DNA from: Candidatus Poribacteria bacterium | GTDB taxonomy: Bacteria; Poribacteria; WGA-4E; PCPOR2b | Reading direction: 5' to 3' | Length of the DNA: 64,000 nt | Assembly: GCA_022822005.1 (NCBI GenBank) | Contig: JAJECO010000054.1 | Coordinates: 62,001 to 126,000, forward strand | Shown: piece after piece, positions 1 to 64,000 of the stretch | Layout: the number at the start of each line of letters is the position of its first letter | How positions within the stretch are numbered: position 1 is the first letter of the stretch | Program-made: the position numbers and the translations under genes | The notes under the pieces: model-generated | Told to the model about the DNA's origin: nothing | The model's database searches: none | The model's input: the letters and a program-made list of their open reading frames with translations, nothing else

Positions 1-540
1 GAATTTCACTTCCGACTGACGCAGCTGCCGAGTATTACAGATCAGGGAATGTCAAGGTGTACCGGCACCTTATATAGCCTTATTAAGATGCAAAAAGAGA
101 ATGGGGTGTGGCGAGTTTATGATGCTGAGTCCTCAATCAAAAGTGCGATGGCGGAGATGCCGGCGGCAAATATGGGAATCGAAATGGGGCGTAGCGACTA
201 TGATGATTCTGAGATTCCGATAGGGATAAGGAAAGTACAACATGAGTCATCAGATCGCATACCGGATGCAGCTGTCAAAGCTATGGCTGAAGCGAAGATA
301 CGGCAGCTTGAATCGCTGCCGGTTGAGTCGTTCCGTGAAATGCGAAGTCAGGCATCGGCTATAAACGGCGAATATGTGGGCGATGAATTTGACTCCGGGT
401 CGAGAATGCCTGCTCCAAAGATACCGGGTGGTAGAGAACAGAGAATAGAAATGTCTGTTCCGTCCTTACCAGATGCTGTTACTAAGATGCGAAAAGAGGA
501 GGAGATGCGGCGAATGTATGAGGGTGAGATGTTAGACTAA
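1..540 (+). CDS. C-terminal part of a sigma-factor-associated NTF2-like domain protein (5' partial)
   Basis: The reading frame is open from the first base, so this is the 3' end of a gene that starts outside the window; the first internal ATG is at 49. The visible protein closely matches the C-terminal domain of the sigma-factor fusion encoded at 708-2147. Shared stretches include YVGDEF, MPAPKIP, KMRKEE and the terminal sequence EGEMLD against EGGMLD. The domain occurs about one and a half times: an incomplete copy ends at GVWRVYD and a complete second copy follows. No catalytic motif is visible. The complete gene is probably a second membrane-tethered ECF sigma factor, produced with its neighbour by tandem duplication, because both genes end in the same terminator. 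The domain resembles NTF2/SnoaL-like folds only weakly, so no ligand is proposed. Confidence 0.7.
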   Translation, partial: EFHFRLTQLPSITDQGMSRCTGTLYSLIKMQKENGVWRVYDAESSIKSAMAEMPAANMGIEMGRSDYDDSEIPIGIRKVQHESSDRIPDAAVKAMAEAKIRQLESLPVESFREMRSQASAINGEYVGDEFDSGSRMPAPKIPGGREQRIEMSVPSLPDAVTKMRKEEEMRRMYEGEMLD

Positions 541-568
541 TTCGCAAACCTATCCCCAAGACTGCACG

Positions 569-599
569 AGGCGAATGGTTCATTCCATTCGCCTTTTTT
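569..599 (+). terminator. Intrinsic terminator, copy 1
   Basis: A 10-bp perfect stem (AGGCGAATGG at 569-578 with CCATTCGCCT at 585-594) closes a 6-nt loop and runs into five more Ts. It lies 29 nt after the stop codon of the partial gene at 1-540. A nearly identical terminator follows the paralogous gene at 708-2147. Confidence 0.93.
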
Positions 600-707
600 A
601 TTGCTTACTCCGCGAAAAAATGGATAAAATATCTTTCAACACAAAAAAGTGGTAAAAAAAATCTCGGAACTGTGTCTTGGTAGGGTGTAAGGGAGGAATG
701 GAGAGTC

Positions 708-2147
708 ATGGCTAAGGAGAATACGCTTATCTATCGCGCCCAAACTGGAGATGAAGGGGCATTTGCTGATCTGATGCGAGCGTACCATGCCTTTGTTTAT
801 ACGATTGCTATCGGGATAGTGGACAATCCCCATGACGCCGAGGAAGTAGCGCAAGACGCGTTCCTCAATGCCTATCAAGGGTTAACACAGCTTGAGGATG
901 CGACCAAATTCAAGGGCTGGTTGGCAGAGATTACGCGAAATCGCGCACGAAACTGGCTCCGTAAACAACAAGGCGAGACCGTATCCATCGACGAAGTGAG
1001 TGAGGGGATACTTCAAACAGAGGATTCGCCTGACGAGCGATTGGCACGGTTAGAGCAGAGGGAACTGATTCGCCGTACAATGGAGGCGCTTCCGCAAAAA
1101 GACAGGGACATTGCCCGCGCCTTCTATCTGGAGGGCGCGAGTTACGATGAACTGATTGGCACGCATGGGCTCTCATACAACGCAATTGCGTTGCGGCTGT
1201 TCCGTATCAAGCGGAAACTTTCCAAACAGTTGCGCTATCTTCTGACTGGCATCTTCGTTTCTCCCGGACTGACACTCAAAAAACTTTATACGGGAGGTCT
1301 AACTGCTATGAAAGTTGGAACGGTGCCTAAAATAACGGTTGGTGTGGCGGTGCTGATTGGGCTTATTTTTATTAGTTACATTGGGATACGCCAGATGAAT
1401 GCCCCCACAACCGAGGAGCGTGTGTATTTGTCGCCGTGGGAAGATGGCACGCCGCGCCCACAAAATAGCTCGGAGGGATTGGCTGCACAAACTGACTCCA
1501 CTCAAGATATGGAAACCGGGGATACTCAGCCACAAATTACTACGGCAGAATCCGCTGAAGAGAGGGAACTGATTGATGATTTGTTCGCTGAACTCGATGA
1601 AACGGATCTAGCACAATTCGCAATAGAGGGAGACTCTGAGCCGGAGACGGATCAGAGTTTCATGACGGATACATCTACGTTATTAGACGACACGGTTCGG
1701 TCCGCCGAAGATGTGATGGATGCTTACGTGGAGGCGTGGCGGAATGCTGACTCTGAAGCAATGCGCCTACTATTGACAGAAAATATGAGACGCGGCAGTT
1801 CTGATCATGACACTGAGGTTTCCATAGAGATAAGAGAAGTGCGGAATGAATCATCAGATGATATACCCAAGGAGGTCCTCGAAGCTATGGCTGAAGAGCA
1901 GACGAGGCAGCTTCAACCACCGCTGAGGGTATCGATCCGCGAAATGCAAAGTCAGGCATCGGTTGTAAGCAGCGAATATGTTGGTGATGAATTTCACTTC
2001 CTAATGAGAATGCCAGCACCAAAGATACCGGAGAGTGTTGGAGATCAGGGAATAGAAATATCTGTCCCGCCCCCGCCAGATCTTCTTATTAAGATGCGAA
2101 AAGAGGAGGGAGTGTGGCGAGTTTATGAAGGTGGGATGTTAGACTAG
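708..2147 (+). CDS. Membrane-tethered ECF-type sigma factor with C-terminal NTF2-like extension
   Basis: This is a sigma-70 family ECF sigma factor with a long C-terminal extension (479 aa; ordinary ECF factors have about 180). Region 2 lies near residues 10-90, including DAEEVAQDAFLNAYQGL and the WLAEITRNRARNWL helix. Region 4 lies near 120-175, ending in an ALRLFRIKRKL DNA-binding helix. A hydrophobic helix at about 207-227 (ITVGVAVLIGLIFISYIGI) should anchor it in the inner membrane. An acidic linker and a C-terminal domain beginning SAEDVMDAYVEAWRNAD, which looks NTF2/SnoaL-like, follow from about 332. The sigma part is then cytoplasmic and the end outside, so the protein may sense and transcribe without a separate anti-sigma factor; this is inference. 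GGGAGG lies about 10 nt before the ATG. The C-terminal domain is duplicated in the partial gene upstream. Confidence 0.85.
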   Translation: MAKENTLIYRAQTGDEGAFADLMRAYHAFVYTIAIGIVDNPHDAEEVAQDAFLNAYQGLTQLEDATKFKGWLAEITRNRARNWLRKQQGETVSIDEVSEGILQTEDSPDERLARLEQRELIRRTMEALPQKDRDIARAFYLEGASYDELIGTHGLSYNAIALRLFRIKRKLSKQLRYLLTGIFVSPGLTLKKLYTGGLTAMKVGTVPKITVGVAVLIGLIFISYIGIRQMNAPTTEERVYLSPWEDGTPRPQNSSEGLAAQTDSTQDMETGDTQPQITTAESAEERELIDDLFAELDETDLAQFAIEGDSEPETDQSFMTDTSTLLDDTVRSAEDVMDAYVEAWRNADSEAMRLLLTENMRRGSSDHDTEVSIEIREVRNESSDDIPKEVLEAMAEEQTRQLQPPLRVSIREMQSQASVVSSEYVGDEFHFLMRMPAPKIPESVGDQGIEISVPPPPDLLIKMRKEEGVWRVYEGGMLD

Positions 2148-2175
2148 TTCACAATCCTATCTCCAAAACTTCACG

Positions 2176-2206
2176 AGGCGAATGGCTCTGTCCATTCGCC
2201 TTTTTT
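2176..2206 (+). terminator. Intrinsic terminator, copy 2
   Basis: The stem AGGCGAATGG (2176-2185) pairs with CCATTCGCCT (2192-2201) around a CTCTGT loop and is followed by a T-run. It is the duplicate of the terminator at 569-599, and the sequence between stop codon and stem is also similar, which supports duplication of the whole gene unit. Confidence 0.93.
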
Positions 2207-2240
2207 GTTGGGTGCCCCCGCATCAATGCAAATAAACCGG

Positions 2241-2302
2241 TAGGACTTACGCAGTTGGTTCATAAGTCCCCCTGACAAGGGGGATTTAGGGGGTTGGTTG
2301 TG
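2241..2302. repeat. Dispersed intergenic repeat
   Basis: TAGGACTTACGCA at 2241 matches the end sequence family seen at 46833 and 62600. It is followed by GTCCCCCTGACAAGGGGG and TTTAGGGGGTTGGTTGTG. The latter pair recurs at 25496-25566. The rest of the interval 2208-2407 contains no convincing gene. Confidence 0.7.
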
Positions 2303-2407
2303 CATTCGAACATCCCACGCACGGAAAAACCTTTGCCAAAGTCAATGCTGGCTCCAAAAGGAAAATTCAATCCGTCATCCCACTCCGATAAACATGGGAA
2401 TTTTCCA

Positions 2408-3448
2408 TTAATCGAATTCAGATAATTTGACGGGGCGACCTTCCGCTGCTGAGCGATCTGCGGCGAAAACAACGCGGTGTGATTCAAATGCCGTGTCAAG
2501 ATCGGTCAAGGGCATCGGTTCGCCTGTCCCGATGCTGTCAATAAATGCTTGGAACTGTGGCTCATACGGGTGGTCACTCACATCCCCCGAATCGATGAGC
2601 GAAGTCTCAAGTGTACTCCACTTGCTCTTATCCATGCCTTTCAATTTCGCAGAGTAGATCCGGTTATCCAACAGGCTGCCTTCACTGCCGACCAGATGGA
2701 TATGGAAATAGTAGGGCTGGAGGCAGTCCACACAGGAAGTAACCTTCGCAATTTTGTTCCCGCCCTCAAACTTGAGAATCGTGACGCTGGTTGTCTCATA
2801 TTCATACGGGACAAAATCTTTCCCTGTCGATTGCGTGTGGTAGCTGGTGACCTCCTCAACCTGCTCGTCCATAAAGAACAGCAGGGCATCAAGCGCGTGG
2901 CAACCCGCTGTCAACAGACTACTACCGGCGAAATCTTTTTTGATATTCCAATCGTATTGACCGTACCAAGGACCGATGCCGTGGTAATAGTCCACCTCGC
3001 TGTAGTGCAGGTCACCGAGCAAACCCTCATCAAGAATCGAGCGGATCATCGTGAAGTGTGCGCTGTAACGACACTCAAAGCAGACACATACACCCACACC
3101 AGCTTTCCGTACCGCATCACGGATCTTTTTGGCGTCTTCATATGTCAAGCAGATCGGTTTTTCGATGATTAGGTGCTTACCCGCTTCTGCTGCAGCGATA
3201 GCCTGATCCGCGTGAAATGGGTGCGGGGTACAGATGTCCACGATGTGTATGTCTGGATTCGCTATCATCGCTTCGTAGTCCGTATAGGCTTTCAGCGGTG
3301 TGCCAAACTCTGCTTCCAATGCTGCTTCGTCGTGTTCACGTCGGGAGCAGATTGCTGTGACATTTCCGCCTTGAACTGCCTTAAAGGTCTCAATGTGGGC
3401 GCCGGCAACCCAGCCTAGTCCAACAATACCAACATTCATATCACTCAT
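2408..3448 (-). CDS. Gfo/Idh/MocA family NAD(P)-dependent oxidoreductase
   Basis: This is a 346-aa dehydrogenase of the Gfo/Idh/MocA family, which oxidises or reduces sugars and sugar derivatives with NAD(P). The N-terminus carries the Rossmann signature [13 protein letters not shown] (about residues 6-18). The family motif EKP appears in [10 protein letters not shown] (about 94-103). A C-terminal alpha/beta substrate domain includes [17 protein letters not shown], where the His is in the usual catalytic position. The start is supported by GGAGG seven nucleotides before the ATG. It is divergent from the acetyltransferase at 3655. The substrate cannot be told from sequence; this family is large, and no pathway partner is adjacent. 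Confidence 0.9.
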
Positions 3449-3654
3449 TTCTTACCTCCGAATATCTCTGTTTTATTATTTCTTTGTAACACGCTCAACG
3501 TGCTTTCAGTCTAAATAATCTATACTGATTTCGGGTTGATGTCAACACATTTTTTGATGTAGCGTAACCCTCTGCAATCTGCTATACTGTCGTTCATATA
3601 ATACCTATATGATAGCCATTTTGATTTGAATTGGAGACAAACGGAGAGAACTTC

Positions 3655-4221
3655 ATGGATGCGTTACTGCTGGATTTTCCAGAGTCATTTGAGTCAGACC
3701 GATTGACCATCCGCGCCCCTCGTCCGGGCGATGGTCCCGAAATACATACTGCCGTTCGAGAAACCTTTGATGACCTCAAGGCATGGATGCCGTGGGCGCA
3801 GCAGATGCCCACTTTGGAGGAATCTGAAGCTGTCGTGCGCCGTGCACAGTGTCAATTTTTGGCGCGCGAGGATCTCACGCTGTTTCTTTTTCTTAAAGGT
3901 GCAGACACACTAGTCGGTGCCAGCGGCTTGCATCGGATAAACTGGGATATCCCTAAGTTTGAGATCGGCTATTGGTGTCGAAAGCGTTTTCAGGGACAAG
4001 GTTATATTACCGAGTCAACAGAGGCGATTGCCAAGTTTGCGTTTGAGACCCTTGGAGCGAAGCGAGTGGAGATTCGTTGCGATCCGAAAAATGTCAGGAG
4101 TCGATTTATCCCTGACCGGCTTGGGTTCAAATTGGAAGGCACATTGCGAAATGAGTCGCTTTCACCGTCGGGGGAATTGCGGGATACACTCGTATTTGCG
4201 AAGATAAAATGTGATGCGTAG
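3655..4221 (+). CDS. GNAT family N-acetyltransferase (RimJ/RimL type)
   Basis: This is a GNAT acetyltransferase of the RimJ/RimL/SpeG-like group, which transfers acetyl from acetyl-CoA to an amino group. The N-terminus has the typical ESDRLTIRAPRPGD element. The middle has FEIGYWCRKRFQGQGYITEST, containing the acetyl-CoA loop Q-x-x-G-Y. The end has AKRVEIRCDPKNVRSRFIPDRLGF, the usual helix-strand that precedes the C-terminal strand. A longer reading from TTG at 3631 exists, but ATG 3655 has GGAGAG six nucleotides upstream and places the family N-terminus correctly (188 aa). The target, protein or small molecule, is not evident. The PhyH gene starts 52 nt downstream on the same strand. Confidence 0.88.
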   Translation: MDALLLDFPESFESDRLTIRAPRPGDGPEIHTAVRETFDDLKAWMPWAQQMPTLEESEAVVRRAQCQFLAREDLTLFLFLKGADTLVGASGLHRINWDIPKFEIGYWCRKRFQGQGYITESTEAIAKFAFETLGAKRVEIRCDPKNVRSRFIPDRLGFKLEGTLRNESLSPSGELRDTLVFAKIKCDA

Positions 4222-4273
4222 AGGACAGGCAAAAATCGAGGCTAATACCAACTCGTATGATTGAGGAGGCGTC

Positions 4274-4999
4274 ATGCAACTGACCGAAGGACAACTGGAG
4301 CAATATAGAACCGAAGGATATACCGTTGTGCGTGGATTGATTTCCCCCGAAGAGGGTTGTCATGTGCGTAAACGTCTCATGGATCTGCTGGCTGGTAACC
4401 ACGATTGGCCCGATACCCATTTTCAGGTGCTGGATCCGTCGAAATTCCGAAATAACGATGACGGTTTCCTTCCGATTGGTGTGCAACGTCCCGCCATGCA
4501 GGAGGAAATTTTTGAGGCGATAGCCGATCACCCAAACTTGCAGAATGTGATGGAACAGCTGCTCGGCGGTCCCGTAAAACGTTTCACCGATCAGGCGTTG
4601 ATCAAGCACCGCGCCATCAGTGGTCAATCCTTCTTCCACCAAGATTCGTTCTATTGGCATCTGGCACCTGAGCAGGGGTGTAATTCGTGGATTGCGCTTG
4701 ACGAAGTGGGGGTAGATGGATGTGCTTTGGCGATTATGCCCGGCACACAGGGATCGTGGACGCTGATTGAGCATGAGGGCTACTACGATGAACCGAGCTA
4801 TCACAACGCTCGAAGCGGCGAGGCGTTTAAGCGATGGCGCATTCCGATAGCGGAGATCGATTTTTCCGGCGAAGTGCTGTTGCCCATGTCGCCGGGAGAT
4901 GCGGCGTTTTTCACCAATTACACGTGGCACCGTTCTGAGCCTAACAACTCTGGGGTACACAAATGTGCCTATGCTATCGCATATCAGCTGCGCGACTGA
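4274..4999 (+). CDS. Phytanoyl-CoA dioxygenase (PhyH) family protein
   Basis: This is a 241-aa Fe(II)/2-oxoglutarate-dependent oxygenase of the PhyH family. The start LTEGQLEQYRTEGYTVVRGL is the usual helix and first strand of the fold. The iron-binding HxD is HQD in FFHQDSFYWHL (about residue 119), and the distal His is in YTWHRSEPNNS (about 217). GEVLLPMSPGDAAFF precedes it, as expected. GAGGAGG lies four nucleotides before the ATG. Members act on very varied substrates such as lipids, halogenated compounds and secondary metabolites, so no substrate is assigned. Two further PhyH proteins are encoded at 8637-9440 and 28478-29542; the three are not close to each other in sequence. Confidence 0.9.
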   Translation: MQLTEGQLEQYRTEGYTVVRGLISPEEGCHVRKRLMDLLAGNHDWPDTHFQVLDPSKFRNNDDGFLPIGVQRPAMQEEIFEAIADHPNLQNVMEQLLGGPVKRFTDQALIKHRAISGQSFFHQDSFYWHLAPEQGCNSWIALDEVGVDGCALAIMPGTQGSWTLIEHEGYYDEPSYHNARSGEAFKRWRIPIAEIDFSGEVLLPMSPGDAAFFTNYTWHRSEPNNSGVHKCAYAIAYQLRD

Positions 5000-5063
5000 T
5001 TCGACCTCGACAAAACTCGGCTTCTTAGTGTGTAGGTTCCTTCCAATGTTCAAGACGACCTAA

Positions 5064-5130
5064 TTTATGGTGAATTCTAAAAACAGATAGACACTTTCGC
5101 CCCCGGTAGGTGCGGTTTCTAACCGCATCG
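5064..5130 (+). repeat. Dispersed repeat with 37-bp core plus CGGTAGGTGCGG module
   Basis: The 37 bases at 5064-5100 (beginning TTTATGGTGAATTCTA, ending ACACTTTCGC) are identical to the reverse complement of 22922-22958. The first 16 bases recur inverted at 25590-25605. Immediately after it, CCGGTAGGTGCGG and the hairpin TGCGGTTTCTAACCGCA also recur near 22748. The unit occupies most of the 204-bp gap between the PhyH and dipeptidase genes. No reading frame is present. Confidence 0.85.
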
Positions 5131-5203
5131 GCTTGGAGTGTCTCATTAATTCTAAGATCCACTATATTTTGCTGTAGCTTACGATGAAAGGCAGAGATAA
5201 ATC

Positions 5204-6307
5204 ATGTTAATTTTTGACGGTGACTATCCGATGGCGTATGGTGCGATCGACCTAAATCGAGATCTGACCTTGCCGATTGAAGAGGTCCGGGCGGTCCAGG
5301 AGGGATCGCGAGAAGGGGATCGGTGGCCCGCCGATGGAACAATGGCTTCGCTTCCGGAGATGCGGAAGGGAAAAGTTGCGGCGGCGCTGGTTAAAATAAC
5401 GGGACGGATTCAACGGGAGAACAGTCCTATCTGGGGATACAGGAGCGGTGACACTGCCTACGCCGCGGCACAAGCCCACCTTGCCTACTATCGGATTCTG
5501 GAAATTCAAGGCGAAGCACGGATCTTGAGGAGCCGCAAAGATCTCAGCGAGCATATGCAAACGTGGTCAGAAGCCACCAGCTACGATGATCTGCCGGTTG
5601 GCATGGTTCTCGGCATGGAGGGAGCAGATCCCATCCTTTGGCCCGAACATGTCCACGAATGGTGGGAGAGCGGACTGCGCACAATTAACTTAGCGCATTA
5701 CGGCATCAGCACCTATTCCCACGGGACGGGCAGACCCGGTGGGCTATTGCCTCCAGCCGAGCCACTGCTGCGTGAGATGGATGGGTTAGGTATGGCTCTT
5801 GATCTCACCCACACCGCCGATGAAGCGTTTTGGCAGGCGCTCGATCTATTTTCTGGACCGGTGATGGCGAGTCACCAGAACTGCCGTGCGTTGGCACCCG
5901 GCGAGCGACAGTTTTCCGACGAACAGCTCAAAGCCCTCCTTGAACGCGATGGTATTATCGGTGCATCGATGGATACGTGGATGATTTACGCAGAAAGCGG
6001 AATCGATTGGGGTGGCGATATTCCGCCACGTCGCAGTGTTTTCCCAAGAGAGGCGGTTACATTGGAGCATCTGGTGGATCACATGGACCACGTCTGCCAG
6101 TTGGCGGGCAACTCGCAGCACGCTGCCATCGGCGGAGATACGGACGGTCAGGGGGGTAACGACGGTGCCCCGTACGAAATCGATACAGTGGCGGATTATC
6201 AGAAGATCGCTGACATCCTCGACAGGCGAGGCTATGCCGAGGAAGACATCGCCAATGTAATGTATCGCAATTGGCAGCGGTTCTATGAGCAAGCGTTGCC
6301 GGCGTGA
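5204..6307 (+). CDS. M19 (membrane dipeptidase) family protein lacking the HxD zinc motif
   Basis: The protein has the length (367 aa) and most hallmarks of the renal-dipeptidase family M19, amidohydrolase-fold dizinc enzymes that cleave dipeptides, often with a D-residue. The bridging Glu is in GMEGAD (E139). His ligands are in LDLTHTADE (H203) and VMASHQNCRAL (H224), with Arg228 following. The family Asp is in AIGGDTDG (D312). The N-terminal HxD motif that normally sits in a D-x-H-x-D context is replaced by DGDYP (residues 5-9), so two zinc-site residues are absent. Either a mono-metal variant or a changed activity is possible. It is 36 nt upstream of the M81 gene and probably co-transcribed with it. 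Confidence 0.82.
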   Translation: MLIFDGDYPMAYGAIDLNRDLTLPIEEVRAVQEGSREGDRWPADGTMASLPEMRKGKVAAALVKITGRIQRENSPIWGYRSGDTAYAAAQAHLAYYRILEIQGEARILRSRKDLSEHMQTWSEATSYDDLPVGMVLGMEGADPILWPEHVHEWWESGLRTINLAHYGISTYSHGTGRPGGLLPPAEPLLREMDGLGMALDLTHTADEAFWQALDLFSGPVMASHQNCRALAPGERQFSDEQLKALLERDGIIGASMDTWMIYAESGIDWGGDIPPRRSVFPREAVTLEHLVDHMDHVCQLAGNSQHAAIGGDTDGQGGNDGAPYEIDTVADYQKIADILDRRGYAEEDIANVMYRNWQRFYEQALPA

Positions 6308-6343
6308 GGGGACTTGTTCAAAATTGAAAGGAGTTTGACGATT

Positions 6344-7813
6344 ATGAGAGTCATTACCGGTGCAATTGGTCATGAGACCAGTACTTTTACTACCGTCCCT
6401 ACCACGTGGGCGAGTTATCGCGATCAACGATTCGGCTATCTAACTGGCGACGAAATTATCGGCAAATTTCGCGGCACGAACACGACCATCGGCGGATACA
6501 TTGCGGGTGCGGAAGCGCACGGATTCGAGCTTATCCCCACGATATACGCCAACGCGCATCCGAGTGGTCCAACACCGCGAGATATCTTCGACGCTATCTT
6601 GAAGGATATGCTAGATCGGATCGCGGACGCAGGTTCCATCGATGGTGTCCTGCTCGATCTGCACGGCGCAATGGTAGCAGAGGGGGTTGACGATGGCGAG
6701 GGGCATATTCTGAGTGCGGTGCGAGAATTAGTTGGTCCGCAGGTGCCTATCTTGGCGGAGTTGGACATCCATTCCAACGTCTCCCAACGGATGATCGAGA
6801 TGGCGGATGTGTTAATTGGGAGAGAGACCTACCCGGAAATCGATCAAGCAGAACGTGCCCGCGAATGCGCCGATGTGCTGGTTCGCATCCACCGGGAGGG
6901 GCTGCGTCCTACCATGGCGCTTCACCAAATTCCGTTGGTCTGGGGACTGAATCAAGTTACGGCATATTCGCCAATGCGCGAGGCGATTGCTGAATTGCAT
7001 AGAATCGAGGCACAGTCAGGCGTGGTTTGCGGTTCGATCGCGACCTGCTATCCGTTGGCTGACATACCTGACATGGGCGCATCGGTTTATATCGTTACGG
7101 ACAACGATCCGGACCTTGCACAGCGGTATGCGGACGAGCTGGGGGCGTGGATCTGGGAACGCCGAGCGGACTGGCAGGCACCGATGCCACCTGCCAGTGA
7201 AGCGCTGGCACAGGCGACGGCAGCGGGAAAATATCCGGTGATTTTTGCGGATCGAAATGACAACACCGGCGGTGGTTCGCCGGGGGATAGTACCGGCGTG
7301 TTGCAGACGTTCATCGAATCGGGACTGGAGGAGGCATGTATCCTTTATATCGTTGATCCAGAAGCGGTACGCGCTTGCCAAGAGGCAGGTGTGGGGGCAA
7401 CGTTGACTTTGGACGTGGGGGCGAAATCAACTCCGCTCCAGGGGCAACCCATACGCATGACGGCGGAGGTTGTCACACTTTCGGATGGCAGCTTTCGTTA
7501 TGATGGTCCGAGAAACGCAGGCTTAGAGAGCAGCATGGGACCATCGGCATATATCCGACAGGATGGGATTCATGTGCTGTTGGTGACGGAGCGTGAGCAG
7601 CCGTTTGACACCGCCTTCTCACGAACCATGGGCTTAGATCCACGCCAGATGCGTTACATTGGGGTTAAATCGACCGTGCATTTTCGGGCAGGGTTTGAGT
7701 CATGGGCGGGGGCAATCTATGCGGTATCGGAGCCGAGTGTGCACGATCCGGTGGGCAAAGAGTTGCCATTCCACAATCTGGGTCGGAAGTTGTATCCCCT
7801 GGATGACATATAG
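6344..7813 (+). CDS. M81 family metallopeptidase (MlrC-like)
   Basis: This 489-aa protein is an MlrC/M81 family member, named after the microcystin-degradation enzyme MlrC. The start VITGAIGHETSTFT is typical. The zinc-site region contains DGVLLDLHGAMV and then AELDIHSNVS. The family loop DRNDNTGGGSPGDSTGVLQ follows, and the C-terminal MlrC_C domain has GVKSTVHFRAGFE. A longer reading from a TTG at 6314 exists, but ATG 6344 has AAAGGAG ten nucleotides upstream. Most M81 genes have no link with microcystin, and the real substrate is probably another peptide or amino-acid derivative. Pairing with the M19 gene upstream suggests a small-peptide catabolic operon. Confidence 0.9.
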   Translation: MRVITGAIGHETSTFTTVPTTWASYRDQRFGYLTGDEIIGKFRGTNTTIGGYIAGAEAHGFELIPTIYANAHPSGPTPRDIFDAILKDMLDRIADAGSIDGVLLDLHGAMVAEGVDDGEGHILSAVRELVGPQVPILAELDIHSNVSQRMIEMADVLIGRETYPEIDQAERARECADVLVRIHREGLRPTMALHQIPLVWGLNQVTAYSPMREAIAELHRIEAQSGVVCGSIATCYPLADIPDMGASVYIVTDNDPDLAQRYADELGAWIWERRADWQAPMPPASEALAQATAAGKYPVIFADRNDNTGGGSPGDSTGVLQTFIESGLEEACILYIVDPEAVRACQEAGVGATLTLDVGAKSTPLQGQPIRMTAEVVTLSDGSFRYDGPRNAGLESSMGPSAYIRQDGIHVLLVTEREQPFDTAFSRTMGLDPRQMRYIGVKSTVHFRAGFESWAGAIYAVSEPSVHDPVGKELPFHNLGRKLYPLDDI

Positions 7814-7890
7814 AAAAACACGCATGAGAAAAAAAAGTGCAAAAGACGAAGCGCGTGAAATGTGATGCGTGAAACGTGAAAAAATCATGC

Positions 7891-7930
7891 GCAGGAAGAA
7901 ACCGAGTTTTTGTCAAAAAATCGGTTCCTG
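7891..7930. repeat. ACCGAGTTT hairpin repeat between convergent genes
   Basis: AGAAACCGAGTTTTTG faces CAAAAAATCGGTTCC, forming an imperfect hairpin between the convergent M81 and trmB genes, where it may serve as a terminator. The same ACCGAGTTT/AAACTCGGT unit recurs at 11324-11355, 40687-40719 and, as a half, at 59936-59949. Just upstream (about 7851-7875), GTGAAATGTGATGCGTGAAACGTG has a counterpart near 11440. Confidence 0.65.
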
Positions 7931-7966
7931 TTACACGATTGCTTGAGATGAGTCTTACGCTGCGTA

Positions 7967-8632
7967 TCAAGTTGAATCCATCTGATAGACGGCACGGTGG
8001 ATCTTCCGCCCTTCCGCGCGATACTTCATCTCAAAGCTGGTTGGTATATGTGCTATCTCAAGCGAGTCCGGTGGCTGGTAGACCAGCGGCGGTGTATGTG
8101 TTAGACAGTCGCGGATCTCATAGAAATACTCGGTATAGTCGGTAGCGACGTGGATACGCCCTCGACTCGAATTCAGCGTCCGGATCAATCCGCGGAGCCA
8201 GACCTCATTCCTGAAAAGCCGACGCTTGCGATGCCGTTTCTTGGGCCAAGGATCTGGGAAATAGACATGATACGCTTCGACAGTGCCTTCTCCAATGTAT
8301 CGATCCACAAGGTAGGCGGCATCGCTCCAAATAAGAAAAACTCCCGTAGCACCTCCTTTCTGCAACCGCTCCTTTGCGTGTTGGGCATATTTCAGCGCTC
8401 GCTCAACACCAACGTAGTTGATGTCTGGGCGTTGCCTTGAGGCTTCAAGCAGAAAACGTCCCTTACCGCAGCCAATTTCTATCTCGACGGGATTATCGTT
8501 TCCGAAGAGTGCACTCCAATCAATGGGGCGAGTAACTTCAGCCAGACTGGTCTGCTTGTCTTCCCTGAGATCTATTAGAGCGGAGCGCCGCGCTATCAGT
8601 TCAAAGAATTGTTCATAATGTGATTCGCTCAT
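7967..8632 (-). CDS. trmB: tRNA (guanine-N7-)-methyltransferase TrmB
   Basis: This SAM-dependent methyltransferase makes m7G46 in the variable loop of tRNA. The SAM-binding motif is EIGCGKGRFLLEAS. The family hallmark FPDPWPKKRHRKRRL is present, followed by the C-terminal substrate-binding residues TSFEMKYRAEG. The open frame continues upstream to about 8962, but that stretch overlaps the PhyH gene in another frame. ATG 8632 (MSESHYEQFF) gives the normal family length (221 aa) and lies four nucleotides after the PhyH stop. The two genes are therefore likely translated from one mRNA. Confidence 0.95.
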   Translation of the reverse strand: MSESHYEQFFELIARRSALIDLREDKQTSLAEVTRPIDWSALFGNDNPVEIEIGCGKGRFLLEASRQRPDINYVGVERALKYAQHAKERLQKGGATGVFLIWSDAAYLVDRYIGEGTVEAYHVYFPDPWPKKRHRKRRLFRNEVWLRGLIRTLNSSRGRIHVATDYTEYFYEIRDCLTHTPPLVYQPPDSLEIAHIPTSFEMKYRAEGRKIHRAVYQMDST

Positions 8633-8636
8633 ACGT

Positions 8637-9440
8637 TTAGCCGAAGGCTCCCTTTTCATGCCTCCCCAGCAGTCTCTGTAACCGTTCGTCTGCCCCATCA
8701 AAAACATGTTCAGGCATCCGATAGTCGATAAACGGATAGAGCCGTTGTGCGATGATTCGTTGACTGTATGTGAACGCTGCAATGTACCGGATCTGGTTGC
8801 TGTTGGGGGTTCCGCGATGCCAAACTTGGCTGTTAAACATATAAGCACCGCCTGCCTTTGTGAAGAAGCTGACGGGACCCTTCCCCTCGAATATTGGATT
8901 TTCTTCAGCGGGTGGCCTGCGCCCGGAGTAATGGCTGCCGGGGACGACCTGCGTTGGACCATCGTCTATCGTTTCGATATCGATGAGTGGGATGAGCACA
9001 TTGATGACGAAACAGGGCAACGGGATACGTGGGTCATGTCGAGGTACATCGTCCGGTAGCGGGAAATGAAGTTTATCGTCACTATGCCATCCACCGCCCT
9101 GTCCGGGCAGGTAACGTATCGCATTTTGTGACATCATGTGGCAATCCTCACCCAGAATTGCCTCGGCGAGACTGACGTAAGGTTCTCGCACAATGAGATC
9201 TCGGTAAACCTTGTGATACTCAAACATACGCATCATGCTTATGCCGCGGATGTGATCACCTGCCTCATCGTGCATGCATGGGTCGTTATGTTTTTGCTCC
9301 ATTAATTCTTTAAGGGTGGCTGTTTCTTCTGAGGTGAATATCTCGCCGAGAAAATAGTAGCCGTCACGATTGAATTGTTCGACGATTTGTTGCGTTTCTT
9401 CCCCAGAAAATGGCTTTCCTTGCTGGATTTCGTTGGTCAT
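8637..9440 (-). CDS. Phytanoyl-CoA dioxygenase (PhyH) family protein
   Basis: This 267-aa non-heme Fe(II)/2-oxoglutarate oxygenase has the N-terminal FNRDGYYFLGEIFTSEE element. The iron motif is HSD in GGWHSDDKLHFPL, and the second His is in SQVWHRGTPNSNQIRY. PTQVVPGSHYSGRRP is the usual strand that shapes the substrate pocket. ATG 9440 is preferred over an upstream in-frame start because AAGGAG lies seven nucleotides before it. It is directly followed by trmB. Its substrate is unknown; the GSHYSGR loop is found across many PhyH members and is not diagnostic. Confidence 0.9.
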   Translation of the reverse strand: MTNEIQQGKPFSGEETQQIVEQFNRDGYYFLGEIFTSEETATLKELMEQKHNDPCMHDEAGDHIRGISMMRMFEYHKVYRDLIVREPYVSLAEAILGEDCHMMSQNAIRYLPGQGGGWHSDDKLHFPLPDDVPRHDPRIPLPCFVINVLIPLIDIETIDDGPTQVVPGSHYSGRRPPAEENPIFEGKGPVSFFTKAGGAYMFNSQVWHRGTPNSNQIRYIAAFTYSQRIIAQRLYPFIDYRMPEHVFDGADERLQRLLGRHEKGAFG

Positions 9441-9660
9441 TAGCTTTCTCCTTAACACAGTAAAAAGACTTTGCGAGATAACGATCTCGTGAAGATTTCC
9501 TCCAGAATTTCGTCTATTAAGTCTATTTTGTTCCTTATTTGGTTGGTTGCTTTTCTTTACCTTGTTGACAGTTTTTTTTATATCAGCTAAAATCTTTGTT
9601 GCAGATAGATTAGAAGTTTTGTTTGTCCTGAAACACGGAAAGGAGAACGGACTACATTAT

Positions 9661-10008
9661 ATGCGGTATACGCGGTCAGAACCTCGAGTAACAGTCAGGC
9701 ACGATGGAGAAATCTCGATTTTTGACATCACCGGTTATTTTACGGAAGATTCCGCCGACAGCATAAACACAGCTTATCACCAAAGTACCGACGCAGCGAA
9801 AATTCTACTTCGCTTTGATCGGCAGAGTTTTATCACCAGTAGCGGGTTCGGTGTCATCGTCAAGTTGATTTGGAAAACGCGCAACAGGGGGCAAGCCCTA
9901 CGTGTCGCCCATCCATCGAATCAGATGCGACATGTTTTCGATATAATCGGCTTATCCCAAACCATTGAGATCTTTTCTTCAGAAGAGGTAGCGTTGGCAG
10001 ATTTCTAA
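9661..10008 (+). CDS. STAS-domain protein (anti-sigma factor antagonist type)
   Basis: This is a single STAS domain of about 115 aa, like SpoIIAA/RsbV. These proteins bind anti-sigma or other kinase-like partners and are switched by serine phosphorylation. The segment LLRFDRQSFITSSGFGVIVKL corresponds to the family's D-S-S-G-L-G region; the normally conserved Asp before the serine pair is Thr, while the phosphorylatable Ser is kept. An in-frame hydrophobic extension upstream to TTG 9547 has no ribosome site. ATG 9661 gives normal domain length, with AAGGAG about 15 nt away. No kinase or phosphatase partner is adjacent, so its target is unknown. Confidence 0.78.
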   Translation: MRYTRSEPRVTVRHDGEISIFDITGYFTEDSADSINTAYHQSTDAAKILLRFDRQSFITSSGFGVIVKLIWKTRNRGQALRVAHPSNQMRHVFDIIGLSQTIEIFSSEEVALADF

Positions 10009-10146
10009 GGGGCTTGACTCTTAATCTTTTCAGTCCCGTCGTGATTAATCTTTCTGTTTCTTCAACAAATCAATTCAAACCTCGAAAGATCTACTGATGA
10101 ATTGTTGACTTTTGCACATTGAGCGAGACACGATCTAATCACTTTT

Positions 10147-11202
10147 ATGCAAGCGATTCTCTTGAGTGACGGGAAGCCCGGTCATTATAACCAGTCTTTA
10201 GGTGTGATCGAGCGGATGCCGGAGTGCGAATACCACTGGATTGATGTAAGGTTTCGTAGTAAGCAGCGGGACAATCTGCTGCGGGTGCTAATGCGTCTGT
10301 TTGGCGGATTCAGATTACCGCGTCAGCTTATCAAAGCCTGCTTGCACATGGCACTCGAGCGAGACACATTGGATGAAATCTATGCCGTTGAGCCTGATTT
10401 TATCCTCTCAACCGGTTCATCTGTCGCTGCACCTAACTTGCTCATCGGACAACTCCTCGACGCAAAGACAGTTACTTGCCGTCGTCCCTCACCGGTCGGA
10501 GTTCACCACTTCGATCTTACTATCCTTCCCCAGATGCATTGGCCCCACCGCAATAGAAGCAACGTTTGCAAAACGCTTGGTGTCCCAAATCGGGTGCGTC
10601 CAGAAAAACTGGAAATGCAGCGGAAAGAACTTCAGGCGGATTTAGATTTATCGAATCAAAGGCGTGTTGGGATCCTGATTGGCGGTGAAGACCGATATGA
10701 TACGATCACTAAGACAACCGCCTGCCGCCTCGTCGAAGTCGTACATCAATTCGCAACAAGAAGAGATATACAACTCTTGTTGACAACCTCACGCCGAACC
10801 CCACTTCCCGTTGAAAATCTGATTAGTGAACAACTTTCAAATACCCAACGCTGCCCAATTCTTGTATTGGCACATGGCGAGGAGTCGCTTACGGATCCGG
10901 TCGGGACCATTTTCGCTCTATCGGATGTGATTGTCGTTACCGAAGATAGTTTCTCAATGGTATGCGAAGCCGCAAGCAGCGGTAAGCGGGTGATTATTCT
11001 GGAGGTCGATCGCAAAACCCGGCATCGTCCCAAACGGGACAAAGTCTACTCAGAAATTATGCGTCATGCCTCGGTGAAGCGGTCTGACGTTGAGGATTTG
11101 GAGGCAAGCCTTGAGGCTGCCTTCGCGGATGAGAATCCCATCCAATTGTTGCAGGACACGCAGCAAGCTGCAACGGCAGTCAGGCAGCTGCTCAAAAATT
11201 AA
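10147..11202 (+). CDS. ELM1/GtrOC1-type protein (mitochondrial-fission ELM1 family, DUF1022)
   Basis: This 351-aa protein belongs to the ELM1/GtrOC1 family, a group with a glycosyltransferase-like fold whose bacterial function is not well established. Recognisable parts are the start AILLSDGKPGHYNQSLGV, the first-domain strand EPDFILSTGSS, and RRVGILIGGEDRYDTIT at the domain boundary. The second domain has FALSDVIVVTEDSFSMVCEAASSGKRVIILEV, the S-x-x-SE-A-like nucleotide-sugar-binding region. No clear ribosome site precedes the ATG. A role in envelope glycan modification is plausible but unproven. The nearest gene on the same strand is the STAS gene, 138 nt upstream. Confidence 0.8.
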   Translation: MQAILLSDGKPGHYNQSLGVIERMPECEYHWIDVRFRSKQRDNLLRVLMRLFGGFRLPRQLIKACLHMALERDTLDEIYAVEPDFILSTGSSVAAPNLLIGQLLDAKTVTCRRPSPVGVHHFDLTILPQMHWPHRNRSNVCKTLGVPNRVRPEKLEMQRKELQADLDLSNQRRVGILIGGEDRYDTITKTTACRLVEVVHQFATRRDIQLLLTTSRRTPLPVENLISEQLSNTQRCPILVLAHGEESLTDPVGTIFALSDVIVVTEDSFSMVCEAASSGKRVIILEVDRKTRHRPKRDKVYSEIMRHASVKRSDVEDLEASLEAAFADENPIQLLQDTQQAATAVRQLLKN

Positions 11203-11466
11203 CCGTCTGAACTAGGATTTTAACGCAAAGCCGTTAAGATGCAAAGAACAGTTTTTATTATTTTGGCTCATGTTAAGAAATCGTGCAAATCCCGACTCCG
11301 TCGAGGACTCACGCTATGCGGAGGAAACCGAGTTTTTTTTTCAAAACTCGGTTTCTCTTCGCATTTTGCACTTTCTTTTGATATGAACTATCATTTTTTC
11401 TTCTTACGTCCTAGTATCCTTACGTTCCTTTCCAATGTTTCACGCTTCACGTTTCACGCAGCATTC
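11203..11466. other. Gene-free gap containing a 13-bp palindrome
   Basis: GAAACCGAGTTTT (11324-11336) and AAAACTCGGTTTC (11343-11355) form a perfect 13-bp stem between convergent genes. It belongs to the ACCGAGTTT hairpin family. A TTTCACGCTTCACGTTTCACGC stretch around 11437-11460 resembles, inverted, the sequence near 7851-7875. I see no gene or T-tailed terminator here. Confidence 0.7.
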
Positions 11467-12336
11467 CTACCACGGCATTGTGCGATTGGTGTGCTTGCGA
11501 CCGATAGTCGCAACGTCTTCACCGCATGAAGGGATGCGAACACCGTCGTCGAGTCTCTCAACGATGTTGTCTGGAGTCACACCGTCCAGGAACGCGATAT
11601 TTTCAGCGTCACAGGCAGCCTTTACACGTGTACGCGCGTTTGCGCTCTCTTCTGCGTAGGACGGATCATCCCTATCGATGTAACCGTGTGACAGTGCCAT
11701 ATCCCCCGGACCCCATTCTGCAAAGGCGATGCCGGGAACACGTACCGTTGCTTCAGCGTTACTCAGCGCACGTTTGTTTTCAATCTTTAAGCCGAGAAAG
11801 ATTTCACCTTCCGGATTCAGGGGCCACACATCGGCGCGTCTCATGTATTCCTCTACTGATAAGCCCCAAATTTCTGCCGCACCCCCCTGTCCGCCGGCAC
11901 CGCGCCGTCCCACATCAAGTCCTTTTCCAACGCCGATTGTATAGAACGGATAGCGCGCAGATTCAACGAGCACCTTCACTGCGCCGGGCGTTTCTGCGTG
12001 GCACAGCAGGATGCCGTGAACACCTCTTGCGAGCACCTGTTTAACCATCCAAGCGTTCGCGCGCATGACGTGCTCATCAGTCCCGTCTGTCGGCAGTGTG
12101 GTGATGACTGTCGGCGTGTGATGTCCGCTTTTCGTGGGACCGCTTGCAGCTAAGCCTTTCATAAATGCGTCCAAGCCTGCGAGGTTAAACGTTCCATGTT
12201 CCATCTCGACTACGAGATAATCTGACCACGTCTGGGAGGCTTGCACACCCCCTTCGTAGCTGAGTTCTCTCGGGCTGGAATAGTAGACTGGTTGACCCTG
12301 TTCGAGCAGTTCGATTGCCCGATTGACTCTTGCCAT
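11467..12336 (-). CDS. HpcH/HpaI aldolase/citrate lyase family protein
   Basis: This 289-aa TIM-barrel protein of the HpcH/HpaI family is expected to perform metal-dependent aldol cleavage or condensation with pyruvate-type donors. Characteristic elements are LVVEMEHGTFNLAGL (the D/E-x-E-H metal-side strand), VLARGVHGILLCHAETPGAV, EIFLGLKIENKRAL (the Glu metal ligand in the IE-N context) and VPGIAFAEWGPGDMALSHG. The last corresponds to the G-P-x-D-L/M motif that supplies the metal-binding Asp. The substrate-specifying end is divergent, with RRGAGGQGGAAEIWGL inserted in the middle. GAGAGGTG precedes the ATG. No pathway neighbours help to specify it. Confidence 0.85.
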   Translation of the reverse strand: MARVNRAIELLEQGQPVYYSSPRELSYEGGVQASQTWSDYLVVEMEHGTFNLAGLDAFMKGLAASGPTKSGHHTPTVITTLPTDGTDEHVMRANAWMVKQVLARGVHGILLCHAETPGAVKVLVESARYPFYTIGVGKGLDVGRRGAGGQGGAAEIWGLSVEEYMRRADVWPLNPEGEIFLGLKIENKRALSNAEATVRVPGIAFAEWGPGDMALSHGYIDRDDPSYAEESANARTRVKAACDAENIAFLDGVTPDNIVERLDDGVRIPSCGEDVATIGRKHTNRTMPW

Positions 12337-12929
12337 TTATGCACCTCTCTAAGTGTTGGATATAGAATCTAATTAACTTTCAAATTAATAAAAATATACC
12401 TCGGTTCCAGTGAGAGCGGGGAGACAATTAAAAAAGTTTCGTAGGGTGTGAGGGAACCTCACCCATTTTATGGTAAAAATGATAATTACTGATACATTTG
12501 AATAATAACCACTGGTGTTAGGTTGCAGCTGTTGATAACGTCAAACGTGATGCCCCGATACATCCCCGATACATCGGGACAGGCGGGACAGGCTGTGAAA
12601 CATCAAAACTATTGGCTCTTGGGTGCCTTTAGCCCCGGAGGGGCGACATGTTTATAGCACCTCTCACTAAATAGCACCAAAGGTTAATATGTATATTTAT
12701 TTGTATTGTTCACCATAATATGCGGCGGTAGGGTTTTCGATTGTTTGTTTTTTGAGTCATTGATCTGAGTATAGATACGCATATACCATCAATGCCAGAA
12801 AAACTGGGGAACCGATTTTTTTTCGTTGCAGTGCAACCTCCAAGCAACTTAATGTATCTAATTATTAAATAGTTTCGACGTTTTATTGAGAGACTATTGT
12901 TATTTCTGTCTTTGGATTGGGAGGTTGTT
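12337..12929. other. Gene-free region with dispersed repeats
   Basis: This region of about 590 bp separates the aldolase and the giant sigma-factor gene, which are divergent. It holds CCCCGATACATCCCCGATAC with ATCGGGACAGGCGGGACAGG (12551-12590), close to 22796-22823. It also holds TTTAGCCCCGGAGGGGCGAC followed by ATGTTTATAGCA (12628-12659), close to 37535-37565. The rest is AT-rich, with no coding signal on either strand. Confidence 0.7.
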
Positions 12930-15900
12930 ATGCGTTCAGACGACGAAAAGTTAGTGTCCCAAACACTCGCAGGCGATCGGGACGCCTTCGGGGTGCTAGT
13001 CCACAAGTATCAGGAAATGGTCTACGCCTACGCTTTTCAGAAGGTGCGGAACGAAGCGGATGCACAGGATATCACGCAAGAGGTCTTCTGGCGAGCGTAT
13101 CACCATCTCTATCAACTCCGGCGTCCGCATCGGTTCCGAAGTTGGCTCTACACAATCATGGCCAACCAGTGTAAGCGCCAATTGATGAACGTTACCAAAA
13201 CACGTCAGCGCGAAACTGCATTGGCGGATGCGACGGACGATGCCCTACGGATTGAGCCGGCGCACGCCGTTCCCACAGAGGGTTGGCGGGTAGATTTAGA
13301 GCAGGCACTCACTGAGCTTCCCGATGACAATCGGGTTGCGGTGTCGATGTTCTATATGGGCGACCATTCGTTGAAGGAGATCTCCGAATTTCTCGGTGTA
13401 TCTGTCAACACGGTTAAGAGTAAGTTGTATCGTGCGCGTCAGCAACTTGGGAGTGCGCTATCTGAACGCTATGGCAGCTTTTTGAAGAGTCACAAGCTCA
13501 AAGGGGGTTTTCTGATGCAATTCATGGAGCAAATTCGGCATGTCCCGTCGCCGACAATGGCGTTGTCGTGGAGTGGTACAGCTATTGGCAAAATAGCATT
13601 CTCGCTAATCATGGCAGTGTGTGTGTTCATTGGGATTGCTAGGCATGGAACCGATTCGCCAACCATTCCACCAATGAAGCGAGTCGGAGCGGGTCCAACC
13701 GAAGTGGTGCTGTTGGGACCGACTGTCAATTCAACACGCTCGTCAATCCCGATTGTTCCTGTACAAACGGAAAATCGTCCACCAGCCGGTTCTAGCCGTA
13801 CTTCAGGCGACCGGGGGCACCAGCTGACTGCTCGCAGGGCAAGCCTAGGGCGCGGAGGCGGTGTGCAACAGCCCGCCGGGGCAGTGTGGGGCAGATTCCA
13901 AACACTAACCTTCTCTGGCCGCGTCGTTGACAACAACGGGGTGCCGGTAGCGGATGCTGAACTTCGATACGCCATAAGATCCTATCCACTTGAAGGGGAT
14001 GCCGAATCCGGGTACTCTACTTACCCTGATCCTAAATATGTAACCCGCACGGAGAGGAATGGGACCTTTCGTTTTAAATTTTCACCATCCGAACGCAGGT
14101 GGATGCATTTTGAGTCCAAGAAAGTGCTGAATCGTCTGCATCTGGCTGTTATACATCCCGATCACGCAATCTGGTGGCAAGAGTTCCCGTTCCAAAGCAC
14201 GACGGATATTGAGATTCAACTCGAAATACCGGGGATTATCTCTGGTAAAGTGATGAACGAGGCAGGTGAGCCGATTCAGAACGCGGAGATACTGATGAAT
14301 TCCTTGTTTCATGGTGACCCAATGCTAAGGGAATCCGAAGATAATTTAATGCCTGATGCTTTGCCTCAACCCGTCAAGACAGATGCGAATGGGGAATTTG
14401 TCCTCCGTGGCTTGCCGCAAGGGGCGACAACTAATTTTGATGTCCAAGGACCGGGATATGCGAAGCAGAACCGCTATGGTGTACGAGTCGGTACAGAGGG
14501 ACTTGAGTTCCAGCTAAAGCGTGAGAGCAGGGTTGAGGGGCGCCTCACCTATGCAGGAACTGGCAAACCAGTCAAAAACGCAGGAGTAGTGCTAGAGGGG
14601 GGGCAGCCAACCCACGGGTGGAGATATGTACACGTTGATGCAAACGGGAATTATTTTTTAACAAATCTTGCCGCTGGTACGTACAGCCTCTATCTCAATT
14701 ATGGGCCAAAAGGGTGGACAGCTATTGCCAAAGAATTCATTACGATCCCTGAAGGACAGACCGTCTCTAACGTAGACCTGACTCTGATTCGAAGTGGCTT
14801 TATCACTGGGCGAGTGACCGACCGGGACACGAACAAACCGATTGCCAACCACCGTATCAGATTAAAAGATGCGGCTCGTCCAGAGGGATCCCAGTTGAGG
14901 GATCACCGTACGAAAACGGATAAAACTGGTGTTTATCGCTTCGACGCCGCGCCCGGTCGGGCGCTCGTCCACACCAATCCACCGGTGGGCTATCAAGGTT
15001 TTGGACGAACTGGGGCTCTCAATATCGGACAAATTCAGAGACGTGTGGAGGTCGTTGAAGGTGAAACCGTCGTCGTTGATTTTCAGTTTTCGAGAGGGGT
15101 CGAGTTGGCTGGTCGGCTTTTTACAAAGACCGGTGAACCGGTCGCTGGCGCGAGCATTGCTAATGTTCAGGACTGGCATACAGAGTATGGTAGATCGGAC
15201 GAATCGGGTGGGTTCACTATTGGCGGACTGCGCCCCGGCCAGAGACTCGGTCTCAAAGCAGAACATGGCGAATTGGGGTTGCGCGGAACGATAGAGATTG
15301 TAGTCCGGCCATGGTTACCGATTGATATTCGGATGAAACCCTACGAACGGGTCAAGGTCTCCGGACGAGTGATTGACCCTGAAGGAAAACCGATGCCGTC
15401 GATGAAGGTCCATTTAACACGATGGCACTTGTACGGAGGGTACGGCACAGATGTCGCCGTGACGGGTGACGATGGCTGGTTCCGGGGGATTGAGCTCATC
15501 GTCGGTGACAAATACACTATCTCTGTGGAAGCGGAAGGGTATCGGGAAGCGACAACTGATCAGTTTACGGCAACAGCGGAGATGACCCAAATCGCGGATC
15601 TCGTCCTTCTGCCGGCGGGTGGTCAGTTTTTCATTGAGGGACGTGTCACCGATACCTCCGGCGAGCCGGTTCGTGCTGCACGGCTAGGCATAAGTCAGGG
15701 GGGACAACACTGGTTAAGGTACACCGATGAGAACGGCAACTATCGTTTTGAAGACCTTTCTATGACAGTTATCCTCACGCTATATATTCACCATCCGGGG
15801 TACACGGAACATGAATTCAATATCTTGAAGACCAACCAACGACACGACTTGGTACTGGTCAAGGCGGATGGATACCTTGCTGGGAAGGTTGTGGACACCG

Positions 15901-16649
15901 ATGGAAAACCGATTGTTGAGCAGGTAAGGGTGAGAATAACAGCCAAAGAAGATCCCTCATCCGGCTATCGCTACTCCCCCAGTGCCCTGACCAACCCACA
16001 GGGCGAGTTTGAACTGAAGCACATCAAAGACCCAATTGTGTCAATTATAGTCAGTGATGAGACCGGCTTCAATTTTTTTAAATTTTTTGAGAACATACCA
16101 GTGAATCAAGGTGATTTGATCTTGACCTTATCACCGCCCAAATCAAGCCCCGGCCTGACCCCCGAACAGCTAGCAGAACGGTTATACTCCCAAGCTTGTA
16201 AGGAACGCTCCAAAACCTTAGTGAACCAACCCGCACCGGAGTTGGGGGTTGCCGAGTGGCTGTATGGTTCCCCTATCTCCATTGAGGGTCTAAAGGGAAA
16301 GACAGTTGCCCTGCATTTCTGGCGTTCGGCGGGCTTTGACCTTCATCAAGTAAGCATGCTGAATGTCTTGCAGGAGGTCTATCAAGAAAAAGGGCTGGTC
16401 TGTATCACCATCTGCCCCGCCTCTACAGTGGTTGAGACAGTCAAGCGATATATAGCAGAACAGTCGGTGTCTCACCCAATCGCGCTAGATCAGCCAACAA
16501 CAGTCGTCGGTGCGGAAGGCGAAACCTTCGATCGATACGCTATTGGATGGTCGACTCCATTCGTGCTGATTAATACGGCAGGAGAAATCACCGGACATAT
16601 CCGGGACGATGAACTTGAAGATCAGATTCAGATTTTGCTTGCAGATTGA
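12930..16649 (+). CDS. Giant membrane-tethered sigma factor: ECF sigma, TM, carboxypeptidase-regulatory repeats, redoxin-like end
   Basis: The 1239-aa protein starts as an ECF sigma factor. Region 2 lies around 10-85 (NEADAQDITQEVFWRAY), and region 4 around 120-180 (ISEFLGVSVNTVKSKLYRARQQL). One membrane helix follows at about 217-237. About 800 residues of repeated beta-rich modules come next, of carboxypeptidase-D regulatory/SdrD-like type, with recurring patterns such as GxVxDxxGxPIxxAxI and DxxGxFxxxGL. The last 150 residues resemble AhpC/TSA-type thioredoxin folds (NQPAPELGV, GLKGKTVALHFW, STPFVLINTAGEI). The expected CxxC is absent (FWRSAGFDLHQ), so redox catalysis is unlikely. GGGAGG lies five nucleotides before ATG 12930. 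The layout implies a one-piece transmembrane transcription regulator whose large outside part senses surface material; this is inference. Confidence 0.85.
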   Translation: MRSDDEKLVSQTLAGDRDAFGVLVHKYQEMVYAYAFQKVRNEADAQDITQEVFWRAYHHLYQLRRPHRFRSWLYTIMANQCKRQLMNVTKTRQRETALADATDDALRIEPAHAVPTEGWRVDLEQALTELPDDNRVAVSMFYMGDHSLKEISEFLGVSVNTVKSKLYRARQQLGSALSERYGSFLKSHKLKGGFLMQFMEQIRHVPSPTMALSWSGTAIGKIAFSLIMAVCVFIGIARHGTDSPTIPPMKRVGAGPTEVVLLGPTVNSTRSSIPIVPVQTENRPPAGSSRTSGDRGHQLTARRASLGRGGGVQQPAGAVWGRFQTLTFSGRVVDNNGVPVADAELRYAIRSYPLEGDAESGYSTYPDPKYVTRTERNGTFRFKFSPSERRWMHFESKKVLNRLHLAVIHPDHAIWWQEFPFQSTTDIEIQLEIPGIISGKVMNEAGEPIQNAEILMNSLFHGDPMLRESEDNLMPDALPQPVKTDANGEFVLRGLPQGATTNFDVQGPGYAKQNRYGVRVGTEGLEFQLKRESRVEGRLTYAGTGKPVKNAGVVLEGGQPTHGWRYVHVDANGNYFLTNLAAGTYSLYLNYGPKGWTAIAKEFITIPEGQTVSNVDLTLIRSGFITGRVTDRDTNKPIANHRIRLKDAARPEGSQLRDHRTKTDKTGVYRFDAAPGRALVHTNPPVGYQGFGRTGALNIGQIQRRVEVVEGETVVVDFQFSRGVELAGRLFTKTGEPVAGASIANVQDWHTEYGRSDESGGFTIGGLRPGQRLGLKAEHGELGLRGTIEIVVRPWLPIDIRMKPYERVKVSGRVIDPEGKPMPSMKVHLTRWHLYGGYGTDVAVTGDDGWFRGIELIVGDKYTISVEAEGYREATTDQFTATAEMTQIADLVLLPAGGQFFIEGRVTDTSGEPVRAARLGISQGGQHWLRYTDENGNYRFEDLSMTVILTLYIHHPGYTEHEFNILKTNQRHDLVLVKADGYLAGKVVDTDGKPIVEQVRVRITAKEDPSSGYRYSPSALTNPQGEFELKHIKDPIVSIIVSDETGFNFFKFFENIPVNQGDLILTLSPPKSSPGLTPEQLAERLYSQACKERSKTLVNQPAPELGVAEWLYGSPISIEGLKGKTVALHFWRSAGFDLHQVSMLNVLQEVYQEKGLVCITICPASTVVETVKRYIAEQSVSHPIALDQPTTVVGAEGETFDRYAIGWSTPFVLINTAGEITGHIRDDELEDQIQILLAD

Positions 16650-16726
16650 ACGGTTGGACACCGCTGGATTTGGGCGTGTTTGATATTTTTTGCCCGTCTG
16701 ATGAATTTATCAATCCATCGGGAGCA

Positions 16727-17662
16727 TCAAGGGTGTAGACCGTCATCGTCGGTGTCTATGCGAAAAGTTCCCCACACGGGTCGATGATCGCTGACTGCCA
16801 GTGACGCTGCAGCGTCATCGTTACCGAAATGGGTTTCATCAAAACGCTCAATCCCGCTTGCTCCGGTGTACTCGGTCACATAGTTCGTTTGGAAAAAGAT
16901 GTTATCATATAAGCTGGTGTCTTTGATATGGGATTTCTGCGGGAGTTGGAACAGATGCCCCATTGATCGGATGGACAGCAGATGACCGTATGCCGATTGA
17001 TCATCGGGGTTACGGTTGAAATCGCCTAACAGTATCACGTCCTGCTCTGCGTCGTCCGCTGCTTGCACCGCTTGGTACACATTCGCCAATTCCTGCACCT
17101 CCCGCCGTCGCTGATTGACTGTGTCACCCCAAATCACATGCACGGCGATTGCAGTAAAGTCAAACTCGCCCGCCTTGAACGTGGCGAAATAAGGCTCGCG
17201 CAGAAAAATATCGTTGGGGTCGGGAAACACTTCGCCGTCTTCGATAACATGGACTATCTGTGAGTCAAACAGGAAGGCGTGACGTTCCCTTACCTTTGCT
17301 CCGACTGGCGGACTTATTACATAGTCATAATCCCTTCCCATACCTACCAATATTGTTTCAGTCCGCATTAAGACCACCTCGTCTCTCAACTCAACGATAG
17401 CGATAAAGTCGTAGTTTGTCAACACCTTGGCGATGTGGTGTAACTCATCGTCAGTCCGGCTGCCATCGCTGAAGATGCGGATATTCCACGCAGCGAGACG
17501 GAACGTTGAGGCGCCCTGCTCTGTTAGGGTATCCTCCTTAACCGGCTCCTTGGGACTATCTGTCTCAACAAGGGGGGTATCGTCGCGATCCGTACATGCT
17601 GCGAAGATACAAATTAGGGTAAGGAGCAGAGCACTCTGTTTCTGAGATTTTTTTGCGGTCAT
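16727..17662 (-). CDS. Endonuclease/exonuclease/phosphatase (EEP) family lipoprotein
   Basis: This 311-aa secreted lipoprotein has a DNase I-like EEP fold. The signal peptide ends in a lipobox (LICIFAAC). The catalytic landmarks are in order: LAAWNIRIF with the N-terminal Asn, AIVELRD with the metal-binding Glu, VHVIWGD, LLGDFNRNP with the Asp/Asn pair, and the terminal SDHRPVWGTF with Asp/His. Family members cleave DNA, or phosphodiester bonds in lipids or other molecules. Residues after GDFN resemble DNase-type members rather than sphingomyelinases. A surface nuclease for nutrient or phosphate scavenging is plausible. It lies 42 nt from the end of the first binding-protein gene. Confidence 0.88.
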   Translation of the reverse strand: MTAKKSQKQSALLLTLICIFAACTDRDDTPLVETDSPKEPVKEDTLTEQGASTFRLAAWNIRIFSDGSRTDDELHHIAKVLTNYDFIAIVELRDEVVLMRTETILVGMGRDYDYVISPPVGAKVRERHAFLFDSQIVHVIEDGEVFPDPNDIFLREPYFATFKAGEFDFTAIAVHVIWGDTVNQRRREVQELANVYQAVQAADDAEQDVILLGDFNRNPDDQSAYGHLLSIRSMGHLFQLPQKSHIKDTSLYDNIFFQTNYVTEYTGASGIERFDETHFGNDDAAASLAVSDHRPVWGTFRIDTDDDGLHP

Positions 17663-17704
17663 CTGTTCTTAGTCGCCGGGTTGGGAGGCGGCCTGGATCA
17701 AAAT

Positions 17705-18874
17705 TTACTCGAAAGGGTGAAATTCGCCGTCCTTGATGATTAGCATAAATGGATCGTAGACCGTGTCCCCGACAGCGTTAAAGGAGAACTTACCCAACAC
17801 GGTATCAAAATCCGAGAGATTCGCCATGGCGTCTCGAATTGCGGTTGAATCGGTGGATTGGGCGTTGGCAATCGCTTCCGCCAAAATATAGAGTGAGGTG
17901 TACGACTGGGCTGCCCAGATGCTTGGCTCAACGCCGTATTTCTCTGTATAATTCTGGACGAAGGCTTGGTTTCCCGGTGTATCAGCGGTGCTGAGCCAGC
18001 TTGCAGAGGTTATCAGACCTTCGGCGGCATCGCCTGCGGCTCGGACTTCATCAACACTGACTTGAGCAACAATAAAGGGAATTGAGTAGGGAATACCGAG
18101 TGCACGCGCTTGAATCATAATGTCAGGCATATCTGTTGGCAAAGCGGAGATAAAGATTGCATCAGGATTTAGGTCCTTGATACGATTCAATTGCTCGGAA
18201 AGGTCGGTATCGCCACTTTGGAAGACTTCTGTGGTAAGAATCTCGACACCGCTTTCGATGAGGGCATCTCGCCATACCTGATCGCTATTCCGGGCGACGA
18301 GTTCGACGCTGTCAACGATGGTCACTACCCGTTGATAACCGAGTTTTGCGTGCGTTAGCTTGACACTGTGCGGGATAACCACATCTGCGGTGAGGCTGGC
18401 ACGAAAAACAAAATCACCAATCGCGCTCAAGCCGGAGGCACCCGAAGTTGGGCTGAGTGCTACAACTTGGTTCTGTTGTGCGATTGGGAATGTTTCTCTT
18501 GCCGCGCTTGAACTGGCAGGCCCGAGTATAGCAGCTACGCCATCTTGATGGATTAGTTTATTAAAGGCGTTAACGGCACCCTGAACATCGGTCTGATCGT
18601 CCTCAATGATAAACGTAATTTTCGCACCGTTGAGTTGTGAGTGGTTAATCTCTTCGCGAGCCAACTCAAAACCTTCTCCCATCCGCAAGCCAATCGCGGC
18701 GAGTCGCCCTGTAATTGGCAAGACGACGCCGATGGGGATCTCTCCGGTGAGTTCTTCCATTTGAGGCGTTGTGGGGATGAGAAGTTGCCCAATCTGATCA
18801 CAGGCAGAAAGCCCCGCAATCAGGGCGATAATCGCCAAAACAAACGCAAATGTGGTGAACCTTCTGATATTCAT
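17705..18874 (-). CDS. Leu/Ile/Val-type ABC substrate-binding lipoprotein, paralogue 1
   Basis: This 389-aa periplasmic binding protein (Peripla_BP_6, LivJ/LivK/urea-amide type) has lipobox LSAC with Cys25. The mature chain starts DQIGQLL. Family features are IPIGVVLPITGRLAAIG, KITFIIEDDQTD, AILGPASSSAARETFPIAQ and ALSPTSGASGLS. An in-frame extension upstream into the intergenic repeat is rejected because ATG 18874 has TAAGGAG seven nucleotides before it. No permease or ATPase gene is nearby, so it is either served by a transporter elsewhere or acts as a receptor. It is the last of seven tandem copies in transcription order. Confidence 0.9.
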   Translation of the reverse strand: MNIRRFTTFAFVLAIIALIAGLSACDQIGQLLIPTTPQMEELTGEIPIGVVLPITGRLAAIGLRMGEGFELAREEINHSQLNGAKITFIIEDDQTDVQGAVNAFNKLIHQDGVAAILGPASSSAARETFPIAQQNQVVALSPTSGASGLSAIGDFVFRASLTADVVIPHSVKLTHAKLGYQRVVTIVDSVELVARNSDQVWRDALIESGVEILTTEVFQSGDTDLSEQLNRIKDLNPDAIFISALPTDMPDIMIQARALGIPYSIPFIVAQVSVDEVRAAGDAAEGLITSASWLSTADTPGNQAFVQNYTEKYGVEPSIWAAQSYTSLYILAEAIANAQSTDSTAIRDAMANLSDFDTVLGKFSFNAVGDTVYDPFMLIIKDGEFHPFE

Positions 18875-18913
18875 ATTGAATCTCCTTATTTTTGAGTTAA
18901 AGGGTGTCAGGTC

Positions 18914-18970
18914 TAAGAGGGCACCCACAAGTTGCTTTGAATCCCGATCCATCGGGGGGAGTGCCCCTAC
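18914..18970. repeat. Inter-paralogue repeat copy
   Basis: GGCACCCACAAGTTGCTTTG and ATCCCGATCCATCGGGGGGA end in GTGCCCCTAC. An almost identical unit lies at 20184-20240 upstream of paralogue 2, so it was probably copied together with the gene. The CCGATCCATCGG core is palindromic. Confidence 0.85.
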
Positions 18971-18980
18971 GTTTGGAGGG

Positions 18981-20153
18981 TTACTCGAAGATCTGAAATT
19001 CACCGTCTTTGACAATTAGTACAATGGGATCGTAAACGGCATCGCCGACTGCGTCAAAAGAGAATTTGCCCAAAATAGTATCTAGATCAGAGATGTTCGC
19101 AAGTGCGTCTCGAATTGCGGTTGCATCGGTGGACTGGGCATCGGCAATCGCCTTAGCGAGAATATAAACGGTGGCATACGCCTGCGCTGCCCAGATGTCC
19201 GGTTCGATCCCGTATGCTGCGCGGTAATTTTGGACGAAAGCTTGATTTCCCGGCGTATCAGCGGTACTAATCCAAGTGGTAAAAGTGATTGCGCCCTCGG
19301 CGGCATCACCCGCGGTTTGAATTTGGCTTGAAGCGAGGGTAAGGGTAATCAGGAAGGGAACGTCCGTAGGAATACCAACTTCGTGTCCTTGCATCATGAT
19401 CACTGGGGTATCTATTGGCGAAGCGGAGACAAAAATTACATCTGGATTTGACTCCTTAATGCGAGTTAATTGCGCGGAAAAATCCGTCTCGCCGGTCTGG
19501 AAGGTTTCTGTGGTCAGAATCTCGACGCCGTTAGCAGTGAGCGCTTCTCTCACCACCGCGTCGCTGTCGATGGAGAAGAGATCAGTTTCATCATATATAA
19601 GTGCAGCACTTTGGTAGCCGAGTTTCTCTTGAGTGATCTTGACACCACTTGGGATCAGCACATCTGTGGTGAGCGCGGTGCGAAAGATAAAATCGCCAAT
19701 CGCACTGAGACCGCGGGCAGCGGAGGTGGGGCTAAGTGCTACAACCCGGTTTTGTTGTGCGATTGGAAACACTGTTTGCCCCTGCGTTGATGTGGCGGGC
19801 CCGAGGATAGCAGACACTCCTTCCTGCTGAATGAGTTTATTGAACGCTGCGACAGCACCCTCAAAGGTGCTTTGACCATCCTCAACAATGAGTTTGATTT
19901 TTACGTCGCTGAGTTGTGAACTGTTTATCTCTGTGACAGCGAGTTCAAATCCCTGTCCCAGCGGCGGGCTATCCAAGCCGAGTCGTCCGGTGATAGGATG
20001 AACGGCGCCGATTGAAATTTCGCCACGTAGTCCTTCCATCTGAGGTGATTCGGGGAGCAGAAGTTGCTGGATCTGATCACATGCGGAAAGTCCGGCGATC
20101 AGCGCGAAAAGCGTCAAAACAGACGCAAATGTAGTGAACCTTCGGGTTTTCAT
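18981..20153 (-). CDS. Leu/Ile/Val-type ABC substrate-binding lipoprotein, paralogue 2
   Basis: This 390-aa Peripla_BP_6 lipoprotein (Cys25 in LSAC, mature start DQIQQLLLP) aligns along its full length with its neighbours. Shared landmarks are SIGAVHPITGRLG, KLIVEDGQSTFEGAVAAFNKLIQQ, ILGPATSTQGQTVFPIAQQN and the common end VYDPIVLIVKDGEFQIFE. ATG 20153 has AAGGAG at normal spacing. Residues after the GRL motif (DSPPLGQGFEL) and in the hinge segment VPFLITLTLASSQIQTAG differ from the other copies, which suggests different ligands. It has its own leader and no transport partner. Confidence 0.9.
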   Translation of the reverse strand: MKTRRFTTFASVLTLFALIAGLSACDQIQQLLLPESPQMEGLRGEISIGAVHPITGRLGLDSPPLGQGFELAVTEINSSQLSDVKIKLIVEDGQSTFEGAVAAFNKLIQQEGVSAILGPATSTQGQTVFPIAQQNRVVALSPTSAARGLSAIGDFIFRTALTTDVLIPSGVKITQEKLGYQSAALIYDETDLFSIDSDAVVREALTANGVEILTTETFQTGETDFSAQLTRIKESNPDVIFVSASPIDTPVIMMQGHEVGIPTDVPFLITLTLASSQIQTAGDAAEGAITFTTWISTADTPGNQAFVQNYRAAYGIEPDIWAAQAYATVYILAKAIADAQSTDATAIRDALANISDLDTILGKFSFDAVGDAVYDPIVLIVKDGEFQIFE

Positions 20154-20183
20154 ATTGAATCTCCTTCTTTTTAAGTGTTTTCC

Positions 20184-20240
20184 TAAGAGAGCACCCACAA
20201 GTTGCTTTGAATCCCGATCCATCGGGGGTGGTGCCCCTAC
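20184..20240. repeat. Inter-paralogue repeat copy that supplies a stop codon
   Basis: This is the counterpart of 18914-18970. The terminal GTGCCCCTAC, read on the minus strand as GTAGGGGCAC, provides the TAG stop of paralogue 3 at 20237-20239, so the repeat abuts or overlaps the 3' end of that gene. Confidence 0.8.
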
Positions 20241-21406
20241 TCAAAGATCTGAAATTCACCGTTTTGGACAATCAGTGCAATCGGGTCGTAAATCGCATCT
20301 CCGACAACATCAAAAGAGAATTTACCCAGAACGGTGTCTATATCTGTGATGTTCGCTAGGGCGTCTCGAATCGCAGTTGGATCGGTGGATTGGGCATCGA
20401 CGATTGCCTTAGCGAGAATATAAACGGAAGCATACGACTGTGCTGCCCAGATGTCCGGTTCGACGCCGTATGCTACTCGGTAATTCTGAACGAAGGCTTG
20501 GTTTTTTGGTGTATTAGCGGTGTTGACCCAACTGGTAAAAGCAATCGTACCCTCAGCCGCATCACCTGCAGCTTGCACATCGGAGGTGGTCAGCGTATTA
20601 ATAATGAAGGGCACCGAATCGGGTATACCGAGTTGGCGCGCTTGAATCAGAATCTCAGGTTTATCTGGCGGCAACGCGGAAACAAAGATGGCATCCGGAT
20701 TTAGGTTTTTGATACGGGTTAATTGTTCGGCAAAGTCGGCATTACTACTTTGGAAGGTCTCTGTGGTCAGAATCTCGACGTTGTTTGTAGTGAGGGCGTC
20801 CTTCATCACTTCGGCGCCATCCACGGAGAAGAGATCGGTTTCATCATGTATAATCGCTACTTTTTGATAGCCAAGTTTCGCTTGCGTTATCTTGATGCCG
20901 CTTGTAATCAGCACATCTGTGGTGAGAATGGTGCGAAACACAAAATCGCCAATCGCGCTCAGTCCACGGGCGGCGGAGGTGGCGCTTATCGCCACAACTC
21001 CATTTTGTTGTGCAATTGGGAACGCTGCTTCGGTCGCGCTTGAGCTGGCAGGTCCGAGGATAACAGGGACGCCATCTTGGTGGATTAGTTTATTAAAGGC
21101 TTCGATAGCCCCTTCAGCGTTGCCCTGACTGTCTTCGGAAATAATCTTGAGTTTTGTGTCGCTGGATTGTGAGTTATTGATTTCTTGAAGTGCCAGTTCA
21201 AAGCCGTTGCCCATCTCCGCCCCAACTGAAGCGAGTCGTCCGGTAGCGGGATAGACAAGACCGATGGCAATCTCCTCGATAGGCTCGTCCATCTGTGGTG
21301 TTGTGGGGATGAGAAGTTGCCCAATCTGATCACAGGCGGAAAGGCCCACGATGAGCGTAACAATCGCTAAGACAGAGACGGATCTGGTGAAACTTCTAAT
21401 ATTCAA
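20237..21406 (-). CDS. Leu/Ile/Val-type ABC substrate-binding lipoprotein, paralogue 3
   Basis: This 389-aa binding lipoprotein (LSAC, Cys25, then DQIGQLLIP) is closest in its leader to paralogue 1. The body has AIGLVYPATGRLASVG, KLKIISEDSQGNAEG, VILGPASSSATEAAFPIAQQNGVVAISATSAARGL and FSFDVVGDAIYDPIALIVQNGEFQIFE. It appears to start with TTG at 21406 (AAGGAG six nucleotides upstream; no ATG at that point), unlike paralogues 1, 2 and 6. Its TAG stop lies within an intergenic repeat. No permease or ATPase is nearby. Confidence 0.9.
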   Translation of the reverse strand: MNIRSFTRSVSVLAIVTLIVGLSACDQIGQLLIPTTPQMDEPIEEIAIGLVYPATGRLASVGAEMGNGFELALQEINNSQSSDTKLKIISEDSQGNAEGAIEAFNKLIHQDGVPVILGPASSSATEAAFPIAQQNGVVAISATSAARGLSAIGDFVFRTILTTDVLITSGIKITQAKLGYQKVAIIHDETDLFSVDGAEVMKDALTTNNVEILTTETFQSSNADFAEQLTRIKNLNPDAIFVSALPPDKPEILIQARQLGIPDSVPFIINTLTTSDVQAAGDAAEGTIAFTSWVNTANTPKNQAFVQNYRVAYGVEPDIWAAQSYASVYILAKAIVDAQSTDPTAIRDALANITDIDTVLGKFSFDVVGDAIYDPIALIVQNGEFQIFE

Positions 21407-21491
21407 TTGGATCTCCTTACCTTTAGGTTAAAAGGACGTGGCATTGTCTTAGGAGGGGGTGTTCCTACGAATTATGCTGGGATTTAGAGGT

Positions 21492-22667
21492 TTATTTGAA
21501 GATCTGGAATTCGCCGTTTTCGACGATTAGCACAACCGGATCGTAGACGGCATCTCCGACAGCGTTAAAAGAGAATTCGCCCAGAACGGTATCGAAATTT
21601 TTGGTGTCTGTGAGTGCGTCCCGAATCGCGGTTGGGCCGGTGGACTGTGCTTCCGCAATCGCTGAGGCGAGGATGTGGACAGCGGCATACGCCTGCGCGA
21701 CGAAGATATTCGGCTCGATCCCGTATTCCGCGCGATACTTCTGAATGAAGGCTTGATTTCTCGACGTGTCAGCCGTGCTTGCCCACCCTGTAAAGGTGAT
21801 TACGCCCTCGGCGGCATCGCCCGCGGCTTGTATCTCGTCGCTGGGCAGTTCGGGAACAATAAAGGGTACTGAGTCGGGTATGCCGACTTGGCGGCCTTGG
21901 ATCAGAATCGCAGATATATCTGGTGATAAAGCGGATATAAAGATAGCATCAGGATTTGCTTCCTTAATACGAGCCAATTGTGCGATAAAGTCGGTATCGT
22001 CACTGTGAAAGGTTTCAGTGATTAGAACCTTGATGCTGCTATCAGCGAAGGCTGCCCTCGCCACCGTGTCGCTATCGATGGAGTAGAGATCGCTTTCATC
22101 GTATATGGTCGCTACCTGCTGGTAGCTGAGTTTCGCCTGGGTTATTTTGATGCCGCTTGGGATCAGCACATCTGTGGTGAGTGCCGCGCGAAAGACAAAA
22201 TCGCCGATCGCGCTCAGACCCGAAGCACCAGAAGTTGGGCTGAATACGACAACTTCGTTCTGTTGTGCTGTTGGGAAAACTTCCTCAGCTTGACTTGAGA
22301 GTCCGGGCCCTAAGATAACGGGGACACCGGCTTGATGAATCAGTTTATTGAATGCTTCAACGGCACCCTCAACAGTGCCCCGATCGTCCTCGATGATAAA
22401 GGTAATTTTTGCATCACCGGGCCAGGAATCGTTAATATCTTCGCGAGCGAGTTCGAAGCCTTGTTGCATGGGTATATAGCCGTACGTGGCGACGAACCTA
22501 CCTGTCAGCGGCAAGGAAGCGCCGATGCGAATTTCTCCCTTGAGCCCTTCCATTTGCGGTGTTGTGGGAAGCAGAAGCCGCTGGATCTGGTCACAAGCGG
22601 CAAGCCCTACAATGAACACAACAATCGCCCAGACCAGCGCAAATCTGGTGAATCTTCTGATGTTCAA
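21492..22667 (-). CDS. Leu/Ile/Val-type ABC substrate-binding lipoprotein, paralogue 4
   Basis: This 391-aa Peripla_BP_6 lipoprotein (LAAC, Cys25) has a TTG start. Distinct features are RIGASLPLTGRFVATYGYIPMQQ after the core strand and REDINDSWPGDAKITFIIEDDRGT. The end, VYDPVVLIVENGEFQIFK, finishes in Lys rather than Glu. The central clamp region FIVPELPSDEIQAAG differs from that of the other copies. Its upstream gap (22668-23027) is full of dispersed repeats, which probably separate its promoter from paralogue 5. Confidence 0.9.
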   Translation of the reverse strand: MNIRRFTRFALVWAIVVFIVGLAACDQIQRLLLPTTPQMEGLKGEIRIGASLPLTGRFVATYGYIPMQQGFELAREDINDSWPGDAKITFIIEDDRGTVEGAVEAFNKLIHQAGVPVILGPGLSSQAEEVFPTAQQNEVVVFSPTSGASGLSAIGDFVFRAALTTDVLIPSGIKITQAKLSYQQVATIYDESDLYSIDSDTVARAAFADSSIKVLITETFHSDDTDFIAQLARIKEANPDAIFISALSPDISAILIQGRQVGIPDSVPFIVPELPSDEIQAAGDAAEGVITFTGWASTADTSRNQAFIQKYRAEYGIEPNIFVAQAYAAVHILASAIAEAQSTGPTAIRDALTDTKNFDTVLGEFSFNAVGDAVYDPVVLIVENGEFQIFK

Positions 22668-23027
22668 TTGAATTTCCTTGTTTTGAAATTATGGTGGGCC
22701 TTAGAATTAATGGGGCACTCCAAACTGAACCGCATTGCTCCCATGCCCGGTAGGTGCGGTTTCTAACCGCACCGCATCCCGAGGAGTCCCCGATTACATC
22801 CCCGATGAATCGGGACAGGCGGGACTCCGACAAGCCGAGAGCAGGCAGGTCCCGACTCGTCGGGATGCACGTTTCTTAATCCCGATTTATCGGGGGAACG
22901 TCACGGGACAGGACATGAGGAGCGAAAGTGTCTATCTGTTTTTAGAATTCACCATAAAAGGCGTGGTGCAGCCCTAAGTGGGCACCCACGAGGGGTGCCC
23001 CTACGAATTCGGTTAGCGTTTGGAGGG
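22668..23027. repeat. Composite block of dispersed repeats
   Basis: This 360-bp gene-free block contains CCGGTAGGTGCGGTTTCTAA (shared with about 5102), CCCCGATGAATCGGGACAGG (shared with about 12560), AATCCCGATTTATCGGGG (shared with 37466-37483) and the inverted 37-bp unit at 22922-22958 that is identical to 5064-5100. It also has GGCACCCACGAGGGGTGCCCCTAC, a near-palindrome, at 22981-23004. The nesting suggests repeated insertion at one site. Confidence 0.85.
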
Positions 23028-24206
23028 TTACTCGAAGATCTGGAATTCGCCGTTTTCGACAATTTGTATAATTGGTCCGTAAACCGCATCCCCGACATCA
23101 TTAAAAGAAAATGATCCCAAAACGGTGTCGAAATCTTTGGTGTTAGCTAGTGCATCCCGAATTGCGGTTGGATCAATGGATTGGGCTTCTGCAATCGCCG
23201 CGGCGACGATATAGACCGCGGCATATGATTGCGCTGTCCAAGCGTTTGGATCACTCCCGTACGTCGCTCGGTACTTCTGAACGAAGGCTTGATTTCCCGG
23301 CGTATCGGAGGTGCTAATCCAGCCTGCAAAAGAGATTGCCCCTTCGGCGGCAGCCCCTGTATTTTCCACGTCGTTTATCAGGCTAGTGATAAAAGGAACA
23401 TCGGTGGAAATCTCAAGCTGACGACCTTGAATCAGAATCGCAGTCTGCTCCGGGAGTTGTGATGCGATAAAGATAGCATCAGGATCTGCCTCTTTTATCC
23501 GAGACAATTGGGCAGAAAAATTGGGGGCTTCGCTTTCGGAGATCTCTGTGCTTTGGAAGGTTTCTGTGGTCAGAATCTCGACGCCAATCTCAGTAAGCGT
23601 GTCCCTGAACTTTTCATAGCTATCTATGGAGTAAGAATCAGTTTCATCATATATGATTGCCACTTGTTGATAGCCAAGTTTCGCGTGTGTTGCCCTGACA
23701 CCACCGGGGAGCAGGATATCTGTGGTGAGTCCTGCGCGGAAGATAAAATCACCAAGCGCACTTAGACCGGTCGCATTTGAAGAGGAACTAAAAGCCACAA
23801 CCCCATTCTGCTGCGCGATTGGAAACGCTGCTTCGGCTTGGCCTGATGTGGTGGGACCGAAGATAACCGGTACCCCCGCTTGAATCAGTTTATTATAGGC
23901 GTCGACGGCGCCCTCAATGGTACTCTGATCGTCTTCGATGATGAACTTGAATCTTACATCGCCCAGTTGTGAGTTGTTTACCTCCTCAAGAGCGAGTTCA
24001 AAACCGCGTTGTATCGGTAGGGCAAATGCATCAAGCCGTCCAGTGACAGGATAGACAAGGCCAATGGAAATCTCCTCACTGGGTTCTTCCATCTGGGGTG
24101 GTATCGGGACAAGAAGTTGTCCAACCTGGTCACAGGCAGAAAACCCGATAATCAATGCAACAATCGTTAAGACAAAGGCGTATTTGGTCACTCTACTGAT
24201 GTTCAA
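23028..24206 (-). CDS. Leu/Ile/Val-type ABC substrate-binding lipoprotein, paralogue 5
   Basis: This 392-aa binding lipoprotein (FSAC, Cys25) starts with TTG 24206, with GGAGG upstream. It carries a short insertion absent from the others: between FQSTE and NFSAQLSRIKEADP it reads ISESEAP. IFGPTTSGQAEAAFPIAQQNGVVAFSSSSNATGL marks the ligand-facing loop, where SPTS is replaced by SSSS; this loop usually contacts the carboxylate and amine of amino-acid ligands. The end VYGPIIQIVENGEFQIFE is family-typical. It is probably a changed-specificity member of the array. Confidence 0.9.
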   Translation of the reverse strand: MNISRVTKYAFVLTIVALIIGFSACDQVGQLLVPIPPQMEEPSEEISIGLVYPVTGRLDAFALPIQRGFELALEEVNNSQLGDVRFKFIIEDDQSTIEGAVDAYNKLIQAGVPVIFGPTTSGQAEAAFPIAQQNGVVAFSSSSNATGLSALGDFIFRAGLTTDILLPGGVRATHAKLGYQQVAIIYDETDSYSIDSYEKFRDTLTEIGVEILTTETFQSTEISESEAPNFSAQLSRIKEADPDAIFIASQLPEQTAILIQGRQLEISTDVPFITSLINDVENTGAAAEGAISFAGWISTSDTPGNQAFVQKYRATYGSDPNAWTAQSYAAVYIVAAAIAEAQSIDPTAIRDALANTKDFDTVLGSFSFNDVGDAVYGPIIQIVENGEFQIFE

Positions 24207-24242
24207 TTTGAACCTCCTTATTTTTTATTCTATTGTTGAGGG

Positions 24243-25415
24243 TTACTCGAAGATTTCCAACTGACCATCTTTCACAATCAATATCTTCGGATCGTAAACA
24301 GCATCTCCGACCGCGTTAAAAGAGAATTTTCCGAAAACGGTATCAAAGTCTGTGATGCTTGTTAGTGCGTCTCGAATTGCGATTGAATCGGTGGATTGCG
24401 CATCGGCGATTGCTTTAGCCAAAATATGGAAAGCGGCATAAGACCGTGCTGCGTAGTTGCCCGGTTCCATCCCGTATTTCTCAGTATAGTTCTGGACGAA
24501 GGCTTGATTTCCCGGTGTGTCAGCTACACTTGCCCAACCGACAAAAGTGATTGCCCCTTCGGCGGCATCACCCGCGGCTTGTACATCGGCTATGGTCAAC
24601 GTGCGCATAACAAACGGCACTGAGTTGGGTATACCGAGTTGACGACCTTGGGTCAGAATCCCAGGTTTTTCAGGCGATAAAGAAGAGATAAAAATAACAT
24701 CCGGATTTACGTCCCTAATCCAGGTTAATTGTGTGGAAAAGTCGGTATCACCACCTTGGAACGTCTCTGTGGTCAACACCTTGACACCGTTCTCAGCGAG
24801 CGCGTCCCTCACCGCTTGGTCACTATCCGTGGAGAAGACATCGTTTTCATCATACATCGTTGCTGCTGTTTTATAGCCGAGTTTTGCAGAAGTTGTCTCA
24901 ATACCGCTCGGAATGAGCACATCTGTGGTAAGAGCAGCGCGAAAAACAAAGTCACCAATTGCACTCAGTCCACGGGCCGCGGAGGTAGGGCTAAAAGCGA
25001 CGACCCCATTTTCTTGCGCTATCGGAAACGCCGCCTCGGCTGCACTTGAGGTCGCGGGTCCCAAAATAACAGGTATGCCGTCCTGCTGAATCAGTTTATT
25101 GTAGGCTTCGACCGCACCTTCAGGAGTGCTCTGATCATCCTCTATAATAAACTTGATGCTTCTCCCTCCAAGTTGTGAATTGTTAATCTCTTCGAGAGCC
25201 AACTCAAGACCAGTGCCTATTGGTACGCCAAATGTAGCGGCGAGTCGTCCTGTGATAGGCAAGACGACACCGATAGGAATTTCTACGCTCACATCTTCCG
25301 TATCAGATGGAGCGGGGACGAGCAATTGTCCAATCTGGTCACAGGCGGAAAGCCCCACTATCAGGAAGATAATCGCTAATGCAAACACAAATATTGTAAT
25401 TCGTCTGATTTCCAT
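24243..25415 (-). CDS. Leu/Ile/Val-type ABC substrate-binding lipoprotein, paralogue 6
   Basis: This 390-aa lipoprotein (LSAC, Cys25, DQIGQLLVPAPSD) starts at ATG 25415 with AAGGGAG six nucleotides upstream; a longer in-frame reading to 25469 lies in intergenic DNA. Landmarks are IPIGVVLPITGRLAATFG, KFIIEDDQSTPEGAVEAYNKLIQQ, ILGPATSSAAEAAFPIAQENGVVAFSPTSAARGL and the terminal VYDPKILIVKDGQLEIFE. The ending DGQLEIFE differs from the DGEFQIFE of most copies. No transport partner is adjacent. Confidence 0.9.
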   Translation of the reverse strand: MEIRRITIFVFALAIIFLIVGLSACDQIGQLLVPAPSDTEDVSVEIPIGVVLPITGRLAATFGVPIGTGLELALEEINNSQLGGRSIKFIIEDDQSTPEGAVEAYNKLIQQDGIPVILGPATSSAAEAAFPIAQENGVVAFSPTSAARGLSAIGDFVFRAALTTDVLIPSGIETTSAKLGYKTAATMYDENDVFSTDSDQAVRDALAENGVKVLTTETFQGGDTDFSTQLTWIRDVNPDVIFISSLSPEKPGILTQGRQLGIPNSVPFVMRTLTIADVQAAGDAAEGAITFVGWASVADTPGNQAFVQNYTEKYGMEPGNYAARSYAAFHILAKAIADAQSTDSIAIRDALTSITDFDTVFGKFSFNAVGDAVYDPKILIVKDGQLEIFE

Positions 25416-25469
25416 CTTAAACTCCCTTGTTTTTATAGTGAACGATATAAATATGTAGACGTTCACCAA

Positions 25470-25793
25470 TAGTGCCCCTTATCGAAGCCTCATCAAGTCC
25501 CCCTGACAAGTTTCCCCCCTGACAAGGGGGGCGAGGGGGGTTTGGGGATTTAGGGGGTTGGTTGTGTGCCAAAGGTGTATAAGTAATTATAGAATTCACC
25601 ATAAATAAAAAAATCAGGCAAGGGACAATCGAGAGGTACTGTCCCTCACTTGATTCGTTGAGTATTGGTATTTGGAAGGTTATCGAAAAATTCGTCTAAA
25701 TTTAAAATCTAAGTTTTAGAAAACAACGATTGTTGTTCTCTGCAAGATACAGAATTCCAATTCTGCTGAATTGTTCCGATCCTTCGTTGAGGA
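25470..25793. repeat. Gene-free gap with CCCCCTGACAAGGGGG repeats
   Basis: AAGTCCCCCTGACAAG and CCCCCCTGACAAGGGGGG, followed by TTTAGGGGGTTGGTTGTG (25495-25566), match 2263-2302. TAGAATTCACCATAAA (25590-25605) is the inverted 16-bp end of the repeat at 5064. CAGAATTCCAATTCTG (25750-25765) is a perfect palindrome after paralogue 7. There is no gene. Confidence 0.8.
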
Positions 25794-26963
25794 TTATTCG
25801 AAAACTGCAAATTCACCATCTTTGACAATCAATATCTGCGGGTCGTAGACAGCATCTCCGACAGCATCAAAAGAGAATTGTCCTAAAATGGTGTTCATAT
25901 TTGTAGTATTCGCTAGTGCGTCGCGAATCGATGCCGAATCCGTGGATTGTGCCGTCGCGATCGCCGCGGCGAGAATATGGAGTGTGGCATACGATTGCGC
26001 TGCCCAAGCGTTCGGCTGCATCCCGTATGTCTCGGTATAACTCTGGATGAAAGCTGCATTTCCTGGGGTAGCTGCGAGGCTAGACCACCCTATAAAGGTG
26101 ATTACCCCCTCCGCGGCATTGCCCGCAGCTGCTACCTGTTCTATTGCTATTTCGGGAATAATAAAGGGAACAGAATCAGGTATACCGAGTTCGCGACCTT
26201 GCGTCAGAATCAGAGGCATCTCCGGTGGCAACGTAGCGACAAAGATGGCTTCAGGATTTGCCTCCATTATCCGGGTTAATTGCGTGGAAAAGTCGGTGTC
26301 GCCGCTTTGGAACGTTTCCGTAGTCACAACCTCAACACCGTTCTCAGCAAGTGAGGGGATGAACCCCGCGTAGCTGCTTATGGAATAAAGGTCACTTTCA
26401 TCAAATAAGATTGCAGCTTTTGTATAGCCGAGTTTCCCTTGAGTGATTCTAACGCCACTTGGAATCAGGACATCTATGGTGAGCCCCGCGCGGAAGATAA
26501 AATCGCCAATCGTGCTCAGGCCGGAGGCGGAGGAAACCGAGCTAAAAGCCACGACTCCATTTTCTTGTGCAATTGGAAACGCATGTATCGCCTGATCTGA
26601 GATGGCGAGACCGGTAATAGCAGACACGCCATCCTGATGAATCAGTTTATTGAAGGCTTCGACGGCGCTCTCACTCTGGTCGTCCTCAGTGATGAAGGTA
26701 ATCTTTGCGTCGCCGAGCATTCCTGAGTTGTTAATCTCTTCGCGCGCGAGTTCAAAGCCGGTGTGCATGGGGATACCAATCTCGTTGGCGAATCGCCCGG
26801 TCAGCGCAACAACGACTCCGATGGGAATCTCTCCACTGAGTCCGTCCATCTGAGGCGGGGCAGGGACGGGAAGTTGTCCGATCTGATCGCAGGCAGAAAG
26901 GTACGCAATCAGCGTGACGATTGCCAGTATAAATAGGAGTCTCGTGGGCCGTTGGGTTTTCAA
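25794..26963 (-). CDS. Leu/Ile/Val-type ABC substrate-binding lipoprotein, paralogue 7
   Basis: This 389-aa binding lipoprotein (LSAC, Cys25, DQIGQLPVP) starts with TTG 26963, with AAGGAG six nucleotides upstream. It is the most divergent full copy: VVVALTGRFANEIGIPMHTG, a shortened EDDQSESAVEAFNKLIHQ, AITGLAISDQAIHAFPIAQENGVVAFSSVSSASGL, and the end VYDPQILIVKDGEFAVFE. It is first in transcription order and lies next to the decayed eighth copy. A repeat-rich gap of 324 bp follows it. Confidence 0.9.
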   Translation of the reverse strand: MKTQRPTRLLFILAIVTLIAYLSACDQIGQLPVPAPPQMDGLSGEIPIGVVVALTGRFANEIGIPMHTGFELAREEINNSGMLGDAKITFITEDDQSESAVEAFNKLIHQDGVSAITGLAISDQAIHAFPIAQENGVVAFSSVSSASGLSTIGDFIFRAGLTIDVLIPSGVRITQGKLGYTKAAILFDESDLYSISSYAGFIPSLAENGVEVVTTETFQSGDTDFSTQLTRIMEANPEAIFVATLPPEMPLILTQGRELGIPDSVPFIIPEIAIEQVAAAGNAAEGVITFIGWSSLAATPGNAAFIQSYTETYGMQPNAWAAQSYATLHILAAAIATAQSTDSASIRDALANTTNMNTILGQFSFDAVGDAVYDPQILIVKDGEFAVFE

Positions 26964-27109
26964 TTAAATCTCCTTAATGCAAAAAAGTATTTGTGGGTGA
27001 CGTTTTTCCCTGTGGCATCGTGGTATGAAAAATTTGGTTGTCTATTTTTCCACAGATTATAGTCGTTGTCAAACTAAAAAACGCTGAATAGATGACTACC
27101 CGAAGACCT

Positions 27110-27262
27110 GTAGTTGAGCCAATAGCCACAACCTGATTTTCTTGTGCAATAGGAAAAGCCCCTTTAGTTATACTTGAGGGCGTAGGACCAAAAATAGCAG
27201 ACACACTACCTTGATGAATCAGTTTATTGAGTGCTCCAACACTGCGCTCTATGGTGCTCCGA
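27110..27262 (-). pseudogene. Fragment of an eighth binding-protein copy
   Basis: Translated on the minus strand, this stretch reads SVGALNKLIHQGSVSAIFGP, then SSITKGAFPIAQENQVVAIGST. It aligns with the GAVxAxNKLIxxxGVxxIxGPxxSxxxxAFPIAQxNxVVAxSxTS segment of the seven paralogues. Homology stops abruptly on both sides, with no signal peptide before it and unrelated sequence after it. The array was therefore once at least eight genes long. Confidence 0.85.
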
Positions 27263-27385
27263 ATCCAACGACGCCTGTTTGGCGCGATGGATAATTGGTT
27301 CCACGAAGGGGGTTGAGCAATGCTTGCTAGTCGTTAGGCGATGTGTTATACTGTTGCTGGAGTGTCGAAAGGGGGCGCGGAAAAA

Positions 27386-28270
27386 ATGTTACATCCCAAC
27401 GTGAACAACAGTGAGGTTGTCGCAAGAACAGCGTTTCAACCGATGAGTTTCATGGACATTTTAGAAGCAGTATTCAGCATCTATCGGAACCATTTCCGCC
27501 TGATTTTGGGCATCTGTGCTGTTTATTTTATTTTTACGTTCGGAGCGAACCTGTTCACAGCTATCTCAACACTTTTTTTTAAGGATTCGGGCTTACAAGG
27601 GTTGACGATTGCGATAGATCTTGGTGTCGTCTGGATTACCATTTTAGTCGCACTGTTCTCCGCGGGTGCGCTCCTGTTCACCGGTGCCCAACTCTATTTA
27701 GGCGAGGAGATCACCGCTAGTACAGCATTCGGGCAGGTCGCACACCGATTTGGGGCATACCTTGGAAGTTTTCTACTCTGGATGCTGGTTGTTGGGCTAT
27801 TAGCACTAACTATCATCGGGATTCCGTTTTCCATCTATTTTGGGACGCGATGGGGTTTCTACGCACAGGCGGCTTTGATTGAGGGGACTTCGGCGACAAA
27901 CGCGCTGAAACGCAGCCGTGAATTGGTCAGAGGAGTGTGGTGGCATGTCTGTGGCATCATGTTGGCAATCTTTCTGCTCGGTTTCATGATTCAAATTGTA
28001 CTTCAGTTCTTTTTATTGTTTGCTTTTGGTTTCACGGAAGTGGTAAGCGGTGCAGGGGGACCACTACAACTGTTTCAACGGATGCTCTCACCCGAACTGA
28101 CGGATTGGGATGGCTTGGCCACTTATGTGATTCACTGTTTCATCAATGATGTTGTCAATAGCTTGGTGCTCCCGTTAACGCCAATCGGGATCACGTTGCT
28201 CTACTTTGACCGACGTATTCGAAAAGAGGGGTTCGGCACTGAGGTATTGGTGACCAGCGAGATGGCATGA
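27386..28270 (+). CDS. Multi-pass membrane protein (GPDPase-membrane-domain / DUF7544-like)
   Basis: This protein of about 294 aa begins FQPMSFMDILEAVFSIYRNHF. That is the standard opening of a widespread multi-pass family related to the membrane domain of glycerophosphodiester phosphodiesterases. At least five hydrophobic segments are visible (around GICAVYFIFTFGANLF, IAIDLGVVWITILVALF, LGSFLLWMLVVGLLALTIIGI, CGIMLAIFLLGFMIQIVL, NSLVLPLTPIGITLLYF). WGFYAQAALIEGTSATNALKRSRELVRG is the conserved cytoplasmic loop. ATG 27386 (AAAGGGGG ten nucleotides upstream) is preferred over ATG 27341. No function is known for stand-alone members. Confidence 0.75.
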   Translation: MLHPNVNNSEVVARTAFQPMSFMDILEAVFSIYRNHFRLILGICAVYFIFTFGANLFTAISTLFFKDSGLQGLTIAIDLGVVWITILVALFSAGALLFTGAQLYLGEEITASTAFGQVAHRFGAYLGSFLLWMLVVGLLALTIIGIPFSIYFGTRWGFYAQAALIEGTSATNALKRSRELVRGVWWHVCGIMLAIFLLGFMIQIVLQFFLLFAFGFTEVVSGAGGPLQLFQRMLSPELTDWDGLATYVIHCFINDVVNSLVLPLTPIGITLLYFDRRIRKEGFGTEVLVTSEMA

Positions 28271-28477
28271 ATCGTTATGGAGTAAATTTAACCCTGAGAA
28301 CGTAGTCTTTCACGCCACTGAGTTTCGTCGCTGCAATTATTTGGCGTGGATGGAATGTTAACAGAATCTAACACTTTTAGCGTTTTTCATAGTTGAAGGT
28401 TCACAGTCAAGACCAGAGATGGTTTCGCAAGTAAGTGCGCTGTAACGTCTAATAACATAAGTAAGGGGAAAGTGACC

Positions 28478-29542
28478 ATGTCTACGCCAAGTTTTAAGTC
28501 AATTGAGCCCTTGACAGCAGACCAAATTGATCAGTTCAAACGTGATGGATTTTTAGTGCTCAAAGCGGTTCTCGACCCGGAGCTCTGCCGCCAAGCGCGT
28601 GACGAAATGTGGGAGGTGATTCAGACGCACCTGCCGCGTATGAAAAGGGATGATCCCTCTACATGGGGACCCATCACTGAGGAGGAGAATGCCAAATTAC
28701 AGCATCGACCTGAAGGCGGGGGCGATCCGTATTTTAGTGGCAACGGACACCGGTTCACAGTCCGCAACGGGGCGTCGGAATTGTTGCTTAACTTGGCACC
28801 TCGTGCACTTTGGCAAGTTGCCGAACAACTTCTTGGGAGAGGGACGGTGGTGTGGCCCGCAGGGCTTGACGAGTCGGGCTATACCACTGGTCCGTGTTTT
28901 ATGTGTGACGACGCTGTAGGCGGGCTGAATTCCCATGTGGGAGACACGATGGGTTGGTCCTCAGGAGGCACCTTCACAACGGAGCCTGCGCTGCAACTGC
29001 CCGAAACCGGACCGGTATGGCTCAATGGACAAGGGACCCGTGGATTATATTGCACCCTGCCGAATAGTCCGTCCCATGCTCCCGAATACCGTGGTGCCCA
29101 CTCTGACGGCGCGTGCTACGGCCGGTGGCGGCTACAGATGTCAGCGTACATTTCGGATGTACCGCCCAACTCCGGTGGATTTATGGTATGGCCCGGGAGT
29201 CATTCTCGGATCTGGCCCGAACAGTGGAAGGCTTTCAAAGAGGGCGAGAAGCATACCGACAAACATTTGTCAGTACGCAAAGCGGGTGGTTATACGGATC
29301 CTGTCATTGGTGAGATTAAGGCGGATACCGAGCCGTTCGATTGCCACGGTCCTGCCGGCACGGTGGTGTTGTGGCACACTAAAATTCTGCACATCGCAGG
29401 ACAGAACGCTTCTAACGATGTTATCCGCCAAGCGACAATTTACGGTTTTAAGAAAACGCCTGAGTCGGTTCCGGACGAACTCGTTGTGGACAATACGGAT
29501 GGCGATATCTGGCGGGATTGGTCCGATGCGGTACGCGCATAA
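28478..29542 (+). CDS. Phytanoyl-CoA dioxygenase (PhyH) family protein
   Basis: This 354-aa PhyH-type Fe(II)/2-oxoglutarate oxygenase is longer than the other two in the window. LTADQIDQFKRDGFLVLKAVLDPELC is the N-terminal helix-strand. RGAHSDGACYGRWRLQ provides the HSD iron motif, GGFMVWPGSHSR the conserved strand, and TVVLWHTKILHIAGQNAS the distal His and the region of the oxoglutarate-binding residue. An insertion of roughly 60 residues before the HSD motif contains CFMCDD. ATG 28478 has AAGGGGA eight nucleotides upstream; a GTG two codons earlier is also in frame. It converges with the BCCT transporter gene. Substrate unknown. Confidence 0.88.
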   Translation: MSTPSFKSIEPLTADQIDQFKRDGFLVLKAVLDPELCRQARDEMWEVIQTHLPRMKRDDPSTWGPITEEENAKLQHRPEGGGDPYFSGNGHRFTVRNGASELLLNLAPRALWQVAEQLLGRGTVVWPAGLDESGYTTGPCFMCDDAVGGLNSHVGDTMGWSSGGTFTTEPALQLPETGPVWLNGQGTRGLYCTLPNSPSHAPEYRGAHSDGACYGRWRLQMSAYISDVPPNSGGFMVWPGSHSRIWPEQWKAFKEGEKHTDKHLSVRKAGGYTDPVIGEIKADTEPFDCHGPAGTVVLWHTKILHIAGQNASNDVIRQATIYGFKKTPESVPDELVVDNTDGDIWRDWSDAVRA

Positions 29543-29647
29543 TCGACGGCATCACGCATCGGACGGCAAGCCTATAGGCAGGATTTCCCGCTCCTAACCA
29601 CTTTTCTTTTGAAAGCTGTCTGCTAACTGAATTGCTGCATGATCTGG

Positions 29648-31204
29648 CTACTGTGATTCACGCGATTCACTACGAAGCCCCATCCAGACGCAGACCGCCA
29701 TTCCCAATAGGACAATAGCAAACGGGAAGCCGGTTGCGAGCGATGCCGCTTGCAACGACTTCAGACCGCCGCCAAGCAGCAGCGCGATGGCAACCAACCC
29801 CTCAAGACTACACCAGAACACGCGTTGAGAGACCGGTGCGTCAATCTTACCGCCGGCTGCGATGATATCGATGATCAGAGAGCCGGAGTCCGATGAGGTA
29901 ACGAAAAAAATGATTGTCAGCAGCATCGCGACGGAGGAAAGTAAGGTTGTCCACGGCAGTTCATCGAACATTTTGAACAACGCGAGTTCCAACTTCCAAG
30001 CTGTAACTTCCTCTGCCACACCGGTATACCCATCAACGGTGTGCTGATGGAGTGCGGTGCCGCCAAATGCGCCAAACCACAGCAAACATAACAGCGTCGG
30101 TAGAAGGAGCACAAAGATCACGAACTGGCGTACTGTACGCCCCTTTGAAATACGGGCGATGAAGGTTCCGATGAACGGTGCCCAAGCTATCCACCATGCC
30201 CAGTAGAACGTGGTCCAGTCATGGAGGAAACTGGTGTCGGTGCGTCCTATCCAGTTGCTGAGTGGCACAATTTTCATGAAATAGTCACCAAGTCCGGCGA
30301 ACATAGTGCGGATAATGTAGAGGGTGGGACCAAGTACGATAACTGCCAACAGCAGCAGAAAGGCGAGAATTACATTGAATTGGCTCAGACGCTTGATCCC
30401 GACATTAATACCGGTCAGCACGGATGTCATCGCGATGCCTGTTATCACTGCAATCAACACCACCATGGTGACGCTATTCGCTGGGATCCCAAACAGATAG
30501 TTAAGGCCCGAGGTAACCTGTTTTACCCCCAAGCCGAGCGAGGTTGCGAGTCCAAACATCCCCGCGAATATGGCAAACGTATCAATGATATGGCCGGGCC
30601 ATCCCCAGACACGATCGCCGAATATGGGATAGAATGCCGAGCGCATGGTGAGGGGAAGTCCCCGGTTGTAGGCGAAAAACGCGAGCCCGAGCCCGACGAC
30701 GCCGTAGACTGCCCACCCTTGTATTCCCCAGTGGAAAACCGTCGCTGCTATTCCTGCGGTAGCGGCCTCCGCCGTTCCGGCGGTAATACCGAGCGGGGGA
30801 CTCTGCAGGTAGTACATCGGCTCCGCCACCCCGAAAAACAGTAAGCCAATGCCAATGCCTGCAGCGAAGAGCATCGCAAGCCAGGTTATATTGGAGTACT
30901 CGGGTTTCGCATCGGCGCCCCCGAGGCGTATCTTGCCGAGCGGTGAGAACGCTATAATCAGACAAAACAGGCAGACAAGATTGACGGTAATCATGAACAA
31001 CCAATCGAGGTTCGTGGTAAGCCAGACGCGGACATCTCCGAAGAGTTTTGTCGCGCCTTCTTGGAAGATGAGTGATCCGACGACAAATATCACAATGGCA
31101 ATACTGGCAATCACGAATACTGGAGTCAGGTAGATGTCTAAACCGAATAACTTCCGGTACTCCTTTTCCTCCGGTAGTTGCGGTTGTTGTCCTTCTTCGC
31201 GCAT
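29648..31204 (-). CDS. BCCT family betaine/carnitine/choline-type transporter
   Basis: This 518-aa transporter has about twelve membrane helices. It carries the BCCT signature FYWAWWIAWAPFIGTFIARISKGRTVR, which includes the Trp-rich segment lining the quaternary-amine site. ITWLAMLFAAGIGIGLLFFGVAEP is the Gly-rich helix 3 motif (G-I-G-I-G). BCCT proteins take up glycine betaine, choline, carnitine, ectoine or DMSP with Na+ or H+. The long C-terminal osmosensing tail of BetP is absent. ATG 31204 is chosen; an in-frame TTG at 31210 is closer to AAGGAG and cannot be excluded. The porin gene lies 60 nt upstream, so the pair may move one solute across both membranes. Confidence 0.92.
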   Translation of the reverse strand: MREEGQQPQLPEEKEYRKLFGLDIYLTPVFVIASIAIVIFVVGSLIFQEGATKLFGDVRVWLTTNLDWLFMITVNLVCLFCLIIAFSPLGKIRLGGADAKPEYSNITWLAMLFAAGIGIGLLFFGVAEPMYYLQSPPLGITAGTAEAATAGIAATVFHWGIQGWAVYGVVGLGLAFFAYNRGLPLTMRSAFYPIFGDRVWGWPGHIIDTFAIFAGMFGLATSLGLGVKQVTSGLNYLFGIPANSVTMVVLIAVITGIAMTSVLTGINVGIKRLSQFNVILAFLLLLAVIVLGPTLYIIRTMFAGLGDYFMKIVPLSNWIGRTDTSFLHDWTTFYWAWWIAWAPFIGTFIARISKGRTVRQFVIFVLLLPTLLCLLWFGAFGGTALHQHTVDGYTGVAEEVTAWKLELALFKMFDELPWTTLLSSVAMLLTIIFFVTSSDSGSLIIDIIAAGGKIDAPVSQRVFWCSLEGLVAIALLLGGGLKSLQAASLATGFPFAIVLLGMAVCVWMGLRSESRESQ

Positions 31205-31264
31205 ATTCAAAATTCTCCTTCTGGTTGGACAGACAGAACGGTCTATCCCTACAAGCGTAGAGGT

Positions 31265-32518
31265 TTAGAAGTAGTAACCGAAGTTAACATTAAACCGCCA
31301 ATTCCATGCGTTATTTCCGTTGGCACCATAGTCACCGGCACCCGTATAGATGTTGGCGTAGGTCTCTTTGTTTCCGTCAGCATCGACGTTCCCGACAAAT
31401 CCGTTGCCGTTGGAAAGTGCCAGATCACTATAGACATACAGGTTACCAAAGAGCGTCCAGCTAGCGCCCAATGTCATCAAGGCACTGCTGTTGAAGTCAT
31501 CCACCGTTTTGAGGATGGTGCTCCACTCAACATAAGGTGTAACGCTGTCAATCCACGAGATTCCTGCCGTGTCTATGCCGCCATAACGCAGCGATAGCGC
31601 GGGTATCAATCCCGTGGATGCTATGGGCCAAGCGAAGTCGTAAGCACCCATTGGAATCAAATCACCTGTGCCCCAAGGCGTATCATCGGTGATATTATAG
31701 GCGTAATAAGAGAATTGTGAAAGGAGCGTGAAGTCCGCGAACGCATTCTTCATGTGCGCGGAAAACGCGTAGTGATTCGCGCCATCATCATCCACATTGG
31801 TTCCTTTTAGCAACCCATATTGAACCGATGCCCCCAGATCTGCAATGTTTTCAAGGGCATAGATTGCGCGCAGGTTCAATTGATGCTGCTCATCAAACCC
31901 GTTTTCACCGGCACCCCATTGGACGTTTCCCTTTGCATCGGCTTTCTCTTCCCACTTGACAATGTCATAGCTGTATCGCGAACTCGCAAGGCTGCTTCCA
32001 TCCGTCTGGGGCTCACTCCCAAGATAGTAGCCTACATCAAGGGTCAGTTTGCCAAGGGTGTCACTCCATGTGATTCCCAGATCCATATCGTCGGCGAGCC
32101 CGACATAAAAATGTTGGTCAAAGAACCAGCTGCTAGAAACACCATAGGGACCGGGTCCGAACGGAGCCCGCACAATGCCTGCCTTGACCGTGCCGAGATC
32201 ACCGAGTTTATACCCCAACCATGCGGTGTGTATCATGCTGTAGGTGTCGTACCATCGGTATTCGATTCTGCTAATGATGTTGTGGTAATCAAGATCGGAG
32301 TTCAGGCGGAAAATCTCAAGGTCAACATCTCCGATCTTTTCGCTTCGGCGGTGCGGATTGTCAGCATCGCCGTAACTACCGTATGCCCAGCCCACCCGCA
32401 GGGCGCCCCCAATTTTAAGCGGACTTTTTTTCTCCTCCGCGAGAGCGGACAATTGTAAGACGAACAACAGCCCCACGATACCGAGGCTGAAGATTCGTTT
32501 GTACCCCCGATTTTTCAT
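31265..32518 (-). CDS. Outer-membrane porin-like beta-barrel protein
   Basis: This 417-aa secreted protein has a signal peptide ending LQLSALA. It has many alternating amphipathic strands, Asp/Gly/Tyr-rich turns and a C-terminal FNVNFGYYF, the aromatic end used for barrel assembly. Segments such as DLEIFRLNSDLDYHNIISRIEYRWY and GTVKAGIVRAPFGPGPYG resemble carbohydrate- or phosphate-selective porins of the OprO/OprP type, but the match is structural in flavour. AAGGGAG lies seven nucleotides before the ATG. Its position 60 nt before the BCCT gene suggests that it supplies the outer-membrane path for that osmolyte. Confidence 0.78.
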   Translation of the reverse strand: MKNRGYKRIFSLGIVGLLFVLQLSALAEEKKSPLKIGGALRVGWAYGSYGDADNPHRRSEKIGDVDLEIFRLNSDLDYHNIISRIEYRWYDTYSMIHTAWLGYKLGDLGTVKAGIVRAPFGPGPYGVSSSWFFDQHFYVGLADDMDLGITWSDTLGKLTLDVGYYLGSEPQTDGSSLASSRYSYDIVKWEEKADAKGNVQWGAGENGFDEQHQLNLRAIYALENIADLGASVQYGLLKGTNVDDDGANHYAFSAHMKNAFADFTLLSQFSYYAYNITDDTPWGTGDLIPMGAYDFAWPIASTGLIPALSLRYGGIDTAGISWIDSVTPYVEWSTILKTVDDFNSSALMTLGASWTLFGNLYVYSDLALSNGNGFVGNVDADGNKETYANIYTGAGDYGANGNNAWNWRFNVNFGYYF

Positions 32519-32962
32519 GCAATATCTCCCTTATTTTTGAGATGCCGGCGAAGAGCTATCCTGCCTTTTTCTCGCTGCTCCGCAAATCTTCGGAGCCATA
32601 TTATCGGTGTGTTCGGGCTTCGTGTGTTTCTGGATACGAATGCACCCACCACCGAAGTTAGTCTTCGGACGAACCGAAATCGAAGAACACTGAGTCTATT
32701 ATAAATCTTATATGGATTAAAATCAACTATAATGACGCAAGCTATTACCGGTCATGGGAAAGTGCCAATTAAAGTACAACAAGCAGGTCGAGTTTATTCG
32801 ATTAGGGAAAATTGGAGCAAAGGGTGGGTGCGATTCTCGCTGGTTAACCAATCAGTTCGCAAGAGTGGAGGTAGGTTGGCGGATTGTTTACGGCTTTTAG
32901 TGGAAGTGAAGGATTCAACATTAATTGGTAGGTGAGAAAAACTGTTTTTATCCATTTGGCTG
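32519..32962. other. Gene-free region
   Basis: This stretch of 444 bp contains no supportable gene. The hairpin CTCCGCAAATCTTCGGAG lies at about 32578-32595 in the leader of the porin gene. A 67-codon plus-strand frame at 32732-32935 has no ribosome site or protein-like composition. Confidence 0.6.
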
Positions 32963-35047
32963 CTATTTACTTGGGTATAACTTAATGCTTTTAGGTACAT
33001 CCCATAGCAGCACTGTGCCATCAACGGAGCCCGAAGCGATTTTTGTTCCATCGGGAGAGAACACCACAGCGCGGACCCAACCGGTATGGCCTGGGAATGA
33101 AGCGATATGTTTTTGCGTTGAGATCTCCCACAATTCAACCCTGTCCTCCCAAGATCCGCAAGCGAGTTTTGTCCCGTCCGGTGAGAATGCAACAGAGAAG
33201 CTGGCAGATCCCAATCCGTCGGTGAGTGTTGTAAAATATTGTCCTGTCCCGACTTCCCACAGCCTGATGTCATCCAACGACGCAGAGGCAAGTTTCATCC
33301 CATCCGGCGAAAACGCAACAGAGAAGACAGGGGCCCTAATGGTTTCATTCTCAATATCAACTGCATGGTCCGTTTGAGGTTTGCTGACAGCTTCCCCTGG
33401 ACGCACAGCGGGTAGGACTTCGACCCCAACTTGAGGACTGTTCACCCCGCCGAGTGTGTAGAGTGTTTTGCCTGTCGGGATCTCCCACAGCCGAATTGAC
33501 GTATCTTCTGATCCTGAAGCGAGTTTTGTTCCATCCGGCGAAAACGCAACAGAGAAAACCGTTTTCTCATGGCCTTGTAGTGTGGCGATATTTTCTCCCG
33601 TCGAAACCTCCCATAGTTTGACGGTTTTATCCTTTGACCCCGAAGCGAGCAGCGTACCGTCTTGCGAGTATGCGACACCGATCACAACGTCCGTGTGCCC
33701 TCGTAGGGCGGTGAGACTTTGTCCTGTTTCTATATCCCACAGTTTAAGCGTGTGCTCGGCATTCCTTGCATCCGCTGAACCTGTAACGAGTTTTGTTCCA
33801 TCCGGTGAGTATGCAAAACAGGTGACAAAGTTTGAAGGTTCCGCAAGTGTAGAAATGTGTTGTCGGGTGCCGATTTCCCACATTTGGATGCCATCCACCA
33901 GCTGGGAAGCGAGTGTCAACCCGTCGGGAGAGAACGCCACAGCATCAACCATCTGTGTATGCCCTTGTAGTGTGGTGAGGTTATTTCCTGTCTCTACATC
34001 CCACAGTTTGACGCCATCCCATGACACAGAGGCAAGTTTCGTCCCGTCCGGTGAAAACGCGACGGAGAAAACATTCGGAAAAAACTCTAGTTCGCCGATG
34101 TCGATATGTCGTCGTGTGTAGATATGCTCTCCTGTTGGTACTTCCAGTAACTTAATGCCTTCCGCCGATCCCACAGCGAGTTTAGTGCTATCCGGTGAGA
34201 ACACAACGCACAACATGGAACTTCCAGGTTCCGGTTTCTCTGTAAATGTGGCAGTATTCCGCCCTGTTTCCACATCCCACAGCTTGATCGTTCCACCATT
34301 TGCTGACCCTGAAACCAATAGCTGCCCATCGGGTGAAAACGCGATAGATGAGATTCGTTTTGTACTTTCACTCAATTTTGTGCGCTGCGTGGCGGCGAGG
34401 GTGTTGATGAGTTGTCCTGTTTCGACATCGTAAAGCTTGATAACACCCGACCGCGTCCGCCCAATGGCACTTATACCTGTTCCCGCTAGTATCTTTCCAT
34501 CAGGCGAGAAGGCGACCTCGAACAATCTGTCATTGTGGAGTATGTCGAGCTGTTGTCTTGTCTCTACATCCCACAATCTACCCGCCCAAGCGAGTTTTGT
34601 GCCGTCTGGTGAGAACGCTACAGAGCCGTTTGGACCTTTTTCCACTTGGAGTGTAGCGATGTTTTTTTCTGTCTTTACCTCCCAGAGTTTGAGGGTTCCG
34701 GGGAAATGGAAACCCGATACCGAAGCGAGCTTTGTTCCATCGGGCGAGAACGCCACTGCGGTGACCGCTTCTTTATGCCCGGTCAGCAGTGCAATTTCAT
34801 CAAACGTTTCTGCATCGTAAAGCCAAACGCCCATGCTGGTCGCCACAGCGAGACGACTCCCATCGGGGGAAAAGGCGATACCTCGATCGTCGTAACTCAC
34901 TCCGCCTTTTCCCAAACGGGCGATCGCACCATCGGGTAGATTTACCCCCGAATAATCTTGGGTTTGGGCGATGGAAACTGTAGTGATCGTGAATAAAGCG
35001 AGGCTGCTCAATAGGATAAATGTAAAACGACATACTTGAGTTTTCAA
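32963..35047 (-). CDS. Secreted WD40-repeat protein with 14 repeats (two predicted propellers)
   Basis: This 694-aa protein has a cleavable signal peptide (ending TTVSIAQ). Fourteen WD40 units follow, each with a variant of VAFSPDGTKLASGS and a following LWDVETG-type strand. Fourteen blades fit two seven-bladed propellers. WD40 proteins are scaffolds for protein contacts; an exported one is unusual and fits a surface or periplasmic role. One linker (LGGVNSPQVGVEVLPAV, near residue 540) interrupts the regular spacing. The start is TTG 35047 with a distant GGAG; no ATG is available before the mature region. It follows the lectin-fusion gene by 7 nt, so the three genes from 37224 to 32963 are likely one operon. 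Confidence 0.88.
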   Translation of the reverse strand: MKTQVCRFTFILLSSLALFTITTVSIAQTQDYSGVNLPDGAIARLGKGGVSYDDRGIAFSPDGSRLAVATSMGVWLYDAETFDEIALLTGHKEAVTAVAFSPDGTKLASVSGFHFPGTLKLWEVKTEKNIATLQVEKGPNGSVAFSPDGTKLAWAGRLWDVETRQQLDILHNDRLFEVAFSPDGKILAGTGISAIGRTRSGVIKLYDVETGQLINTLAATQRTKLSESTKRISSIAFSPDGQLLVSGSANGGTIKLWDVETGRNTATFTEKPEPGSSMLCVVFSPDSTKLAVGSAEGIKLLEVPTGEHIYTRRHIDIGELEFFPNVFSVAFSPDGTKLASVSWDGVKLWDVETGNNLTTLQGHTQMVDAVAFSPDGLTLASQLVDGIQMWEIGTRQHISTLAEPSNFVTCFAYSPDGTKLVTGSADARNAEHTLKLWDIETGQSLTALRGHTDVVIGVAYSQDGTLLASGSKDKTVKLWEVSTGENIATLQGHEKTVFSVAFSPDGTKLASGSEDTSIRLWEIPTGKTLYTLGGVNSPQVGVEVLPAVRPGEAVSKPQTDHAVDIENETIRAPVFSVAFSPDGMKLASASLDDIRLWEVGTGQYFTTLTDGLGSASFSVAFSPDGTKLACGSWEDRVELWEISTQKHIASFPGHTGWVRAVVFSPDGTKIASGSVDGTVLLWDVPKSIKLYPSK

Positions 35048-35054
35048 ATTGGGA

Positions 35055-36275
35055 TTATTTCTCCTTTGTTGGCGTATTGGCGGGCAAATCCTTCATTTCA
35101 ATGATCGCCATTTGGATAAACTTCCATGCCGCACCTTCAATGCTAATGTCGGACCACTCGCCATTCAGGGCGTGCCCCATGAAAACGTGATCCTCCTCGC
35201 CGCTGCCGGTGTCCATCGGTTCATGGAGTGTCCAGTTGGTGTAGGTAACCGGCTCGCCGCTTGTCCAACTCCATTCACCCTCTTCTGCAAAGTCGGTTAA
35301 TCCAATCCAGTAGGGCTGCCATCCAAAGATTTCCACGAGCCATTTCTGTTCTGCTTCGTCATTAACTGCCACCAGATGTGCATCTTCAGCGACCGCTTGG
35401 GTGTTGGCATCGTCCCAACTTGCGCAATGGATGCTTTTGTAGGCGTGTCCATTTGTGGGATTCACCACCCATACTCCCGCACCCACCCATGGCGAGGTTG
35501 ACACTTCTGCGGACGCTTCCACCCGACCATCGGGTGAATCAGGAGAAATTGGTTCACGCTTAAACGTGAAAATCACATCGTCCTTTCTGTCATTCTCCTG
35601 AAGCAGGAACGGCTCCGGGGTTGCCGAAAGTCCCCGGTAGTTCACCGTTACGGTGTAGATCCCCGGCGTCTGCACATATTCCACAAAATAACCTGTATCG
35701 TCCGTCCTTGCGGGGGAACTTGAGCTGCCGCTACCCATCCCGTCAGGAGAACGACGTCGAACCTTGATCTTAACCGAGGCGTTAGCAAGGGGTGTGCCAT
35801 CGGCGAAAATAACTTGACCCCGCATACGCATCCGAGGTTTTGCTATGATTTCAACGTTCTTGATGTGTGTGCCCGGCTTGATAGACAAGGCGATCCCATC
35901 AGAAATTGACGCTCTATCTTGATAGATGGTCACCAGCCCAATTCTGACGGATAGTATCTCATAGTCAGGTGTGTCGTGGGGCAAGACGATCAATTGGACT
36001 GAGACGGGAGCGATGTTTGCAATAGAGAATTGCCCCTCTTCATCAGTTTGTGATTCGAGAAAAGAGAGGTATCCTAGGCGCTGCGCCTCATTGATAGGAT
36101 CAAATGGCTGAAGGGCTATCGGCAGCCCAGCAATCGGATTTCCATCGACACCAACAATACGACCGGATAGAGTGCTCTTGGCTTCTTGAGCGATGCCGTG
36201 TGATAATGTCCCCAATAAGAATACTACAATCGTGGTGAGAGATATCAGGTGAAGTCTGAAACATGAAGGGTTCAT
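35055..36275 (-). CDS. Secreted carboxypeptidase-regulatory-like protein fused to a C-type lectin domain
   Basis: This 406-aa exported protein has its signal peptide ending GTLSHGIA. Two carboxypeptidase-D regulatory-like beta-sandwich modules follow. The first contains TLSGRIVGVDGNPIAGLPI and DEEGQFSIANI; the second contains MRGQVIFADGTPLANASV, SPARTDDTGYFVEY and GIYTVTVNYRGLSA. The last about 125 residues form a C-type lectin-like domain: GHAYKSIHCASWDDANTQA, HLVAVNDEAEQKWLVE, YWIGLTDFAEEGEWSW, and a WND-like end NGEWSDI. Such domains bind glycans, proteins or ice. AAAGGAG precedes the ATG. The N-terminal two thirds are paralogous to the next gene upstream, so this gene is that architecture plus an added lectin. 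A role in attachment to host or polymer surfaces is inference. Confidence 0.88.
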   Translation of the reverse strand: MNPSCFRLHLISLTTIVVFLLGTLSHGIAQEAKSTLSGRIVGVDGNPIAGLPIALQPFDPINEAQRLGYLSFLESQTDEEGQFSIANIAPVSVQLIVLPHDTPDYEILSVRIGLVTIYQDRASISDGIALSIKPGTHIKNVEIIAKPRMRMRGQVIFADGTPLANASVKIKVRRRSPDGMGSGSSSSPARTDDTGYFVEYVQTPGIYTVTVNYRGLSATPEPFLLQENDRKDDVIFTFKREPISPDSPDGRVEASAEVSTSPWVGAGVWVVNPTNGHAYKSIHCASWDDANTQAVAEDAHLVAVNDEAEQKWLVEIFGWQPYWIGLTDFAEEGEWSWTSGEPVTYTNWTLHEPMDTGSGEEDHVFMGHALNGEWSDISIEGAAWKFIQMAIIEMKDLPANTPTKEK

Positions 36276-36330
36276 GGTAAATATCTCCTTTCAGGTGGCT
36301 TGGCTATGAAAGACTCGGTCAAAACTTGGA

Positions 36331-37224
36331 TTACTTCTCCTCCTCCGACGACTTGGGGGGCAAATCCTCCTGTCCTGTGTTATCCAGTTCCATCCGCTCG
36401 GGAAGCGCCTCGAAGGGAACCGGTTTGCTATCGAGTGTTAAGACCAGATTATCGTATCTTTGGTCAGTTTCAAGGATAAATTCCTCCGAGGTTGCTGAAA
36501 GTCCTTGAAACCTGACCCCAACCGTGTAGAACCCAGACTCACCCACATATTTCACAAAGTAGCCCGCATTATCCGTCCGAGATCCGCCGACCGAACTACC
36601 GCTGCCCCTTCCATCAAGATCGCGCTGTCGCGTACTAGTTCCAATCTCTGCATTGGCAAGCGGTGTGCCATCGGCAAAAACGATTTGCCCCCGAATGCGC
36701 ATTCGGGGTTTCACCGTGACCTCAACGTTTTCGAGGTGTGTCCCCGGCTCAACGCCAAACGTAATTCCCCCGAACGGTGGGTGTTTCTCGTAAGGTGGGT
36801 AGAAGATTATTCCTCCAGTTTCGATAGATAGCACGTCGGCGTCCGGAGCAGGGTGGTATACGTCGGGTGGTAGCATCCCATCCTCCGGTAGATGGGCAGG
36901 TTGTGCCACAAATTGGATGGGTCCAGATTTGATACCTGTGACGAAAAACCGTCCCGCTTCATCTGTTTGCGATTTGATCAGAGGCACAAAGGCTTCCGGC
37001 ATAAACTCTTTTAGTAGAAACGCCGATTCCAGCCTGCCTTCGACAATTGCAAATGGCTGAATCACTATCGGGAGACTAGCAATCGGGTTTCCATTGACAT
37101 CAACAACACGACCAGATAAGGTACATGTAATGTCTTGAGCGATGGTGTGTGACGCTGCGAATAGTGAGAGTGCTACAATTACGGCGAGAGGTTTGAAATT
37201 GGGTCTGAGGTGTGAACGATTCAT
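36331..37224 (-). CDS. Secreted carboxypeptidase-regulatory-like protein
   Basis: This 297-aa exported protein has its signal peptide ending ASHTIAQ. Two beta-sandwich modules are paralogous to those at 35055-36275: TLSGRVVDVNGNPIASLPI with DEAGRFFVTGI, then MRIRGQIVFADGTPLANAEI with SRTDNAGYFVKY and GFYTVGVRFQGLSA. The C-terminus is acidic and ends SSEEEK, without a lectin domain. AAAGGAG lies at normal distance before the ATG. It is first of the presumed three-gene operon with the lectin fusion and the WD40 protein. No enzymatic motif is seen; it is a structural or binding module. Confidence 0.82.
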   Translation of the reverse strand: MNRSHLRPNFKPLAVIVALSLFAASHTIAQDITCTLSGRVVDVNGNPIASLPIVIQPFAIVEGRLESAFLLKEFMPEAFVPLIKSQTDEAGRFFVTGIKSGPIQFVAQPAHLPEDGMLPPDVYHPAPDADVLSIETGGIIFYPPYEKHPPFGGITFGVEPGTHLENVEVTVKPRMRIRGQIVFADGTPLANAEIGTSTRQRDLDGRGSGSSVGGSRTDNAGYFVKYVGESGFYTVGVRFQGLSATSEEFILETDQRYDNLVLTLDSKPVPFEALPERMELDNTGQEDLPPKSSEEEK

Positions 37225-37845
37225 GGTGGGTATCTCCTTTCAACCGGTTGTTGTGGAAGATTGAAGAGTACGACCTACGCAAGGATTGTCAAACGGTTTT
37301 TATTATACCACGTTATCTAGATGCTGTTGACATTTCAACGGAACCTAAATAAAATCTGACAGGAATCGTTGCCAAACGAAATTCACTTGGCGCGTCATCC
37401 ACGAGCAATTTAGATGCCACAATTATTTGACGGGTGTGCATCATTATTGTCTGAATCAGGTTTCTTAATCCCGATTTATCGGGGATAGAAATCGGAACGT
37501 GAAACGGGACTATTTTAGGATGGGACAGGGTGCATTTAGCCCCAGCGGGGCGATATGTTTATAGCATACCGATAGCCCCATACCCCAAAGCCCCAGCGGG
37601 GCGACAGGTGCCATTTGTCTGAATCGCTCCTTCTCTGGGTGACTTTGCGCTTGACTTTGACATCAGCTATGATTGCGAAGGGAGGGTTGTGTTCAGGAGG
37701 AGTTTGTCGGAACTGTGCAACACTGTTGTTGCAGAAATGCTACACCGGTACTTGGAATGGGCGAGCCAACTTCAACTATATTGATGAGGGGGCCACAATC
37801 CTCCGTAGGGGTTGGGGCTCCCAACCCTTTGTTCGTACCTCTGTA
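37225..37845. repeat. Gene-free region with GCCCC...GGGGC repeats
   Basis: TTTAGCCCCAGCGGGGCGAT with ATGTTTATAGCA (37535-37565) matches 12628-12659, and a second AGCCCCAGCGGGGCGAC follows at 37589-37604. AATCCCGATTTATCGGGG (37466-37483) is shared with the block at 22668-23027. A 149-codon plus-strand frame starting at 37615 runs into the hmuV antisense strand and has no coding character. Confidence 0.75.
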
Positions 37846-38661
37846 TCAAGTTTCCAAAATCGACGTTTGGGTGTTGGGATACGAATTAGGCCTCGAATCA
37901 GAAGAAAGTGGCACGACAACCAATTGTCCGCTCGAAAGTTGCATCACTTCAAAGGGTACATCGTAGACCGCCTCCAACTGTTGCGCTGTAAAAATGAATT
38001 CGGGAGTTCCAACAGCGATAGGGTTTCCTTCCCGCAACATGAGCACCTGATCTGCGTACATTGACGCTAGATTTAGGTCGTGAATTGCGGCAATGACCGT
38101 TCTTCCGGACTGCGCGATCGACTGGCACAAGCGGAGAGTTTGGACCTGATGTCGAGGGTCGAGATGATTTGTCGGTTCGTCCAACAGGAATATCCTCGGT
38201 TCTTGTGCAAGGATACGGGCAAGATCAACGCGAGACGCCTCGCCACCCGACAGTGTTGGATAAAGGCGTTCAGCGAACATCTCGGCTTGCACCTGTTTCA
38301 TCGCTTCCTGTGCAATTACTAAATCTGTGGCGCTTTCTTTCGCGCCGTTGAGGTGTGGATGACGGCCGAGCAGGACAATCTCCGAGGCACGGAATGGGAA
38401 GTTGACATCTCGTTTCTGTTGGAGATAAGCGCGTTTCCGAGCCAATTCTCTTGGTGGATACTCGCTGATCGATTCGCCGAAAAATCGGATCCACCCGGTT
38501 GTCGGTGCAAGTTCGCCGGAGATAAGGCGTAAGAGTGTCGATTTGCCCGCGCCATTTGGTCCGACGAAAATCCAAAACTGTCCCGCTTCAATTTTCAGGT
38601 CAATGTTGCGGACAAGCCATTTCTGACCGATGCGATACCCAACCCGTTCCAATTCAACCAT
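37846..38661 (-). CDS. hmuV: Heme ABC transporter ATP-binding protein HmuV
   Basis: This 271-aa ABC ATPase of the FecE/HmuV group drives hemin import through HmuU. Walker A is VGPNGAGKSTLLRL, the signature LSGGEASRVDLARIL, and Walker B FLLDEPTNHLD. The Q-loop is in YLQQKRDVNFPF and the switch His in VIAAIHDLNLA. It overlaps the end of hmuU by 8 nt, so translation is coupled. HmuV rather than a ferrichrome or B12 ATPase is preferred because of the neighbouring HmuY and PepSY genes; the fold itself does not separate these. It is the last gene of the heme locus. Confidence 0.9.
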   Translation of the reverse strand: MVELERVGYRIGQKWLVRNIDLKIEAGQFWIFVGPNGAGKSTLLRLISGELAPTTGWIRFFGESISEYPPRELARKRAYLQQKRDVNFPFRASEIVLLGRHPHLNGAKESATDLVIAQEAMKQVQAEMFAERLYPTLSGGEASRVDLARILAQEPRIFLLDEPTNHLDPRHQVQTLRLCQSIAQSGRTVIAAIHDLNLASMYADQVLMLREGNPIAVGTPEFIFTAQQLEAVYDVPFEVMQLSSGQLVVVPLSSDSRPNSYPNTQTSILET

Positions 38662-39652
38662 ACACCACCTCTTTCTTGAATCTCATCAACAGCCACAGGA
38701 AAAATGGTCCCCCAAGCAACGCAGTGACAACACCGACGGGCAGTTCGGCGGGGACTGCAACGGTTCGGGCAAAAAGATCTGCCAAAACAAGTAGGATTGC
38801 ACCTCCCAACGCTGAACCGGGCAACAGATACCGGTGATCGGCACCGCCCATGAGACGGAGTAGATGCGGTACGACGAGTCCTACGAAACCGATGCCACCC
38901 GCCGCTGACACGGCGGCACCAACGGTCAACGCTACCCCAAAGATTGCCCATCTCTTCAATGATTCGGTCGAAACACCGAGATGGTACGCCTCCGATTCAC
39001 CCAAGCTCATCGCGTTGAGCGCACGAGCGAGACGGAACAACACGACTGCTCCGATGGTTGCAATTGGAAGCGTGACGGTAACTACGCGCCATGTTGCTCC
39101 TCCGAAGCCGCCGAGCAGCCAGAAGGTAAGGCTTCGAAGTTGTTCTTCGTCGGCGAGGAATGTCATCAAGCCGATGCCTGCACCAGCAAAGCTATTGAGT
39201 GCTATCCCGGCGAGTAGGAGAGTTACGGTGAGAACCTGTCCTTGCGTTTGAGCGATTTTCCAGACGCCAATCGTCACGAGCACTCCTCCGGTGAATGCTG
39301 CGACCGGTACGCCCCAGATACTCAAAAATCCGCCGCCGATTAGCACAATCCAGATTGCTGCGCCGAGGCCTGCGCCCGCCGTTACCCCGATTAACCCGGG
39401 ATCCGCCAGTGGATTGCGGAAGATGCCCTGCAGGGTCGCACCGGAGATGGCTAAAACCGATCCGACGATTGCGGATAAGAGAACACGAGGAAATCGGACA
39501 TAGAGGAGGACTTCAAACCCATCTTTATGGAAAAGCAGTATGTGGGGGATATGCCACGGCAGGATCTGATATGCTCCTACACCCGCTGCGACGCAAAGCG
39601 AAATTGGGAGTGAAATACCGAGGATAAGAAGGATTTTGGCTCGATTTGGCAC
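38654..39652 (-). CDS. hmuU: Heme/iron-complex ABC permease HmuU (FecCD family)
   Basis: This 332-aa permease has about ten membrane helices of the FecCD/BtuC family. Typical motifs are RFPRVLLSAIVGSVLAISGATLQGIFRNPLADPGLIGVTAGAGLGA, split over helices 2-3, and GGIGFVGLVVPHLLRLMGGADHRYLLPGSALGGA near the C-terminus, which contacts the ATPase. The start appears to be GTG 39652 (MPNRAKILLIL). The gene lies 51 nt after hmuT and overlaps hmuV. Confidence 0.9.
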   Translation of the reverse strand: MPNRAKILLILGISLPISLCVAAGVGAYQILPWHIPHILLFHKDGFEVLLYVRFPRVLLSAIVGSVLAISGATLQGIFRNPLADPGLIGVTAGAGLGAAIWIVLIGGGFLSIWGVPVAAFTGGVLVTIGVWKIAQTQGQVLTVTLLLAGIALNSFAGAGIGLMTFLADEEQLRSLTFWLLGGFGGATWRVVTVTLPIATIGAVVLFRLARALNAMSLGESEAYHLGVSTESLKRWAIFGVALTVGAAVSAAGGIGFVGLVVPHLLRLMGGADHRYLLPGSALGGAILLVLADLFARTVAVPAELPVGVVTALLGGPFFLWLLMRFKKEVVYG

Positions 39653-39703
39653 TATTCACCGATCGCTACACAATGCGTTATGATTGGTTGTAAACTGGGG
39701 AGG

Positions 39704-40621
39704 TTATTCCCCCTTTGCAATGAAATGTCCCTCAGATTCATAGATGCCGCGAAATAGATCGAGGGCGGCTTTGCCACAACGGGGACCAAATCCCGACAGA
39801 TACAATCCATCCATAGCAACCACTCGCTTATTCCGCCCTGCGGGTGTTTGTGCCAAACCGGGGACTTTAAGCAGCCCTTCGACGCCACCGATCGATTTCA
39901 ATCCTGATTCAAACAGTACGTACACATCCGGCTGCGCGGCGATAACTGCCTCCGCTGTCATCGGCTTAGTGCCTTTGATTTCTCCTGCGGCATTGGCTGC
40001 GCCGACGAGTTCAAGCATCGCGCCAGGACCCGAATCTGTGCCGAGAACAAAGGCGGTTTGTGGTCCTCTTAGGTAGAGAAACAACGCTTTGAGTTTTGCT
40101 AGATTCTGTTGATCAGTGAGTTTTGATTTTAGCGTTTCGATGTCCTTATCTAAGGTTGAGATTAATGCAGTTGCTTGTTCCTCGCGACCCACCGCCTTCC
40201 CGATTATGCGGAGACGTTGCTTGGCTTCGTCAAAAGTTCTCGGTTCTTTAAACAGCATCACTGTTACGCCCGCCATGCGTAGCTGCTCGATGACTTGAGG
40301 TGGTTTCACGTCCGATCGCCCAATCACCAGCGTTGGTTTCAAGGAAAGGATACCCTCAGCGTTGAGCCGGTACTGATACCCGACCGACGGTAACGTCTCT
40401 TTGGCATGTTTTGGATAGGTGGAAGAGGCATCGCAGCCGACAACATTTGCACCTATATCGAGTGCAAAGAGAATCTCAGTAATGCTGCCGTTGAGGGAAA
40501 CGATGCGCTCGGCTGAGTGAATAATAATAGTTTCGCCGCTCGCGTCGGTTACCTCGACAGGTTGCGCTATGGCGATTGATGCAGCCAGACAGAACAGTAT
40601 TGCGAGTTGTTGTATTTTCAT
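39704..40621 (-). CDS. hmuT: Hemin ABC transporter substrate-binding protein HmuT
   Basis: This 305-aa periplasmic binding protein of the BtuF/HmuT group has a cleavable signal peptide ending AASIAIAQ. The opening IIIHSAERIVSLNGSITEILFALDIGANVVGCDASSTYP, taken in parts, carries the S-L-x-x-x-x-T-E-I-L-x-x-L signature and the conserved YP-like turn. GTKPMTAEAVIAAQPDVYVLFE is the second-domain strand. In heme-binding HmuT a Tyr or His binds the iron; I cannot place it from sequence alone. ATG 40621 has AAGGAG seven nucleotides upstream; an upstream in-frame extension covers the intergenic hairpin and is rejected. Transcription into this gene must pass the terminator-like hairpin at 40682-40719. 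Confidence 0.88.
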   Translation of the reverse strand: MKIQQLAILFCLAASIAIAQPVEVTDASGETIIIHSAERIVSLNGSITEILFALDIGANVVGCDASSTYPKHAKETLPSVGYQYRLNAEGILSLKPTLVIGRSDVKPPQVIEQLRMAGVTVMLFKEPRTFDEAKQRLRIIGKAVGREEQATALISTLDKDIETLKSKLTDQQNLAKLKALFLYLRGPQTAFVLGTDSGPGAMLELVGAANAAGEIKGTKPMTAEAVIAAQPDVYVLFESGLKSIGGVEGLLKVPGLAQTPAGRNKRVVAMDGLYLSGFGPRCGKAALDLFRGIYESEGHFIAKGE

Positions 40622-40681
40622 TGTTGGCTCCTTGTGTTGGAAACGGAACATTGAAATTGGTCGCTTATGTCAGGAGAAGAT

Positions 40682-40719
40682 AAAAAGAAACCGAGTTTCT
40701 TCTGGAAAAACTCGGTTTC
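40682..40719 (-). terminator. Intrinsic terminator/attenuator between hmuY and hmuT
   Basis: GAAACCGAGTTT (40687-40698) and AAACTCGGTTTC (40708-40719) form a perfect 12-bp stem with a 9-nt loop. On the minus strand the stem is followed by TTTTTA. It sits after hmuY and before hmuT in the direction of transcription, so it would let hmuTUV be expressed at a lower level than the receptor genes. The stem sequence belongs to the dispersed ACCGAGTTT family. Confidence 0.8.
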
Positions 40720-40771
40720 TTCCGGAGAGGTAGGAGACACAGCAGCCTCTCGCAGCAGCACGAATTATTCG

Positions 40772-41446
40772 TCAGAAATTGCGGCTTCCATCGGGCTGAT
40801 GGATGTATTCAAAGGTTATAAAACCGCCATCCTTTCTGTTTTCATTGTCTTTGTAGTAGCCGATGAAGTGCACCTTCGCAAATGTACCATCCGCCGCTTG
40901 AATCACAAACACCCGTTGCTCCAGTGGCAAAACCCAATGATTGGGTGGTCCGGTGTAGATATACCACCCCTCCTCACTCGCTGCAACGATAGCGAGATTC
41001 GCGTCTGAATCGGCGGCGTACCCATCTGCGGGTGCTTCTTTCACCCCTTCTAACTCCACATCTTTGAGCATCACAGCAGCGCCCTTTCCTGGGCCACTTA
41101 TACCGCCATTGAGTTTCACCTTCGTCCTTTGGAATCCGAGATCCCAATCCATTGAATTAAGTGGATCTGCAACTTCAACGGTATCGCCTGTGGTGAAGGA
41201 GAAATACGCCCATGCCTCTCTGCTGGTAGCATCAATGGTGAAGCTGATAACATCGAGTTGTGGTGTGACTTCGGCGGGAGATTGATTAGTCGATGGTAGG
41301 GTTGTATCTGTGGGAGGTTGTTCCGTAAGCGGTTGCTCAAGTGTCTCGTCGTCATCATTACCGCAACCGGTAAACAGAACAGTCCCAATAAACAGAATTG
41401 ACCAGATAATGAGTCGCCAAGTAGCGAACTTTCTAAAGGTTTTCAT
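40772..41446 (-). CDS. hmuY: HmuY family heme-binding lipoprotein
   Basis: This 224-aa lipoprotein (lipobox VLFTGC, then NDDDE acidic linker) has a HmuY-type domain: REAWAYFSFTTGDTV, MDWDLGFQRTKVKLNGGISGPGKGAAV and KVHFIGYYKDNENRKDGGFITFEY. HmuY hemophores, described in Porphyromonas, take heme from host or environmental proteins and pass it to the TonB receptor. The heme ligands of P. gingivalis HmuY are two His; here candidate axial residues are not obvious (NHWVLP offers one His), so ligand chemistry may differ. AGGAGG lies five nucleotides before the ATG. The position between receptor and ABC genes fits the role. Confidence 0.85.
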   Translation of the reverse strand: MKTFRKFATWRLIIWSILFIGTVLFTGCGNDDDETLEQPLTEQPPTDTTLPSTNQSPAEVTPQLDVISFTIDATSREAWAYFSFTTGDTVEVADPLNSMDWDLGFQRTKVKLNGGISGPGKGAAVMLKDVELEGVKEAPADGYAADSDANLAIVAASEEGWYIYTGPPNHWVLPLEQRVFVIQAADGTFAKVHFIGYYKDNENRKDGGFITFEYIHQPDGSRNF

Positions 41447-41479
41447 TATATCCTCCTACTGAGTACTTGAAATGATGGG

Positions 41480-41695
41480 TTAGACAGTGATCGGCTGATC
41501 CCTGTCGTTTAAAGACTTTGTGTTTTCTTCGTTGATGGTCAACATAGCTTCAGCGATAGTGCCGGCAACTTGGTAGAAATCTTCTGGAGGCATCGCAATA
41601 TCGATACCCCGGTATTTGAAGTGAATGTGCCCCTCAAGGCATTGGTAGACAGCGCATATGTTGTTGCTTGACAAAGACTCTTTTGTGTAATTCAT
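41480..41695 (-). CDS. Small conserved-looking protein in the heme operon
   Basis: This 71-aa protein has no recognised family. It has ICAVYQCLEGHIHFKYRGID, with Cys, His and aromatic residues, then AMPPEDFYQVAGTIAEAML, an amphipathic helix. No signal peptide or membrane segment is present, so it should be cytoplasmic. AAAGGA lies seven nucleotides before the ATG, and it is 33 nt upstream of hmuY, which supports it as a real gene. The Cys/His/Tyr cluster could bind heme or iron, but this is only a suggestion from context. Confidence 0.65.
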   Translation of the reverse strand: MNYTKESLSSNNICAVYQCLEGHIHFKYRGIDIAMPPEDFYQVAGTIAEAMLTINEENTKSLNDRDQPITV

Positions 41696-41748
41696 TTGGT
41701 TTCCTTTCTTGATAGGGTTCAGTGATGTAGGAAAGAATCAACTTTCTA

Positions 41749-42255
41749 TTACCACTGGAAGGATGCGTATAGAAATAGTAGGATTGAAAAACAGGTGATT
41801 GAGACATAAGCCGACTTTCTTCCACGTCGGCATAGTGCAAATCGGACGAACAGCTGCAGCAGATAGACCAACCACACACAACGCGCGACTGATATTTGTT
41901 GCTCCCAATCGCTGTGATAATTGTTGTGCAATAGAAAAGCGGTTAGCAATCCGAAGCCCGACAGTGAGACACCAATGATCACACTCTGATAGCAGAATGT
42001 GTCTAAGCGCTCAAGTGCCGGCAGGTGGTAAAATGCCAATAGAAATCGTTTCTGTTTAAGCTGGACCTCTTGGAAGAGGTAAACTAATGATGACGCACAC
42101 GCACATGCAAAAGCACCAGCTGCGAGCAGAAGTGCCTGTGAATACAACAACAGGCATAACCGTTGCAATAGGGGCGTGAATGACATCAACGTCCCAGTGA
42201 AAAGTATCGAAGTAAAACCGACTACCCCTAAGAGATGTGCTCTGCTGAGTTCCAT
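41749..42255 (-). CDS. Small membrane protein resembling a truncated CcsA/HemX
   Basis: This 168-aa protein has four to five predicted membrane helices. The middle, LPALERLDTFCYQSVIIGVSLSGFGLL, and the end, RGRKSAYVSITCFSILLFLYASF, follow the pattern of CcsA/HemX cytochrome-c-assembly proteins (L-D-x-x-x-Y-R-x-I-x-x-G-F and R-G-R-x-A-A-Y-x-x-x-x-G-F). The Trp-rich heme-handling WWD segment expected between them is missing; only a short DWEQ remains. The protein is half the normal length. It may be a derived heme-channel component serving this heme locus. The ribosome site is weak (GAAGAAAAG). It lies downstream of the structured intergenic element at 42314-42384. Confidence 0.6.
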   Translation of the reverse strand: MELSRAHLLGVVGFTSILFTGTLMSFTPLLQRLCLLLYSQALLLAAGAFACACASSLVYLFQEVQLKQKRFLLAFYHLPALERLDTFCYQSVIIGVSLSGFGLLTAFLLHNNYHSDWEQQISVARCVWLVYLLQLFVRFALCRRGRKSAYVSITCFSILLFLYASFQW

Positions 42256-42313
42256 CTTTTCTTCTATTGGCGCGATTGATTGTTAGGGTTCTCACACTCG
42301 GCTCCTAACCAGA

Positions 42314-42384
42314 GCCTAAGGTTGATTAATCGACAGGCTTTCTCCACCCTATGAGAGAAATCCTGTGGTCGTGTGACAGTCCTT
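42314..42384 (-). ncRNA. Two-hairpin intergenic RNA element, copy 1
   Basis: On the minus strand, directly after the receptor stop codon, TTTCTC and GAGAAA pair around TCATAGGGTG (42360-42339). GCCT and AGGC then enclose GTCGATTAATCAACCTT (42338-42314). Copy 2 at 44466-44540 has the same loop, but the stems read CTTCTC/GAGAAG and GCTT/AAGC. One base pair in each stem has changed on both sides, as expected for a conserved paired structure. The element may set mRNA processing, stability or readthrough between receptor and downstream genes. Confidence 0.55.
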
Positions 42385-44307
42385 TCAATAAGTCAATGAG
42401 AGTCCGCCATAAAATGACCGCCCGGTAAAGGTGTAAAAGGTTGGAATTTTGAAGTCGAAGATGTTATTAACACCGACAGAGGCTTTGAGCCATTTGAGAA
42501 TTTGCTTTGACCCCCGAAGATTCCAGATCCAGTTGCTCGGCGCGTACTCTTCATCCTCAAGGACATTGTCGCCGTCGTCGAAGAATCCCCACCTGCTGGC
42601 ATAACGCCCGCGCAGATCTACGTTGAAACCAGCGCCTTGGTTAGCGTAGGCAAGTTTGAGGTTGCCGCTATGTTTTGACCGATTGAGCAGTGTCAGCCCT
42701 GTCTCCTTATCCTCACCGTTGAGATGTGCGTAGCCGATTGTTGCGGAGAAACCCCCGATTGAACGGGTGGAAAGCTCAACCTCAACCCCTTCGGTGAATG
42801 CTTCGCTGACGTTGAAATATTGAAATTTACTTCCACCGAGTACGCTCTGCCCGATCCGCTCTGTCTCGATCAGGTTTTGCAGGTTGTTTCGATACAGATG
42901 TACCCGTCCGAGTAGTGCGGATCTAAACCGATATTCAACGCCAAAATTCCAATTACCCGATGACTCCGGTTGTAGATCTGGGTTTCCAAGCACCTGATAG
43001 CCGGAGGTCGGATTGCTGAAATCGAGGTAGAGGTCTTTAAAGTCAGGCGCACGAAAGCCTTGACCAAAGGAGGTCCGGATCGTGACATCAGGGGTCACGC
43101 GATACATCCCGCTCAACTTCGGGCTGAAGTGTGTTCCAAATTCGGAGTGATAGTCCAGTCTTCCGCCCAAGACGAATGCAAGGTTTGCCATCGGTCGAAA
43201 TTCGTTTTGGAAGAAGAGTGAATCGGTTGTAATCTCCCGCTCGCCGCCTGTAATGCGTTGCGATTCAAGATTTTCAAAGATTAACTCCGCACCAACGGTC
43301 AGTTGATTCTTCGATCCGAGGGCGGTATCAAATTGTGCTTCGCCTTTTATCAGGTCTTGAATCGTCACGTTCGATGATGCGGTAAGGGAGGTGCCACGGT
43401 CAATAACCGTTGATTCATCGCGGTAGCGTGTGGTGTATATCTTGCCCACCAACTTTGAGCGCGAGCCGAGTTGGTATCCTGTGCCGACGCTTCCACTGAA
43501 GTTGTCGATATCACCGAGGCGGTCAAAGATGACACCCTCTCTTTCGCTGACACCTTCCTGCTTTTGAGCAAAATACTGTCCCGAAAATAGTAGAGTCGAT
43601 TTTGGGGTCAGTTGATACTCAGTTCGTGCGGAATGGGTCCAGTTCTGATAGCCATCAATTGTTGTCGTTAGATCTGACTCATCTAAGTCGATTGGATTTC
43701 GACGGTTTGCTGCAAGGGTCAACAGCGCGTTGAGCTTGGCGCGGTTCAATTCAACTGTGGTGCGGCTGTCGATGGTATTGTGAGTCTCAAGGTTGTTGGT
43801 AAATTGAGCAGCAAATGGGGACGATGCGCTGCGCGTGATGACGTTGATTACGCCGCCCATCGCAGCACTGCCAAAGAGCGCGGAGGAGGCACCTTTAACA
43901 ATCTCGATTCGCTCAACGTTTTCGACCGCAATCCGTGCGAGATCGATTTTGCCAGCGATTCGACCGACTTGGGGTTCGCCATCGAGCAGAATCAGGATGT
44001 AATCCGAATCGAGCCCCTGTAATTGAACCCCGTCGCCGTGGGCATCGCGATCAACGACGATTCCCACCCGATGTTCAAGCACCTCGCCGATGTTTTCTGC
44101 GCCCGTTGCTTCGATCTCACTGCGTGTGATGACCTCTGTGATAACGGGTGTGTCTTTCAATCGACGTTCGGTTTTTGTGCCAGTGATGACCACTTCATCC
44201 ATCTGAAAGAGGTCAGTTTTTAACTCTGTTGCAGCGAAACTTAACCTCGCTCCACCGACCATGAGGATAGCGAAGAATCCTATCCAAAGTCGTTTATGTG
44301 AGTGCAT
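42385..44307 (-). CDS. TonB-dependent heme/siderophore receptor (HmuR-like)
   Basis: This 640-aa outer-membrane receptor has a signal peptide ending GGARLSFAA. The TonB-box-like DEVVITGTK lies near residue 30. The plug has LKDTPVITEVITRSEIEATGAENIGEVLEHRVGI and IEIVKGASSALFGSAAMGGVINVITR, split here for reading. The barrel has the NPDLQPESSGNWNFGVEYRF segment common in BtuB/HemR-like receptors. The C-terminal strand ends GGLSLTY. Neighbours (PepSY, HmuY, HmuTUV) argue for heme as substrate. ATG 44307 has AAAGGAG eight nucleotides upstream; a longer frame to 44412 crosses an inverted repeat and is rejected. It would need TonB/ExbBD from elsewhere. Confidence 0.92.
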   Translation of the reverse strand: MHSHKRLWIGFFAILMVGGARLSFAATELKTDLFQMDEVVITGTKTERRLKDTPVITEVITRSEIEATGAENIGEVLEHRVGIVVDRDAHGDGVQLQGLDSDYILILLDGEPQVGRIAGKIDLARIAVENVERIEIVKGASSALFGSAAMGGVINVITRSASSPFAAQFTNNLETHNTIDSRTTVELNRAKLNALLTLAANRRNPIDLDESDLTTTIDGYQNWTHSARTEYQLTPKSTLLFSGQYFAQKQEGVSEREGVIFDRLGDIDNFSGSVGTGYQLGSRSKLVGKIYTTRYRDESTVIDRGTSLTASSNVTIQDLIKGEAQFDTALGSKNQLTVGAELIFENLESQRITGGEREITTDSLFFQNEFRPMANLAFVLGGRLDYHSEFGTHFSPKLSGMYRVTPDVTIRTSFGQGFRAPDFKDLYLDFSNPTSGYQVLGNPDLQPESSGNWNFGVEYRFRSALLGRVHLYRNNLQNLIETERIGQSVLGGSKFQYFNVSEAFTEGVEVELSTRSIGGFSATIGYAHLNGEDKETGLTLLNRSKHSGNLKLAYANQGAGFNVDLRGRYASRWGFFDDGDNVLEDEEYAPSNWIWNLRGSKQILKWLKASVGVNNIFDFKIPTFYTFTGRSFYGGLSLTY

Positions 44308-44370
44308 GAATTTGCTCCTTTCTGTGTAATGATTCTGACAATCTGTGCACGATTGATTGTTGTGTAACGC

Positions 44371-44415
44371 GTCATGCGTAACGGGAGGCAAATGTTTTTT
44401 TGCGTTACGCATGAC
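44371..44415. repeat. 13-bp inverted repeat in the receptor leader
   Basis: GTCATGCGTAACG (44371-44383) and CGTTACGCATGAC (44403-44415) are perfect inverted copies around a 19-nt loop containing TTTTTTT. It lies about 65 nt upstream of the receptor start and could fold in the mRNA leader or bind a dimeric regulator. Confidence 0.7.
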
Positions 44416-44463
44416 TTGCTACACCAGGCTCCCGCGCTTGATTCCTCACCCCAACAAGCTGGA

Positions 44464-44588
44464 GAGCTTAGGGTTGATTATCATCAAGCCTTCTCCACCC
44501 TATGAGAGAAGGTCTGTGGTCATTTAGCATCCCCTTCAATGGGTCGAACAAGCAGGGGCTGCCCTAAGATGACCGCTCAATAAGTCGA
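44464..44588 (-). other. Two-hairpin element copy 2 behind a decayed receptor 3' end
   Basis: Bases 44466-44540 repeat the two-hairpin element of 42314-42384 with compensatory stem changes (CTTCTC/GAGAAG at 44511-44490, GCTT/AAGC at 44489-44466). Just before it, GAGCGGTCATCTTAGGGC aligns with GGGCGGTCATTTTATGGC, the codons for the receptor's last residues, but is interrupted by TAG. The block therefore looks like a leftover of an old duplication of the receptor 3' end with its downstream element, lying between the PepSY gene and the present receptor gene. Confidence 0.6.
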
Positions 44589-45302
44589 TTAGAAAGTTCG
44601 CCAAACAAAGAAGATTGCAAGGGTCAGTGATCCGAAACCGAGCCCCGCGGCGAATAGACGGGGACCGTGAAGTCGCGTCCAGAGCAGTATCCCGGTAAGC
44701 GAGAGGATGATTAAGCTGCCAGCGATCGAATCGGCGAGAAGAATCCACGCGGTCCCCACTCCGCTTGCCATGTGCAGACGGTTGAGAAATGCAAAGACAT
44801 TTCGATCAAACCGTGTGACGCTGGCGTAACTGTTGCCTACCCAATAGTCCGCGCTGTAGGTACGTTGTGGGTTACTGAAGCTAACACGCCATTTTTCAGG
44901 CTGGACCACTGACTGCCCATCCCAGCTAATTTCTTGTGGCGGCTCTGAACGCGCACGGCTCCACTTCTTCTCGATATCCAGTTCGACTTGAAGCCACATT
45001 GCAAAATCCTCGACGCTTTCCGGTCGAACTTCTGGTAGCGCAAGCTCAATCTTTGTCCGTTCGGTTTTAGCGGCGTTAATCTTCATGACGCCTCGATGGT
45101 TGAGTAAAATCCCGGTGATGCCGAAGAGAATACCCAACGTTGCACCCCAGAGTCCAAGCCAAGCGTGTGTTCGACGCAACCATTTGAGAAAGGCACCCCG
45201 GCTCCACGACGTTGGCAGAAAGGCGTAGGGCGAGCGACGTTTGTCCTGTTTTTTCTGTTTTTTCTCTATGGTTGTTGGAGGTGAACTTGTGTTATCTTGC
45301 AC
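44589..45302 (-). CDS. PepSY-associated transmembrane protein
   Basis: This 237-aa inner-membrane protein of the PepSY_TM (PiuB-like) group is often found in iron and heme uptake loci, where it is thought to help ferric reduction or heme release. RRTHAWLGLWGATLGILFGITGILLNHR is the first helix with its conserved His. LNRLHMASGVGTAWILLADSIAGSLIILSLTGILLWTR is the second pair, and a last helix ends FFVWRTF. The open frame extends to 45536, but that part translates the promoter and conserved leader. GTG 45302 has AAAAGGGAGG five nucleotides upstream and is chosen. It is the first gene of the heme operon. Confidence 0.85.
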   Translation of the reverse strand: MQDNTSSPPTTIEKKQKKQDKRRSPYAFLPTSWSRGAFLKWLRRTHAWLGLWGATLGILFGITGILLNHRGVMKINAAKTERTKIELALPEVRPESVEDFAMWLQVELDIEKKWSRARSEPPQEISWDGQSVVQPEKWRVSFSNPQRTYSADYWVGNSYASVTRFDRNVFAFLNRLHMASGVGTAWILLADSIAGSLIILSLTGILLWTRLHGPRLFAAGLGFGSLTLAIFFVWRTF

Positions 45303-45389
45303 CTTAGCCTCCCTTTTACGTGCACTACGTTTTCTCGAGGGTTGCACAGCCACTGGTCCATTTCTAATCAGTGCAGAAAAAGCGTGGAC

Positions 45390-45486
45390 GCAAAAAAGCC
45401 CCAATACATCAAGTCGATAGAGATATGGGAGATAGCTAACAATTGGCCGTTGGGAGCAGTCCCTTTTTCTATCGTTCGCCTTTTCT
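45390..45486 (-). ncRNA. Conserved iron-locus leader or small RNA, copy 1
   Basis: These 97 bases match 55670-55767 with one substitution and one base of length difference in an A-run, while surrounding DNA is much less similar. On the minus strand the block starts AGAAAAGGCGAACG about 10 nt after the Fur-like core. It contains the small hairpin GGGA/TCCC, whose loop is CTGC here and CAGC in copy 2. It ends in a partly paired CCCATA...TATTGGGGC stem followed by TTTTTT. This layout fits an iron-regulated small RNA or an attenuating leader. No start codon with a ribosome site is conserved inside it. Confidence 0.5.
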
Positions 45487-45492
45487 TTTTTA

Positions 45493-45523
45493 ATAATGAG
45501 TCTCAATATCAATAATCGTGCAA
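45493..45523 (-). promoter_or_regulatory. Putative Fur-type operator and promoter of the heme operon
   Basis: On the minus strand, TTGCAC (45523-45518) is followed after 12 nt by TGAGACTCA (45505-45497). The wider sequence GATATTGAGACTCATTATT matches the classical 19-bp Fur consensus GATAATGATAATCATTATC at 15 positions. It precedes the conserved leader and the PepSY gene. The same arrangement is found at 55795-55821 and 62438-62463. Confidence 0.68.
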
Positions 45524-45693
45524 TTTTATTGAGCAATATCTATACTCTTAGAAATTACGTACTTCAGATTGTAATTGCCCGATTCATTGGGCATTAAGAG
45601 TTCACTTTACCCGTCTCTCTGCTTGTTCCCCATATCGGAATGCTTGGAACCACACGAGGGATAGAGGGGTAAGCATTCAACTGTGTAGGTCCT

Positions 45694-46809
45694 TCAGCAT
45701 TTGAGAAGGCGTGAAAACGTGCGGTCTGAGTCATGTCTGTTCCTAACGATAGGAATAATGTTTTCATTGGGGTTCCTTTGTGCGATGAGTTGACTGCCTT
45801 TGGCTTCAAAGCGGAACCCCAGCCGCAAGAGCCCTAACTCGGTGAGAATGCTTGTTACTATCCCCTGTTTCTCCTTGGGAATATAAAATAGAAAATATCC
45901 CCCGCCGCCTGCTCCCAGAATCTTGCCACCCAACGCACCCGCAGCAATGGCACGCTTATAGATGGTATCTAGCTTATGGTTTGAAATGCTATCACAGAGG
46001 GTACGTTTCAAACTCCAACCGCGATGTAACAGATGTCCGATCTCGCAGAGGCAACCTTTGTGATTGTCATTTTTGTAGGGGCAATCCTTGTGGTTGTCCT
46101 CGACGAGAACATCGTAAAACGCTGACACGAGTGCCTTGATTCGCAGTAGCGTCTGGGGACTCGCAGTACGTTTCTGTTCGTGGAATATGGTTTCGGCGCG
46201 TCGTTGAATTCCTGTGTAGAATAGGGTGAGATTCTCTTCTAAATGGGCTACCATTTCAGAGGTTACCGGGATAGCTTGCGTATTGACACTTTCATCTTTG
46301 TTAAACCGAATCCGCCTCAACCCGCCGTAAGCGGCGATGTACTGATCTTGCTTCCCGATGGGCTGATTCAAGTGCTCTATCTCAATGTTACATGCCTGAT
46401 GTGCGAGGGTTTCCGGGGACATTTCGATTCCCCGATAGGCGTACAGCGCATTGAGGAGTCCAACGGTTAACGCGCTTGACGACCCCAACCCACAGCCGCG
46501 TGAGGGGATATCGGAGCGCACTGTGATAGTCATCCCGCCCCCTGTATACTCCCCGCAAACGGTGGGAAAGGTTTTTCGCACTGCTTCTCGAATCAAAGGG
46601 TGCTGAATGTGATTCGGATCAGCAACCGTTTCACGATGATGTGGGGTGTCGATAGCAATTTGAGAGTTTCGCTGTCTCGTGATACGAACAGAGATATATT
46701 TGTCGATGGTGGTGCTGATGGTTTCGCCCCCATGTTCTCGATAAAAACTGGCGATATCGGTGCTACCGCCTACCAAACTGATTCGTATCGGTGTCCGTGA
46801 AATAATCAT
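45694..46809 (-). CDS. GHMP-family sugar kinase (heptose-7-phosphate kinase-like)
   Basis: This 371-aa GHMP kinase resembles D-glycero-D-manno-heptose 7-phosphate kinase (HddA). It has the opening ISRTPIRISLVGGSTDIASFY, the ATP loop PSRGCGLGSSSALTVGLLNAL, IGKQDQYIAAYGGL, and the end AAGALGGKILGAGGGGYFLFY. Such kinases feed nucleotide-activated heptose into S-layer glycans or polysaccharide. Near residues 240-262 lies DNHKDCPYKNDNHKGC, an in-frame piece encoded by a short intergenic-type repeat. It falls between two helices just before the LLHRGWSLKR motif, where an insertion may be tolerated. AAGGTGA precedes the ATG. It begins the polysaccharide block. Confidence 0.85.
   Translation of the reverse strand: MIISRTPIRISLVGGSTDIASFYREHGGETISTTIDKYISVRITRQRNSQIAIDTPHHRETVADPNHIQHPLIREAVRKTFPTVCGEYTGGGMTITVRSDIPSRGCGLGSSSALTVGLLNALYAYRGIEMSPETLAHQACNIEIEHLNQPIGKQDQYIAAYGGLRRIRFNKDESVNTQAIPVTSEMVAHLEENLTLFYTGIQRRAETIFHEQKRTASPQTLLRIKALVSAFYDVLVEDNHKDCPYKNDNHKGCLCEIGHLLHRGWSLKRTLCDSISNHKLDTIYKRAIAAGALGGKILGAGGGGYFLFYIPKEKQGIVTSILTELGLLRLGFRFEAKGSQLIAQRNPNENIIPIVRNRHDSDRTFSRLLKC
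46048..46102. repeat. Repeat inserted within the GHMP kinase coding region
   Basis: GAGGCAACCTTTGTGATTGTC and GTAGGGGCAATCCTTGTGG with TTGTCCTCG form two related GGGCAACC-type units. They look like the short REP-style repeats of this genome's gaps rather than coding sequence. They add about 18 residues in frame to the kinase. Confidence 0.6.
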
Positions 46810-46832
46810 GAGTTCACCTTATGCAGATTAAT

Positions 46833-46995
46833 TAGGTCTTACGCACCTCGGTTGTAAAAATCGTCTCTGATTTTATACGTCGTATGACTTTGACACGTGC
46901 TAAGGGTTATTCAGTTGTGGATACAGGTTGTCTTAGTCTGCCGCCCACAACAGGGGTTAAATCAAAGTTCCGATTTATCAAACGCGTAACTCCTA
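46833..46995. repeat. Possible small element with TAGGnnTTACGC ends overlapping the ugd 3' end
   Basis: The left end is TAGGTCTTACGCACC; the right end, inverted, reads TAGGAGTTACGCG. These match the ends of the better-defined element at 62600-62790, but no target duplication is seen. The right part overlaps the last codons of the UDP-glucose dehydrogenase gene. Confidence 0.45.
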
Positions 46996-48362
46996 ACTCT
47001 ATCAGAGCTCCTTCCGATTCCGATGTAATGAAATCCAGCGGCTTCCGCTTCTTGGGGAGTATAAACGTTGCGCCCGTCGATGAGAAACGGTGTATTCATT
47101 CGTTTAGCGAGTGCCTTTAAGTCCATGTTCTGGTACTCCTCCCAATCGGTGATGAGCACCAACGCATCTGCCTTGTGAGTGAGTTCACACACATTGTTGG
47201 TAAAAACGACAGGGAATCCGTTAAGGGCGTGCCTTGCGTTCTGGATAGCGACGGGATCGTGTGCACGAATATTTGCCCCCTCCTTAATAAGTTGGCGGAT
47301 AATGTATAGCGCTGGCGCTTCTCGGATATCATCTGTGTTTGGCTTGAAGGCAAGACCGAGGATACCGATGGTTTTCCCCTTGAGGGTTATCAGCGCGTCT
47401 TGCAACTTTTCGACGATGCGTCCTCGTTGTCGGAAGTTGACGGTACGTGCTGCTTCAGTGATAGGCATCGCGTATTCGGATTGTGCAGCGACACCTAATA
47501 GTGCCGCTGTATCTTTGGGATAGCAGCTGCCACCCCAGCCGACGCCTGCGTTGAGGAACCGTGGACCTATACGAGAGTCAAGTCCGATGCCTCGGGCAAC
47601 CTCCGTTACATCCGCGCTTACTTTCTCACAGAGCCCTGCGATTTCATTAATGAAACTAATTTTAAGCGCGAGGAAAGTATTCGCGGCGTATTTGAGCATC
47701 TCTGCACTGTTTGGATCCGTCGTTACCATCGGTGGCGGTTGGTAGCCCGCCGGACGTGGTAATGAACTTGGTGAGTCAAACGTCTGTTCAAGTATCGGTT
47801 GATAGAGACAGCGTAAGGTGTTTACCGCCTCCTCACAATCTGCTCCAACAACAATCCGATCTGGATAGAACGAACCTTGCAGCGCCAACCCCTCCTGCAA
47901 AAACTCCGGATTGGAAGCAACAGAAACATTCCCTCGTACCCCTCGTGCTGCAAAGACTTTCTCAATGATTTTAGCGACATGCCGATTGGTACCGGTTGGC
48001 ACCGTGGATTTGATAGCGAGGGTATAGTGCCGATCTGGATGACAGACCTGTGCAACTTCCAGTGCTGCTTGTTTCACAAACCGCGTATTTGCCCCACCAT
48101 TTTTCAGTGGAGTGCCAACAGTAATCAGGATCAGTTCTGCTTCTGGAACCGCTTCAGCCACATCAGGTGTGAAACAGATAGTGTGTCGCACTTTGTCAAA
48201 AAGGTTCTGGATGCCAGGTTCATGGATAGGGACCTTCCCGGCGTGTAAAAGACCGAGTTTGCCCTTGTCTGTATCCACTGCAGTAACATCATGGTTGAGG
48301 GTGGCGAGCACGACGGCGGTGGTTAACCCAACGTATCCAGTACCGATAATTGCAACTTTCAT
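46962..48362 (-). CDS. ugd: UDP-glucose 6-dehydrogenase family protein
   Basis: This 466-aa NAD-dependent enzyme makes UDP-glucuronate (or GDP-mannuronate in close relatives) for polysaccharides. KVAIIGTGYVGLTTAVVLA is the NAD fold, YKS-type EFLQEGLALQGSFYPDRIVVG the substrate strand, and NAGVGWGGSCYPKDTAAL contains the catalytic Cys. The C-terminal domain has LAFKPNTDDIREAPAL and ALVLITDWEEY. ATG 48362 with AGGTG upstream is chosen. Family members normally end shortly after YIGIGR; here about 14 extra residues (SSDRVRSYAFDKSEL) come from an adjoining repeat. It lies between the FAD protein and the GHMP kinase in the sugar block. Confidence 0.92.
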   Translation of the reverse strand: MKVAIIGTGYVGLTTAVVLATLNHDVTAVDTDKGKLGLLHAGKVPIHEPGIQNLFDKVRHTICFTPDVAEAVPEAELILITVGTPLKNGGANTRFVKQAALEVAQVCHPDRHYTLAIKSTVPTGTNRHVAKIIEKVFAARGVRGNVSVASNPEFLQEGLALQGSFYPDRIVVGADCEEAVNTLRCLYQPILEQTFDSPSSLPRPAGYQPPPMVTTDPNSAEMLKYAANTFLALKISFINEIAGLCEKVSADVTEVARGIGLDSRIGPRFLNAGVGWGGSCYPKDTAALLGVAAQSEYAMPITEAARTVNFRQRGRIVEKLQDALITLKGKTIGILGLAFKPNTDDIREAPALYIIRQLIKEGANIRAHDPVAIQNARHALNGFPVVFTNNVCELTHKADALVLITDWEEYQNMDLKALAKRMNTPFLIDGRNVYTPQEAEAAGFHYIGIGRSSDRVRSYAFDKSEL

Positions 48363-48414
48363 ATCTTCACCTGTTCTTTGCATGTCTGACCGGTTGTGTT
48401 AAGCCAAACATAAT

Positions 48415-49779
48415 CTATCCCAATTTTCGTGCTTTAGTGCCGTTTCCCTCATGCACGATCTGATCTATCAATTCTCTCCCTGTTTTGAACAGGTCGTGGA
48501 GGTGCAAGTAGCTAAAGCGGGCGCTTCTTCCTGTCACGTGCAGGTTCTCAAATGTCTCAAAGTATTCGACCAAACGCGCCACCTTCTCTGCGAACCCGAC
48601 CTCAAGTACAGGATACGCGAATGGCAATTTATAAGTTTGATAACAGATAACTTCTTCTATTAGTATTGGTTTTATGCGACGCAACGCTTCCCAGACCTTG
48701 GCTCTTAGTGTTTCTTCGGACATATTCCAGACCGGATCATCGCTGTAACACGGCAGTTCAAGTACAATTACTGTCTGGTTTGTGGGTGCCATGTGAACAC
48801 TGCGATTTTTGGGTTCATAAAGCCGTGTAAATGGAAACTCCTCGCTCGGAAAATAGAGTGAAGCGTTTGGCGAAAAGGCGGTTCGATTCAAGCCGAATAC
48901 ACATAACACTAGATTTCTATATTTGATCGAGTCAGCGATAGCTAAAAGTTCCGATGGTGGCGGCGGATCGAGAATTTTTGCTGAGAGTGTTAGTGGCAGT
49001 GTGCTAATCACCGTATCTGCAGTTAGTTCAACATCGCCATTATTTAATATGACCCGCTCAATTTTGCCGTTTTTGTGAATCAGTCGGCTCACTCTACTGT
49101 TGATGTGGATATGTTTGTCACCAATAAATTCGCTCAACTTATCGACGATCATCCCGAAGCCGTATTTGGGATAAAAGAAACTACCATCCAGATGTCTCGG
49201 CTTTTGTTCCTCACCCAGCAGAGAAGCACGGATAAAGGTTTTCAGATCGAGTCCTTTTAACCGCTTTCCCGATATAGCTGTAGATAGTTTGTGTGTGGTT
49301 TCGCCCCACAGTTTTTGAGAGTAGTTGAGCAGAAAACGTTCTGCCAACGTTCTACCGTACTGATTGACTGCAAATGTCTCAAAGTTATCTGTTACTGTTT
49401 CACTCGGTGCTTGCAACTTATCCCAAGTAATTTTCAGCAGCGTCTTGGCATCCAGTTTTCCAGCCAAATCATTCAATGTCAGCGGAAATCGGAAAAATTG
49501 CCCCTCGAAAAAGATTTCGCTCGGTGCATCAACGCGTAGCAATGCGTCGCCTAACAGTTTTTTGACCTCACTTGTGACTTCAGGATCTTTATCGTGAAAT
49601 CGGTGGGCACCGGTATCAAACCGGAAATCCCCGGCCTGAAGCGTACGGCAATTCCCTCCGACATCTGTACCTGCTTCAAAGAGAGCGAAATCAAGCCCAC
49701 GTTTCTTTGCGTAATAACCGGCTGTCAGTGCTGCGGGACCTCCACCGAGAATTTGGATGTCAGTTTCAATAGGTTGCAT
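48415..49779 (-). CDS. FAD-dependent oxidoreductase (amine oxidase / UDP-galactopyranose-mutase-like)
   Basis: This 454-aa flavoprotein opens with the FAD motif IQILGGGPAALTAGYYAKKRG and VGGNCRT, continues with RFDTGAHRFHDKDPEV, and has a second-domain strand DTVISTLPLTLSAKIL. It resembles the protoporphyrinogen oxidase/UDP-galactopyranose mutase superfamily members that accompany surface polysaccharide clusters. True mutase-specific Arg/Tyr residues cannot be confirmed by eye. It begins 5 nt after the stop of the GT-C gene, so the two are co-transcribed, upstream of ugd. Confidence 0.8.
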   Translation of the reverse strand: MQPIETDIQILGGGPAALTAGYYAKKRGLDFALFEAGTDVGGNCRTLQAGDFRFDTGAHRFHDKDPEVTSEVKKLLGDALLRVDAPSEIFFEGQFFRFPLTLNDLAGKLDAKTLLKITWDKLQAPSETVTDNFETFAVNQYGRTLAERFLLNYSQKLWGETTHKLSTAISGKRLKGLDLKTFIRASLLGEEQKPRHLDGSFFYPKYGFGMIVDKLSEFIGDKHIHINSRVSRLIHKNGKIERVILNNGDVELTADTVISTLPLTLSAKILDPPPPSELLAIADSIKYRNLVLCVFGLNRTAFSPNASLYFPSEEFPFTRLYEPKNRSVHMAPTNQTVIVLELPCYSDDPVWNMSEETLRAKVWEALRRIKPILIEEVICYQTYKLPFAYPVLEVGFAEKVARLVEYFETFENLHVTGRSARFSYLHLHDLFKTGRELIDQIVHEGNGTKARKLG

Positions 49780-49784
49780 TTTAC

Positions 49785-51254
49785 TTAATACTCAAACACA
49801 GATAATTCTGACCACATCCGGTTGACATACGGATTGTGATAGAATGTCTTTTTCGTTTTCGGTATCCGGTCTTGGAGTGGACTACCGATGACTACTAACC
49901 TTGATGTGTCGTCCAATTTTTCGTCAAGTTTTGCAAGGTCCTCCGCGGTTTTAATCGGGGTATAGACTGCCTGCAACCCTTGAGCAGCGAGATAAAATTT
50001 AATTAACGTTACCGAGACCACATGTAGTTTATCGCCCTGTTTGGTCTTGAGGTACTGGTGTATCTGCGCGATAGCGGTCGGCTTTTTGTGCTGCGCTACC
50101 AAATGGAGGGCGACATAACCGTAACAGCAGAGAAAAACGATTACAGCAACCTTGAATATTCGGTTCGGTTGTTCAACTATTTTGGCACAGGCACAGGCGA
50201 TAAACAGTGCCAAAAAAGGCACGAGCGGCAGAACATGCCGACTCTTATACACGACATTCTGGAAGCAGAAAATCCAGATTAAGTAGACCATACACCCAAT
50301 GAAACTGGCACTCAGAAAACTTGAACGCTTTACGTTTTTTTTAGTACGCCGATTTGCGACCAGAATTCCAAGTAGGGCAGCTGTTGTGCAGACAGTAATG
50401 GGGTGCCGTCCGTTCCAATAAAGCCCAAAACCGTCTGCCCAGATGCTCTCAAAAAGTTTCGCCAATCGAATCCCCAATCCGGGTTCACTAGAAATGGTGC
50501 CGCCAAAGTCTAGAAAATGCCCTCGACTGTGTGTCTGGGCGGCATTAACGAGTGGTTCCCAACCCGTGAGGATAATTAACGGTGCCAGCCAAATAGCAAC
50601 GCCTGCTGCGCCCGCCGCGATAAATCTAAGTGTTTGCCACCGTCCTCGCATTTGCATCAGCAGTGCGGGGATCAGTATCGGCAAACAGGAGAGACGAACC
50701 CCGCCCAAGACCCCAGCGAGAAAAAATCCTAAACAGATTTTACGCGGTTGCTCGTCCTGAACTGTCGTGAAATAGAGACTTGCCAATACAAGCCCAACTC
50801 CCATTGTATCGGGCATATAGCGATTGCTCATCAACCACAGTAGGGGGTTAGCGAGCAACATCAAAATGGCAATAAGCCCAACAGATGAGATGTTTCTAAT
50901 TCCTGCAATCTTGAATAGGAAAAAGATGGTCAAAAATATTGATACGCCCCCGATAAGCGAAAAAGCCAAAGCGTAACGTCCTGTGATGGCGTAGATGAGC
51001 TTGCCAACAAAACAGAAAACGGGGTAAGCTGGGAAGTGGGGTTGCAACTTGGTGACATCATAGTCAACCATGCTTAACGCGAAGCGAAGGCTATCTAAAT
51101 CTTCGATGTAGTATATAGCCGTGAGTAGCCGCGATCCAACACAGAGGACCAACACGATGCCCCACATTTTGGTTTCAGTGATACGCCAATCCGAAAATTT
51201 ACGTATCACCAACCCGCCAAGATTTCGATAATTGTTTTGCCTACGTGTGTTCAC
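49785..51254 (-). CDS. GT-C fold multi-pass membrane glycosyltransferase-like protein
   Basis: This 489-aa protein has roughly ten membrane helices. It carries an acidic first-loop motif, EDLDSLRFALSMVDYDV, followed by LQPHFPAYPVF. This is the layout of GT-C enzymes (ArnT/PMT-like), which use lipid-linked sugars at the outer face of the inner membrane. The second loop has SNRYMPDTMGVGLVLA. The C-terminal about 100 residues are soluble. A GTG at 51254 starts the frame; the true start might be a little inside. It heads the polysaccharide genes and follows the DUF4856 gene by about 80 nt. Confidence 0.72.
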   Translation of the reverse strand: MNTRRQNNYRNLGGLVIRKFSDWRITETKMWGIVLVLCVGSRLLTAIYYIEDLDSLRFALSMVDYDVTKLQPHFPAYPVFCFVGKLIYAITGRYALAFSLIGGVSIFLTIFFLFKIAGIRNISSVGLIAILMLLANPLLWLMSNRYMPDTMGVGLVLASLYFTTVQDEQPRKICLGFFLAGVLGGVRLSCLPILIPALLMQMRGRWQTLRFIAAGAAGVAIWLAPLIILTGWEPLVNAAQTHSRGHFLDFGGTISSEPGLGIRLAKLFESIWADGFGLYWNGRHPITVCTTAALLGILVANRRTKKNVKRSSFLSASFIGCMVYLIWIFCFQNVVYKSRHVLPLVPFLALFIACACAKIVEQPNRIFKVAVIVFLCCYGYVALHLVAQHKKPTAIAQIHQYLKTKQGDKLHVVSVTLIKFYLAAQGLQAVYTPIKTAEDLAKLDEKLDDTSRLVVIGSPLQDRIPKTKKTFYHNPYVNRMWSELSVFEY

Positions 51255-51333
51255 GATTTCTTAGTACCTGTTTTGAAAAGAGTACAACCCCATCCCAACA
51301 CCTCATGACAACTTTTCAAACAGGTGCTTAATT

Positions 51334-52674
51334 TTACCAGTTTGCCATGTTGGCAGCGGAGAATCCATAGGCTGCCTGCAACACATCCTTAGCACGGTTG
51401 TAATTTCTAACCGTCGTATCATAAGCGGGGGCACCTGGCGCATCGTAGCTGGGTGCCTGCCCCATGATGCCGTGCAACTCCCTAAGTTGTCCATCACCAA
51501 TCAGCTTGAACGGATTATACTGTAGGGCAACGGTAAACCCTTTCATCTCCGCCCAGTGCTTGTTTAGGTTCACACGGTTTTCAGCGTCCGTACCTAAATT
51601 GGACATATCACTCAGGGTATCGTTGATGTAGTGTACAACTGTTGCGGCGATAACCTTCTCCATGCCGTTAGCAGCGAGCTGGCGTTGTTGAATGATGTCA
51701 ACTTCGGTGCCTTGGTTGGCAATTAGGGTACGTCCTCTGAGAAATGCGTCGAAAATCTCCCGAGTAAGATCAACGCCTGAGCCGCCTTTATCGCGCTTGC
51801 CGGCATTTCTGGAGAGCCCAAAATTATACTCCGATTTGAAGTCGATACTACCATCGCCGTTGGAGTCGAAGGTGTAATCGTCGGTCTTACCGGCGAGCTG
51901 CTCATCGGTATAGCGGAAGTAGTCACGAGCGGCGCCAAAGTAGCCGAAGGCTTCATCCCACCCGTGTTCCATAGCGGTATAGGGATCGGTTCCGTTTCGC
52001 GCCTCACTATTGTCACGCTCTAGTAGACCGTTGAGGTAAACACCTGTGGCTTGGTAGTAAGGGACTGCGCCGATAAGCACTTTGTTAATCATCTGCGTTA
52101 GGTCTACCCCGTTGTCGTCGGTGTAGACTGCCGGAGTTCCAAGTTTGTCGGGGTTCTGCGAGTTGTCTGCGATGACTTGGAACCACTCACGCACCAAGTC
52201 GTCCGCGGTACGGTTATAGCCGATGACGATATCGCCCGAAATCTTTCCGTCCAGACTCTTACCCGTCGAAATTGCGGAATAGTGACTCTCCAACACGGAC
52301 AGTGCACCGGCGGTGGTCAGTGATTGTAGGTTCAGTGCATCGTCATACGCGTACAAGTTAAGCATATCTTGTACAGCGATAGGTTGTGCGCCATCCTTGC
52401 CGAGACTATCGATAAGGATTTTTAGGTCTTGCAACAACAGATTGCGGACGGTCTGCCCAGAATAGGCAACGCTGCTTTCGCCTTCAACAAAACGGCTATC
52501 AAAGACATAAGCAGGAGGAACGTCAATGAGGGTGGTACCTACCTCTGCTTCTTCTTCTAAAAGTAGATCCGCCACGTCTGTTTCATCATCATCATCACCA
52601 CAGCCAACAATAAATAGGCTAGTTACCAAGAGTAACACAGCCATCCAGAGAATCCGCTCGGTAAAGGTTTTCAT
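51334..52674 (-). CDS. DUF4856 lipoprotein next to the FecA-type receptor
   Basis: This 446-aa lipoprotein (lipobox LFIVGC, then the acidic GDDDDETD) belongs to the DUF4856 group. That group is helical, found mostly in Bacteroidetes-like envelopes, and commonly sits beside imelysin and TonB receptor genes. Visible segments are YNRTADDLVREWFQVIADNS, AMEHGWDEAFGYFGAARDYF and KHWAEMKGFTVALQYNPF. Its molecular role is not established; by context it should be an iron-related surface protein. AAGGA precedes the ATG, and the gene lies 69 nt after the receptor. Confidence 0.8.
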   Translation of the reverse strand: MKTFTERILWMAVLLLVTSLFIVGCGDDDDETDVADLLLEEEAEVGTTLIDVPPAYVFDSRFVEGESSVAYSGQTVRNLLLQDLKILIDSLGKDGAQPIAVQDMLNLYAYDDALNLQSLTTAGALSVLESHYSAISTGKSLDGKISGDIVIGYNRTADDLVREWFQVIADNSQNPDKLGTPAVYTDDNGVDLTQMINKVLIGAVPYYQATGVYLNGLLERDNSEARNGTDPYTAMEHGWDEAFGYFGAARDYFRYTDEQLAGKTDDYTFDSNGDGSIDFKSEYNFGLSRNAGKRDKGGSGVDLTREIFDAFLRGRTLIANQGTEVDIIQQRQLAANGMEKVIAATVVHYINDTLSDMSNLGTDAENRVNLNKHWAEMKGFTVALQYNPFKLIGDGQLRELHGIMGQAPSYDAPGAPAYDTTVRNYNRAKDVLQAAYGFSAANMANW

Positions 52675-52743
52675 ATGTTTTCCTTTGTAAAGTTAATGGT
52701 TAAGTGATTTAATTGAATAAACATCTCTTTTGAGAAGTTTTGA

Positions 52744-55215
52744 CTACAACCCATGCCTGATACCAACAAGTATCTGTCGCCTGGGTCCAACAAGTATCCC
52801 TGAGCTTAGATTTGCTTCAGGTTGACCAGCGTTCGAGTGTAATCTTGACCCAATGTAGACTTTATCGAAGAGATTTTTACCTGTAATAAAAACCTTCCAT
52901 TGATCGAAGGCTTTGTAATCTACACTCGCACTGAAAATCGTGTAACTCGGAATTGGACCGGTATCGCCACGGTTAAAAGTCCGCTTTAGATTCTCGAAGT
53001 CCGTAAAAACCTCGTCAACAAATCGCATATCCGCTCGCATCCGCAGAGCATCGCCAATCTGTTTTGCCAATCCGACCGTTAGGGTGTGCCGCGGTGCATA
53101 GGGCAATTCGTTACCGGCGATGTTTACAGGTACATTTCCAGCAATGGTGGCAGATGTAACAATGCCTTTTTTAATCTCGGTTTGGAGATAGGTATAAGAA
53201 AGGTTAATGTCGGGTAGCAGCGGCACAAAGCGTGAAACTCCAAATCCCAATGCCGTTTCCAGACCGTAGGTGTCAGCCCTGCCCAAATTCCTAAATGCTG
53301 TGCCGCGTCCCGCTGCGACGATATCTGAGATTTTAATCAGGAATCCGGAGACTTCTAAGGTAAGTCCTGGTCTCCAAGATCGGAACCCAGCTTCCATGTT
53401 CCAGCTTTTTTCAGCTTCGAGGTCAAGTCCACCGGCATCAACGTTTTGTCCGAACTGAGTAATCTTCAATGCCCCACTCGATGGTGCGGTGTAGCCCCGG
53501 TGAATTCCTCCGAACAGATTAAAGCGGCCGAGCTGGTAGTTTGCACCGATGCCGGGCAACAGGACAGCAGATACTTTGTCTGAGAATATAGCACCGTATA
53601 ACCGATCAACTCGTTGTTGCTTAAACACCTCGAAACGAACGCCTGGCGTTACGGTCAGTTTTTCCCACTCGCGTTGCTCTTTGAGATATAGAGCGAGGGC
53701 GGTAGTCTCATAGTGATGGCTCTGTCCCACGATATTCACTGGGTCCTCTGGATCGTCTGGATTGCCGGTATAGTACACACCATCGCGTGCATCAGTGGCA
53801 TCGCCAACCTTTCTGTCATCAATAAAGCGTTCCCAATGAACACGGGCTCCCATTTCGGCATGGCCCTGAGATCCAGCAAGGTCGTGCTTGAAAGTATAGT
53901 TTTGCTCAGCCCCACCGACGTAAAAGGTCCGCAGGATACCAAAGTTGTCTATTCCGCCACCGATTCGGACCAAATGGCCGGTTTGGTAGTACGGCACCGG
54001 TGTCAAATCTCCTTTTACAAATGTCCTGGCGCGCACAAAGATGTCATTCTCACGCCACCACCGACGGTCAAACACGCTTGTATACACCGTCGTATTGCTT
54101 ACTAGATTCGTCGAGATTTTGTTTGTGTAGATGAGGTCGAGCGAAGTGCGCAGAATCTTAAAATTATCGTCCGATTTCGGATTGAAGTTTGGATCGGTCA
54201 GGAAGGAAAACTCTGTCAAACCGGTATAGGTCGCGTTGGAATTTTCAAAGTTGCCGTTTGCTTTGAGGTAAAGCGTCTTCTTTTGGTTCAGTCGGAACAA
54301 CGTCTTTACCGTTCCGTTCACTTGGTCGAACGTATTGTTATCCCGAAAACCATCGCCATGTTTGTAGAGTAGTTGAAGGTCGGAAGTGATATCCTTGGTG
54401 CCGAGACCGCGCCACTCCGAAAACGCACTGTAATACCCGTTATTGCCGACAGTCAACTGGTTCGTCAAGCCGTGAGTGCCATCCGGTTTGCGGGTGGTGT
54501 AGTTAATCACACCGCCCATTGTCTGGGGACCGAAGCGGAGGGCGGCACTCCCCTTGATGACCTCTACTGCGTCAATTCTATCTGATGGTGGGTTGTAGTA
54601 AGCGTTTGGATAGATATAGACCGCTGGTTGGATGGGTACACCGTCTTCGAGGATAAGGACGCGGGCACTCCGGCGCGGATTCAATCCACGGATACCGATG
54701 CTCAAACGTGAATTGCCGAATCCGTCGTCTGCATAACCGTTGATGCCGGGCATCAATTCGAGCAGCTCCTGTGTGCCGACGGGATGAATCAACTCAACGG
54801 TTTGTGGTTCCATCAGGGCGACGGTGCCGGTCAGTTTGTCGTTGACCTGTGACGATTCGCCGATAATTTCTATAGGAGCCAGTTCAAAGGGATGGCTTAA
54901 TAAGGCGATATCTAAAGTGTGTGTTGAATCGGGAGTTAGCTCAAGCATCTCGCTGTAGCTATCGTAACCGCTTAAACTAACCTCAATCTGTCTCTGCCCA
55001 AGGGTATCCAGAGTAAGGTGAAAGGTGCCATCTCGGGCTGTCGTTGTCTCTTGTAAACCCTGCTCCTCCGATTCAATTTTAACAGTGGCACCCGAAAGGG
55101 GTTGTTCTGTCTCTTTATCAACGACTTTGCCACGAATCTCAATTGAACTGATGCATAGATTAGGCATACCCAAAAGAAGATTTAATGAGATCACAATTCC
55201 TAAAAATTGACGCAT
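52744..55215 (-). CDS. TonB-dependent receptor, FecA-type
   Basis: This 823-aa outer-membrane receptor starts with a signal peptide. A carboxypeptidase-regulatory domain follows (EIRGKVVDKETEQPLSGATV and TARDGTFHLTLD). The plug has ELLELMPGINGYADDGFGNSRLSIGIRGLNPRRSARVLILEDGVPI, read in parts, and AVEVIKGSAALRFGPQTMGGVINYTTR. The barrel resembles the ferric-citrate receptor FecA (VFDRRWWRENDIFVRA) and ends GILVGPRRQILVGIRHGL. FecA in enteric bacteria also signals through FecR/FecI, but no such genes or N-terminal signalling domain are present here. It follows a small lipoprotein gene by 20 nt under a Fur-like promoter. Confidence 0.92.
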   Translation of the reverse strand: MRQFLGIVISLNLLLGMPNLCISSIEIRGKVVDKETEQPLSGATVKIESEEQGLQETTTARDGTFHLTLDTLGQRQIEVSLSGYDSYSEMLELTPDSTHTLDIALLSHPFELAPIEIIGESSQVNDKLTGTVALMEPQTVELIHPVGTQELLELMPGINGYADDGFGNSRLSIGIRGLNPRRSARVLILEDGVPIQPAVYIYPNAYYNPPSDRIDAVEVIKGSAALRFGPQTMGGVINYTTRKPDGTHGLTNQLTVGNNGYYSAFSEWRGLGTKDITSDLQLLYKHGDGFRDNNTFDQVNGTVKTLFRLNQKKTLYLKANGNFENSNATYTGLTEFSFLTDPNFNPKSDDNFKILRTSLDLIYTNKISTNLVSNTTVYTSVFDRRWWRENDIFVRARTFVKGDLTPVPYYQTGHLVRIGGGIDNFGILRTFYVGGAEQNYTFKHDLAGSQGHAEMGARVHWERFIDDRKVGDATDARDGVYYTGNPDDPEDPVNIVGQSHHYETTALALYLKEQREWEKLTVTPGVRFEVFKQQRVDRLYGAIFSDKVSAVLLPGIGANYQLGRFNLFGGIHRGYTAPSSGALKITQFGQNVDAGGLDLEAEKSWNMEAGFRSWRPGLTLEVSGFLIKISDIVAAGRGTAFRNLGRADTYGLETALGFGVSRFVPLLPDINLSYTYLQTEIKKGIVTSATIAGNVPVNIAGNELPYAPRHTLTVGLAKQIGDALRMRADMRFVDEVFTDFENLKRTFNRGDTGPIPSYTIFSASVDYKAFDQWKVFITGKNLFDKVYIGSRLHSNAGQPEANLSSGILVGPRRQILVGIRHGL

Positions 55216-55235
55216 AGATTCTCTTCCCTACACTT

Positions 55236-55484
55236 TCAGAAAAGTTTTGGATTGGTACGTTTGCCGCGGTTGTCACCAACTTTACCATTTTGCTCGGCGT
55301 TGACCGCTTTTTGCGCGTTACCGGCTTCACTCGCAGGGAGTTTTGCCCTGCCATAACTACCGCCCTCGTCACCGGCCGCCTGTGGGGCGAGTAAAGGATC
55401 ACTCTCACAGCCAGACAATATCAGGCCAATGATCAAAACAGTTGCCAACAACAAGCTGCTAAATTGGATAGGGGTTAATTTCAT
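55236..55484 (-). CDS. Small lipoprotein at the head of the FecA operon
   Basis: This 82-aa lipoprotein has its lipobox at LILSGC. It is followed by a short polar chain rich in Gly, Ala, Asn and charged residues (QKAVNAEQNGKVGDNRGKR), without a recognisable domain. AAGGAT lies at good distance before the ATG. It is 20 nt upstream of the receptor and probably acts with it; the function is unknown. Confidence 0.72.
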   Translation of the reverse strand: MKLTPIQFSSLLLATVLIIGLILSGCESDPLLAPQAAGDEGGSYGRAKLPASEAGNAQKAVNAEQNGKVGDNRGKRTNPKLF

Positions 55485-55669
55485 TATCTAAATCCTTATC
55501 AATATGGGCTAACAAAATGCTCATGCGTGCCAAAGATGTGCTCCAGTCTATAATTGCTGTAAGAAAGATATAAGGCGGACGGCATCTGTCCTGCTTTACG
55601 TGAACTGAATTTCCTTGACAATCGCAAATCGAGTGACTTATTCTTATAAATGCAGAAAGGGCGATGGGC

Positions 55670-55767
55670 GCAAAAAAAGCCCCAATACATCAAGTCGATA
55701 GAGATATGGGAGATAGCTAACAATTGGCCGTTGGGAGCTGTCCCTTTTTCTATCGTTCGCCTTTTCT
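55670..55767 (-). ncRNA. Conserved iron-locus leader or small RNA, copy 2
   Basis: This is the near-identical partner of 45390-45486, starting 27 nt downstream of the Fur-like core and ending GGGGC with TTTTTTT. Weak similarity continues for about 30 nt beyond the T-run (GCG, CGC, TTTCTGCA). The 98-nt core is therefore the conserved part of a longer ancestral duplication. It precedes the lipoprotein-FecA operon by about 190 nt. Confidence 0.5.
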
Positions 55768-55794
55768 GTTATTCAACCTTCGATTTAATAAAAA

Positions 55795-55821
55795 TGAGTC
55801 TCAGTCTCAATAGGTATTCAA
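55795..55821 (-). promoter_or_regulatory. Putative Fur-type operator and promoter of the FecA operon
   Basis: On the minus strand TTGAAT (55821-55816), 12 nt, then TGAGACTCA (55803-55795), with an overlapping extra ATTGAGACTGA half-site. The wider GAGACTGAGACTCATTTTT matches the 19-bp Fur consensus at 13 positions. AATAAAATTG just upstream is shared with the heme promoter. Confidence 0.62.
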
Positions 55822-55962
55822 TTTTATTAAGCGATACTTACCGCGGTAACGAATACTTGCTTAACTACTTCATGAGTTGATTTGACGAAAGTCGGTTTGG
55901 CTTTCATTTTTATGTGCTTTGCCTATCCGTTTGGATTTGTAAATCCAAGTGAGTCATATGCC

Positions 55963-56319
55963 CTAGTGCACCCTGAACGGTCCACCTTCTGGCTCCTCTT
56001 CGAGGTCGGGACGAGCAGAGTCGAGGAATACCTCATGGAGTTCCAGCTTGTTTGACTGCGTGAACGCTTCTTGGGGCAGTGTTCCTGATTGGGCGTGCCC
56101 CTTGCGAAATTCCTCCGATTCGACCCAGTTTTCAAAGTCTTTTCGTGATTCCCAAAGCGTGAACACAACGTAAGGATCATCGTCATTGACCGGACGCAAC
56201 ACTTGGTTGGAAATGAAGCCGGGCATCCCGTCAATGAGTCGAGCGCGGTTGCGGAAACGTTCCTCAAAGGCGTCTCGATATTCGGACGCGACGTAGATTC
56301 GATTTGCGACAGTGATCAC
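55963..56319 (-). CDS. Heme-degrading monooxygenase, IsdG/HmoA-like
   Basis: This 118-aa ABM-fold protein retains the three residues of IsdG-type heme oxygenases: Asn6 (TVANRIYVA), Trp65 (DFENWVESEEF) and His75 (RKGHAQSG). Trp to His spacing is ten, as in IsdG (67 to 77). These enzymes open the heme ring and release iron in the cytosol. The GTG start at 56319 overlaps the TGA stop of the Rieske gene (GTGA), so the two are translationally coupled. The C-terminal tail LDSARPDLEEEPEGGPF is longer than usual. It would act on heme brought in by HmuTUV, giving iron for the bacterioferritin encoded divergently. Confidence 0.85.
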   Translation of the reverse strand: MITVANRIYVASEYRDAFEERFRNRARLIDGMPGFISNQVLRPVNDDDPYVVFTLWESRKDFENWVESEEFRKGHAQSGTLPQEAFTQSNKLELHEVFLDSARPDLEEEPEGGPFRVH

Positions 56320-56735
56320 GGTTTTGACCTCCGTTCTGCTTTCGTGTGATAAACGCGGATGGGGTTATGTTGGATTGGCTGACTGGGTGAATTGATATCG
56401 ACAAGAATATGTTCCCCGTCAACCTTCACGGGATAGGTTGCAATCCCACATTTCCCGGGCCAGATACATTTGCCCGTTTTGACATCGAACTTCCATTGAT
56501 GGATCGGGCAGACGATAACATCATTTTCTAACTGGCCCGCGTGTAAAATTCCGCCGACATGGGGACAGATGTTGTTCACGGCGTAGAACTTTCCATTGAC
56601 GTTGTGGATACCGATGAAGTTACCTTCCAACTTTGCGCTGATGCCGTTGCCGGGACTCACCTCATCTGTCTTGGCTGCTTTTATGAAGCGAGGGACTCCC
56701 GGATTTCGTTGTAATTCTTGAACTTGTAAAGCCAT
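56316..56735 (-). CDS. Rieske [2Fe-2S] domain protein
   Basis: This 139-aa soluble Rieske ferredoxin-like protein has cluster ligands Cys57-x-His59 (ICPHVGG) and Cys76-x-x-His79 (VCPIHQWKFDV). No signal peptide is present. GAGGAGG lies just before ATG 56735. Rieske ferredoxins pass electrons to oxygenases, and the 4-nt overlap with the IsdG-like gene suggests that it supplies electrons for heme opening, a job done by other reductases in known systems. The C-terminus has a charged extension (HTKAERRSKP). Confidence 0.9.
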   Translation of the reverse strand: MALQVQELQRNPGVPRFIKAAKTDEVSPGNGISAKLEGNFIGIHNVNGKFYAVNNICPHVGGILHAGQLENDVIVCPIHQWKFDVKTGKCIWPGKCGIATYPVKVDGEHILVDINSPSQPIQHNPIRVYHTKAERRSKP

Positions 56736-56886
56736 AAGCCTCCTCTAATTGGCTCATATCAAAAACAGGGGCAAAGCTGCTGAGGGGACCCCGAGTTATT
56801 AGTTGGGTCAACCCTTCACTTTTCCGCAGCGTTATTATGTACGGTTTCGATTGACTCTAACTCATTTTAAATAAAAGGAAAAAACA

Positions 56887-57375
56887 ATGAACGGACATCC
56901 TGAAATTATCGAAGTACTCAACGAAGTTTTAACTGCTGAACTTACCGCCATCAATCAATATTTTGCCCATTCCGAAATCTGCGAGAATTGGGGATATGAG
57001 CGGCTCCATCAAGCGATACGCGAACACGCTATCGGGGAGATGAAACATGCCGAAGAGCTTATCGCTCGTGTGCTCTATCTGAATGCGATGCCCAACATGG
57101 CACGCTATTTTGAGATTAAGATCGGAGCGAATGTCCAAGAGATGATGGACAATGACCTCGCCCTTGAGACAGAAGCGGTCGAACGGCTCAATGAATTTAT
57201 CCAACTTGCCCATACCCACAAAGACTTTGGTTCGGAAGAGCTTCTTGAGCGTATCCTCAAAGATGAGGAAGAGCATATTGACTGGATAGAGGCTCAAATC
57301 GACCAGATTAACCAAGTGGGTATCCAAAACTATCTCGCACGACAGATTATTGCTGAAGAAGAAGCGGGAGCGTAA
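56887..57375 (+). CDS. bfr: Bacterioferritin
   Basis: This 162-aa ferritin-like protein stores iron in a 24-mer shell. All ferroxidase residues are in place: Glu18, Glu51, His54, Glu94, Glu127 and His130. The heme-ligating Met52 is present (GEMKHAEE). Length and the helix arrangement are standard. AAAGGA lies eight nucleotides before the ATG. It is divergent from the Rieske-IsdG pair, with about 150 bp between; GATTGACTCTAACTCATTTT in that gap is only a loose match to the Fur-like sites elsewhere in the window. It converges tightly (16 nt) with the DHOR gene. Confidence 0.96.
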   Translation: MNGHPEIIEVLNEVLTAELTAINQYFAHSEICENWGYERLHQAIREHAIGEMKHAEELIARVLYLNAMPNMARYFEIKIGANVQEMMDNDLALETEAVERLNEFIQLAHTHKDFGSEELLERILKDEEEHIDWIEAQIDQINQVGIQNYLARQIIAEEEAGA

Positions 57376-57391
57376 CTTGCTTCCCTATACG

Positions 57392-58792
57392 CTACAACGA
57401 TTCCAGAAAAGCGATGAGCGCGTTTCTGTCGCTTGCGGACATCCCCTGAACTGCATCACGCGATTGCTCTGCTTCTCCACCGTGCCACAAAACTGCTTCC
57501 AGTAACCCTCTCGCCCGACCATCGTGGAGGAAGTTGGTGTGCCCGTTGACCACTTTGACTAATCCGATACCCCATAAGGGCGGTGTGCGCCATTCCGACC
57601 CGCTCGCCCGAAAATCGGGGCGGTTGTCTGCTAACCCCGGACCCATATCGTGTAACAGCAGGTCGGTGTAGGGGTGAATTGTCTGATTGGAAACCTCTGG
57701 GACGTCGGATAACGTTCCTGTCTCTAATGTTGGGATATGACAACCGGAACACCCCGCACTTTCAAAGAGTTCCTCGCCACGTTGAACAATCGGATCATCA
57801 AGGTAACGACGAGCAGGAACCGCGAGGGTTTGGACGTAAAATGTCACTACATCCAAAATTTCATCGCTGAGTTCTGGATCATCGCTCCGCCCATCATATT
57901 GTGATTGTCCATCCGAACTCTCTCTCGGCAACAGCGAGGTTGTCACACCCATGTCGTCGTGGTAGGCGGAAGCGACCTGTTGAATCAGTGTCGGCTGGTT
58001 CGCCTTCCACCCGAATCGACCGAGGCTCAGTCCATTTTTCTGGACATCCCAGACATAATTTGGTTTTCCTGAAATCCCATCATCATCCTGATCGTCTTCG
58101 TCCGCCAAGGTGAGGATAGTCGCTTCGGGTACAGCTTCAAGTAGTCCTAATCCGAACACAACGGGTGCGACGCGGGGCGAGATTTCAACGTCATCGGGTA
58201 ACGGTTGATACGCATTTTCAATTTTGTAACTCGGGGTGCGGAGATGCACCTTCACTCCATCACTTGTTATGAATTCGCCTTCGGTATAATTGATTGTTAC
58301 CGTTCCCTCTGGGGGTACGCCGAAGATTGCACGGTTATTGAGTTGCGTCCCAAAACCGGGGACTGGCACAGGTCCGTGTGTGCCGTCACTATTTGGGTTT
58401 GGAAGACTCACGCGGAAAAGCATTGATGTGAACTTTTCGCCCGATGTCGGTGCGCGTCCCCGCCCATCTCGCGCATGACAGTTGATACAGGCAATATTAT
58501 TGTAAACTGGACCGAGACCCGGGTTGAGCTCCGCCGGGACGGTGACAAAAACGGCTTCAAACTCGACATCGCCTTCGAGGTGCTTTGCTAACCCATCTGC
58601 CGAAAGGTTTGGCGCGGGTGTCGAAAACGCATGGCTTGTTGCGTCAAAGACGGTCGTCTCACCGCCAGAAAACTTCTTAACAGAAACATCCATCTTCTCA
58701 GGATCGGTTGGGTCACCCGAATCACAAGCGGCGATTGGGGTACAGAGTAAGGCTATAAGAAATAGAACGTATGAGGGGTGATTTGATTTCAT
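57392..58792 (-). CDS. Di-heme oxidoreductase (DHOR / DUF1111) lipoprotein
   Basis: This 466-aa exported cytochrome-c-type protein has a lipobox ending PIAAC and two heme-attachment sites: CINCH (with HARDGRGRAPTSG after it) and CSGCHIP. The C-terminal region has RTPPLWGIGLV and NFLHDGRARGLLEAVLWHGGEA, standard for the DHOR group related to di-heme peroxidases. DHOR genes often accompany imelysin genes in iron-regulated clusters; here the imelysin gene is about 1.2 kb upstream. ATG 58792 follows the Nudix stop codon by four nucleotides, and a longer in-frame start at 58819 lies inside that gene. The likely role is electron transfer or iron oxidation in the periplasm. Confidence 0.9.
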   Translation of the reverse strand: MKSNHPSYVLFLIALLCTPIAACDSGDPTDPEKMDVSVKKFSGGETTVFDATSHAFSTPAPNLSADGLAKHLEGDVEFEAVFVTVPAELNPGLGPVYNNIACINCHARDGRGRAPTSGEKFTSMLFRVSLPNPNSDGTHGPVPVPGFGTQLNNRAIFGVPPEGTVTINYTEGEFITSDGVKVHLRTPSYKIENAYQPLPDDVEISPRVAPVVFGLGLLEAVPEATILTLADEDDQDDDGISGKPNYVWDVQKNGLSLGRFGWKANQPTLIQQVASAYHDDMGVTTSLLPRESSDGQSQYDGRSDDPELSDEILDVVTFYVQTLAVPARRYLDDPIVQRGEELFESAGCSGCHIPTLETGTLSDVPEVSNQTIHPYTDLLLHDMGPGLADNRPDFRASGSEWRTPPLWGIGLVKVVNGHTNFLHDGRARGLLEAVLWHGGEAEQSRDAVQGMSASDRNALIAFLESL

Positions 58793-58796
58793 GGTT

Positions 58797-59384
58797 TCAA
58801 ACGTCATTTTTGGCTTCACGCATTCTCTCCGCCAACTGGTATAATTCCGCTAACTCAAACCGATTTATGTCCCGAAAGCGTTGAACGGCTTCTTCAGTAG
58901 GGATGAATTCGACGCTTGCTACCTGTTCGCCGCCCTCAGGGTTTTCGGGGTCCCCGATGATTTCCACCGCTCCGTAGCCCACAAGCCGATAGAATTCGGG
59001 GTGCGGCAGATGCGGACGATAGGGTTTCGGGGCGGTCGAGAAGCAGCGCCAAGCGCCGAGTGGTTCAAAGGTTATCAGACGCGCGCCGGCTTCTTCAATC
59101 AGCTCACGATTGATTGCGTCCGAATAGCTTTCGCCCGGCTCCAACGTGCCGCCCGGCACCTCCCATTCCCCCGTTTGTAAGCGGAGCACTAACCACCGAT
59201 CCCCTTTGAACGGAACGAGGTTGACGTTACTGATTAAGTTCAGGGGCGGCATTTCGCTGAGGGGTTCAAACGTGCAGGTTACAGTTCCCCAACGGGTGTC
59301 TGCAAACAGATTTGGAAAGTTGCTCTGAATCCCGATCTTATCGGGGGCGTTTGTCGATATCAATTGTTCCCCTGTTGATTTCAT
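58797..59384 (-). CDS. Nudix hydrolase
   Basis: This 195-aa protein has a perfect Nudix box (G-x5-E-x7-R-E-x-x-E-E-x-G): GTLEPGESYSDAINRELIEEAG, around residues 79-100. It hydrolyses a nucleoside-diphosphate-linked compound; the N-terminal 60 residues, including NLISNVNLVPFKGDRW, give the usual strand order. Its ATG overlaps the stop of the preceding lipoprotein gene (ATGA), and it is followed four nucleotides later by the DHOR gene. Why a Nudix enzyme sits between two exported proteins is unclear. Confidence 0.9.
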   Translation of the reverse strand: MKSTGEQLISTNAPDKIGIQSNFPNLFADTRWGTVTCTFEPLSEMPPLNLISNVNLVPFKGDRWLVLRLQTGEWEVPGGTLEPGESYSDAINRELIEEAGARLITFEPLGAWRCFSTAPKPYRPHLPHPEFYRLVGYGAVEIIGDPENPEGGEQVASVEFIPTEEAVQRFRDINRFELAELYQLAERMREAKNDV

Positions 59385-59902
59385 TGCAGTTCCCAGACCT
59401 GCACGTCATGCCACGGCAGATCAAAGGGATACTCACCATACTCAAGCAACGCCAATCCGTTTTCATCCGTCCTGACGACAAGGTGAAGTTGATGCGGTGT
59501 AACACTGGTATCCACACGCTCAAGTAACAGAAATTGTGTACCGTCGTCGACTGTTATGTTTACCCTTGTCCACGAGATGTCTCCACCGTCTATGTATGTT
59601 CCCTCCGACAGTAAAATCTGGTGCGGTGTTTCTGGCGGCAAGGTGAAACTTTCGCCGATGACATAAGTTGACTTGAGGTTAGTACGCGATACGAGTACCC
59701 ACGTTCCGGGTATAGGCACCTCAACGCCGTTCTGATCGACAACCCAAACGTGATCGCGTTCCTCCAGTGGGGTTGAGGTCTCTGTTTCAGGACTTCCCGG
59801 CAGTAGAAGTTGCCCAATCTGATCACAGGCGGGAAGCCCCACAACCATAGCCAATACAAACAGGAGTTTTGTGATTGTCCCGATATGAATATTGAATTTC
59901 AT
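59381..59902 (-). CDS. Lipoprotein with a leader shared with the binding-protein array
   Basis: This 173-aa lipoprotein (Cys26 in LPAC) has a mature start DQIGQLLLPGSPE, nearly the same as the binding proteins at 17.7-27 kb. The rest of the protein (HVWVVDQNGVEVPIPGTWVLV, ITVDDGTQFLLLERVDTS) is unrelated to them and has no recognised family; it is beta-rich. The signal peptide plus first mature residues seem to have been exchanged between unrelated genes. It overlaps the Nudix gene by 4 nt, forming a lipoprotein-Nudix-DHOR operon. Confidence 0.75.
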   Translation of the reverse strand: MKFNIHIGTITKLLFVLAMVVGLPACDQIGQLLLPGSPETETSTPLEERDHVWVVDQNGVEVPIPGTWVLVSRTNLKSTYVIGESFTLPPETPHQILLSEGTYIDGGDISWTRVNITVDDGTQFLLLERVDTSVTPHQLHLVVRTDENGLALLEYGEYPFDLPWHDVQVWELQ

Positions 59903-60008
59903 TGTCTTTATGGATCAATTGATGAATCGTGCAAAGAAACCGAGTTTTTATCGCGTGAGGGCGGGGCAACCCCGCCCCTACGATTTCTCTGTTATGTGCT
60001 AGCCTACG

Positions 60009-61139
60009 TTACTCGAAACTGCTGTCTAACACCAATTTCAAGATGTCGTTCTCCAGTGTCTGCTGGACTGTGCTGACCGCATCAATGGCTGCTTGGACAG
60101 CAGCCCGTTGAGCAGTGATTGAGTCGCGGAAGGGATCCGGAATCGCACCGATGGTGTCGATGGCGGTCTGGACTTCGGTTTGGAATCTCGCGTCTAAGGC
60201 GGCATCCGCCCCGTTTACAAATTCGTTAAGTCCCTGACCATCTGCGGTGAACTTGCCCATGTAGACGTTTTGGATACCACGAATATTGTCTTGGAAGTCA
60301 CTAATCGAGTTAAAGCTAAACTGTGACTCAACAAGGGTTGTGTCCTTCTCATTGAACGGGTCGGAGATTTTACCGTTGGCGACTTCATCGGCGATGACAA
60401 TCATACCGTTGACCATCTCTTGCATTGCGTCTTTCTGTGATTGGTAAATAGTGCTGGTGTCACCGGCGTTGGCGACCTCTCCGGCATAATTTTCGCCTGA
60501 CGGAGCCCATGCGTTAGCCAGTTGAGCAGTTTTTGCTTTCAGATTCTCCGTTGTTGCGGTGAGGTATTCCAATTCGCGGGGCGTAATATCCTCAGCTTTT
60601 CGCTGGTTGCCCTCGCGGAAGAGGAGATACTCGATGGTATGGAAACCTTTCAATGTGTCTTCAAGTGCGTCGATTGAGGCTTCGGTCAACGTTTGTCCGC
60701 TGCCAAGTACCCCGTCAAGATCAACCCGATTGACGGGCCAGCTATCGAGCGCTGGGTCAAGACCCTGCGTATCGACGGGACCGAACAGAAATGCCTCGCT
60801 CTGTTCCCACGGTCTCCGCGTGGCTTTCCATGCGTTCTGTGCCAGTTCCAAATGGGCTTGATTGGGAGCCGCGTTCAACGCCTGTACAGCGCCTAATAGC
60901 TCACCTGCTTTGTTGTCCAAGTCGGTGTAGGTGGCAAGTACGACTTTGTTAGCGAAGTCGTTCAAGGTGGTGCTTGCATCAAACGCTTCAGCTTCTCCAG
61001 CGGCAGTAGTGATAGCATCGTCATCATCGTCGTCGCTGCCACAACCGGTGAGGCTGCAACCGATGAAGAAAATTGATAGGACCAGAAGCACCGATAGGGT
61101 ACAGCAAAAGAGTTTTGTTAAATACTGATTGAATCTCAT
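60009..61139 (-). CDS. Imelysin-family iron-regulated lipoprotein
   Basis: This 376-aa lipoprotein (SLTGC followed by the acidic GSDDDDDD) has an imelysin (peptidase M75/IrpA/EfeO-like) domain. The family GxHxxE motif is in KGFHTIEYLLFREG. NAWKATRRPWEQSEAFLFGPVDTQGLDP and WPVNRVDLDGVLG are the other typical segments. Imelysin proteins are iron-regulated surface proteins thought to take part in iron uptake. AAGGAG lies at good spacing before the ATG. It follows the porin gene by 30 nt, and both lie under the Fur-like site at 62438-62446. Confidence 0.92.
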   Translation of the reverse strand: MRFNQYLTKLFCCTLSVLLVLSIFFIGCSLTGCGSDDDDDDAITTAAGEAEAFDASTTLNDFANKVVLATYTDLDNKAGELLGAVQALNAAPNQAHLELAQNAWKATRRPWEQSEAFLFGPVDTQGLDPALDSWPVNRVDLDGVLGSGQTLTEASIDALEDTLKGFHTIEYLLFREGNQRKAEDITPRELEYLTATTENLKAKTAQLANAWAPSGENYAGEVANAGDTSTIYQSQKDAMQEMVNGMIVIADEVANGKISDPFNEKDTTLVESQFSFNSISDFQDNIRGIQNVYMGKFTADGQGLNEFVNGADAALDARFQTEVQTAIDTIGAIPDPFRDSITAQRAAVQAAIDAVSTVQQTLENDILKLVLDSSFE

Positions 61140-61169
61140 AGGATTTCTCCTTTTTGATTTGCAGTTAAA

Positions 61170-62411
61170 TTAGTATTGAAACCCGAAGCCGAGTGCGAAG
61201 GTATGTTCGTCCTCAAAATCGGTGTCCAATATGGGTATGGTGTCCAATATCTCTACGGGTGTGGACCCCAATGTTCGAGCGGAGTAATGTCCCTTAAAGA
61301 CAAGTTGTGGGTGTGGGTGATAATTGAGACCGAGTATCCACGTCTGACGCTCCCAACGCGGATTATCAAAGATGTCTCCCTTCACCTCAGCCATTGTATC
61401 GTAGTTATCGTAACGGACGAACAGGTCAAGCGCTGCCGCCGTGTTCAACGATGATTTGAAAAACGAGAGCAGGTTGTAGCCAGCTTCGAGATACCCGCCA
61501 AAGGCCTGGCTACCAACAGGTGTCCGCTTTACATTTAGGTTGTTTGAAAGATTGCGATTGGTTTTGGAGATAAGTTCCGAATTTTCGAGGGTTCCGTAAA
61601 GGAACATCCCGCGAACCTTCAACGCGCCGACCTCATAAAATCCGTGTAGATCAACAATTGAGACGTGGGCATCTTCTCGGAAGTCCGGTTTAGGACGGTT
61701 GTCCGCGCTGTCTCCGTAGTAACCAGAGACACCGAGGACTGCTCCGTCCATGACTGTGTAATCGACACGACCGACAAGCGCAAAATCTTCGGCATTGGCG
61801 GCCTCAAAACGCAGTTGATGACCGCTGGCGATCCAACGGCGCGAGCTGAAGCCGGTGGAGTCCAAGCCGTTGACGACTTGCGCCTGATAGCTGAGCGCGC
61901 CAGCTTTGCCGAATAGCTCAATCCCATTTTCATGCCAGATGGTTGGAATCAGGTTAGATTCAGATTCGGGGCGGGTGGTTGTGAAGTAGTGTTGGGGACG
62001 ATGCCGCTTGGCGGTTAAGCCGACCGGCACGATGATGTGACCTATCCGTAGGTTGAGCGTTGGGCGAAACTCAAAGACTGCGGCGAGTTTCTCAACGATG
62101 ACCTCACCGCCTTTTTCGACTTCCATCTCGAATTCACCAAACTCCTCAAATTTATCAAACTCCATTGTGATGCCGGTCCCACCGTGCTCAAACTCGAGTT
62201 CCGATTCAAGACGGATGGTATCGTTAATCTGGAGTTTTGGCGCGATGACGAACCGTTCAACGTCAATGTGAGCCCGTCGCTCTGGATCGGTTTCCCAATA
62301 GAAATTAGCGTAATTGATTACTCCGTAGCCGGAGACACTGAACCGTTTGGATTCAGCCGGTGCAGCTTGAACCGTTAGGAGTAGAAGCAGAAGATAACAG
62401 AAGATTCGCAA
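61170..62411 (-). CDS. Outer-membrane porin-like protein in the imelysin operon
   Basis: This 413-aa exported beta-barrel protein has a signal peptide ending QAAPAES. Resemblance to phosphate-selective porin O/P-type barrels is seen in FVIAPKLQINDTIRLESELEFEH, RIGHIIVPVGLTAKRH and NGIELFGKAGALSYQAQVVNGL. The C-terminus is FALGFGFQY with the aromatic end residue. It starts with TTG 62411 with GAGAGG six nucleotides upstream. Location before imelysin and behind a Fur-like operator suggests that it admits an iron complex or a small organic acid. It is not similar in detail to the porin at 31265-32518. Confidence 0.82.
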   Translation of the reverse strand: MRIFCYLLLLLLTVQAAPAESKRFSVSGYGVINYANFYWETDPERRAHIDVERFVIAPKLQINDTIRLESELEFEHGGTGITMEFDKFEEFGEFEMEVEKGGEVIVEKLAAVFEFRPTLNLRIGHIIVPVGLTAKRHRPQHYFTTTRPESESNLIPTIWHENGIELFGKAGALSYQAQVVNGLDSTGFSSRRWIASGHQLRFEAANAEDFALVGRVDYTVMDGAVLGVSGYYGDSADNRPKPDFREDAHVSIVDLHGFYEVGALKVRGMFLYGTLENSELISKTNRNLSNNLNVKRTPVGSQAFGGYLEAGYNLLSFFKSSLNTAAALDLFVRYDNYDTMAEVKGDIFDNPRWERQTWILGLNYHPHPQLVFKGHYSARTLGSTPVEILDTIPILDTDFEDEHTFALGFGFQY

Positions 62412-62432
62412 TTCTAACCTCTCGGATTATTT

Positions 62433-62463
62433 GATACTGAGTCTCAATCGCACCTTAGTGCAA
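62433..62463 (-). promoter_or_regulatory. Putative Fur-type operator and promoter of the porin-imelysin operon
   Basis: On the minus strand TTGCAC (62463-62458), 11 nt, then TGAGACTCA (62446-62438) followed by GTATCAAATAAT. The arrangement equals that upstream of the heme and FecA operons. The TTGCAC overlaps the T-run of the terminator at 62461-62488. Confidence 0.62.
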
Positions 62464-62488
62464 AATAAAAACGGGCATATTCTGCCCG
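62461..62488 (-). terminator. Intrinsic terminator upstream of the porin gene
   Basis: On the minus strand CGGGCA (62488-62483), a GAATA loop, TGCCCG (62477-62472), then TTTTTATTTTG. It lies about 50 nt before the TTG start of the porin gene and downstream of a strong promoter, so it would end a short transcript. Confidence 0.85.
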
Positions 62489-62537
62489 ATTTGACTCTTC
62501 TAAAAACCCGATATTGAGACTCATTCGCAAGTTATTC
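62462..62537 (-). ncRNA. Candidate iron-regulated small RNA, about 75 nt
   Basis: A consensus sigma-70 promoter on the minus strand would start RNA near 62537, and the terminator at 62488-62461 would end it. The first part holds the palindromic core TGAGTCTCA (62525-62514 region), so a regulator bound there would block transcription at its start. There is no start codon with a ribosome site. It could also be an attenuated leader of the porin-imelysin operon. Confidence 0.45.
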
Positions 62538-62543
62538 TATAGT

Positions 62544-62573
62544 ATTATAAACCGCTGCAAAAACGTATGTCAA
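62544..62573 (-). promoter_or_regulatory. Consensus sigma-70 promoter
   Basis: TTGACA (62573-62568) and TATAAT (62549-62544) on the minus strand are separated by 18 nt, a perfect match to both hexamers. It points toward the small-RNA candidate and the porin gene. A Fur-like site (62530-62510, matching the 19-bp consensus at 14 positions) follows directly. Confidence 0.72.
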
Positions 62574-62599
62574 GTTTTTTTTGCAATTTTTTTTACAAA

Positions 62600-62790
62600 T
62601 AGGAGTTACGCAGTTCAGTAAGGAACAACGATCCTCCGTTCCGAGAGTCCGAGAGTTGTTCACTGCGAACTTCTTGATGGCGCGCCTATTGTAGTTGCCC
62701 AATTCATCGGGGTATCGGGGCAAGGATGCCCCTCTCACGTCCTGACGCGCAATGAATTACGCTACTACAAACTCAAGTACGTAACTCCTA
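62600..62790. mobile_element. MITE-like element with 11-bp terminal inverted repeats and target duplication
   Basis: TAGGAGTTACG at 62600-62610 and CGTAACTCCTA at 62780-62790 are perfect inverted ends of a 191-bp segment without a gene. ACAAA directly before (62595-62599) and directly after (62791-62795) is a 5-bp duplication as made by transposition. Further end-like copies (TAGGnnTTACGC) occur at 2241, 46833 and 46995. The remaining interval to 62904 shows no gene. Confidence 0.8.
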
Positions 62791-62904
62791 ACAAAAAGGA
62801 TTTCGGGGGTGAATGCGGATTGAACGGATCAGGATTGACCGTTTCACAATCGCGCTACGAACACCAAGACTGAGAAAAGAAGATGCCAGAAAATATGAAA
62901 TGCA

Positions 62905-63624
62905 CTACCATTCGGTCTCTTTGACTTTTGCGGATACCGGGATCTCAAACTGAAGGATTGGGGGCGGCGGTTGTGGATTGAGTTGTGGATTTCCGTAAAC
63001 AACATGTTCATGTTCCAGAACTTCAGATTCGGGACCGTATAGGCTGGAGGTAACCTCCATGGGAATATAATTGTCGCCGAGTTTGGTGTGGTTCCGATAA
63101 TATGATTTTGCGGCAAGTTTGCCGTCGGAGGTTTTGACCTCAGTAGAGATGAGCCTATCAGCCCGGCTTCCCAGAATAACGGCACCGAGTTTATTCTTTG
63201 CTTTCTCGGGCGGTGTCCAATAGGTGTAGAGCACATCGTCTGCTATCTCGTGCCGGTCGAGGGAATACCCGATGGCGGTCAGTCCGTACTCTGCTTGTGT
63301 TGACTGGATGATAGATTCAACAAATGGGAGCGGAATTCGTCCTTTGGCGGTGAAGCGGAATGCTTGATTTTGGAGGGGATAATAGATTTCCAGCACCTCC
63401 TCCTGCACAATCATTATCTGCTTGAGCGGTTCCGTAACCTCAACGACAACCCGTGCTGCTTTTACATCGTAGTGGAGGGTGCCTGTTATGGTCTCTGTTT
63501 TGTCGTTTTCGGTTAATTCTCGCGTAAAGTCCAAGGAAAGGGTTTCTAATGGCGCGGCGTGGAGTCCGGTGCAAAGAAAGAAGGTGAGTAAAAGGGGGGG
63601 TGAGATTTTAGAAATTCCGAACAT
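62905..63624 (-). CDS. LolA-like outer-membrane lipoprotein-carrier-fold protein
   Basis: This 239-aa exported protein has a signal peptide ending CTGLHAA. Its beta-strand pattern resembles LolA: LSLDFTRELTENDKTETITGTLHYDVKAARVVVEVTEP and IMIVQEEVLEIYYPLQNQAFRF, read in parts. LolA carries lipoproteins or, in related proteins, other lipids through the periplasm. The usual Arg residue of LolA cannot be placed securely, and the C-terminal Pro-rich end (QLNPQPPPPI) is unusual. It follows a small membrane-protein gene by 67 nt. A relative outside the canonical Lol system is likely. Confidence 0.65.
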   Translation of the reverse strand: MFGISKISPPLLLTFFLCTGLHAAPLETLSLDFTRELTENDKTETITGTLHYDVKAARVVVEVTEPLKQIMIVQEEVLEIYYPLQNQAFRFTAKGRIPLPFVESIIQSTQAEYGLTAIGYSLDRHEIADDVLYTYWTPPEKAKNKLGAVILGSRADRLISTEVKTSDGKLAAKSYYRNHTKLGDNYIPMEVTSSLYGPESEVLEHEHVVYGNPQLNPQPPPPILQFEIPVSAKVKETEW

Positions 63625-63691
63625 TTATTGTTTTCATGAGTGGAAAGGTGGCAAATGTTTAACACTTGCCACCACACTGCTTTTAGGCGAC

Positions 63692-63997
63692 CTAGTAAGT
63701 AGACTCGCTATATGCTGCTATAGCAGCAGCAATATAAATTACGGTTGCAATACCACCGACAACACAACCTCCCAAGGCACTGTTAGCCTGAAGACTTTTG
63801 GCTTTTTCCGCATAGGCCTGGGTATAAAAGGCTACATATTCTGGTGACTTACCAAGGAGTCTTGTGGCAGGGGGCGCGGGCTCAACAGCATAGGCAACAA
63901 TAACTCCGACTATGCCTCCCAAACAACCTCCCAAGAACCAAAGCCCTTTGTTGACGTCGTTCTGAGCATCGCGCTCGGCAGCGACTATTGCCTCCAT
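63692..63997 (-). CDS. Small two-helix membrane protein (possibly 5' partial)
   Basis: This protein of at least 101 aa has two Gly/Ala-rich membrane helices (WFLGGCLGGIVGVIVAYAV near residues 20-38, and CVVGGIATVIYIAAAIAAY near 78-96). Between them is a polar loop, SPEYVAFYTQAYAEKAKSLQ. The first Met is three bases from the window edge, and the frame stays open to the end, so the true start may lie outside. Function is unknown. It is upstream of the LolA-like gene on the same strand. Confidence 0.65.
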   Translation of the reverse strand: MEAIVAAERDAQNDVNKGLWFLGGCLGGIVGVIVAYAVEPAPPATRLLGKSPEYVAFYTQAYAEKAKSLQANSALGGCVVGGIATVIYIAAAIAAYSESTY

Positions 63998-64000
63998 TTG

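Follow-up and report, generated by a model that had tools for sequence, protein, structure and literature searches.

The gene at positions 12930-16649 of the window (the whole stretch analysed, 64,000 nucleotides of contig JAJECO010000054.1 in the Candidatus Poribacteria assembly GCA_022822005.1) on balance probably encodes a one-component receptor with a membrane-tethered ECF sigma factor, accompanied by a sigma-less form of the receptor translated from an internal start; release of the sigma domain would lead to activation of its own gene. The elements of the full-length gene are as follows.

12919-12925, + strand: ribosome-binding site of the full-length protein, GGGAGGT, 4 nt upstream of the ATG (duplex of -11.1 kcal/mol with the 16S tail).
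12930-16649, + strand: full-length gene, 1239 aa, with ECF sigma domain, linker, transmembrane helix, CarboxypepD_reg repeats and redoxin-like end (open reading frame and Pfam).
12996-13184, + strand: Sigma-70 region 2, residues 23-85 (Pfam PF04542, Sigma70_r2, 51.7 bits, cutoff 24).
13290-13448, + strand: Sigma-70 region 4, residues 121-173 (Pfam PF08281, Sigma70_r4_2, 55.0 bits, cutoff 25.7).
13581-13637, + strand: transmembrane helix, residues 218-236 (hydropathy scan, mean hydropathy 2.35), the sole hydrophobic segment.
13887-16124, + strand: CarboxypepD_reg-like repeats, residues ~320-1065 (Pfam PF13620, eight stretches, 211.9 bits; outer limits approximate).
16224-16613, + strand: redoxin-like domain without CxxC, residues 1099-1228 (Pfam PF08534, 24.2 bits, below the cutoff of 26.6).

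The frame opens with ATG and runs through 1239 codons without internal stop or frameshift; the anti-Shine-Dalgarno tail of the 16S rRNA, GGCTGGATCACCTCCTT, was located in the same genome. Sigma regions 2 and 4 are the only ones present and both score above their curated cutoffs, as is characteristic of an ECF factor, and TIGR02937 matches the protein with 83.1 bits against a cutoff of 42.9. The redoxin-like end is also recovered by phmmer against PDB sequences (ResA, 4nmu, E 4.6e-7, residues 1092-1233). As none of the 13 family copies having this region contains CxxC (19 aligned rows, six without the region), it is a conserved domain but probably no redox enzyme. AlphaFold models, each computed from five sequences of the window and related loci, have a mean pLDDT of 49 for residues 1-260 and of 45 for the last 255 residues, too low for the models to be used. 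The combination of sigma factor, membrane helix, repeats and CxxC-less redoxin end in a single 1239-residue frame, proposed in an earlier note made from the DNA letters, is thus borne out by Pfam, hydropathy and phmmer, and its figure of about 800 residues for the repeats is approximately correct. Among the Pfam families listed for the protein, zf-HC2 gave no match (25 of 27 families), nor did FecR (25 of 27 and 25 of 112), the anti-sigma type found in the extension of the sigma factor IutY; no class-I anti-sigma domain was recognised in the 40-residue linker.

Sigma domain and transmembrane helix are joined in frame, with no stop between them, in all 15 members of the family, which come from seven Poribacteria genomes. 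Nine of these proteins have 1058-1250 aa and one runs off its contig; the remaining five have 447-790 aa, and some of these contain stops or a frameshift. Such short members, together with the deletion of the sigma domain in one paralog, could be taken to mean that the surface protein is decaying and its sigma domain a relic, which is very improbable in view of the selection acting on the gene. Across five fused pairs dN/dS is 0.06-0.16 in the sigma domain, 0.11-0.22 in the linker and helix and 0.21-0.36 in the repeats, with 0.17-0.42 in the redoxin (four pairs); the Pfam scores of the sigma domain lie well above cutoff, and the promoter motif discussed below is conserved as well.

The earlier note had treated the fusion as a single oddity; sigma-transmembrane fusions instead form a receptor class that extends through the phylum. 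Sigma-like matches number 40 in the genome of the window, and many of their frames span 400-1258 aa; a match at E<=1e-25 was found in 76 of 84 genomes of the phylum. Frame length reaches 400 aa or more for 147 of the 150 best-scoring matches listed, and 900 aa or more for 101. The helix is close to residue 220 in most fusions; many distant sigma fusions have no clear transmembrane segment. Ectodomains vary, including WD40 propellers (the large f3 family), Kelch, C-type lectin, DUF4159, and CarboxypepD_reg with redoxin. In f3 genomes of the order (L084-L096), sigma-transmembrane fusions occur in tandem, with WD40 heads where scanned (e.g., six fusions within 20 kb in L087); near-identical WD40 repeats were sought in one gene and were not found there. 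Since the in-frame fusion recurs in 15 members, with both halves under purifying selection, and comparable fusions occur across the phylum, the sequences indicate that it is no assembly accident.

A second sigma-transmembrane fusion is present in the window at 708-2147 (479 aa, helix at residue 209), with an outer part lacking known domains; more fusions of this class lie just upstream on the contig (L075). In another locus, the repeats of the sigma-less protein L060:377-3313 are closer to those of the window gene than are the repeats of the fused copy on the same contig, whereas its redoxin is more distant, which suggests that ectodomains may have been swapped between paralogs.

The junction between sigma factor and receptor (13500-13517) holds a strong ribosome-binding site followed by an in-frame ATG, AAAGGGGGTTTTCTGATG, with these proposed elements.

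13500-13508, + strand: internal Shine-Dalgarno (SD) sequence AAAGGGGGT, encoding KGG of KGGFLM (-11.2 kcal/mol, exceeding the synonymous null).
13515-16649, + strand: proposed second product, a sigma-less receptor of 1044 aa starting at Met196, with the transmembrane helix as N-terminal signal anchor (Met in 15/15 members; sigma-less paralogs).

The codons at the junction are AAA GGG GGT TTT CTG ATG in the window and xxA GGA GGx TTT CTC ATG in most members, and the helix follows 22 residues after the Met. The SD has a strength of -10.3 to -12.5 kcal/mol in 14 of 15 members, the exception being L067, where it is lost (-4.4). No SD stronger than -3.7 precedes the other conserved internal Met columns, with the exception of column 12, where members whose frame opens upstream have their true start. 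GGC and GGT never occur as the first Gly codon (Ala replaces this Gly in one member), while the residue preceding the two glycines varies (K/R/Q/T/E) and its codon ends in A in 14 of 15 members. A general scan for synonymous conservation gives no more than modest peaks at the junction, and a motif-specific test was used in its place. Although the null for the GG motif is already -8.6, synonymous resampling equalled the observed strength in 0/4000 draws with six representatives at <80% identity and in 37/4000 with three at <75%; with a single representative at <70% the result (455/4000) is not significant.

Three paralogs of the family have lost the sigma domain (in L060, L066 and L065). Two of them, L060:410-3313 and L066:10618-12981, have their start at the corresponding Met, preceded by a ribosome-binding site of the same kind. 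In L060 the sigma domain is deleted, with a remnant of its start upstream, and both the promoter motif (210) and the junction site AAAGGAGGTTTTCTCATG are retained; across its 978 codons the frame shows purifying selection, with dN/dS of 0.20-0.32 in the compared pairs. The L066 frame (10585-12981) likewise opens at AGAGGAGGGATTCTCATG, while L065:6176-8515 has no SD (+0.6). The junction is therefore the only candidate start with a good predicted SD in two of the three.

An internal start is also found in other fusion families. In 66 f3 fusions (WD40 heads, set B; the window family being set A) the junction mostly reads AAG GAG GAA CCG ATG and lies 37 residues before the helix, a position non-homologous to that in the window family. 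Its SD averages -10.8, against a synonymous null of -4.8 (KKEE), and resampling reached the observed strength in 0/4000 draws with 17 representatives, 1/4000 with seven and 1/4000 with five. In the class of about 480 residues that includes the window fusion at 708-2147, GGAGGTCTAACTGCT precedes an ATG eight residues before the helix (ATG at ~1308 in the window copy). In a wider sample, 40 regions were picked from the match lists before the test, a few of them again of f3 type, and yielded 44 sigma ORFs, 20 of which were set aside as short or lacking a transmembrane segment. A junction start, defined by an SD of -8 or stronger, occurs in 11 of the remaining 24 fusions versus 19 of 179 background windows (Fisher p 8e-5). 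An internal start in sigma fusions is thus frequent and enriched, while the idea of a universal rule was rejected at 11 of 24.

It is rather unlikely that only the full-length protein is made, with the SD-like stretch serving as a translational pause that aids membrane insertion, or being simply the DNA of a constrained peptide (KGGFLM or KKEEPM). The stretch does lie shortly before the helix, and the amino acids supply part of the SD strength, as seen in the two nulls given above; sigma region 4 often ends in a KKEE-like sequence. A pause, however, requires no start codon, yet Met is present at the junction in 15/15 members of set A and 61/66 of set B. Two of the five exceptions have GTG (SD -11.0 and -5.0); the other three lack a start codon altogether, and their SDs are weaker (-6.9, -6.9 and -0.2). 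The use of SD-like codons beyond the synonymous null and the sigma-less paralogs that begin at the junction also speak against both variants. With ribosome-binding site and ATG kept beyond that null, two sigma-less paralogs starting there and a comparable start at a different position in a further fusion family, it is probable that the receptor is produced without its sigma domain as well. The earlier note had proposed that all parts are joined in one chain, to be given up if a frameshift or start site were to separate sigma factor and repeats. The frame is single, and a single-chain transmembrane sigma factor stands, given the conserved fusion, the purifying selection and the ECF-type promoter motif; as a description of the whole product the claim falls short, as the internal start very likely yields the receptor alone too.

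A dual product could also arise if the gene were a sigma/receptor operon that lost the stop codon of its sigma gene; the working proteins would then be the internally started receptor and a constitutively proteolysed-off sigma factor, and the link between them would have no signalling role. In sigma/zf-HC2 operons of the same genome, the second gene begins -14, -4 and +3 nt from the sigma stop, which is about the place of the internal start. In two genomes, moreover, a single frame combines a sigma factor with SAICAR synthetase (PurC; L077:3148-4653 and L082:1029-2591), the junction being of the GGAGGATTCAC-GCT-ATG type, and the own genome has a second, separate purC; the same kind of ribosome-binding site recurs at this junction as if any downstream gene could be captured. 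A functionless link is nevertheless decidedly unlikely, because the stop-free fusion is kept in 15/15 members and 147 of the 150 listed phylum matches lie in frames of at least 400 aa.

Upstream of the gene, the family shares a putative promoter.

12835-12861, + strand: ECF-type promoter motif AACCT-N16-ATCTAA, 95 nt before the ATG, shared by the upstream regions of the family.

The pattern AAC[CTA]T-N16/17-[GA]TCT[AT], which was drawn from the alignment itself and thus chosen after seeing it, occurs near the start in 11 of 15 upstream regions, compared with 0.08 expected from Markov-1 shuffles; these regions otherwise align poorly. In L061:7992 the motif lies 199 nt before the start, and in L060:5196 and L069:8968 it precedes the preceding 415-residue gene (with LVIVD repeats in the L060 copy), giving 14 of 15 members with a motif of the AACCT-N16-RTCTAA type. 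This motif resembles the RpoE consensus, and its presence before 14 members implies that the fusion gene may be autoregulated through its own promoter. Genome-wide, the strict pattern has four sites as opposed to 23 for the reversed control, which argues for a small and self-centred regulon; one site precedes an LVIVD gene adjoining the second paralog, the other three look like chance, and no wider regulon was seen with this pattern in the genome of the window. Promoter patterns for two other fusion families are weakly enriched.

A tandem array of similar genes (389-436 aa) resembling periplasmic binding proteins occupies 17705-22667 of the window (- strand); a similar gene in L064 matches Peripla_BP_6, and similar arrays adjoin a sigma fusion in L060 and L062. 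Proteins combining CarboxypepD_reg with a C-type lectin domain (L064:12259-13563 and L065:445-1773) also adjoin sigma fusions and are possible targets.

In the proposed mechanism, the sigma domain would be cytoplasmic, with one helix crossing the inner membrane, while the repeats together with the non-catalytic redoxin-like domain would serve as the sensor, in the periplasm or at the surface. The sigma domain may recognise the RpoE-like promoter ahead of its own gene, as the conserved motif suggests, and the in-frame start at the domain junction would give a receptor without sigma from the same mRNA, so that the amounts of tethered sigma and sigma-free receptor would increase in step, each fixing its ratio to the other. 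A bound ligand or damage to the envelope might then set the sigma domain free, with cleavage close to the membrane as the most likely route, and the freed sigma factor would switch on its own operon. The sigma-less isoform might dilute the sigma-bearing one or oligomerise with it and thereby damp the positive feedback. The tether itself is the likely restraint on the sigma factor, since the linker has no recognised class-I anti-sigma domain even though the genome has ordinary sigma/zf-HC2 pairs. Direct signalling from outside the cell to the polymerase, as the earlier note had it, is still the best reading, and its suggestion of proteolytic release is plausible by analogy with IutY and ECF52; the RseP-type M50 protease of the genome says little on cleavage because it is also present in all 14 control genomes. 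For the phylum, a somewhat more tentative extension, at not quite an even chance, is that Poribacteria possess a large receptor class with sigma factors as cytoplasmic domains, in which an internal start co-producing a sigma-free partner or damper arose independently in several families.

If true, such receptors would connect an outside signal to a promoter by a path that could hardly be shorter, with receptor and sigma factor in one chain. Each genome would employ the class repeatedly, with heads of lectin, Kelch and WD40 type, and the phylum is a common one in sponges. The sigma-less isoform would constitute a general means of tuning a self-activating sigma factor, and gene callers would hide a second protein in such genes.

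A search by title and beginning of abstract found no paper on sigma fusions of Poribacteria or on sigma fusions with internal starts, and none uniting a sigma factor of this build with two in-frame products of one gene; its scope did not extend to the 2021 ECF re-classification and Jogler 2012. Sigma factors with C-terminal extensions bearing transmembrane segments are described for ECF48, ECF52, ECF53 and IutY in the relevant passages of PMC8999054. ECF52 (SCO4117 of Streptomyces coelicolor) likewise joins a sigma factor to a membrane segment and an outer, carbohydrate-binding region, and is reported to regulate its own gene (PMC5826349, PMC8999054). As portrayed in the same passages, ECF52 factors contain a zinc-finger domain and are reportedly confined to Actinobacteria. 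The window gene has no zinc finger among the Pfam families listed for it (other loci of its genome do carry zf-HC2) and differs in its 40-residue linker, CarboxypepD_reg/redoxin ectodomain and internal start. IutY (ECF243, Pseudomonas putida) is also a sigma factor fused to a membrane-bound regulator and is freed by proteolysis (PMC8999054); it works in an iron-siderophore pathway and, by that account, has an anti-sigma extension, a domain not found among the families listed for the window gene. Planctomycete ECF sigma factors with WD40 domains (ECF57 and others) parallel the expansion of sigma factors joined to repeat domains, as far as these are outlined in PMC8567305 and PMC8999054, but the window family has other ectodomains. 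Two in-frame products of one signalling gene are known from CheA-long and CheA-short and from other bacterial N-terminal proteoforms, as summarised in part of PMC11005335; unlike the window gene, CheA is neither a sigma factor nor a transmembrane receptor. Fusions of sigma factor, transmembrane segment and ectodomain are thus of a known kind (ECF52, IutY), and what is new is the paired sigma-less isoform.

Follow-up and report, generated by a model that had tools for sequence, protein, structure and literature searches.

We identified a structured RNA element, specific to one genus of Candidatus Poribacteria, two copies of which flank the cistron for a TonB-dependent receptor in a heme-uptake operon. 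The window (the whole stretch of DNA that was analysed, 64,000 nt) comes from a Candidatus Poribacteria bacterium; Poribacteria MAGs are largely those of sponge symbionts. The operon runs in the order PepSY_TM, element copy B, TonB receptor, element copy A, Cytochrom_C_asm, HmuY, Peripla_BP_2, FecCD and ABC ATPase. The preliminary description had been of a structured element between genes of a heme operon, and the neighbours PepSY_TM, TonB receptor, Cytochrom_C_asm, HmuY, Peripla_BP_2, FecCD and ABC ATPase support that setting. The operon comprises:

44589..45302, minus strand: PepSY_TM gene, with start codon GTG at 45302 inferred from the Shine-Dalgarno sequence GGGAGG and from relatives
44427..44521, minus strand: element copy B, downstream of the PepSY gene and upstream of the TonB receptor gene
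42385..44307, minus strand: TonB-dependent heme receptor gene, bracketed by element copies A and B, with its stop codon at 42385
42300..42370, minus strand: element copy A, in the gap from the receptor stop codon at 42385 to the start of the following gene at 42255
37846..42255, minus strand: remainder of the operon 3' of the receptor (Cytochrom_C_asm to ABC ATPase)
41749-42255, minus strand: Cytochrom_C_asm gene (cytochrome-c-assembly-like), start 42255, next after the receptor
40772-41446, minus strand: HmuY gene of the heme operon
39704-40651, minus strand: Peripla_BP_2 gene (periplasmic binding protein) of the heme operon
38654-39652, minus strand: FecCD permease gene of the heme operon
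37846-38661, minus strand: ABC ATPase gene of the heme operon

The PepSY open reading frame as listed (315 aa) has a TTG start at 45536, inside and upstream of the leader RNA R2 described below, and the GTG at 45302 is the likelier start. Viral contigs scanned with the PepSY protein gave no match.

Two related copies had been claimed at these places, and we recovered both on the minus (sense) strand, flanking the heme TonB-receptor gene. The common loop TCATAGGGTG and the linker (G)ACCACAG are present in copies A and B, as previously noted. The match between the copies has E = 4.9e-11, and a 22-nt hairpin pattern allowing up to 3 mismatches occurred 2 times in the window, with 0 occurrences expected. 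Copy A begins 14 nt past the stop codon of the receptor and folds into a first hairpin (H1) plus a residual second hairpin (H2). Sequence searches, together with the covariance-model search in relatives that had been suggested, yielded 7 copies, which came from 4 genomes of a single Candidatus Poribacteria genus; every one occupies one of the two positions beside the receptor gene. G000 (the window's genome), G003 and G004 contributed two each, and G005, with a contig that stops short of site A, contributed one. The same searches found no copy elsewhere in 85 genomes of the phylum, and two genomes of the same genus (G001 and G002) carry neither the receptor nor the element. No Rfam match at gathering scores was obtained in the window, and up to E = 10 the element had only implausible matches.

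The structural parts of the two copies are:

42333..42366, minus strand: H1 of copy A, arms ACAGGATTTCTCT / GGAGAAAGCCTGT
44485..44516, minus strand: H1 of copy B
42300..42316, minus strand: H2 of copy A, shortened by an internal deletion, with GGCTC/GAGCC kept
44427..44468, minus strand: H2 of copy B, the real second hairpin
42317..42322, minus strand: tail ACCTTA of copy A, a possible pseudoknot partner of the loop TAGGGT (42346-42351), not significant alone
44469..44474, minus strand: tail ACCCTA of copy B, a possible pseudoknot partner of the loop TAGGGT (44497-44502)

The structure was compared across 7 related sequences from 4 genomes. H1 has 11-13 bp and a loop of 8-10 nt (alignment columns 17-27/38-48, extendable to 16-28/37-49), H2 has up to 14 bp (columns 66-79/94-107), and the linker between them may pair back to the loop. 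Broken pairing in more copies had been named as the finding that would speak against a structure; the 5 further copies mostly keep the pairing, with H1 paired in 71/77 cells (92%) and H2 in 82/90 cells (91%), and with 2 and 4 pairs, respectively, changed on both sides. In a scan of all possible helices H1 scored 83.5, and none of 200 column shuffles exceeded 69.5; H2 scored 64.0, as compared with at most 57.5 for the second-best helix in these shuffles. Both hairpins were also predicted unprompted by RNAalifold, with a small covariation term (-0.57), and some shuffles equalled the observed counts. In single copies H1 plus H2 is not the minimum-energy fold, other folds being more stable; single-strand folding z-scores are modest (-1.2 and -1.3), and alternative helices compete with H1 and H2. 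Taken comparatively, the evidence indicates that H1 and H2 are real structures, of an ordinary kind and found in one genus, with a putative function.

The stem change from TTTCTC/GAGAAA to CTTCTC/GAGAAG, reported at the outset as compensatory, is real and converts a U-A to a C-G pair (columns 22/43 of alignment A3). For the second reported change, GCCT/AGGC to GCTT/AAGC, the letters are correct, but the helix they were thought to form (columns 43-48 with 64-69) is at chance level, with a score of 42.0, where the best helix of shuffled alignments averages 43.5, and it competes with the base of H1 and with that of the real second hairpin. We therefore rejected it as the second hairpin: the number of hairpins had been given correctly, but the second had been misplaced, and the real one lies 3' of it and extends beyond the stretches then assigned to the copies. 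With regard to strand, non-Watson-Crick cells read in the sense were G·U in 26 cases and A·C in 4 (nominal p 6e-5, for sequences that are non-independent), which argues that the structure is that of RNA read with the operon and disfavours an antisense RNA or a DNA palindrome for H1 and H2.

The TAGGGT/ACCCTA pairing of loop and tail is kept in 97.6% of cells and hardly varies; as a pseudoknot it scores 52.5, below the 95% level of the shuffles (55.0). A leader peptide that reads ATG-ACC-ACA and ends in the H1 loop was also considered. Copy A of the window's genome no longer has the ATG, and in G005 the frame runs on, so that this short peptide is probably due to chance.

A further hairpin accompanies the element at one of its sites in the window:

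44361..44423, minus strand: hairpin 3, a long palindrome that follows copy B; conservation is 94% across 5 copies from the genus

Hairpin 3 lies directly 3' of H2 in every B copy and also in copy A of G004, and it includes one two-sided change (A-T to G-C, in G003). It was not found beyond the element loci in the search for further copies. Its invariant loop GCCTCCC is exactly complementary to the PepSY Shine-Dalgarno sequence GGGAGGC near 45310, which may be due to chance. Elsewhere in the window, positions 17700-27250 contain at least 7 tandem copies, 65-80% alike, of a unit of ~1.25-1.55 kb, which are probably related coding genes in a tandem array, and a 40-nt inverted repeat (5064-5103 and 22919-22958) has arms that are 98% complementary and 17.8 kb apart.

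The origin of the element can be traced by what stands upstream of copy B:

44549..44578, minus strand: what is left, in decayed form, of the final ~14 codons of a TonB receptor gene, upstream of copy B; weak here and clear in G003, G004 and G005

The match to the receptor 3' end upstream of the B copies scored 46 in G003 (shuffles at most 22), 61 in G004 and 33 in G005. In the window's genome the short local alignment to the receptor 3' end scored 24, and a longer alignment shows the remnant. This remnant suggests that the element originated 3' of the receptor gene, in its flank, and was then duplicated; most likely it arose as that flank and was copied upstream together with the last ~14 codons. 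The simplest route would be a tandem duplication of the receptor, after which the first gene was lost. Elsewhere in the order, several genomes have a receptor that starts no more than ~25 nt past the PepSY stop codon, or one that follows an ABM gene. The tree does not separate A and B copies and is without resolution for dating the duplication, and this non-separation fits gene conversion or a lack of signal. The element can be viewed as a putative example of an RNA structure moved by gene duplication.

The window also contains two copies of a second RNA, for which a separate, order-wide model (R2) was built:

45373..45488, minus strand: R2 leader RNA copy that heads the heme operon
55652..55770, minus strand: R2 leader RNA copy with an ABM gene on one side and a second iron TonB operon on the other

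R2 (~115-190 nt) is present in 31/85 Poribacteria genomes, all of one order (loci L019-L035 and L091-L120). Its fold includes the closing stem CAGAAAA.GC/GC.TTTTCTG and an inner stem whose tip, GCUCCCAACKGCCAAUUGUUAGC, is near-invariant. Across 23 sequences the inner stem showed 30 two-sided cells against a shuffled mean of 10.0, a count that 0/500 shuffles reached, and its covariation score was 0.204 against 0.095. In the diverged copies of G002 and G005 the whole stem is replaced by GTCACATAGGAA/TTCCTAGGTGAC. Wherever inspected, R2 stands at heme or iron TonB loci, once ahead of an ABC-Fur-ABM-TonB-HmuY cluster, and no Rfam match to it was found. R2 could be a candidate riboswitch or an iron-regulated leader; it is better supported and wider spread than the genus element, and of the two it makes the better candidate sensor for the heme operon. 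The phrases heme riboswitch, heme-responsive riboswitch and heme-sensing riboswitch were not found in the open-access literature searched, and R2 makes heme or iron sensing by RNA in these bacteria a testable question. Palindromes stand just upstream of both R2 RNAs (45491-45508 and 55787-55812, minus strand: TATTGAGACTCATTATTA; TATTGAGACTGAGACTCATTTTTATT), which we take to be Fur-box-like. We rejected the idea that the genus element is itself a diverged R2, there being no likeness by eye and the two models finding separate places. A pairing of the H2 loop GTTGGGG with the R2 loop UCCCAAC was likewise dropped, because it is broken in the B copies of G004 and G005 and in copy A of the window's genome.

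We propose that the genus element is an intercistronic element that stabilises or processes mRNA, acting in cis on the polycistronic transcript and akin to the stem-loops of selective RNA processing and stabilisation (SRPS); we rate the chances of this function as about even. The hairpins would block exonucleases and/or mark processing ends, and the receptor segment would thereby be stabilised or set apart from its neighbours. Our computation supports the location, structure, strand, duplication and genus restriction of the element; an effect on mRNA decay or processing is what we infer. A role as terminator or promoter was discarded: no terminator- or promoter-like site was found in the elements, nor was the GC-rich hairpin with a U-run of an intrinsic terminator. 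The TonB Shine-Dalgarno sequence is 53-80% unpaired in predicted folds. The position of the element could set the level of the receptor apart from that of the rest of the heme operon, and for an uncultured phylum in which RNA biology is sparse it adds an RNA structure backed by covariation.

It is also possible, albeit improbable in our assessment, that the element is a decaying by-product, once functional or merely a palindromic 3' flank of the receptor gene, with copy B functionless and copy A eroding. The receptor remnant at copy B is what such a history would leave behind, and copy B is only slightly above the identity of fourfold-degenerate sites, with the G003-G004 pair excepted. In copy A of the window's genome, hairpins 2 and 3 are mostly gone, and the whole element is therefore not strictly needed at that site. 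Conservation of copy A exceeds that of fourfold-degenerate sites (e.g., 0.82 vs. 0.59 between G003 and G004), a point in favour of the proposed stabilising or processing element. Against decay, pairing is kept in both copies despite their divergence, two-sided changes in the B copies included, and hairpin 3 is conserved to the degree given above. We consider it very unlikely that the element acts at the level of DNA, as a protein-binding palindrome (operator) or as a mobile or dispersed repeat. Hairpin 3 as a long and nearly invariant palindrome, together with the short palindrome-like TTGATGATAATCAA in the H1-H2 linker of copy B, would suit an operator; the preference for G·U over A·C in one strand does not. 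A dispersed repeat or mobile element of the REP/BIME kind would be expected in many copies, but the genome holds only 2, at one locus, as is also the case for hairpin 3. Beyond the 7 copies at the two receptor sites none was found in the 85 genomes, and local duplication together with flanking coding sequence accounts for the two.

A regulatory RNA acting in cis, similar to an attenuator or riboswitch, in which the loop-tail pseudoknot and competing helices would switch the gene downstream according to a signal from heme, iron or a protein, seems doubtful to us. The well-kept TAGGGT/ACCCTA pairing, the helices that compete with H1 and H2, and the position of the copies upstream of two heme-related genes are consistent with such a switch. 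Nonetheless, the pseudoknot alone varies little and does not rise above the shuffles. Among riboswitch features the element has this possible pseudoknot, whereas a terminator, clear sequestration of a Shine-Dalgarno sequence and an Rfam match were not found, and among the 85 genomes of the phylum it occurs in one genus only. A broader and rather unlikely scenario would place the heme operon under two unreported RNA families on one transcript, with R2 as a heme or iron riboswitch and the genus element, possibly pseudoknotted, giving receptor-specific control.

Read as a stabilising or processing element, the structure can be compared with known systems. The known setting of SRPS is stem-loops at cistron ends inside operons, just after the stop codon (PMC4423207, PMC8219983), and copy A is likewise a stem-loop directly 3' of a cistron inside an operon. 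As in the SRPS examples of these sources, the stem-loop closes off a selected cistron, within an operon whose genes are functionally linked and whose products may be needed in unequal amounts, here an outer-membrane receptor and a transporter (PMC4423207, PMC8219983). What these sources describe is SRPS in Clostridium, not in Poribacteria (PMC4423207, PMC8219983). Unlike in SRPS, two related copies bracket one cistron here, and the sequences of loop and linker are conserved besides the stems. The REP/BIME elements of enterobacteria are also intercistronic palindromes, whose hairpins are able to protect upstream mRNA; REP elements are dispersed in many copies, whereas the hairpins described here are intercistronic in the same way but occur in 2 copies at one locus. 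Finally, riboswitches of the preQ1-I and SAM-II types form H-type pseudoknots, which our element resembles in that its hairpin loop is complementary to a tail a short way 3' of it, and from which it differs in being without an Rfam match or a visible expression platform and in its restriction to one genus.

Follow-up and report, generated by a model that had tools for sequence, protein, structure and literature searches.

Upstream of a gene for a porin-like protein in a sponge-associated poribacterium, a sigma-70 promoter, a Fur-like site and a hairpin with a T-run follow one another closely. Does this unit encode a small RNA of its own, as an initial annotation had proposed, or is it the beginning of the operon that it precedes? 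We examined the locus in the window (the whole stretch of DNA analyzed, 64 kb) and in related genomes. Its features, in the order of transcription, are these:

62544..62573, minus: sigma-70 promoter, TTGACA-N18-TATAAT, 12/12 match, both hexamers invariant in 6/6 genus genomes
62510..62528, minus: O1, Fur-type operator GCGAATGAGTCTCAATATC, spanning about +10 to +28, shortly after the expected start
62489..62509, minus: variable leader segment, 21 nt, from O1 to the hairpin, not conserved in the genus
62462..62488, minus: intrinsic terminator, 6-bp stem CGGGCA/TGCCCG, 5-nt loop GAATA, tail TTTTTATTTT; stem and T-run conserved, loop variable in the genus
62433..62451, minus: O2, second Fur-type operator GCGATTGAGACTCAGTATC, ahead of the porin start
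62418..62423, minus: GAGAGG, Shine-Dalgarno-like, before the TTG start
61170..62411, minus: outer-membrane porin-like protein, 413 aa, TTG start at 62411, first gene of the operon, start region conserved
60009..61139, minus: imelysin (Peptidase_M75; Pfam PF09375, E 8e-71), second gene

Three elements named in the initial annotation were recovered: the perfect promoter (62573-62544, minus), the Fur-like site at the expected transcript start (O1), and the CGGGCA/TGCCCG hairpin with its T-run (62488-62462, minus). The promoter is the single perfect instance of TTGACA-N18-TATAAT in the window, where shuffled sequences led us to expect 0.04, and it places the transcript start near 62538 on the minus strand. 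The initial annotation had also assigned the porin gene a separate Fur-like promoter. Its operator-like part was borne out as O2; however, no sigma-70-like -35/-10 pair was found in the window sequence between the hairpin and the porin gene, and inspection of the genus alignment by eye revealed no conserved promoter in that interval. Since the interval has no sigma-70-like promoter, the porin-imelysin operon is most likely transcribed from the promoter at 62573, unless a promoter of an unrecognized type is in use. Leaders of family f3 and of other poribacteria likewise carry a 12/12 or 11/12 promoter upstream of O1, with 10 to about 100 nt between the -10 hexamer and O1, and the spacing of the operator pair is steadier than the promoter-operator relation. 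In many f3 leaders (L036-L056 and others), O1 is preceded by two perfect promoters separated by about 72 bp.

When the window was searched for Fur-type palindromes with at most three mismatches, three sites were detected, including O1 (chance, 0.02). Across the 50 distinct leaders, O1 and O2 are 19-bp inverted repeats near GATAATGATAATCATTATC. The pair, 72 to 98 bp apart, was present in 71 of the 72 poribacterial porin upstream regions (drawn from two overlapping collections and including 50 distinct sequences), the exception at this spacing being L087, and neither of the porin upstream regions from other phyla (L128, L131) contained a Fur box. In family f3, O1 most often reads GATAATGAGATTCGTTATC and O2 most often GATAATGAGTCTCAATATC, near a textbook Fur box; the O1 position in other families also reads GATAATGAGATTCGTTATC. 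By position, O2 falls inside the transcribed region, ∼85 to 105 nt past the expected start; in several lineages O1 likewise lies well within the transcript. The genome encodes two PF01475 (Fur family) proteins, judged by eye to be one Fur-like and one Zur-like protein, and boxes similar to O1 and O2 also precede TonB-receptor genes. Because the boxes fit, these proteins are encoded, and related boxes precede receptor genes, Fur is the likely binder of both operators. DNA looping between them was considered and set aside: the spacings share no single helical phase. Elsewhere, inspection by eye of a homologue of the porin that belongs to a different family of the class (G066) gave one clear Fur box, without an obvious second box in tandem. 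At L008 (G000 contig C79, about 88554), a strong promoter precedes a lone Fur-type box, placed after the start, and a gene that looks nitroreductase-like by eye; no terminator was seen there.

The hairpin, CGGGCAGAATATGCCCG at 62488-62472 (minus), is followed by TTTTTATTTT, so that a GC-rich stem stands directly before a T-run. Its terminator score ranked third among the seven positive-scoring sites in 64 kb, and its fold was matched by 3 of 200 shuffles (z, -2.7). All 6 genomes of the genus have a strong hairpin with a T-run, as does one f2 genome, G012, whose stem sequence differs. The hairpin is weak (-1.7 and -1.9 kcal/mol) in G006 (g2) and G009 (the second f2 genome), and the terminator is therefore not indispensable. 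None of the 41 distinct f3 leaders, which keep both operators and the operon, has a comparable terminator; three give relaxed hairpin matches, one of them at -7.5 kcal/mol with a poor tail. Where the hairpin occurs, 20 bp separate the end of its stem from O2 in the six genus members; in the three other distinct f1/f2 leaders, the separation is 19, 22, and 23 bp. From O1 to the stem, the distance ranges from 19 to 41 bp across these nine distinct leaders.

Within the genus, the unit of promoter, O1, hairpin and O2 was present in all five other genomes. In the alignment of the six genomes, the promoter hexamers showed no pairwise difference, O1 differed at 0.070 and O2 at 0.158. The stem arms differed at 0.056 and 0.000 while the loop reached 0.360, as expected of an intrinsic terminator. 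The segment between O1 and the hairpin was the most divergent stretch measured (0.475), exceeding even the upstream sequence (0.393); the first 91 bases of the porin gene differed at 0.183. Given these differences, the promoter, operators and terminator look to be under selection, and the body of the supposed small RNA does not. Just upstream of the promoter, at 62600-62790, lies a MITE-like element with an 11-bp terminal inverted repeat (TAGGAGTTACG/CGTAACTCCTA) and no aligned counterpart in relatives; a 45-bp piece of it recurs with 78% identity at 45548-45592, close to a further Fur box.

No Pfam or NCBIfam family matched the porin-like protein, and the porin label is that of the initial annotation. 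The same protein was found in Candidatus Poribacteria assemblies, with a match in 66 of 84 phylum genomes; relatives were also seen in a Methylococcaceae assembly (48% identity) and a Chitinophagales assembly (43%). Imelysin follows the porin gene in 79 of 82 loci. Further downstream comes a gene for a 173-aa protein that matched no Pfam family, then genes for a NUDIX protein and a di-haem oxidoreductase.

Taken together, we think it probable that the unit is not a separate gene: it would be the promoter and 5' leader of a Fur-repressed porin-imelysin operon, with an internal terminator that yields an RNA of ∼75 nt as a by-product. With iron present, Fur would occupy both O1, shortly after the start, and the leader site O2, turning the operon off. 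With iron absent, Fur would leave and the strong promoter would become active; some transcripts would stop at the intrinsic terminator, giving the ∼75-nt RNA, and the remainder would pass O2 and supply porin and imelysin. The ∼75-nt RNA would then be a premature-termination product of the leader, because the promoter at 62573 is most likely that of the operon. The leader model builds on elements read from the sequences, namely, a predicted promoter, two operators and a terminator, their conservation, and an interval from hairpin to gene that lacks a sigma-70-like promoter; for the cell, we infer Fur as the binding protein, partial termination, and readthrough as the source of porin mRNA. The model is supported by the retention of promoter, O1, stem, T-run and O2 in six genus genomes while the flanks and the O1-hairpin segment diverge, by the iron-linked content of the operon (imelysin), and by a hairpin energy and score typical of a good terminator. 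Against it, a terminator of such a score could halt most polymerase, and the genus alignment revealed no antiterminator or conserved alternative pairing that would relieve it, the segment before the stem being unconserved. A leader peptide from an ATG in O1 (26 codons) was also considered and rejected, its reading frame being broken in relatives.

An independent Fur-regulated small RNA gene next to a porin gene with its own promoter, the initial reading, draws its appeal from having promoter, operator and terminator all within 110 bp. We now regard it as very unlikely: a second sigma-70-like promoter for the porin is absent, the unit is single copy in the genome, and the hairpin is gone from most relatives while promoter, operators and porin remain together. 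Sequence and conservation give good support to iron control and to a short terminated transcript, but the claimed independence from the gene fits poorly with a unit that holds the only recognizable operon promoter and an RNA body that is its least conserved part. Conservation in relatives had been proposed as a check on the unit, and its absence from relatives keeping the operon as evidence against it: all congeners keep the unit, but some operon-bearing relatives lack the terminator, so that the adverse outcome applies to the hairpin and not to the promoter and operators. The RyhB class comprises Fur-regulated trans-acting small RNAs. Compared with that class, the locus showed no transcription unit separate from its neighbor, no other sigma-70-like operon promoter being found, and no conserved target-pairing segment between O1 and the stem; nor did any of the 6 genus genomes have an Hfq match above the Pfam cut-off. 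Some known small RNAs work without Hfq. An Rfam search of the leader gave nothing at gathering score (two sub-threshold small RNA matches, E 0.39 and 0.63, were taken as chance), and no paralogue of the leader RNA was found in the genome. It is also doubtful, though less so, that the ∼75-nt attenuated transcript acts in trans in the manner of Escherichia coli ChiZ and IspZ. A terminated 5'-UTR RNA from a strong iron-controlled promoter is suitable raw material, and 5'-UTR RNAs of this type, ending at terminators, exist and can acquire functions (PMC7815308). However, 47% of compared positions in the candidate pairing segment differ between congeners, and the Hfq and Rfam results weigh against this reading as well.

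Two further possibilities concern O2. The near-fixed distance between terminator and O2 suggests a stronger form of the leader model, in which Fur on O2 would halt polymerase that had leaked past O1 and hold its active site on the T-run; the hairpin would be efficient only when Fur is bound and otherwise mostly read through, so that the iron repressor would switch the terminator on and off. The front edge of polymerase reaches about as far ahead as O2 lies from the stem, and the 19 to 23 bp from stem end to O2 vary less than the 19 to 41 bp from O1 to the stem. An O1 deep within the transcript in several lineages agrees with such a roadblock, and blocking of polymerase by repressors within transcribed regions is established for PurR, GalR, CcpA, CodY, and LacI (PMC4132739, PMC10310618). 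Yet the 41 distinct f3 leaders keep both operators without a strong terminator, and the hairpin is known from nine distinct leaders only, six of them close relatives, so that the fixed distance may reflect shared ancestry. We put this gated terminator forward tentatively, as an unlikely proposal. In the literature searched, there was no paper joining Fur, roadblock and intrinsic terminator, and none on Poribacteria and a Fur box; if the proposal is true, repression and termination are coupled in a way not described there. Alternatively, the operators might act as RNA, their copies pairing in the mRNA as a long leader helix. The full leader folds better than 200 of 200 shuffles by way of an O1:O2 helix, and in a shuffle across all species 0 of 2,000 equaled the native pairing. 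But any two near-palindromes are able to pair, and the effect vanishes within clades, where native pairing did not surpass that of shuffles (fractions of shuffles that equaled it: f1/f2, 0.72; genus, 1.0; f3, 0.08), which makes a functional helix extremely improbable.

Elsewhere in the window, two copies of a structured RNA element were observed:

45374-45487, minus: structured RNA element, ∼115 nt, copy 1, downstream of a Fur-type box at about 45492-45510
55653-55768, minus: structured RNA element, ∼115 nt, copy 2, downstream of a Fur-type box at about 55790-55808

The copies (at 45487 and 55768) are near-identical, and both lie upstream of TonB-receptor genes. A covariance model of the 5' part of the element had matches in 29 of 81 phylum genomes, from four families. 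In its outer modelled helix, pairs change type in many sequences (compensatory changes); the covariation score, counted on an alignment fitted to the model's own structure with a model built from similarity-found sequences, was 0.272 versus 0.121 in shuffles, was reached by 0 of 500 of them, and was lost on sliding the partner. For most full-length copies, the prediction includes a closing stem (CAGAAAAGGC/GCCTTTTCTG). At the loci inspected, the element usually has a heme-oxygenase-like gene (HmuQ/IsdG type) on one side and a TonB-receptor gene on the other; elsewhere, it accompanies a receptor gene and a PepSY-like gene, so labeled by eye with no family match. An Rfam search returned no match. 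The modeling makes the element a candidate new structured RNA family linked to heme/iron uptake, possibly a riboswitch.

For an uncultured phylum, the leader model recasts a supposed small RNA gene as a regulatory layout in which a leader with two Fur-type operators in tandem is retained throughout an order and a lineage-specific terminator lies a nearly constant distance from O2. Its parts are mostly ordinary, although their combination is unusual. It shares a Fur-type box and a terminator with the RyhB class and with IsrR of staphylococci, which is reported to be a Fur-regulated trans-acting small RNA (PMC9410917); unlike these RNAs, it is probably not an independent unit and has no conserved pairing segment. 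As with IspZ and ChiZ (PMC7815308), premature termination would give a short leader RNA, with an intrinsic terminator as in IspZ, but here the body is unconserved, Hfq does not rise above the cut-off and there is no known target. Like Fur-repressed iron-uptake operons, the locus has a 19-bp near-palindrome that matches GATAATGAGnCTCATTATC, sits at a sigma-70 promoter and precedes imelysin; unlike those with one box over the promoter, it has two predicted operators in or at the start of the leader, 72 to 98 bp apart. Repressor sites downstream of the start also recall the roadblock systems of PurR, GalR, CcpA, CodY, and LacI (PMC4132739, PMC10310618), from which this leader differs in that the repressor would be Fur and that, in the genus, an intrinsic terminator stands just upstream of the second site.
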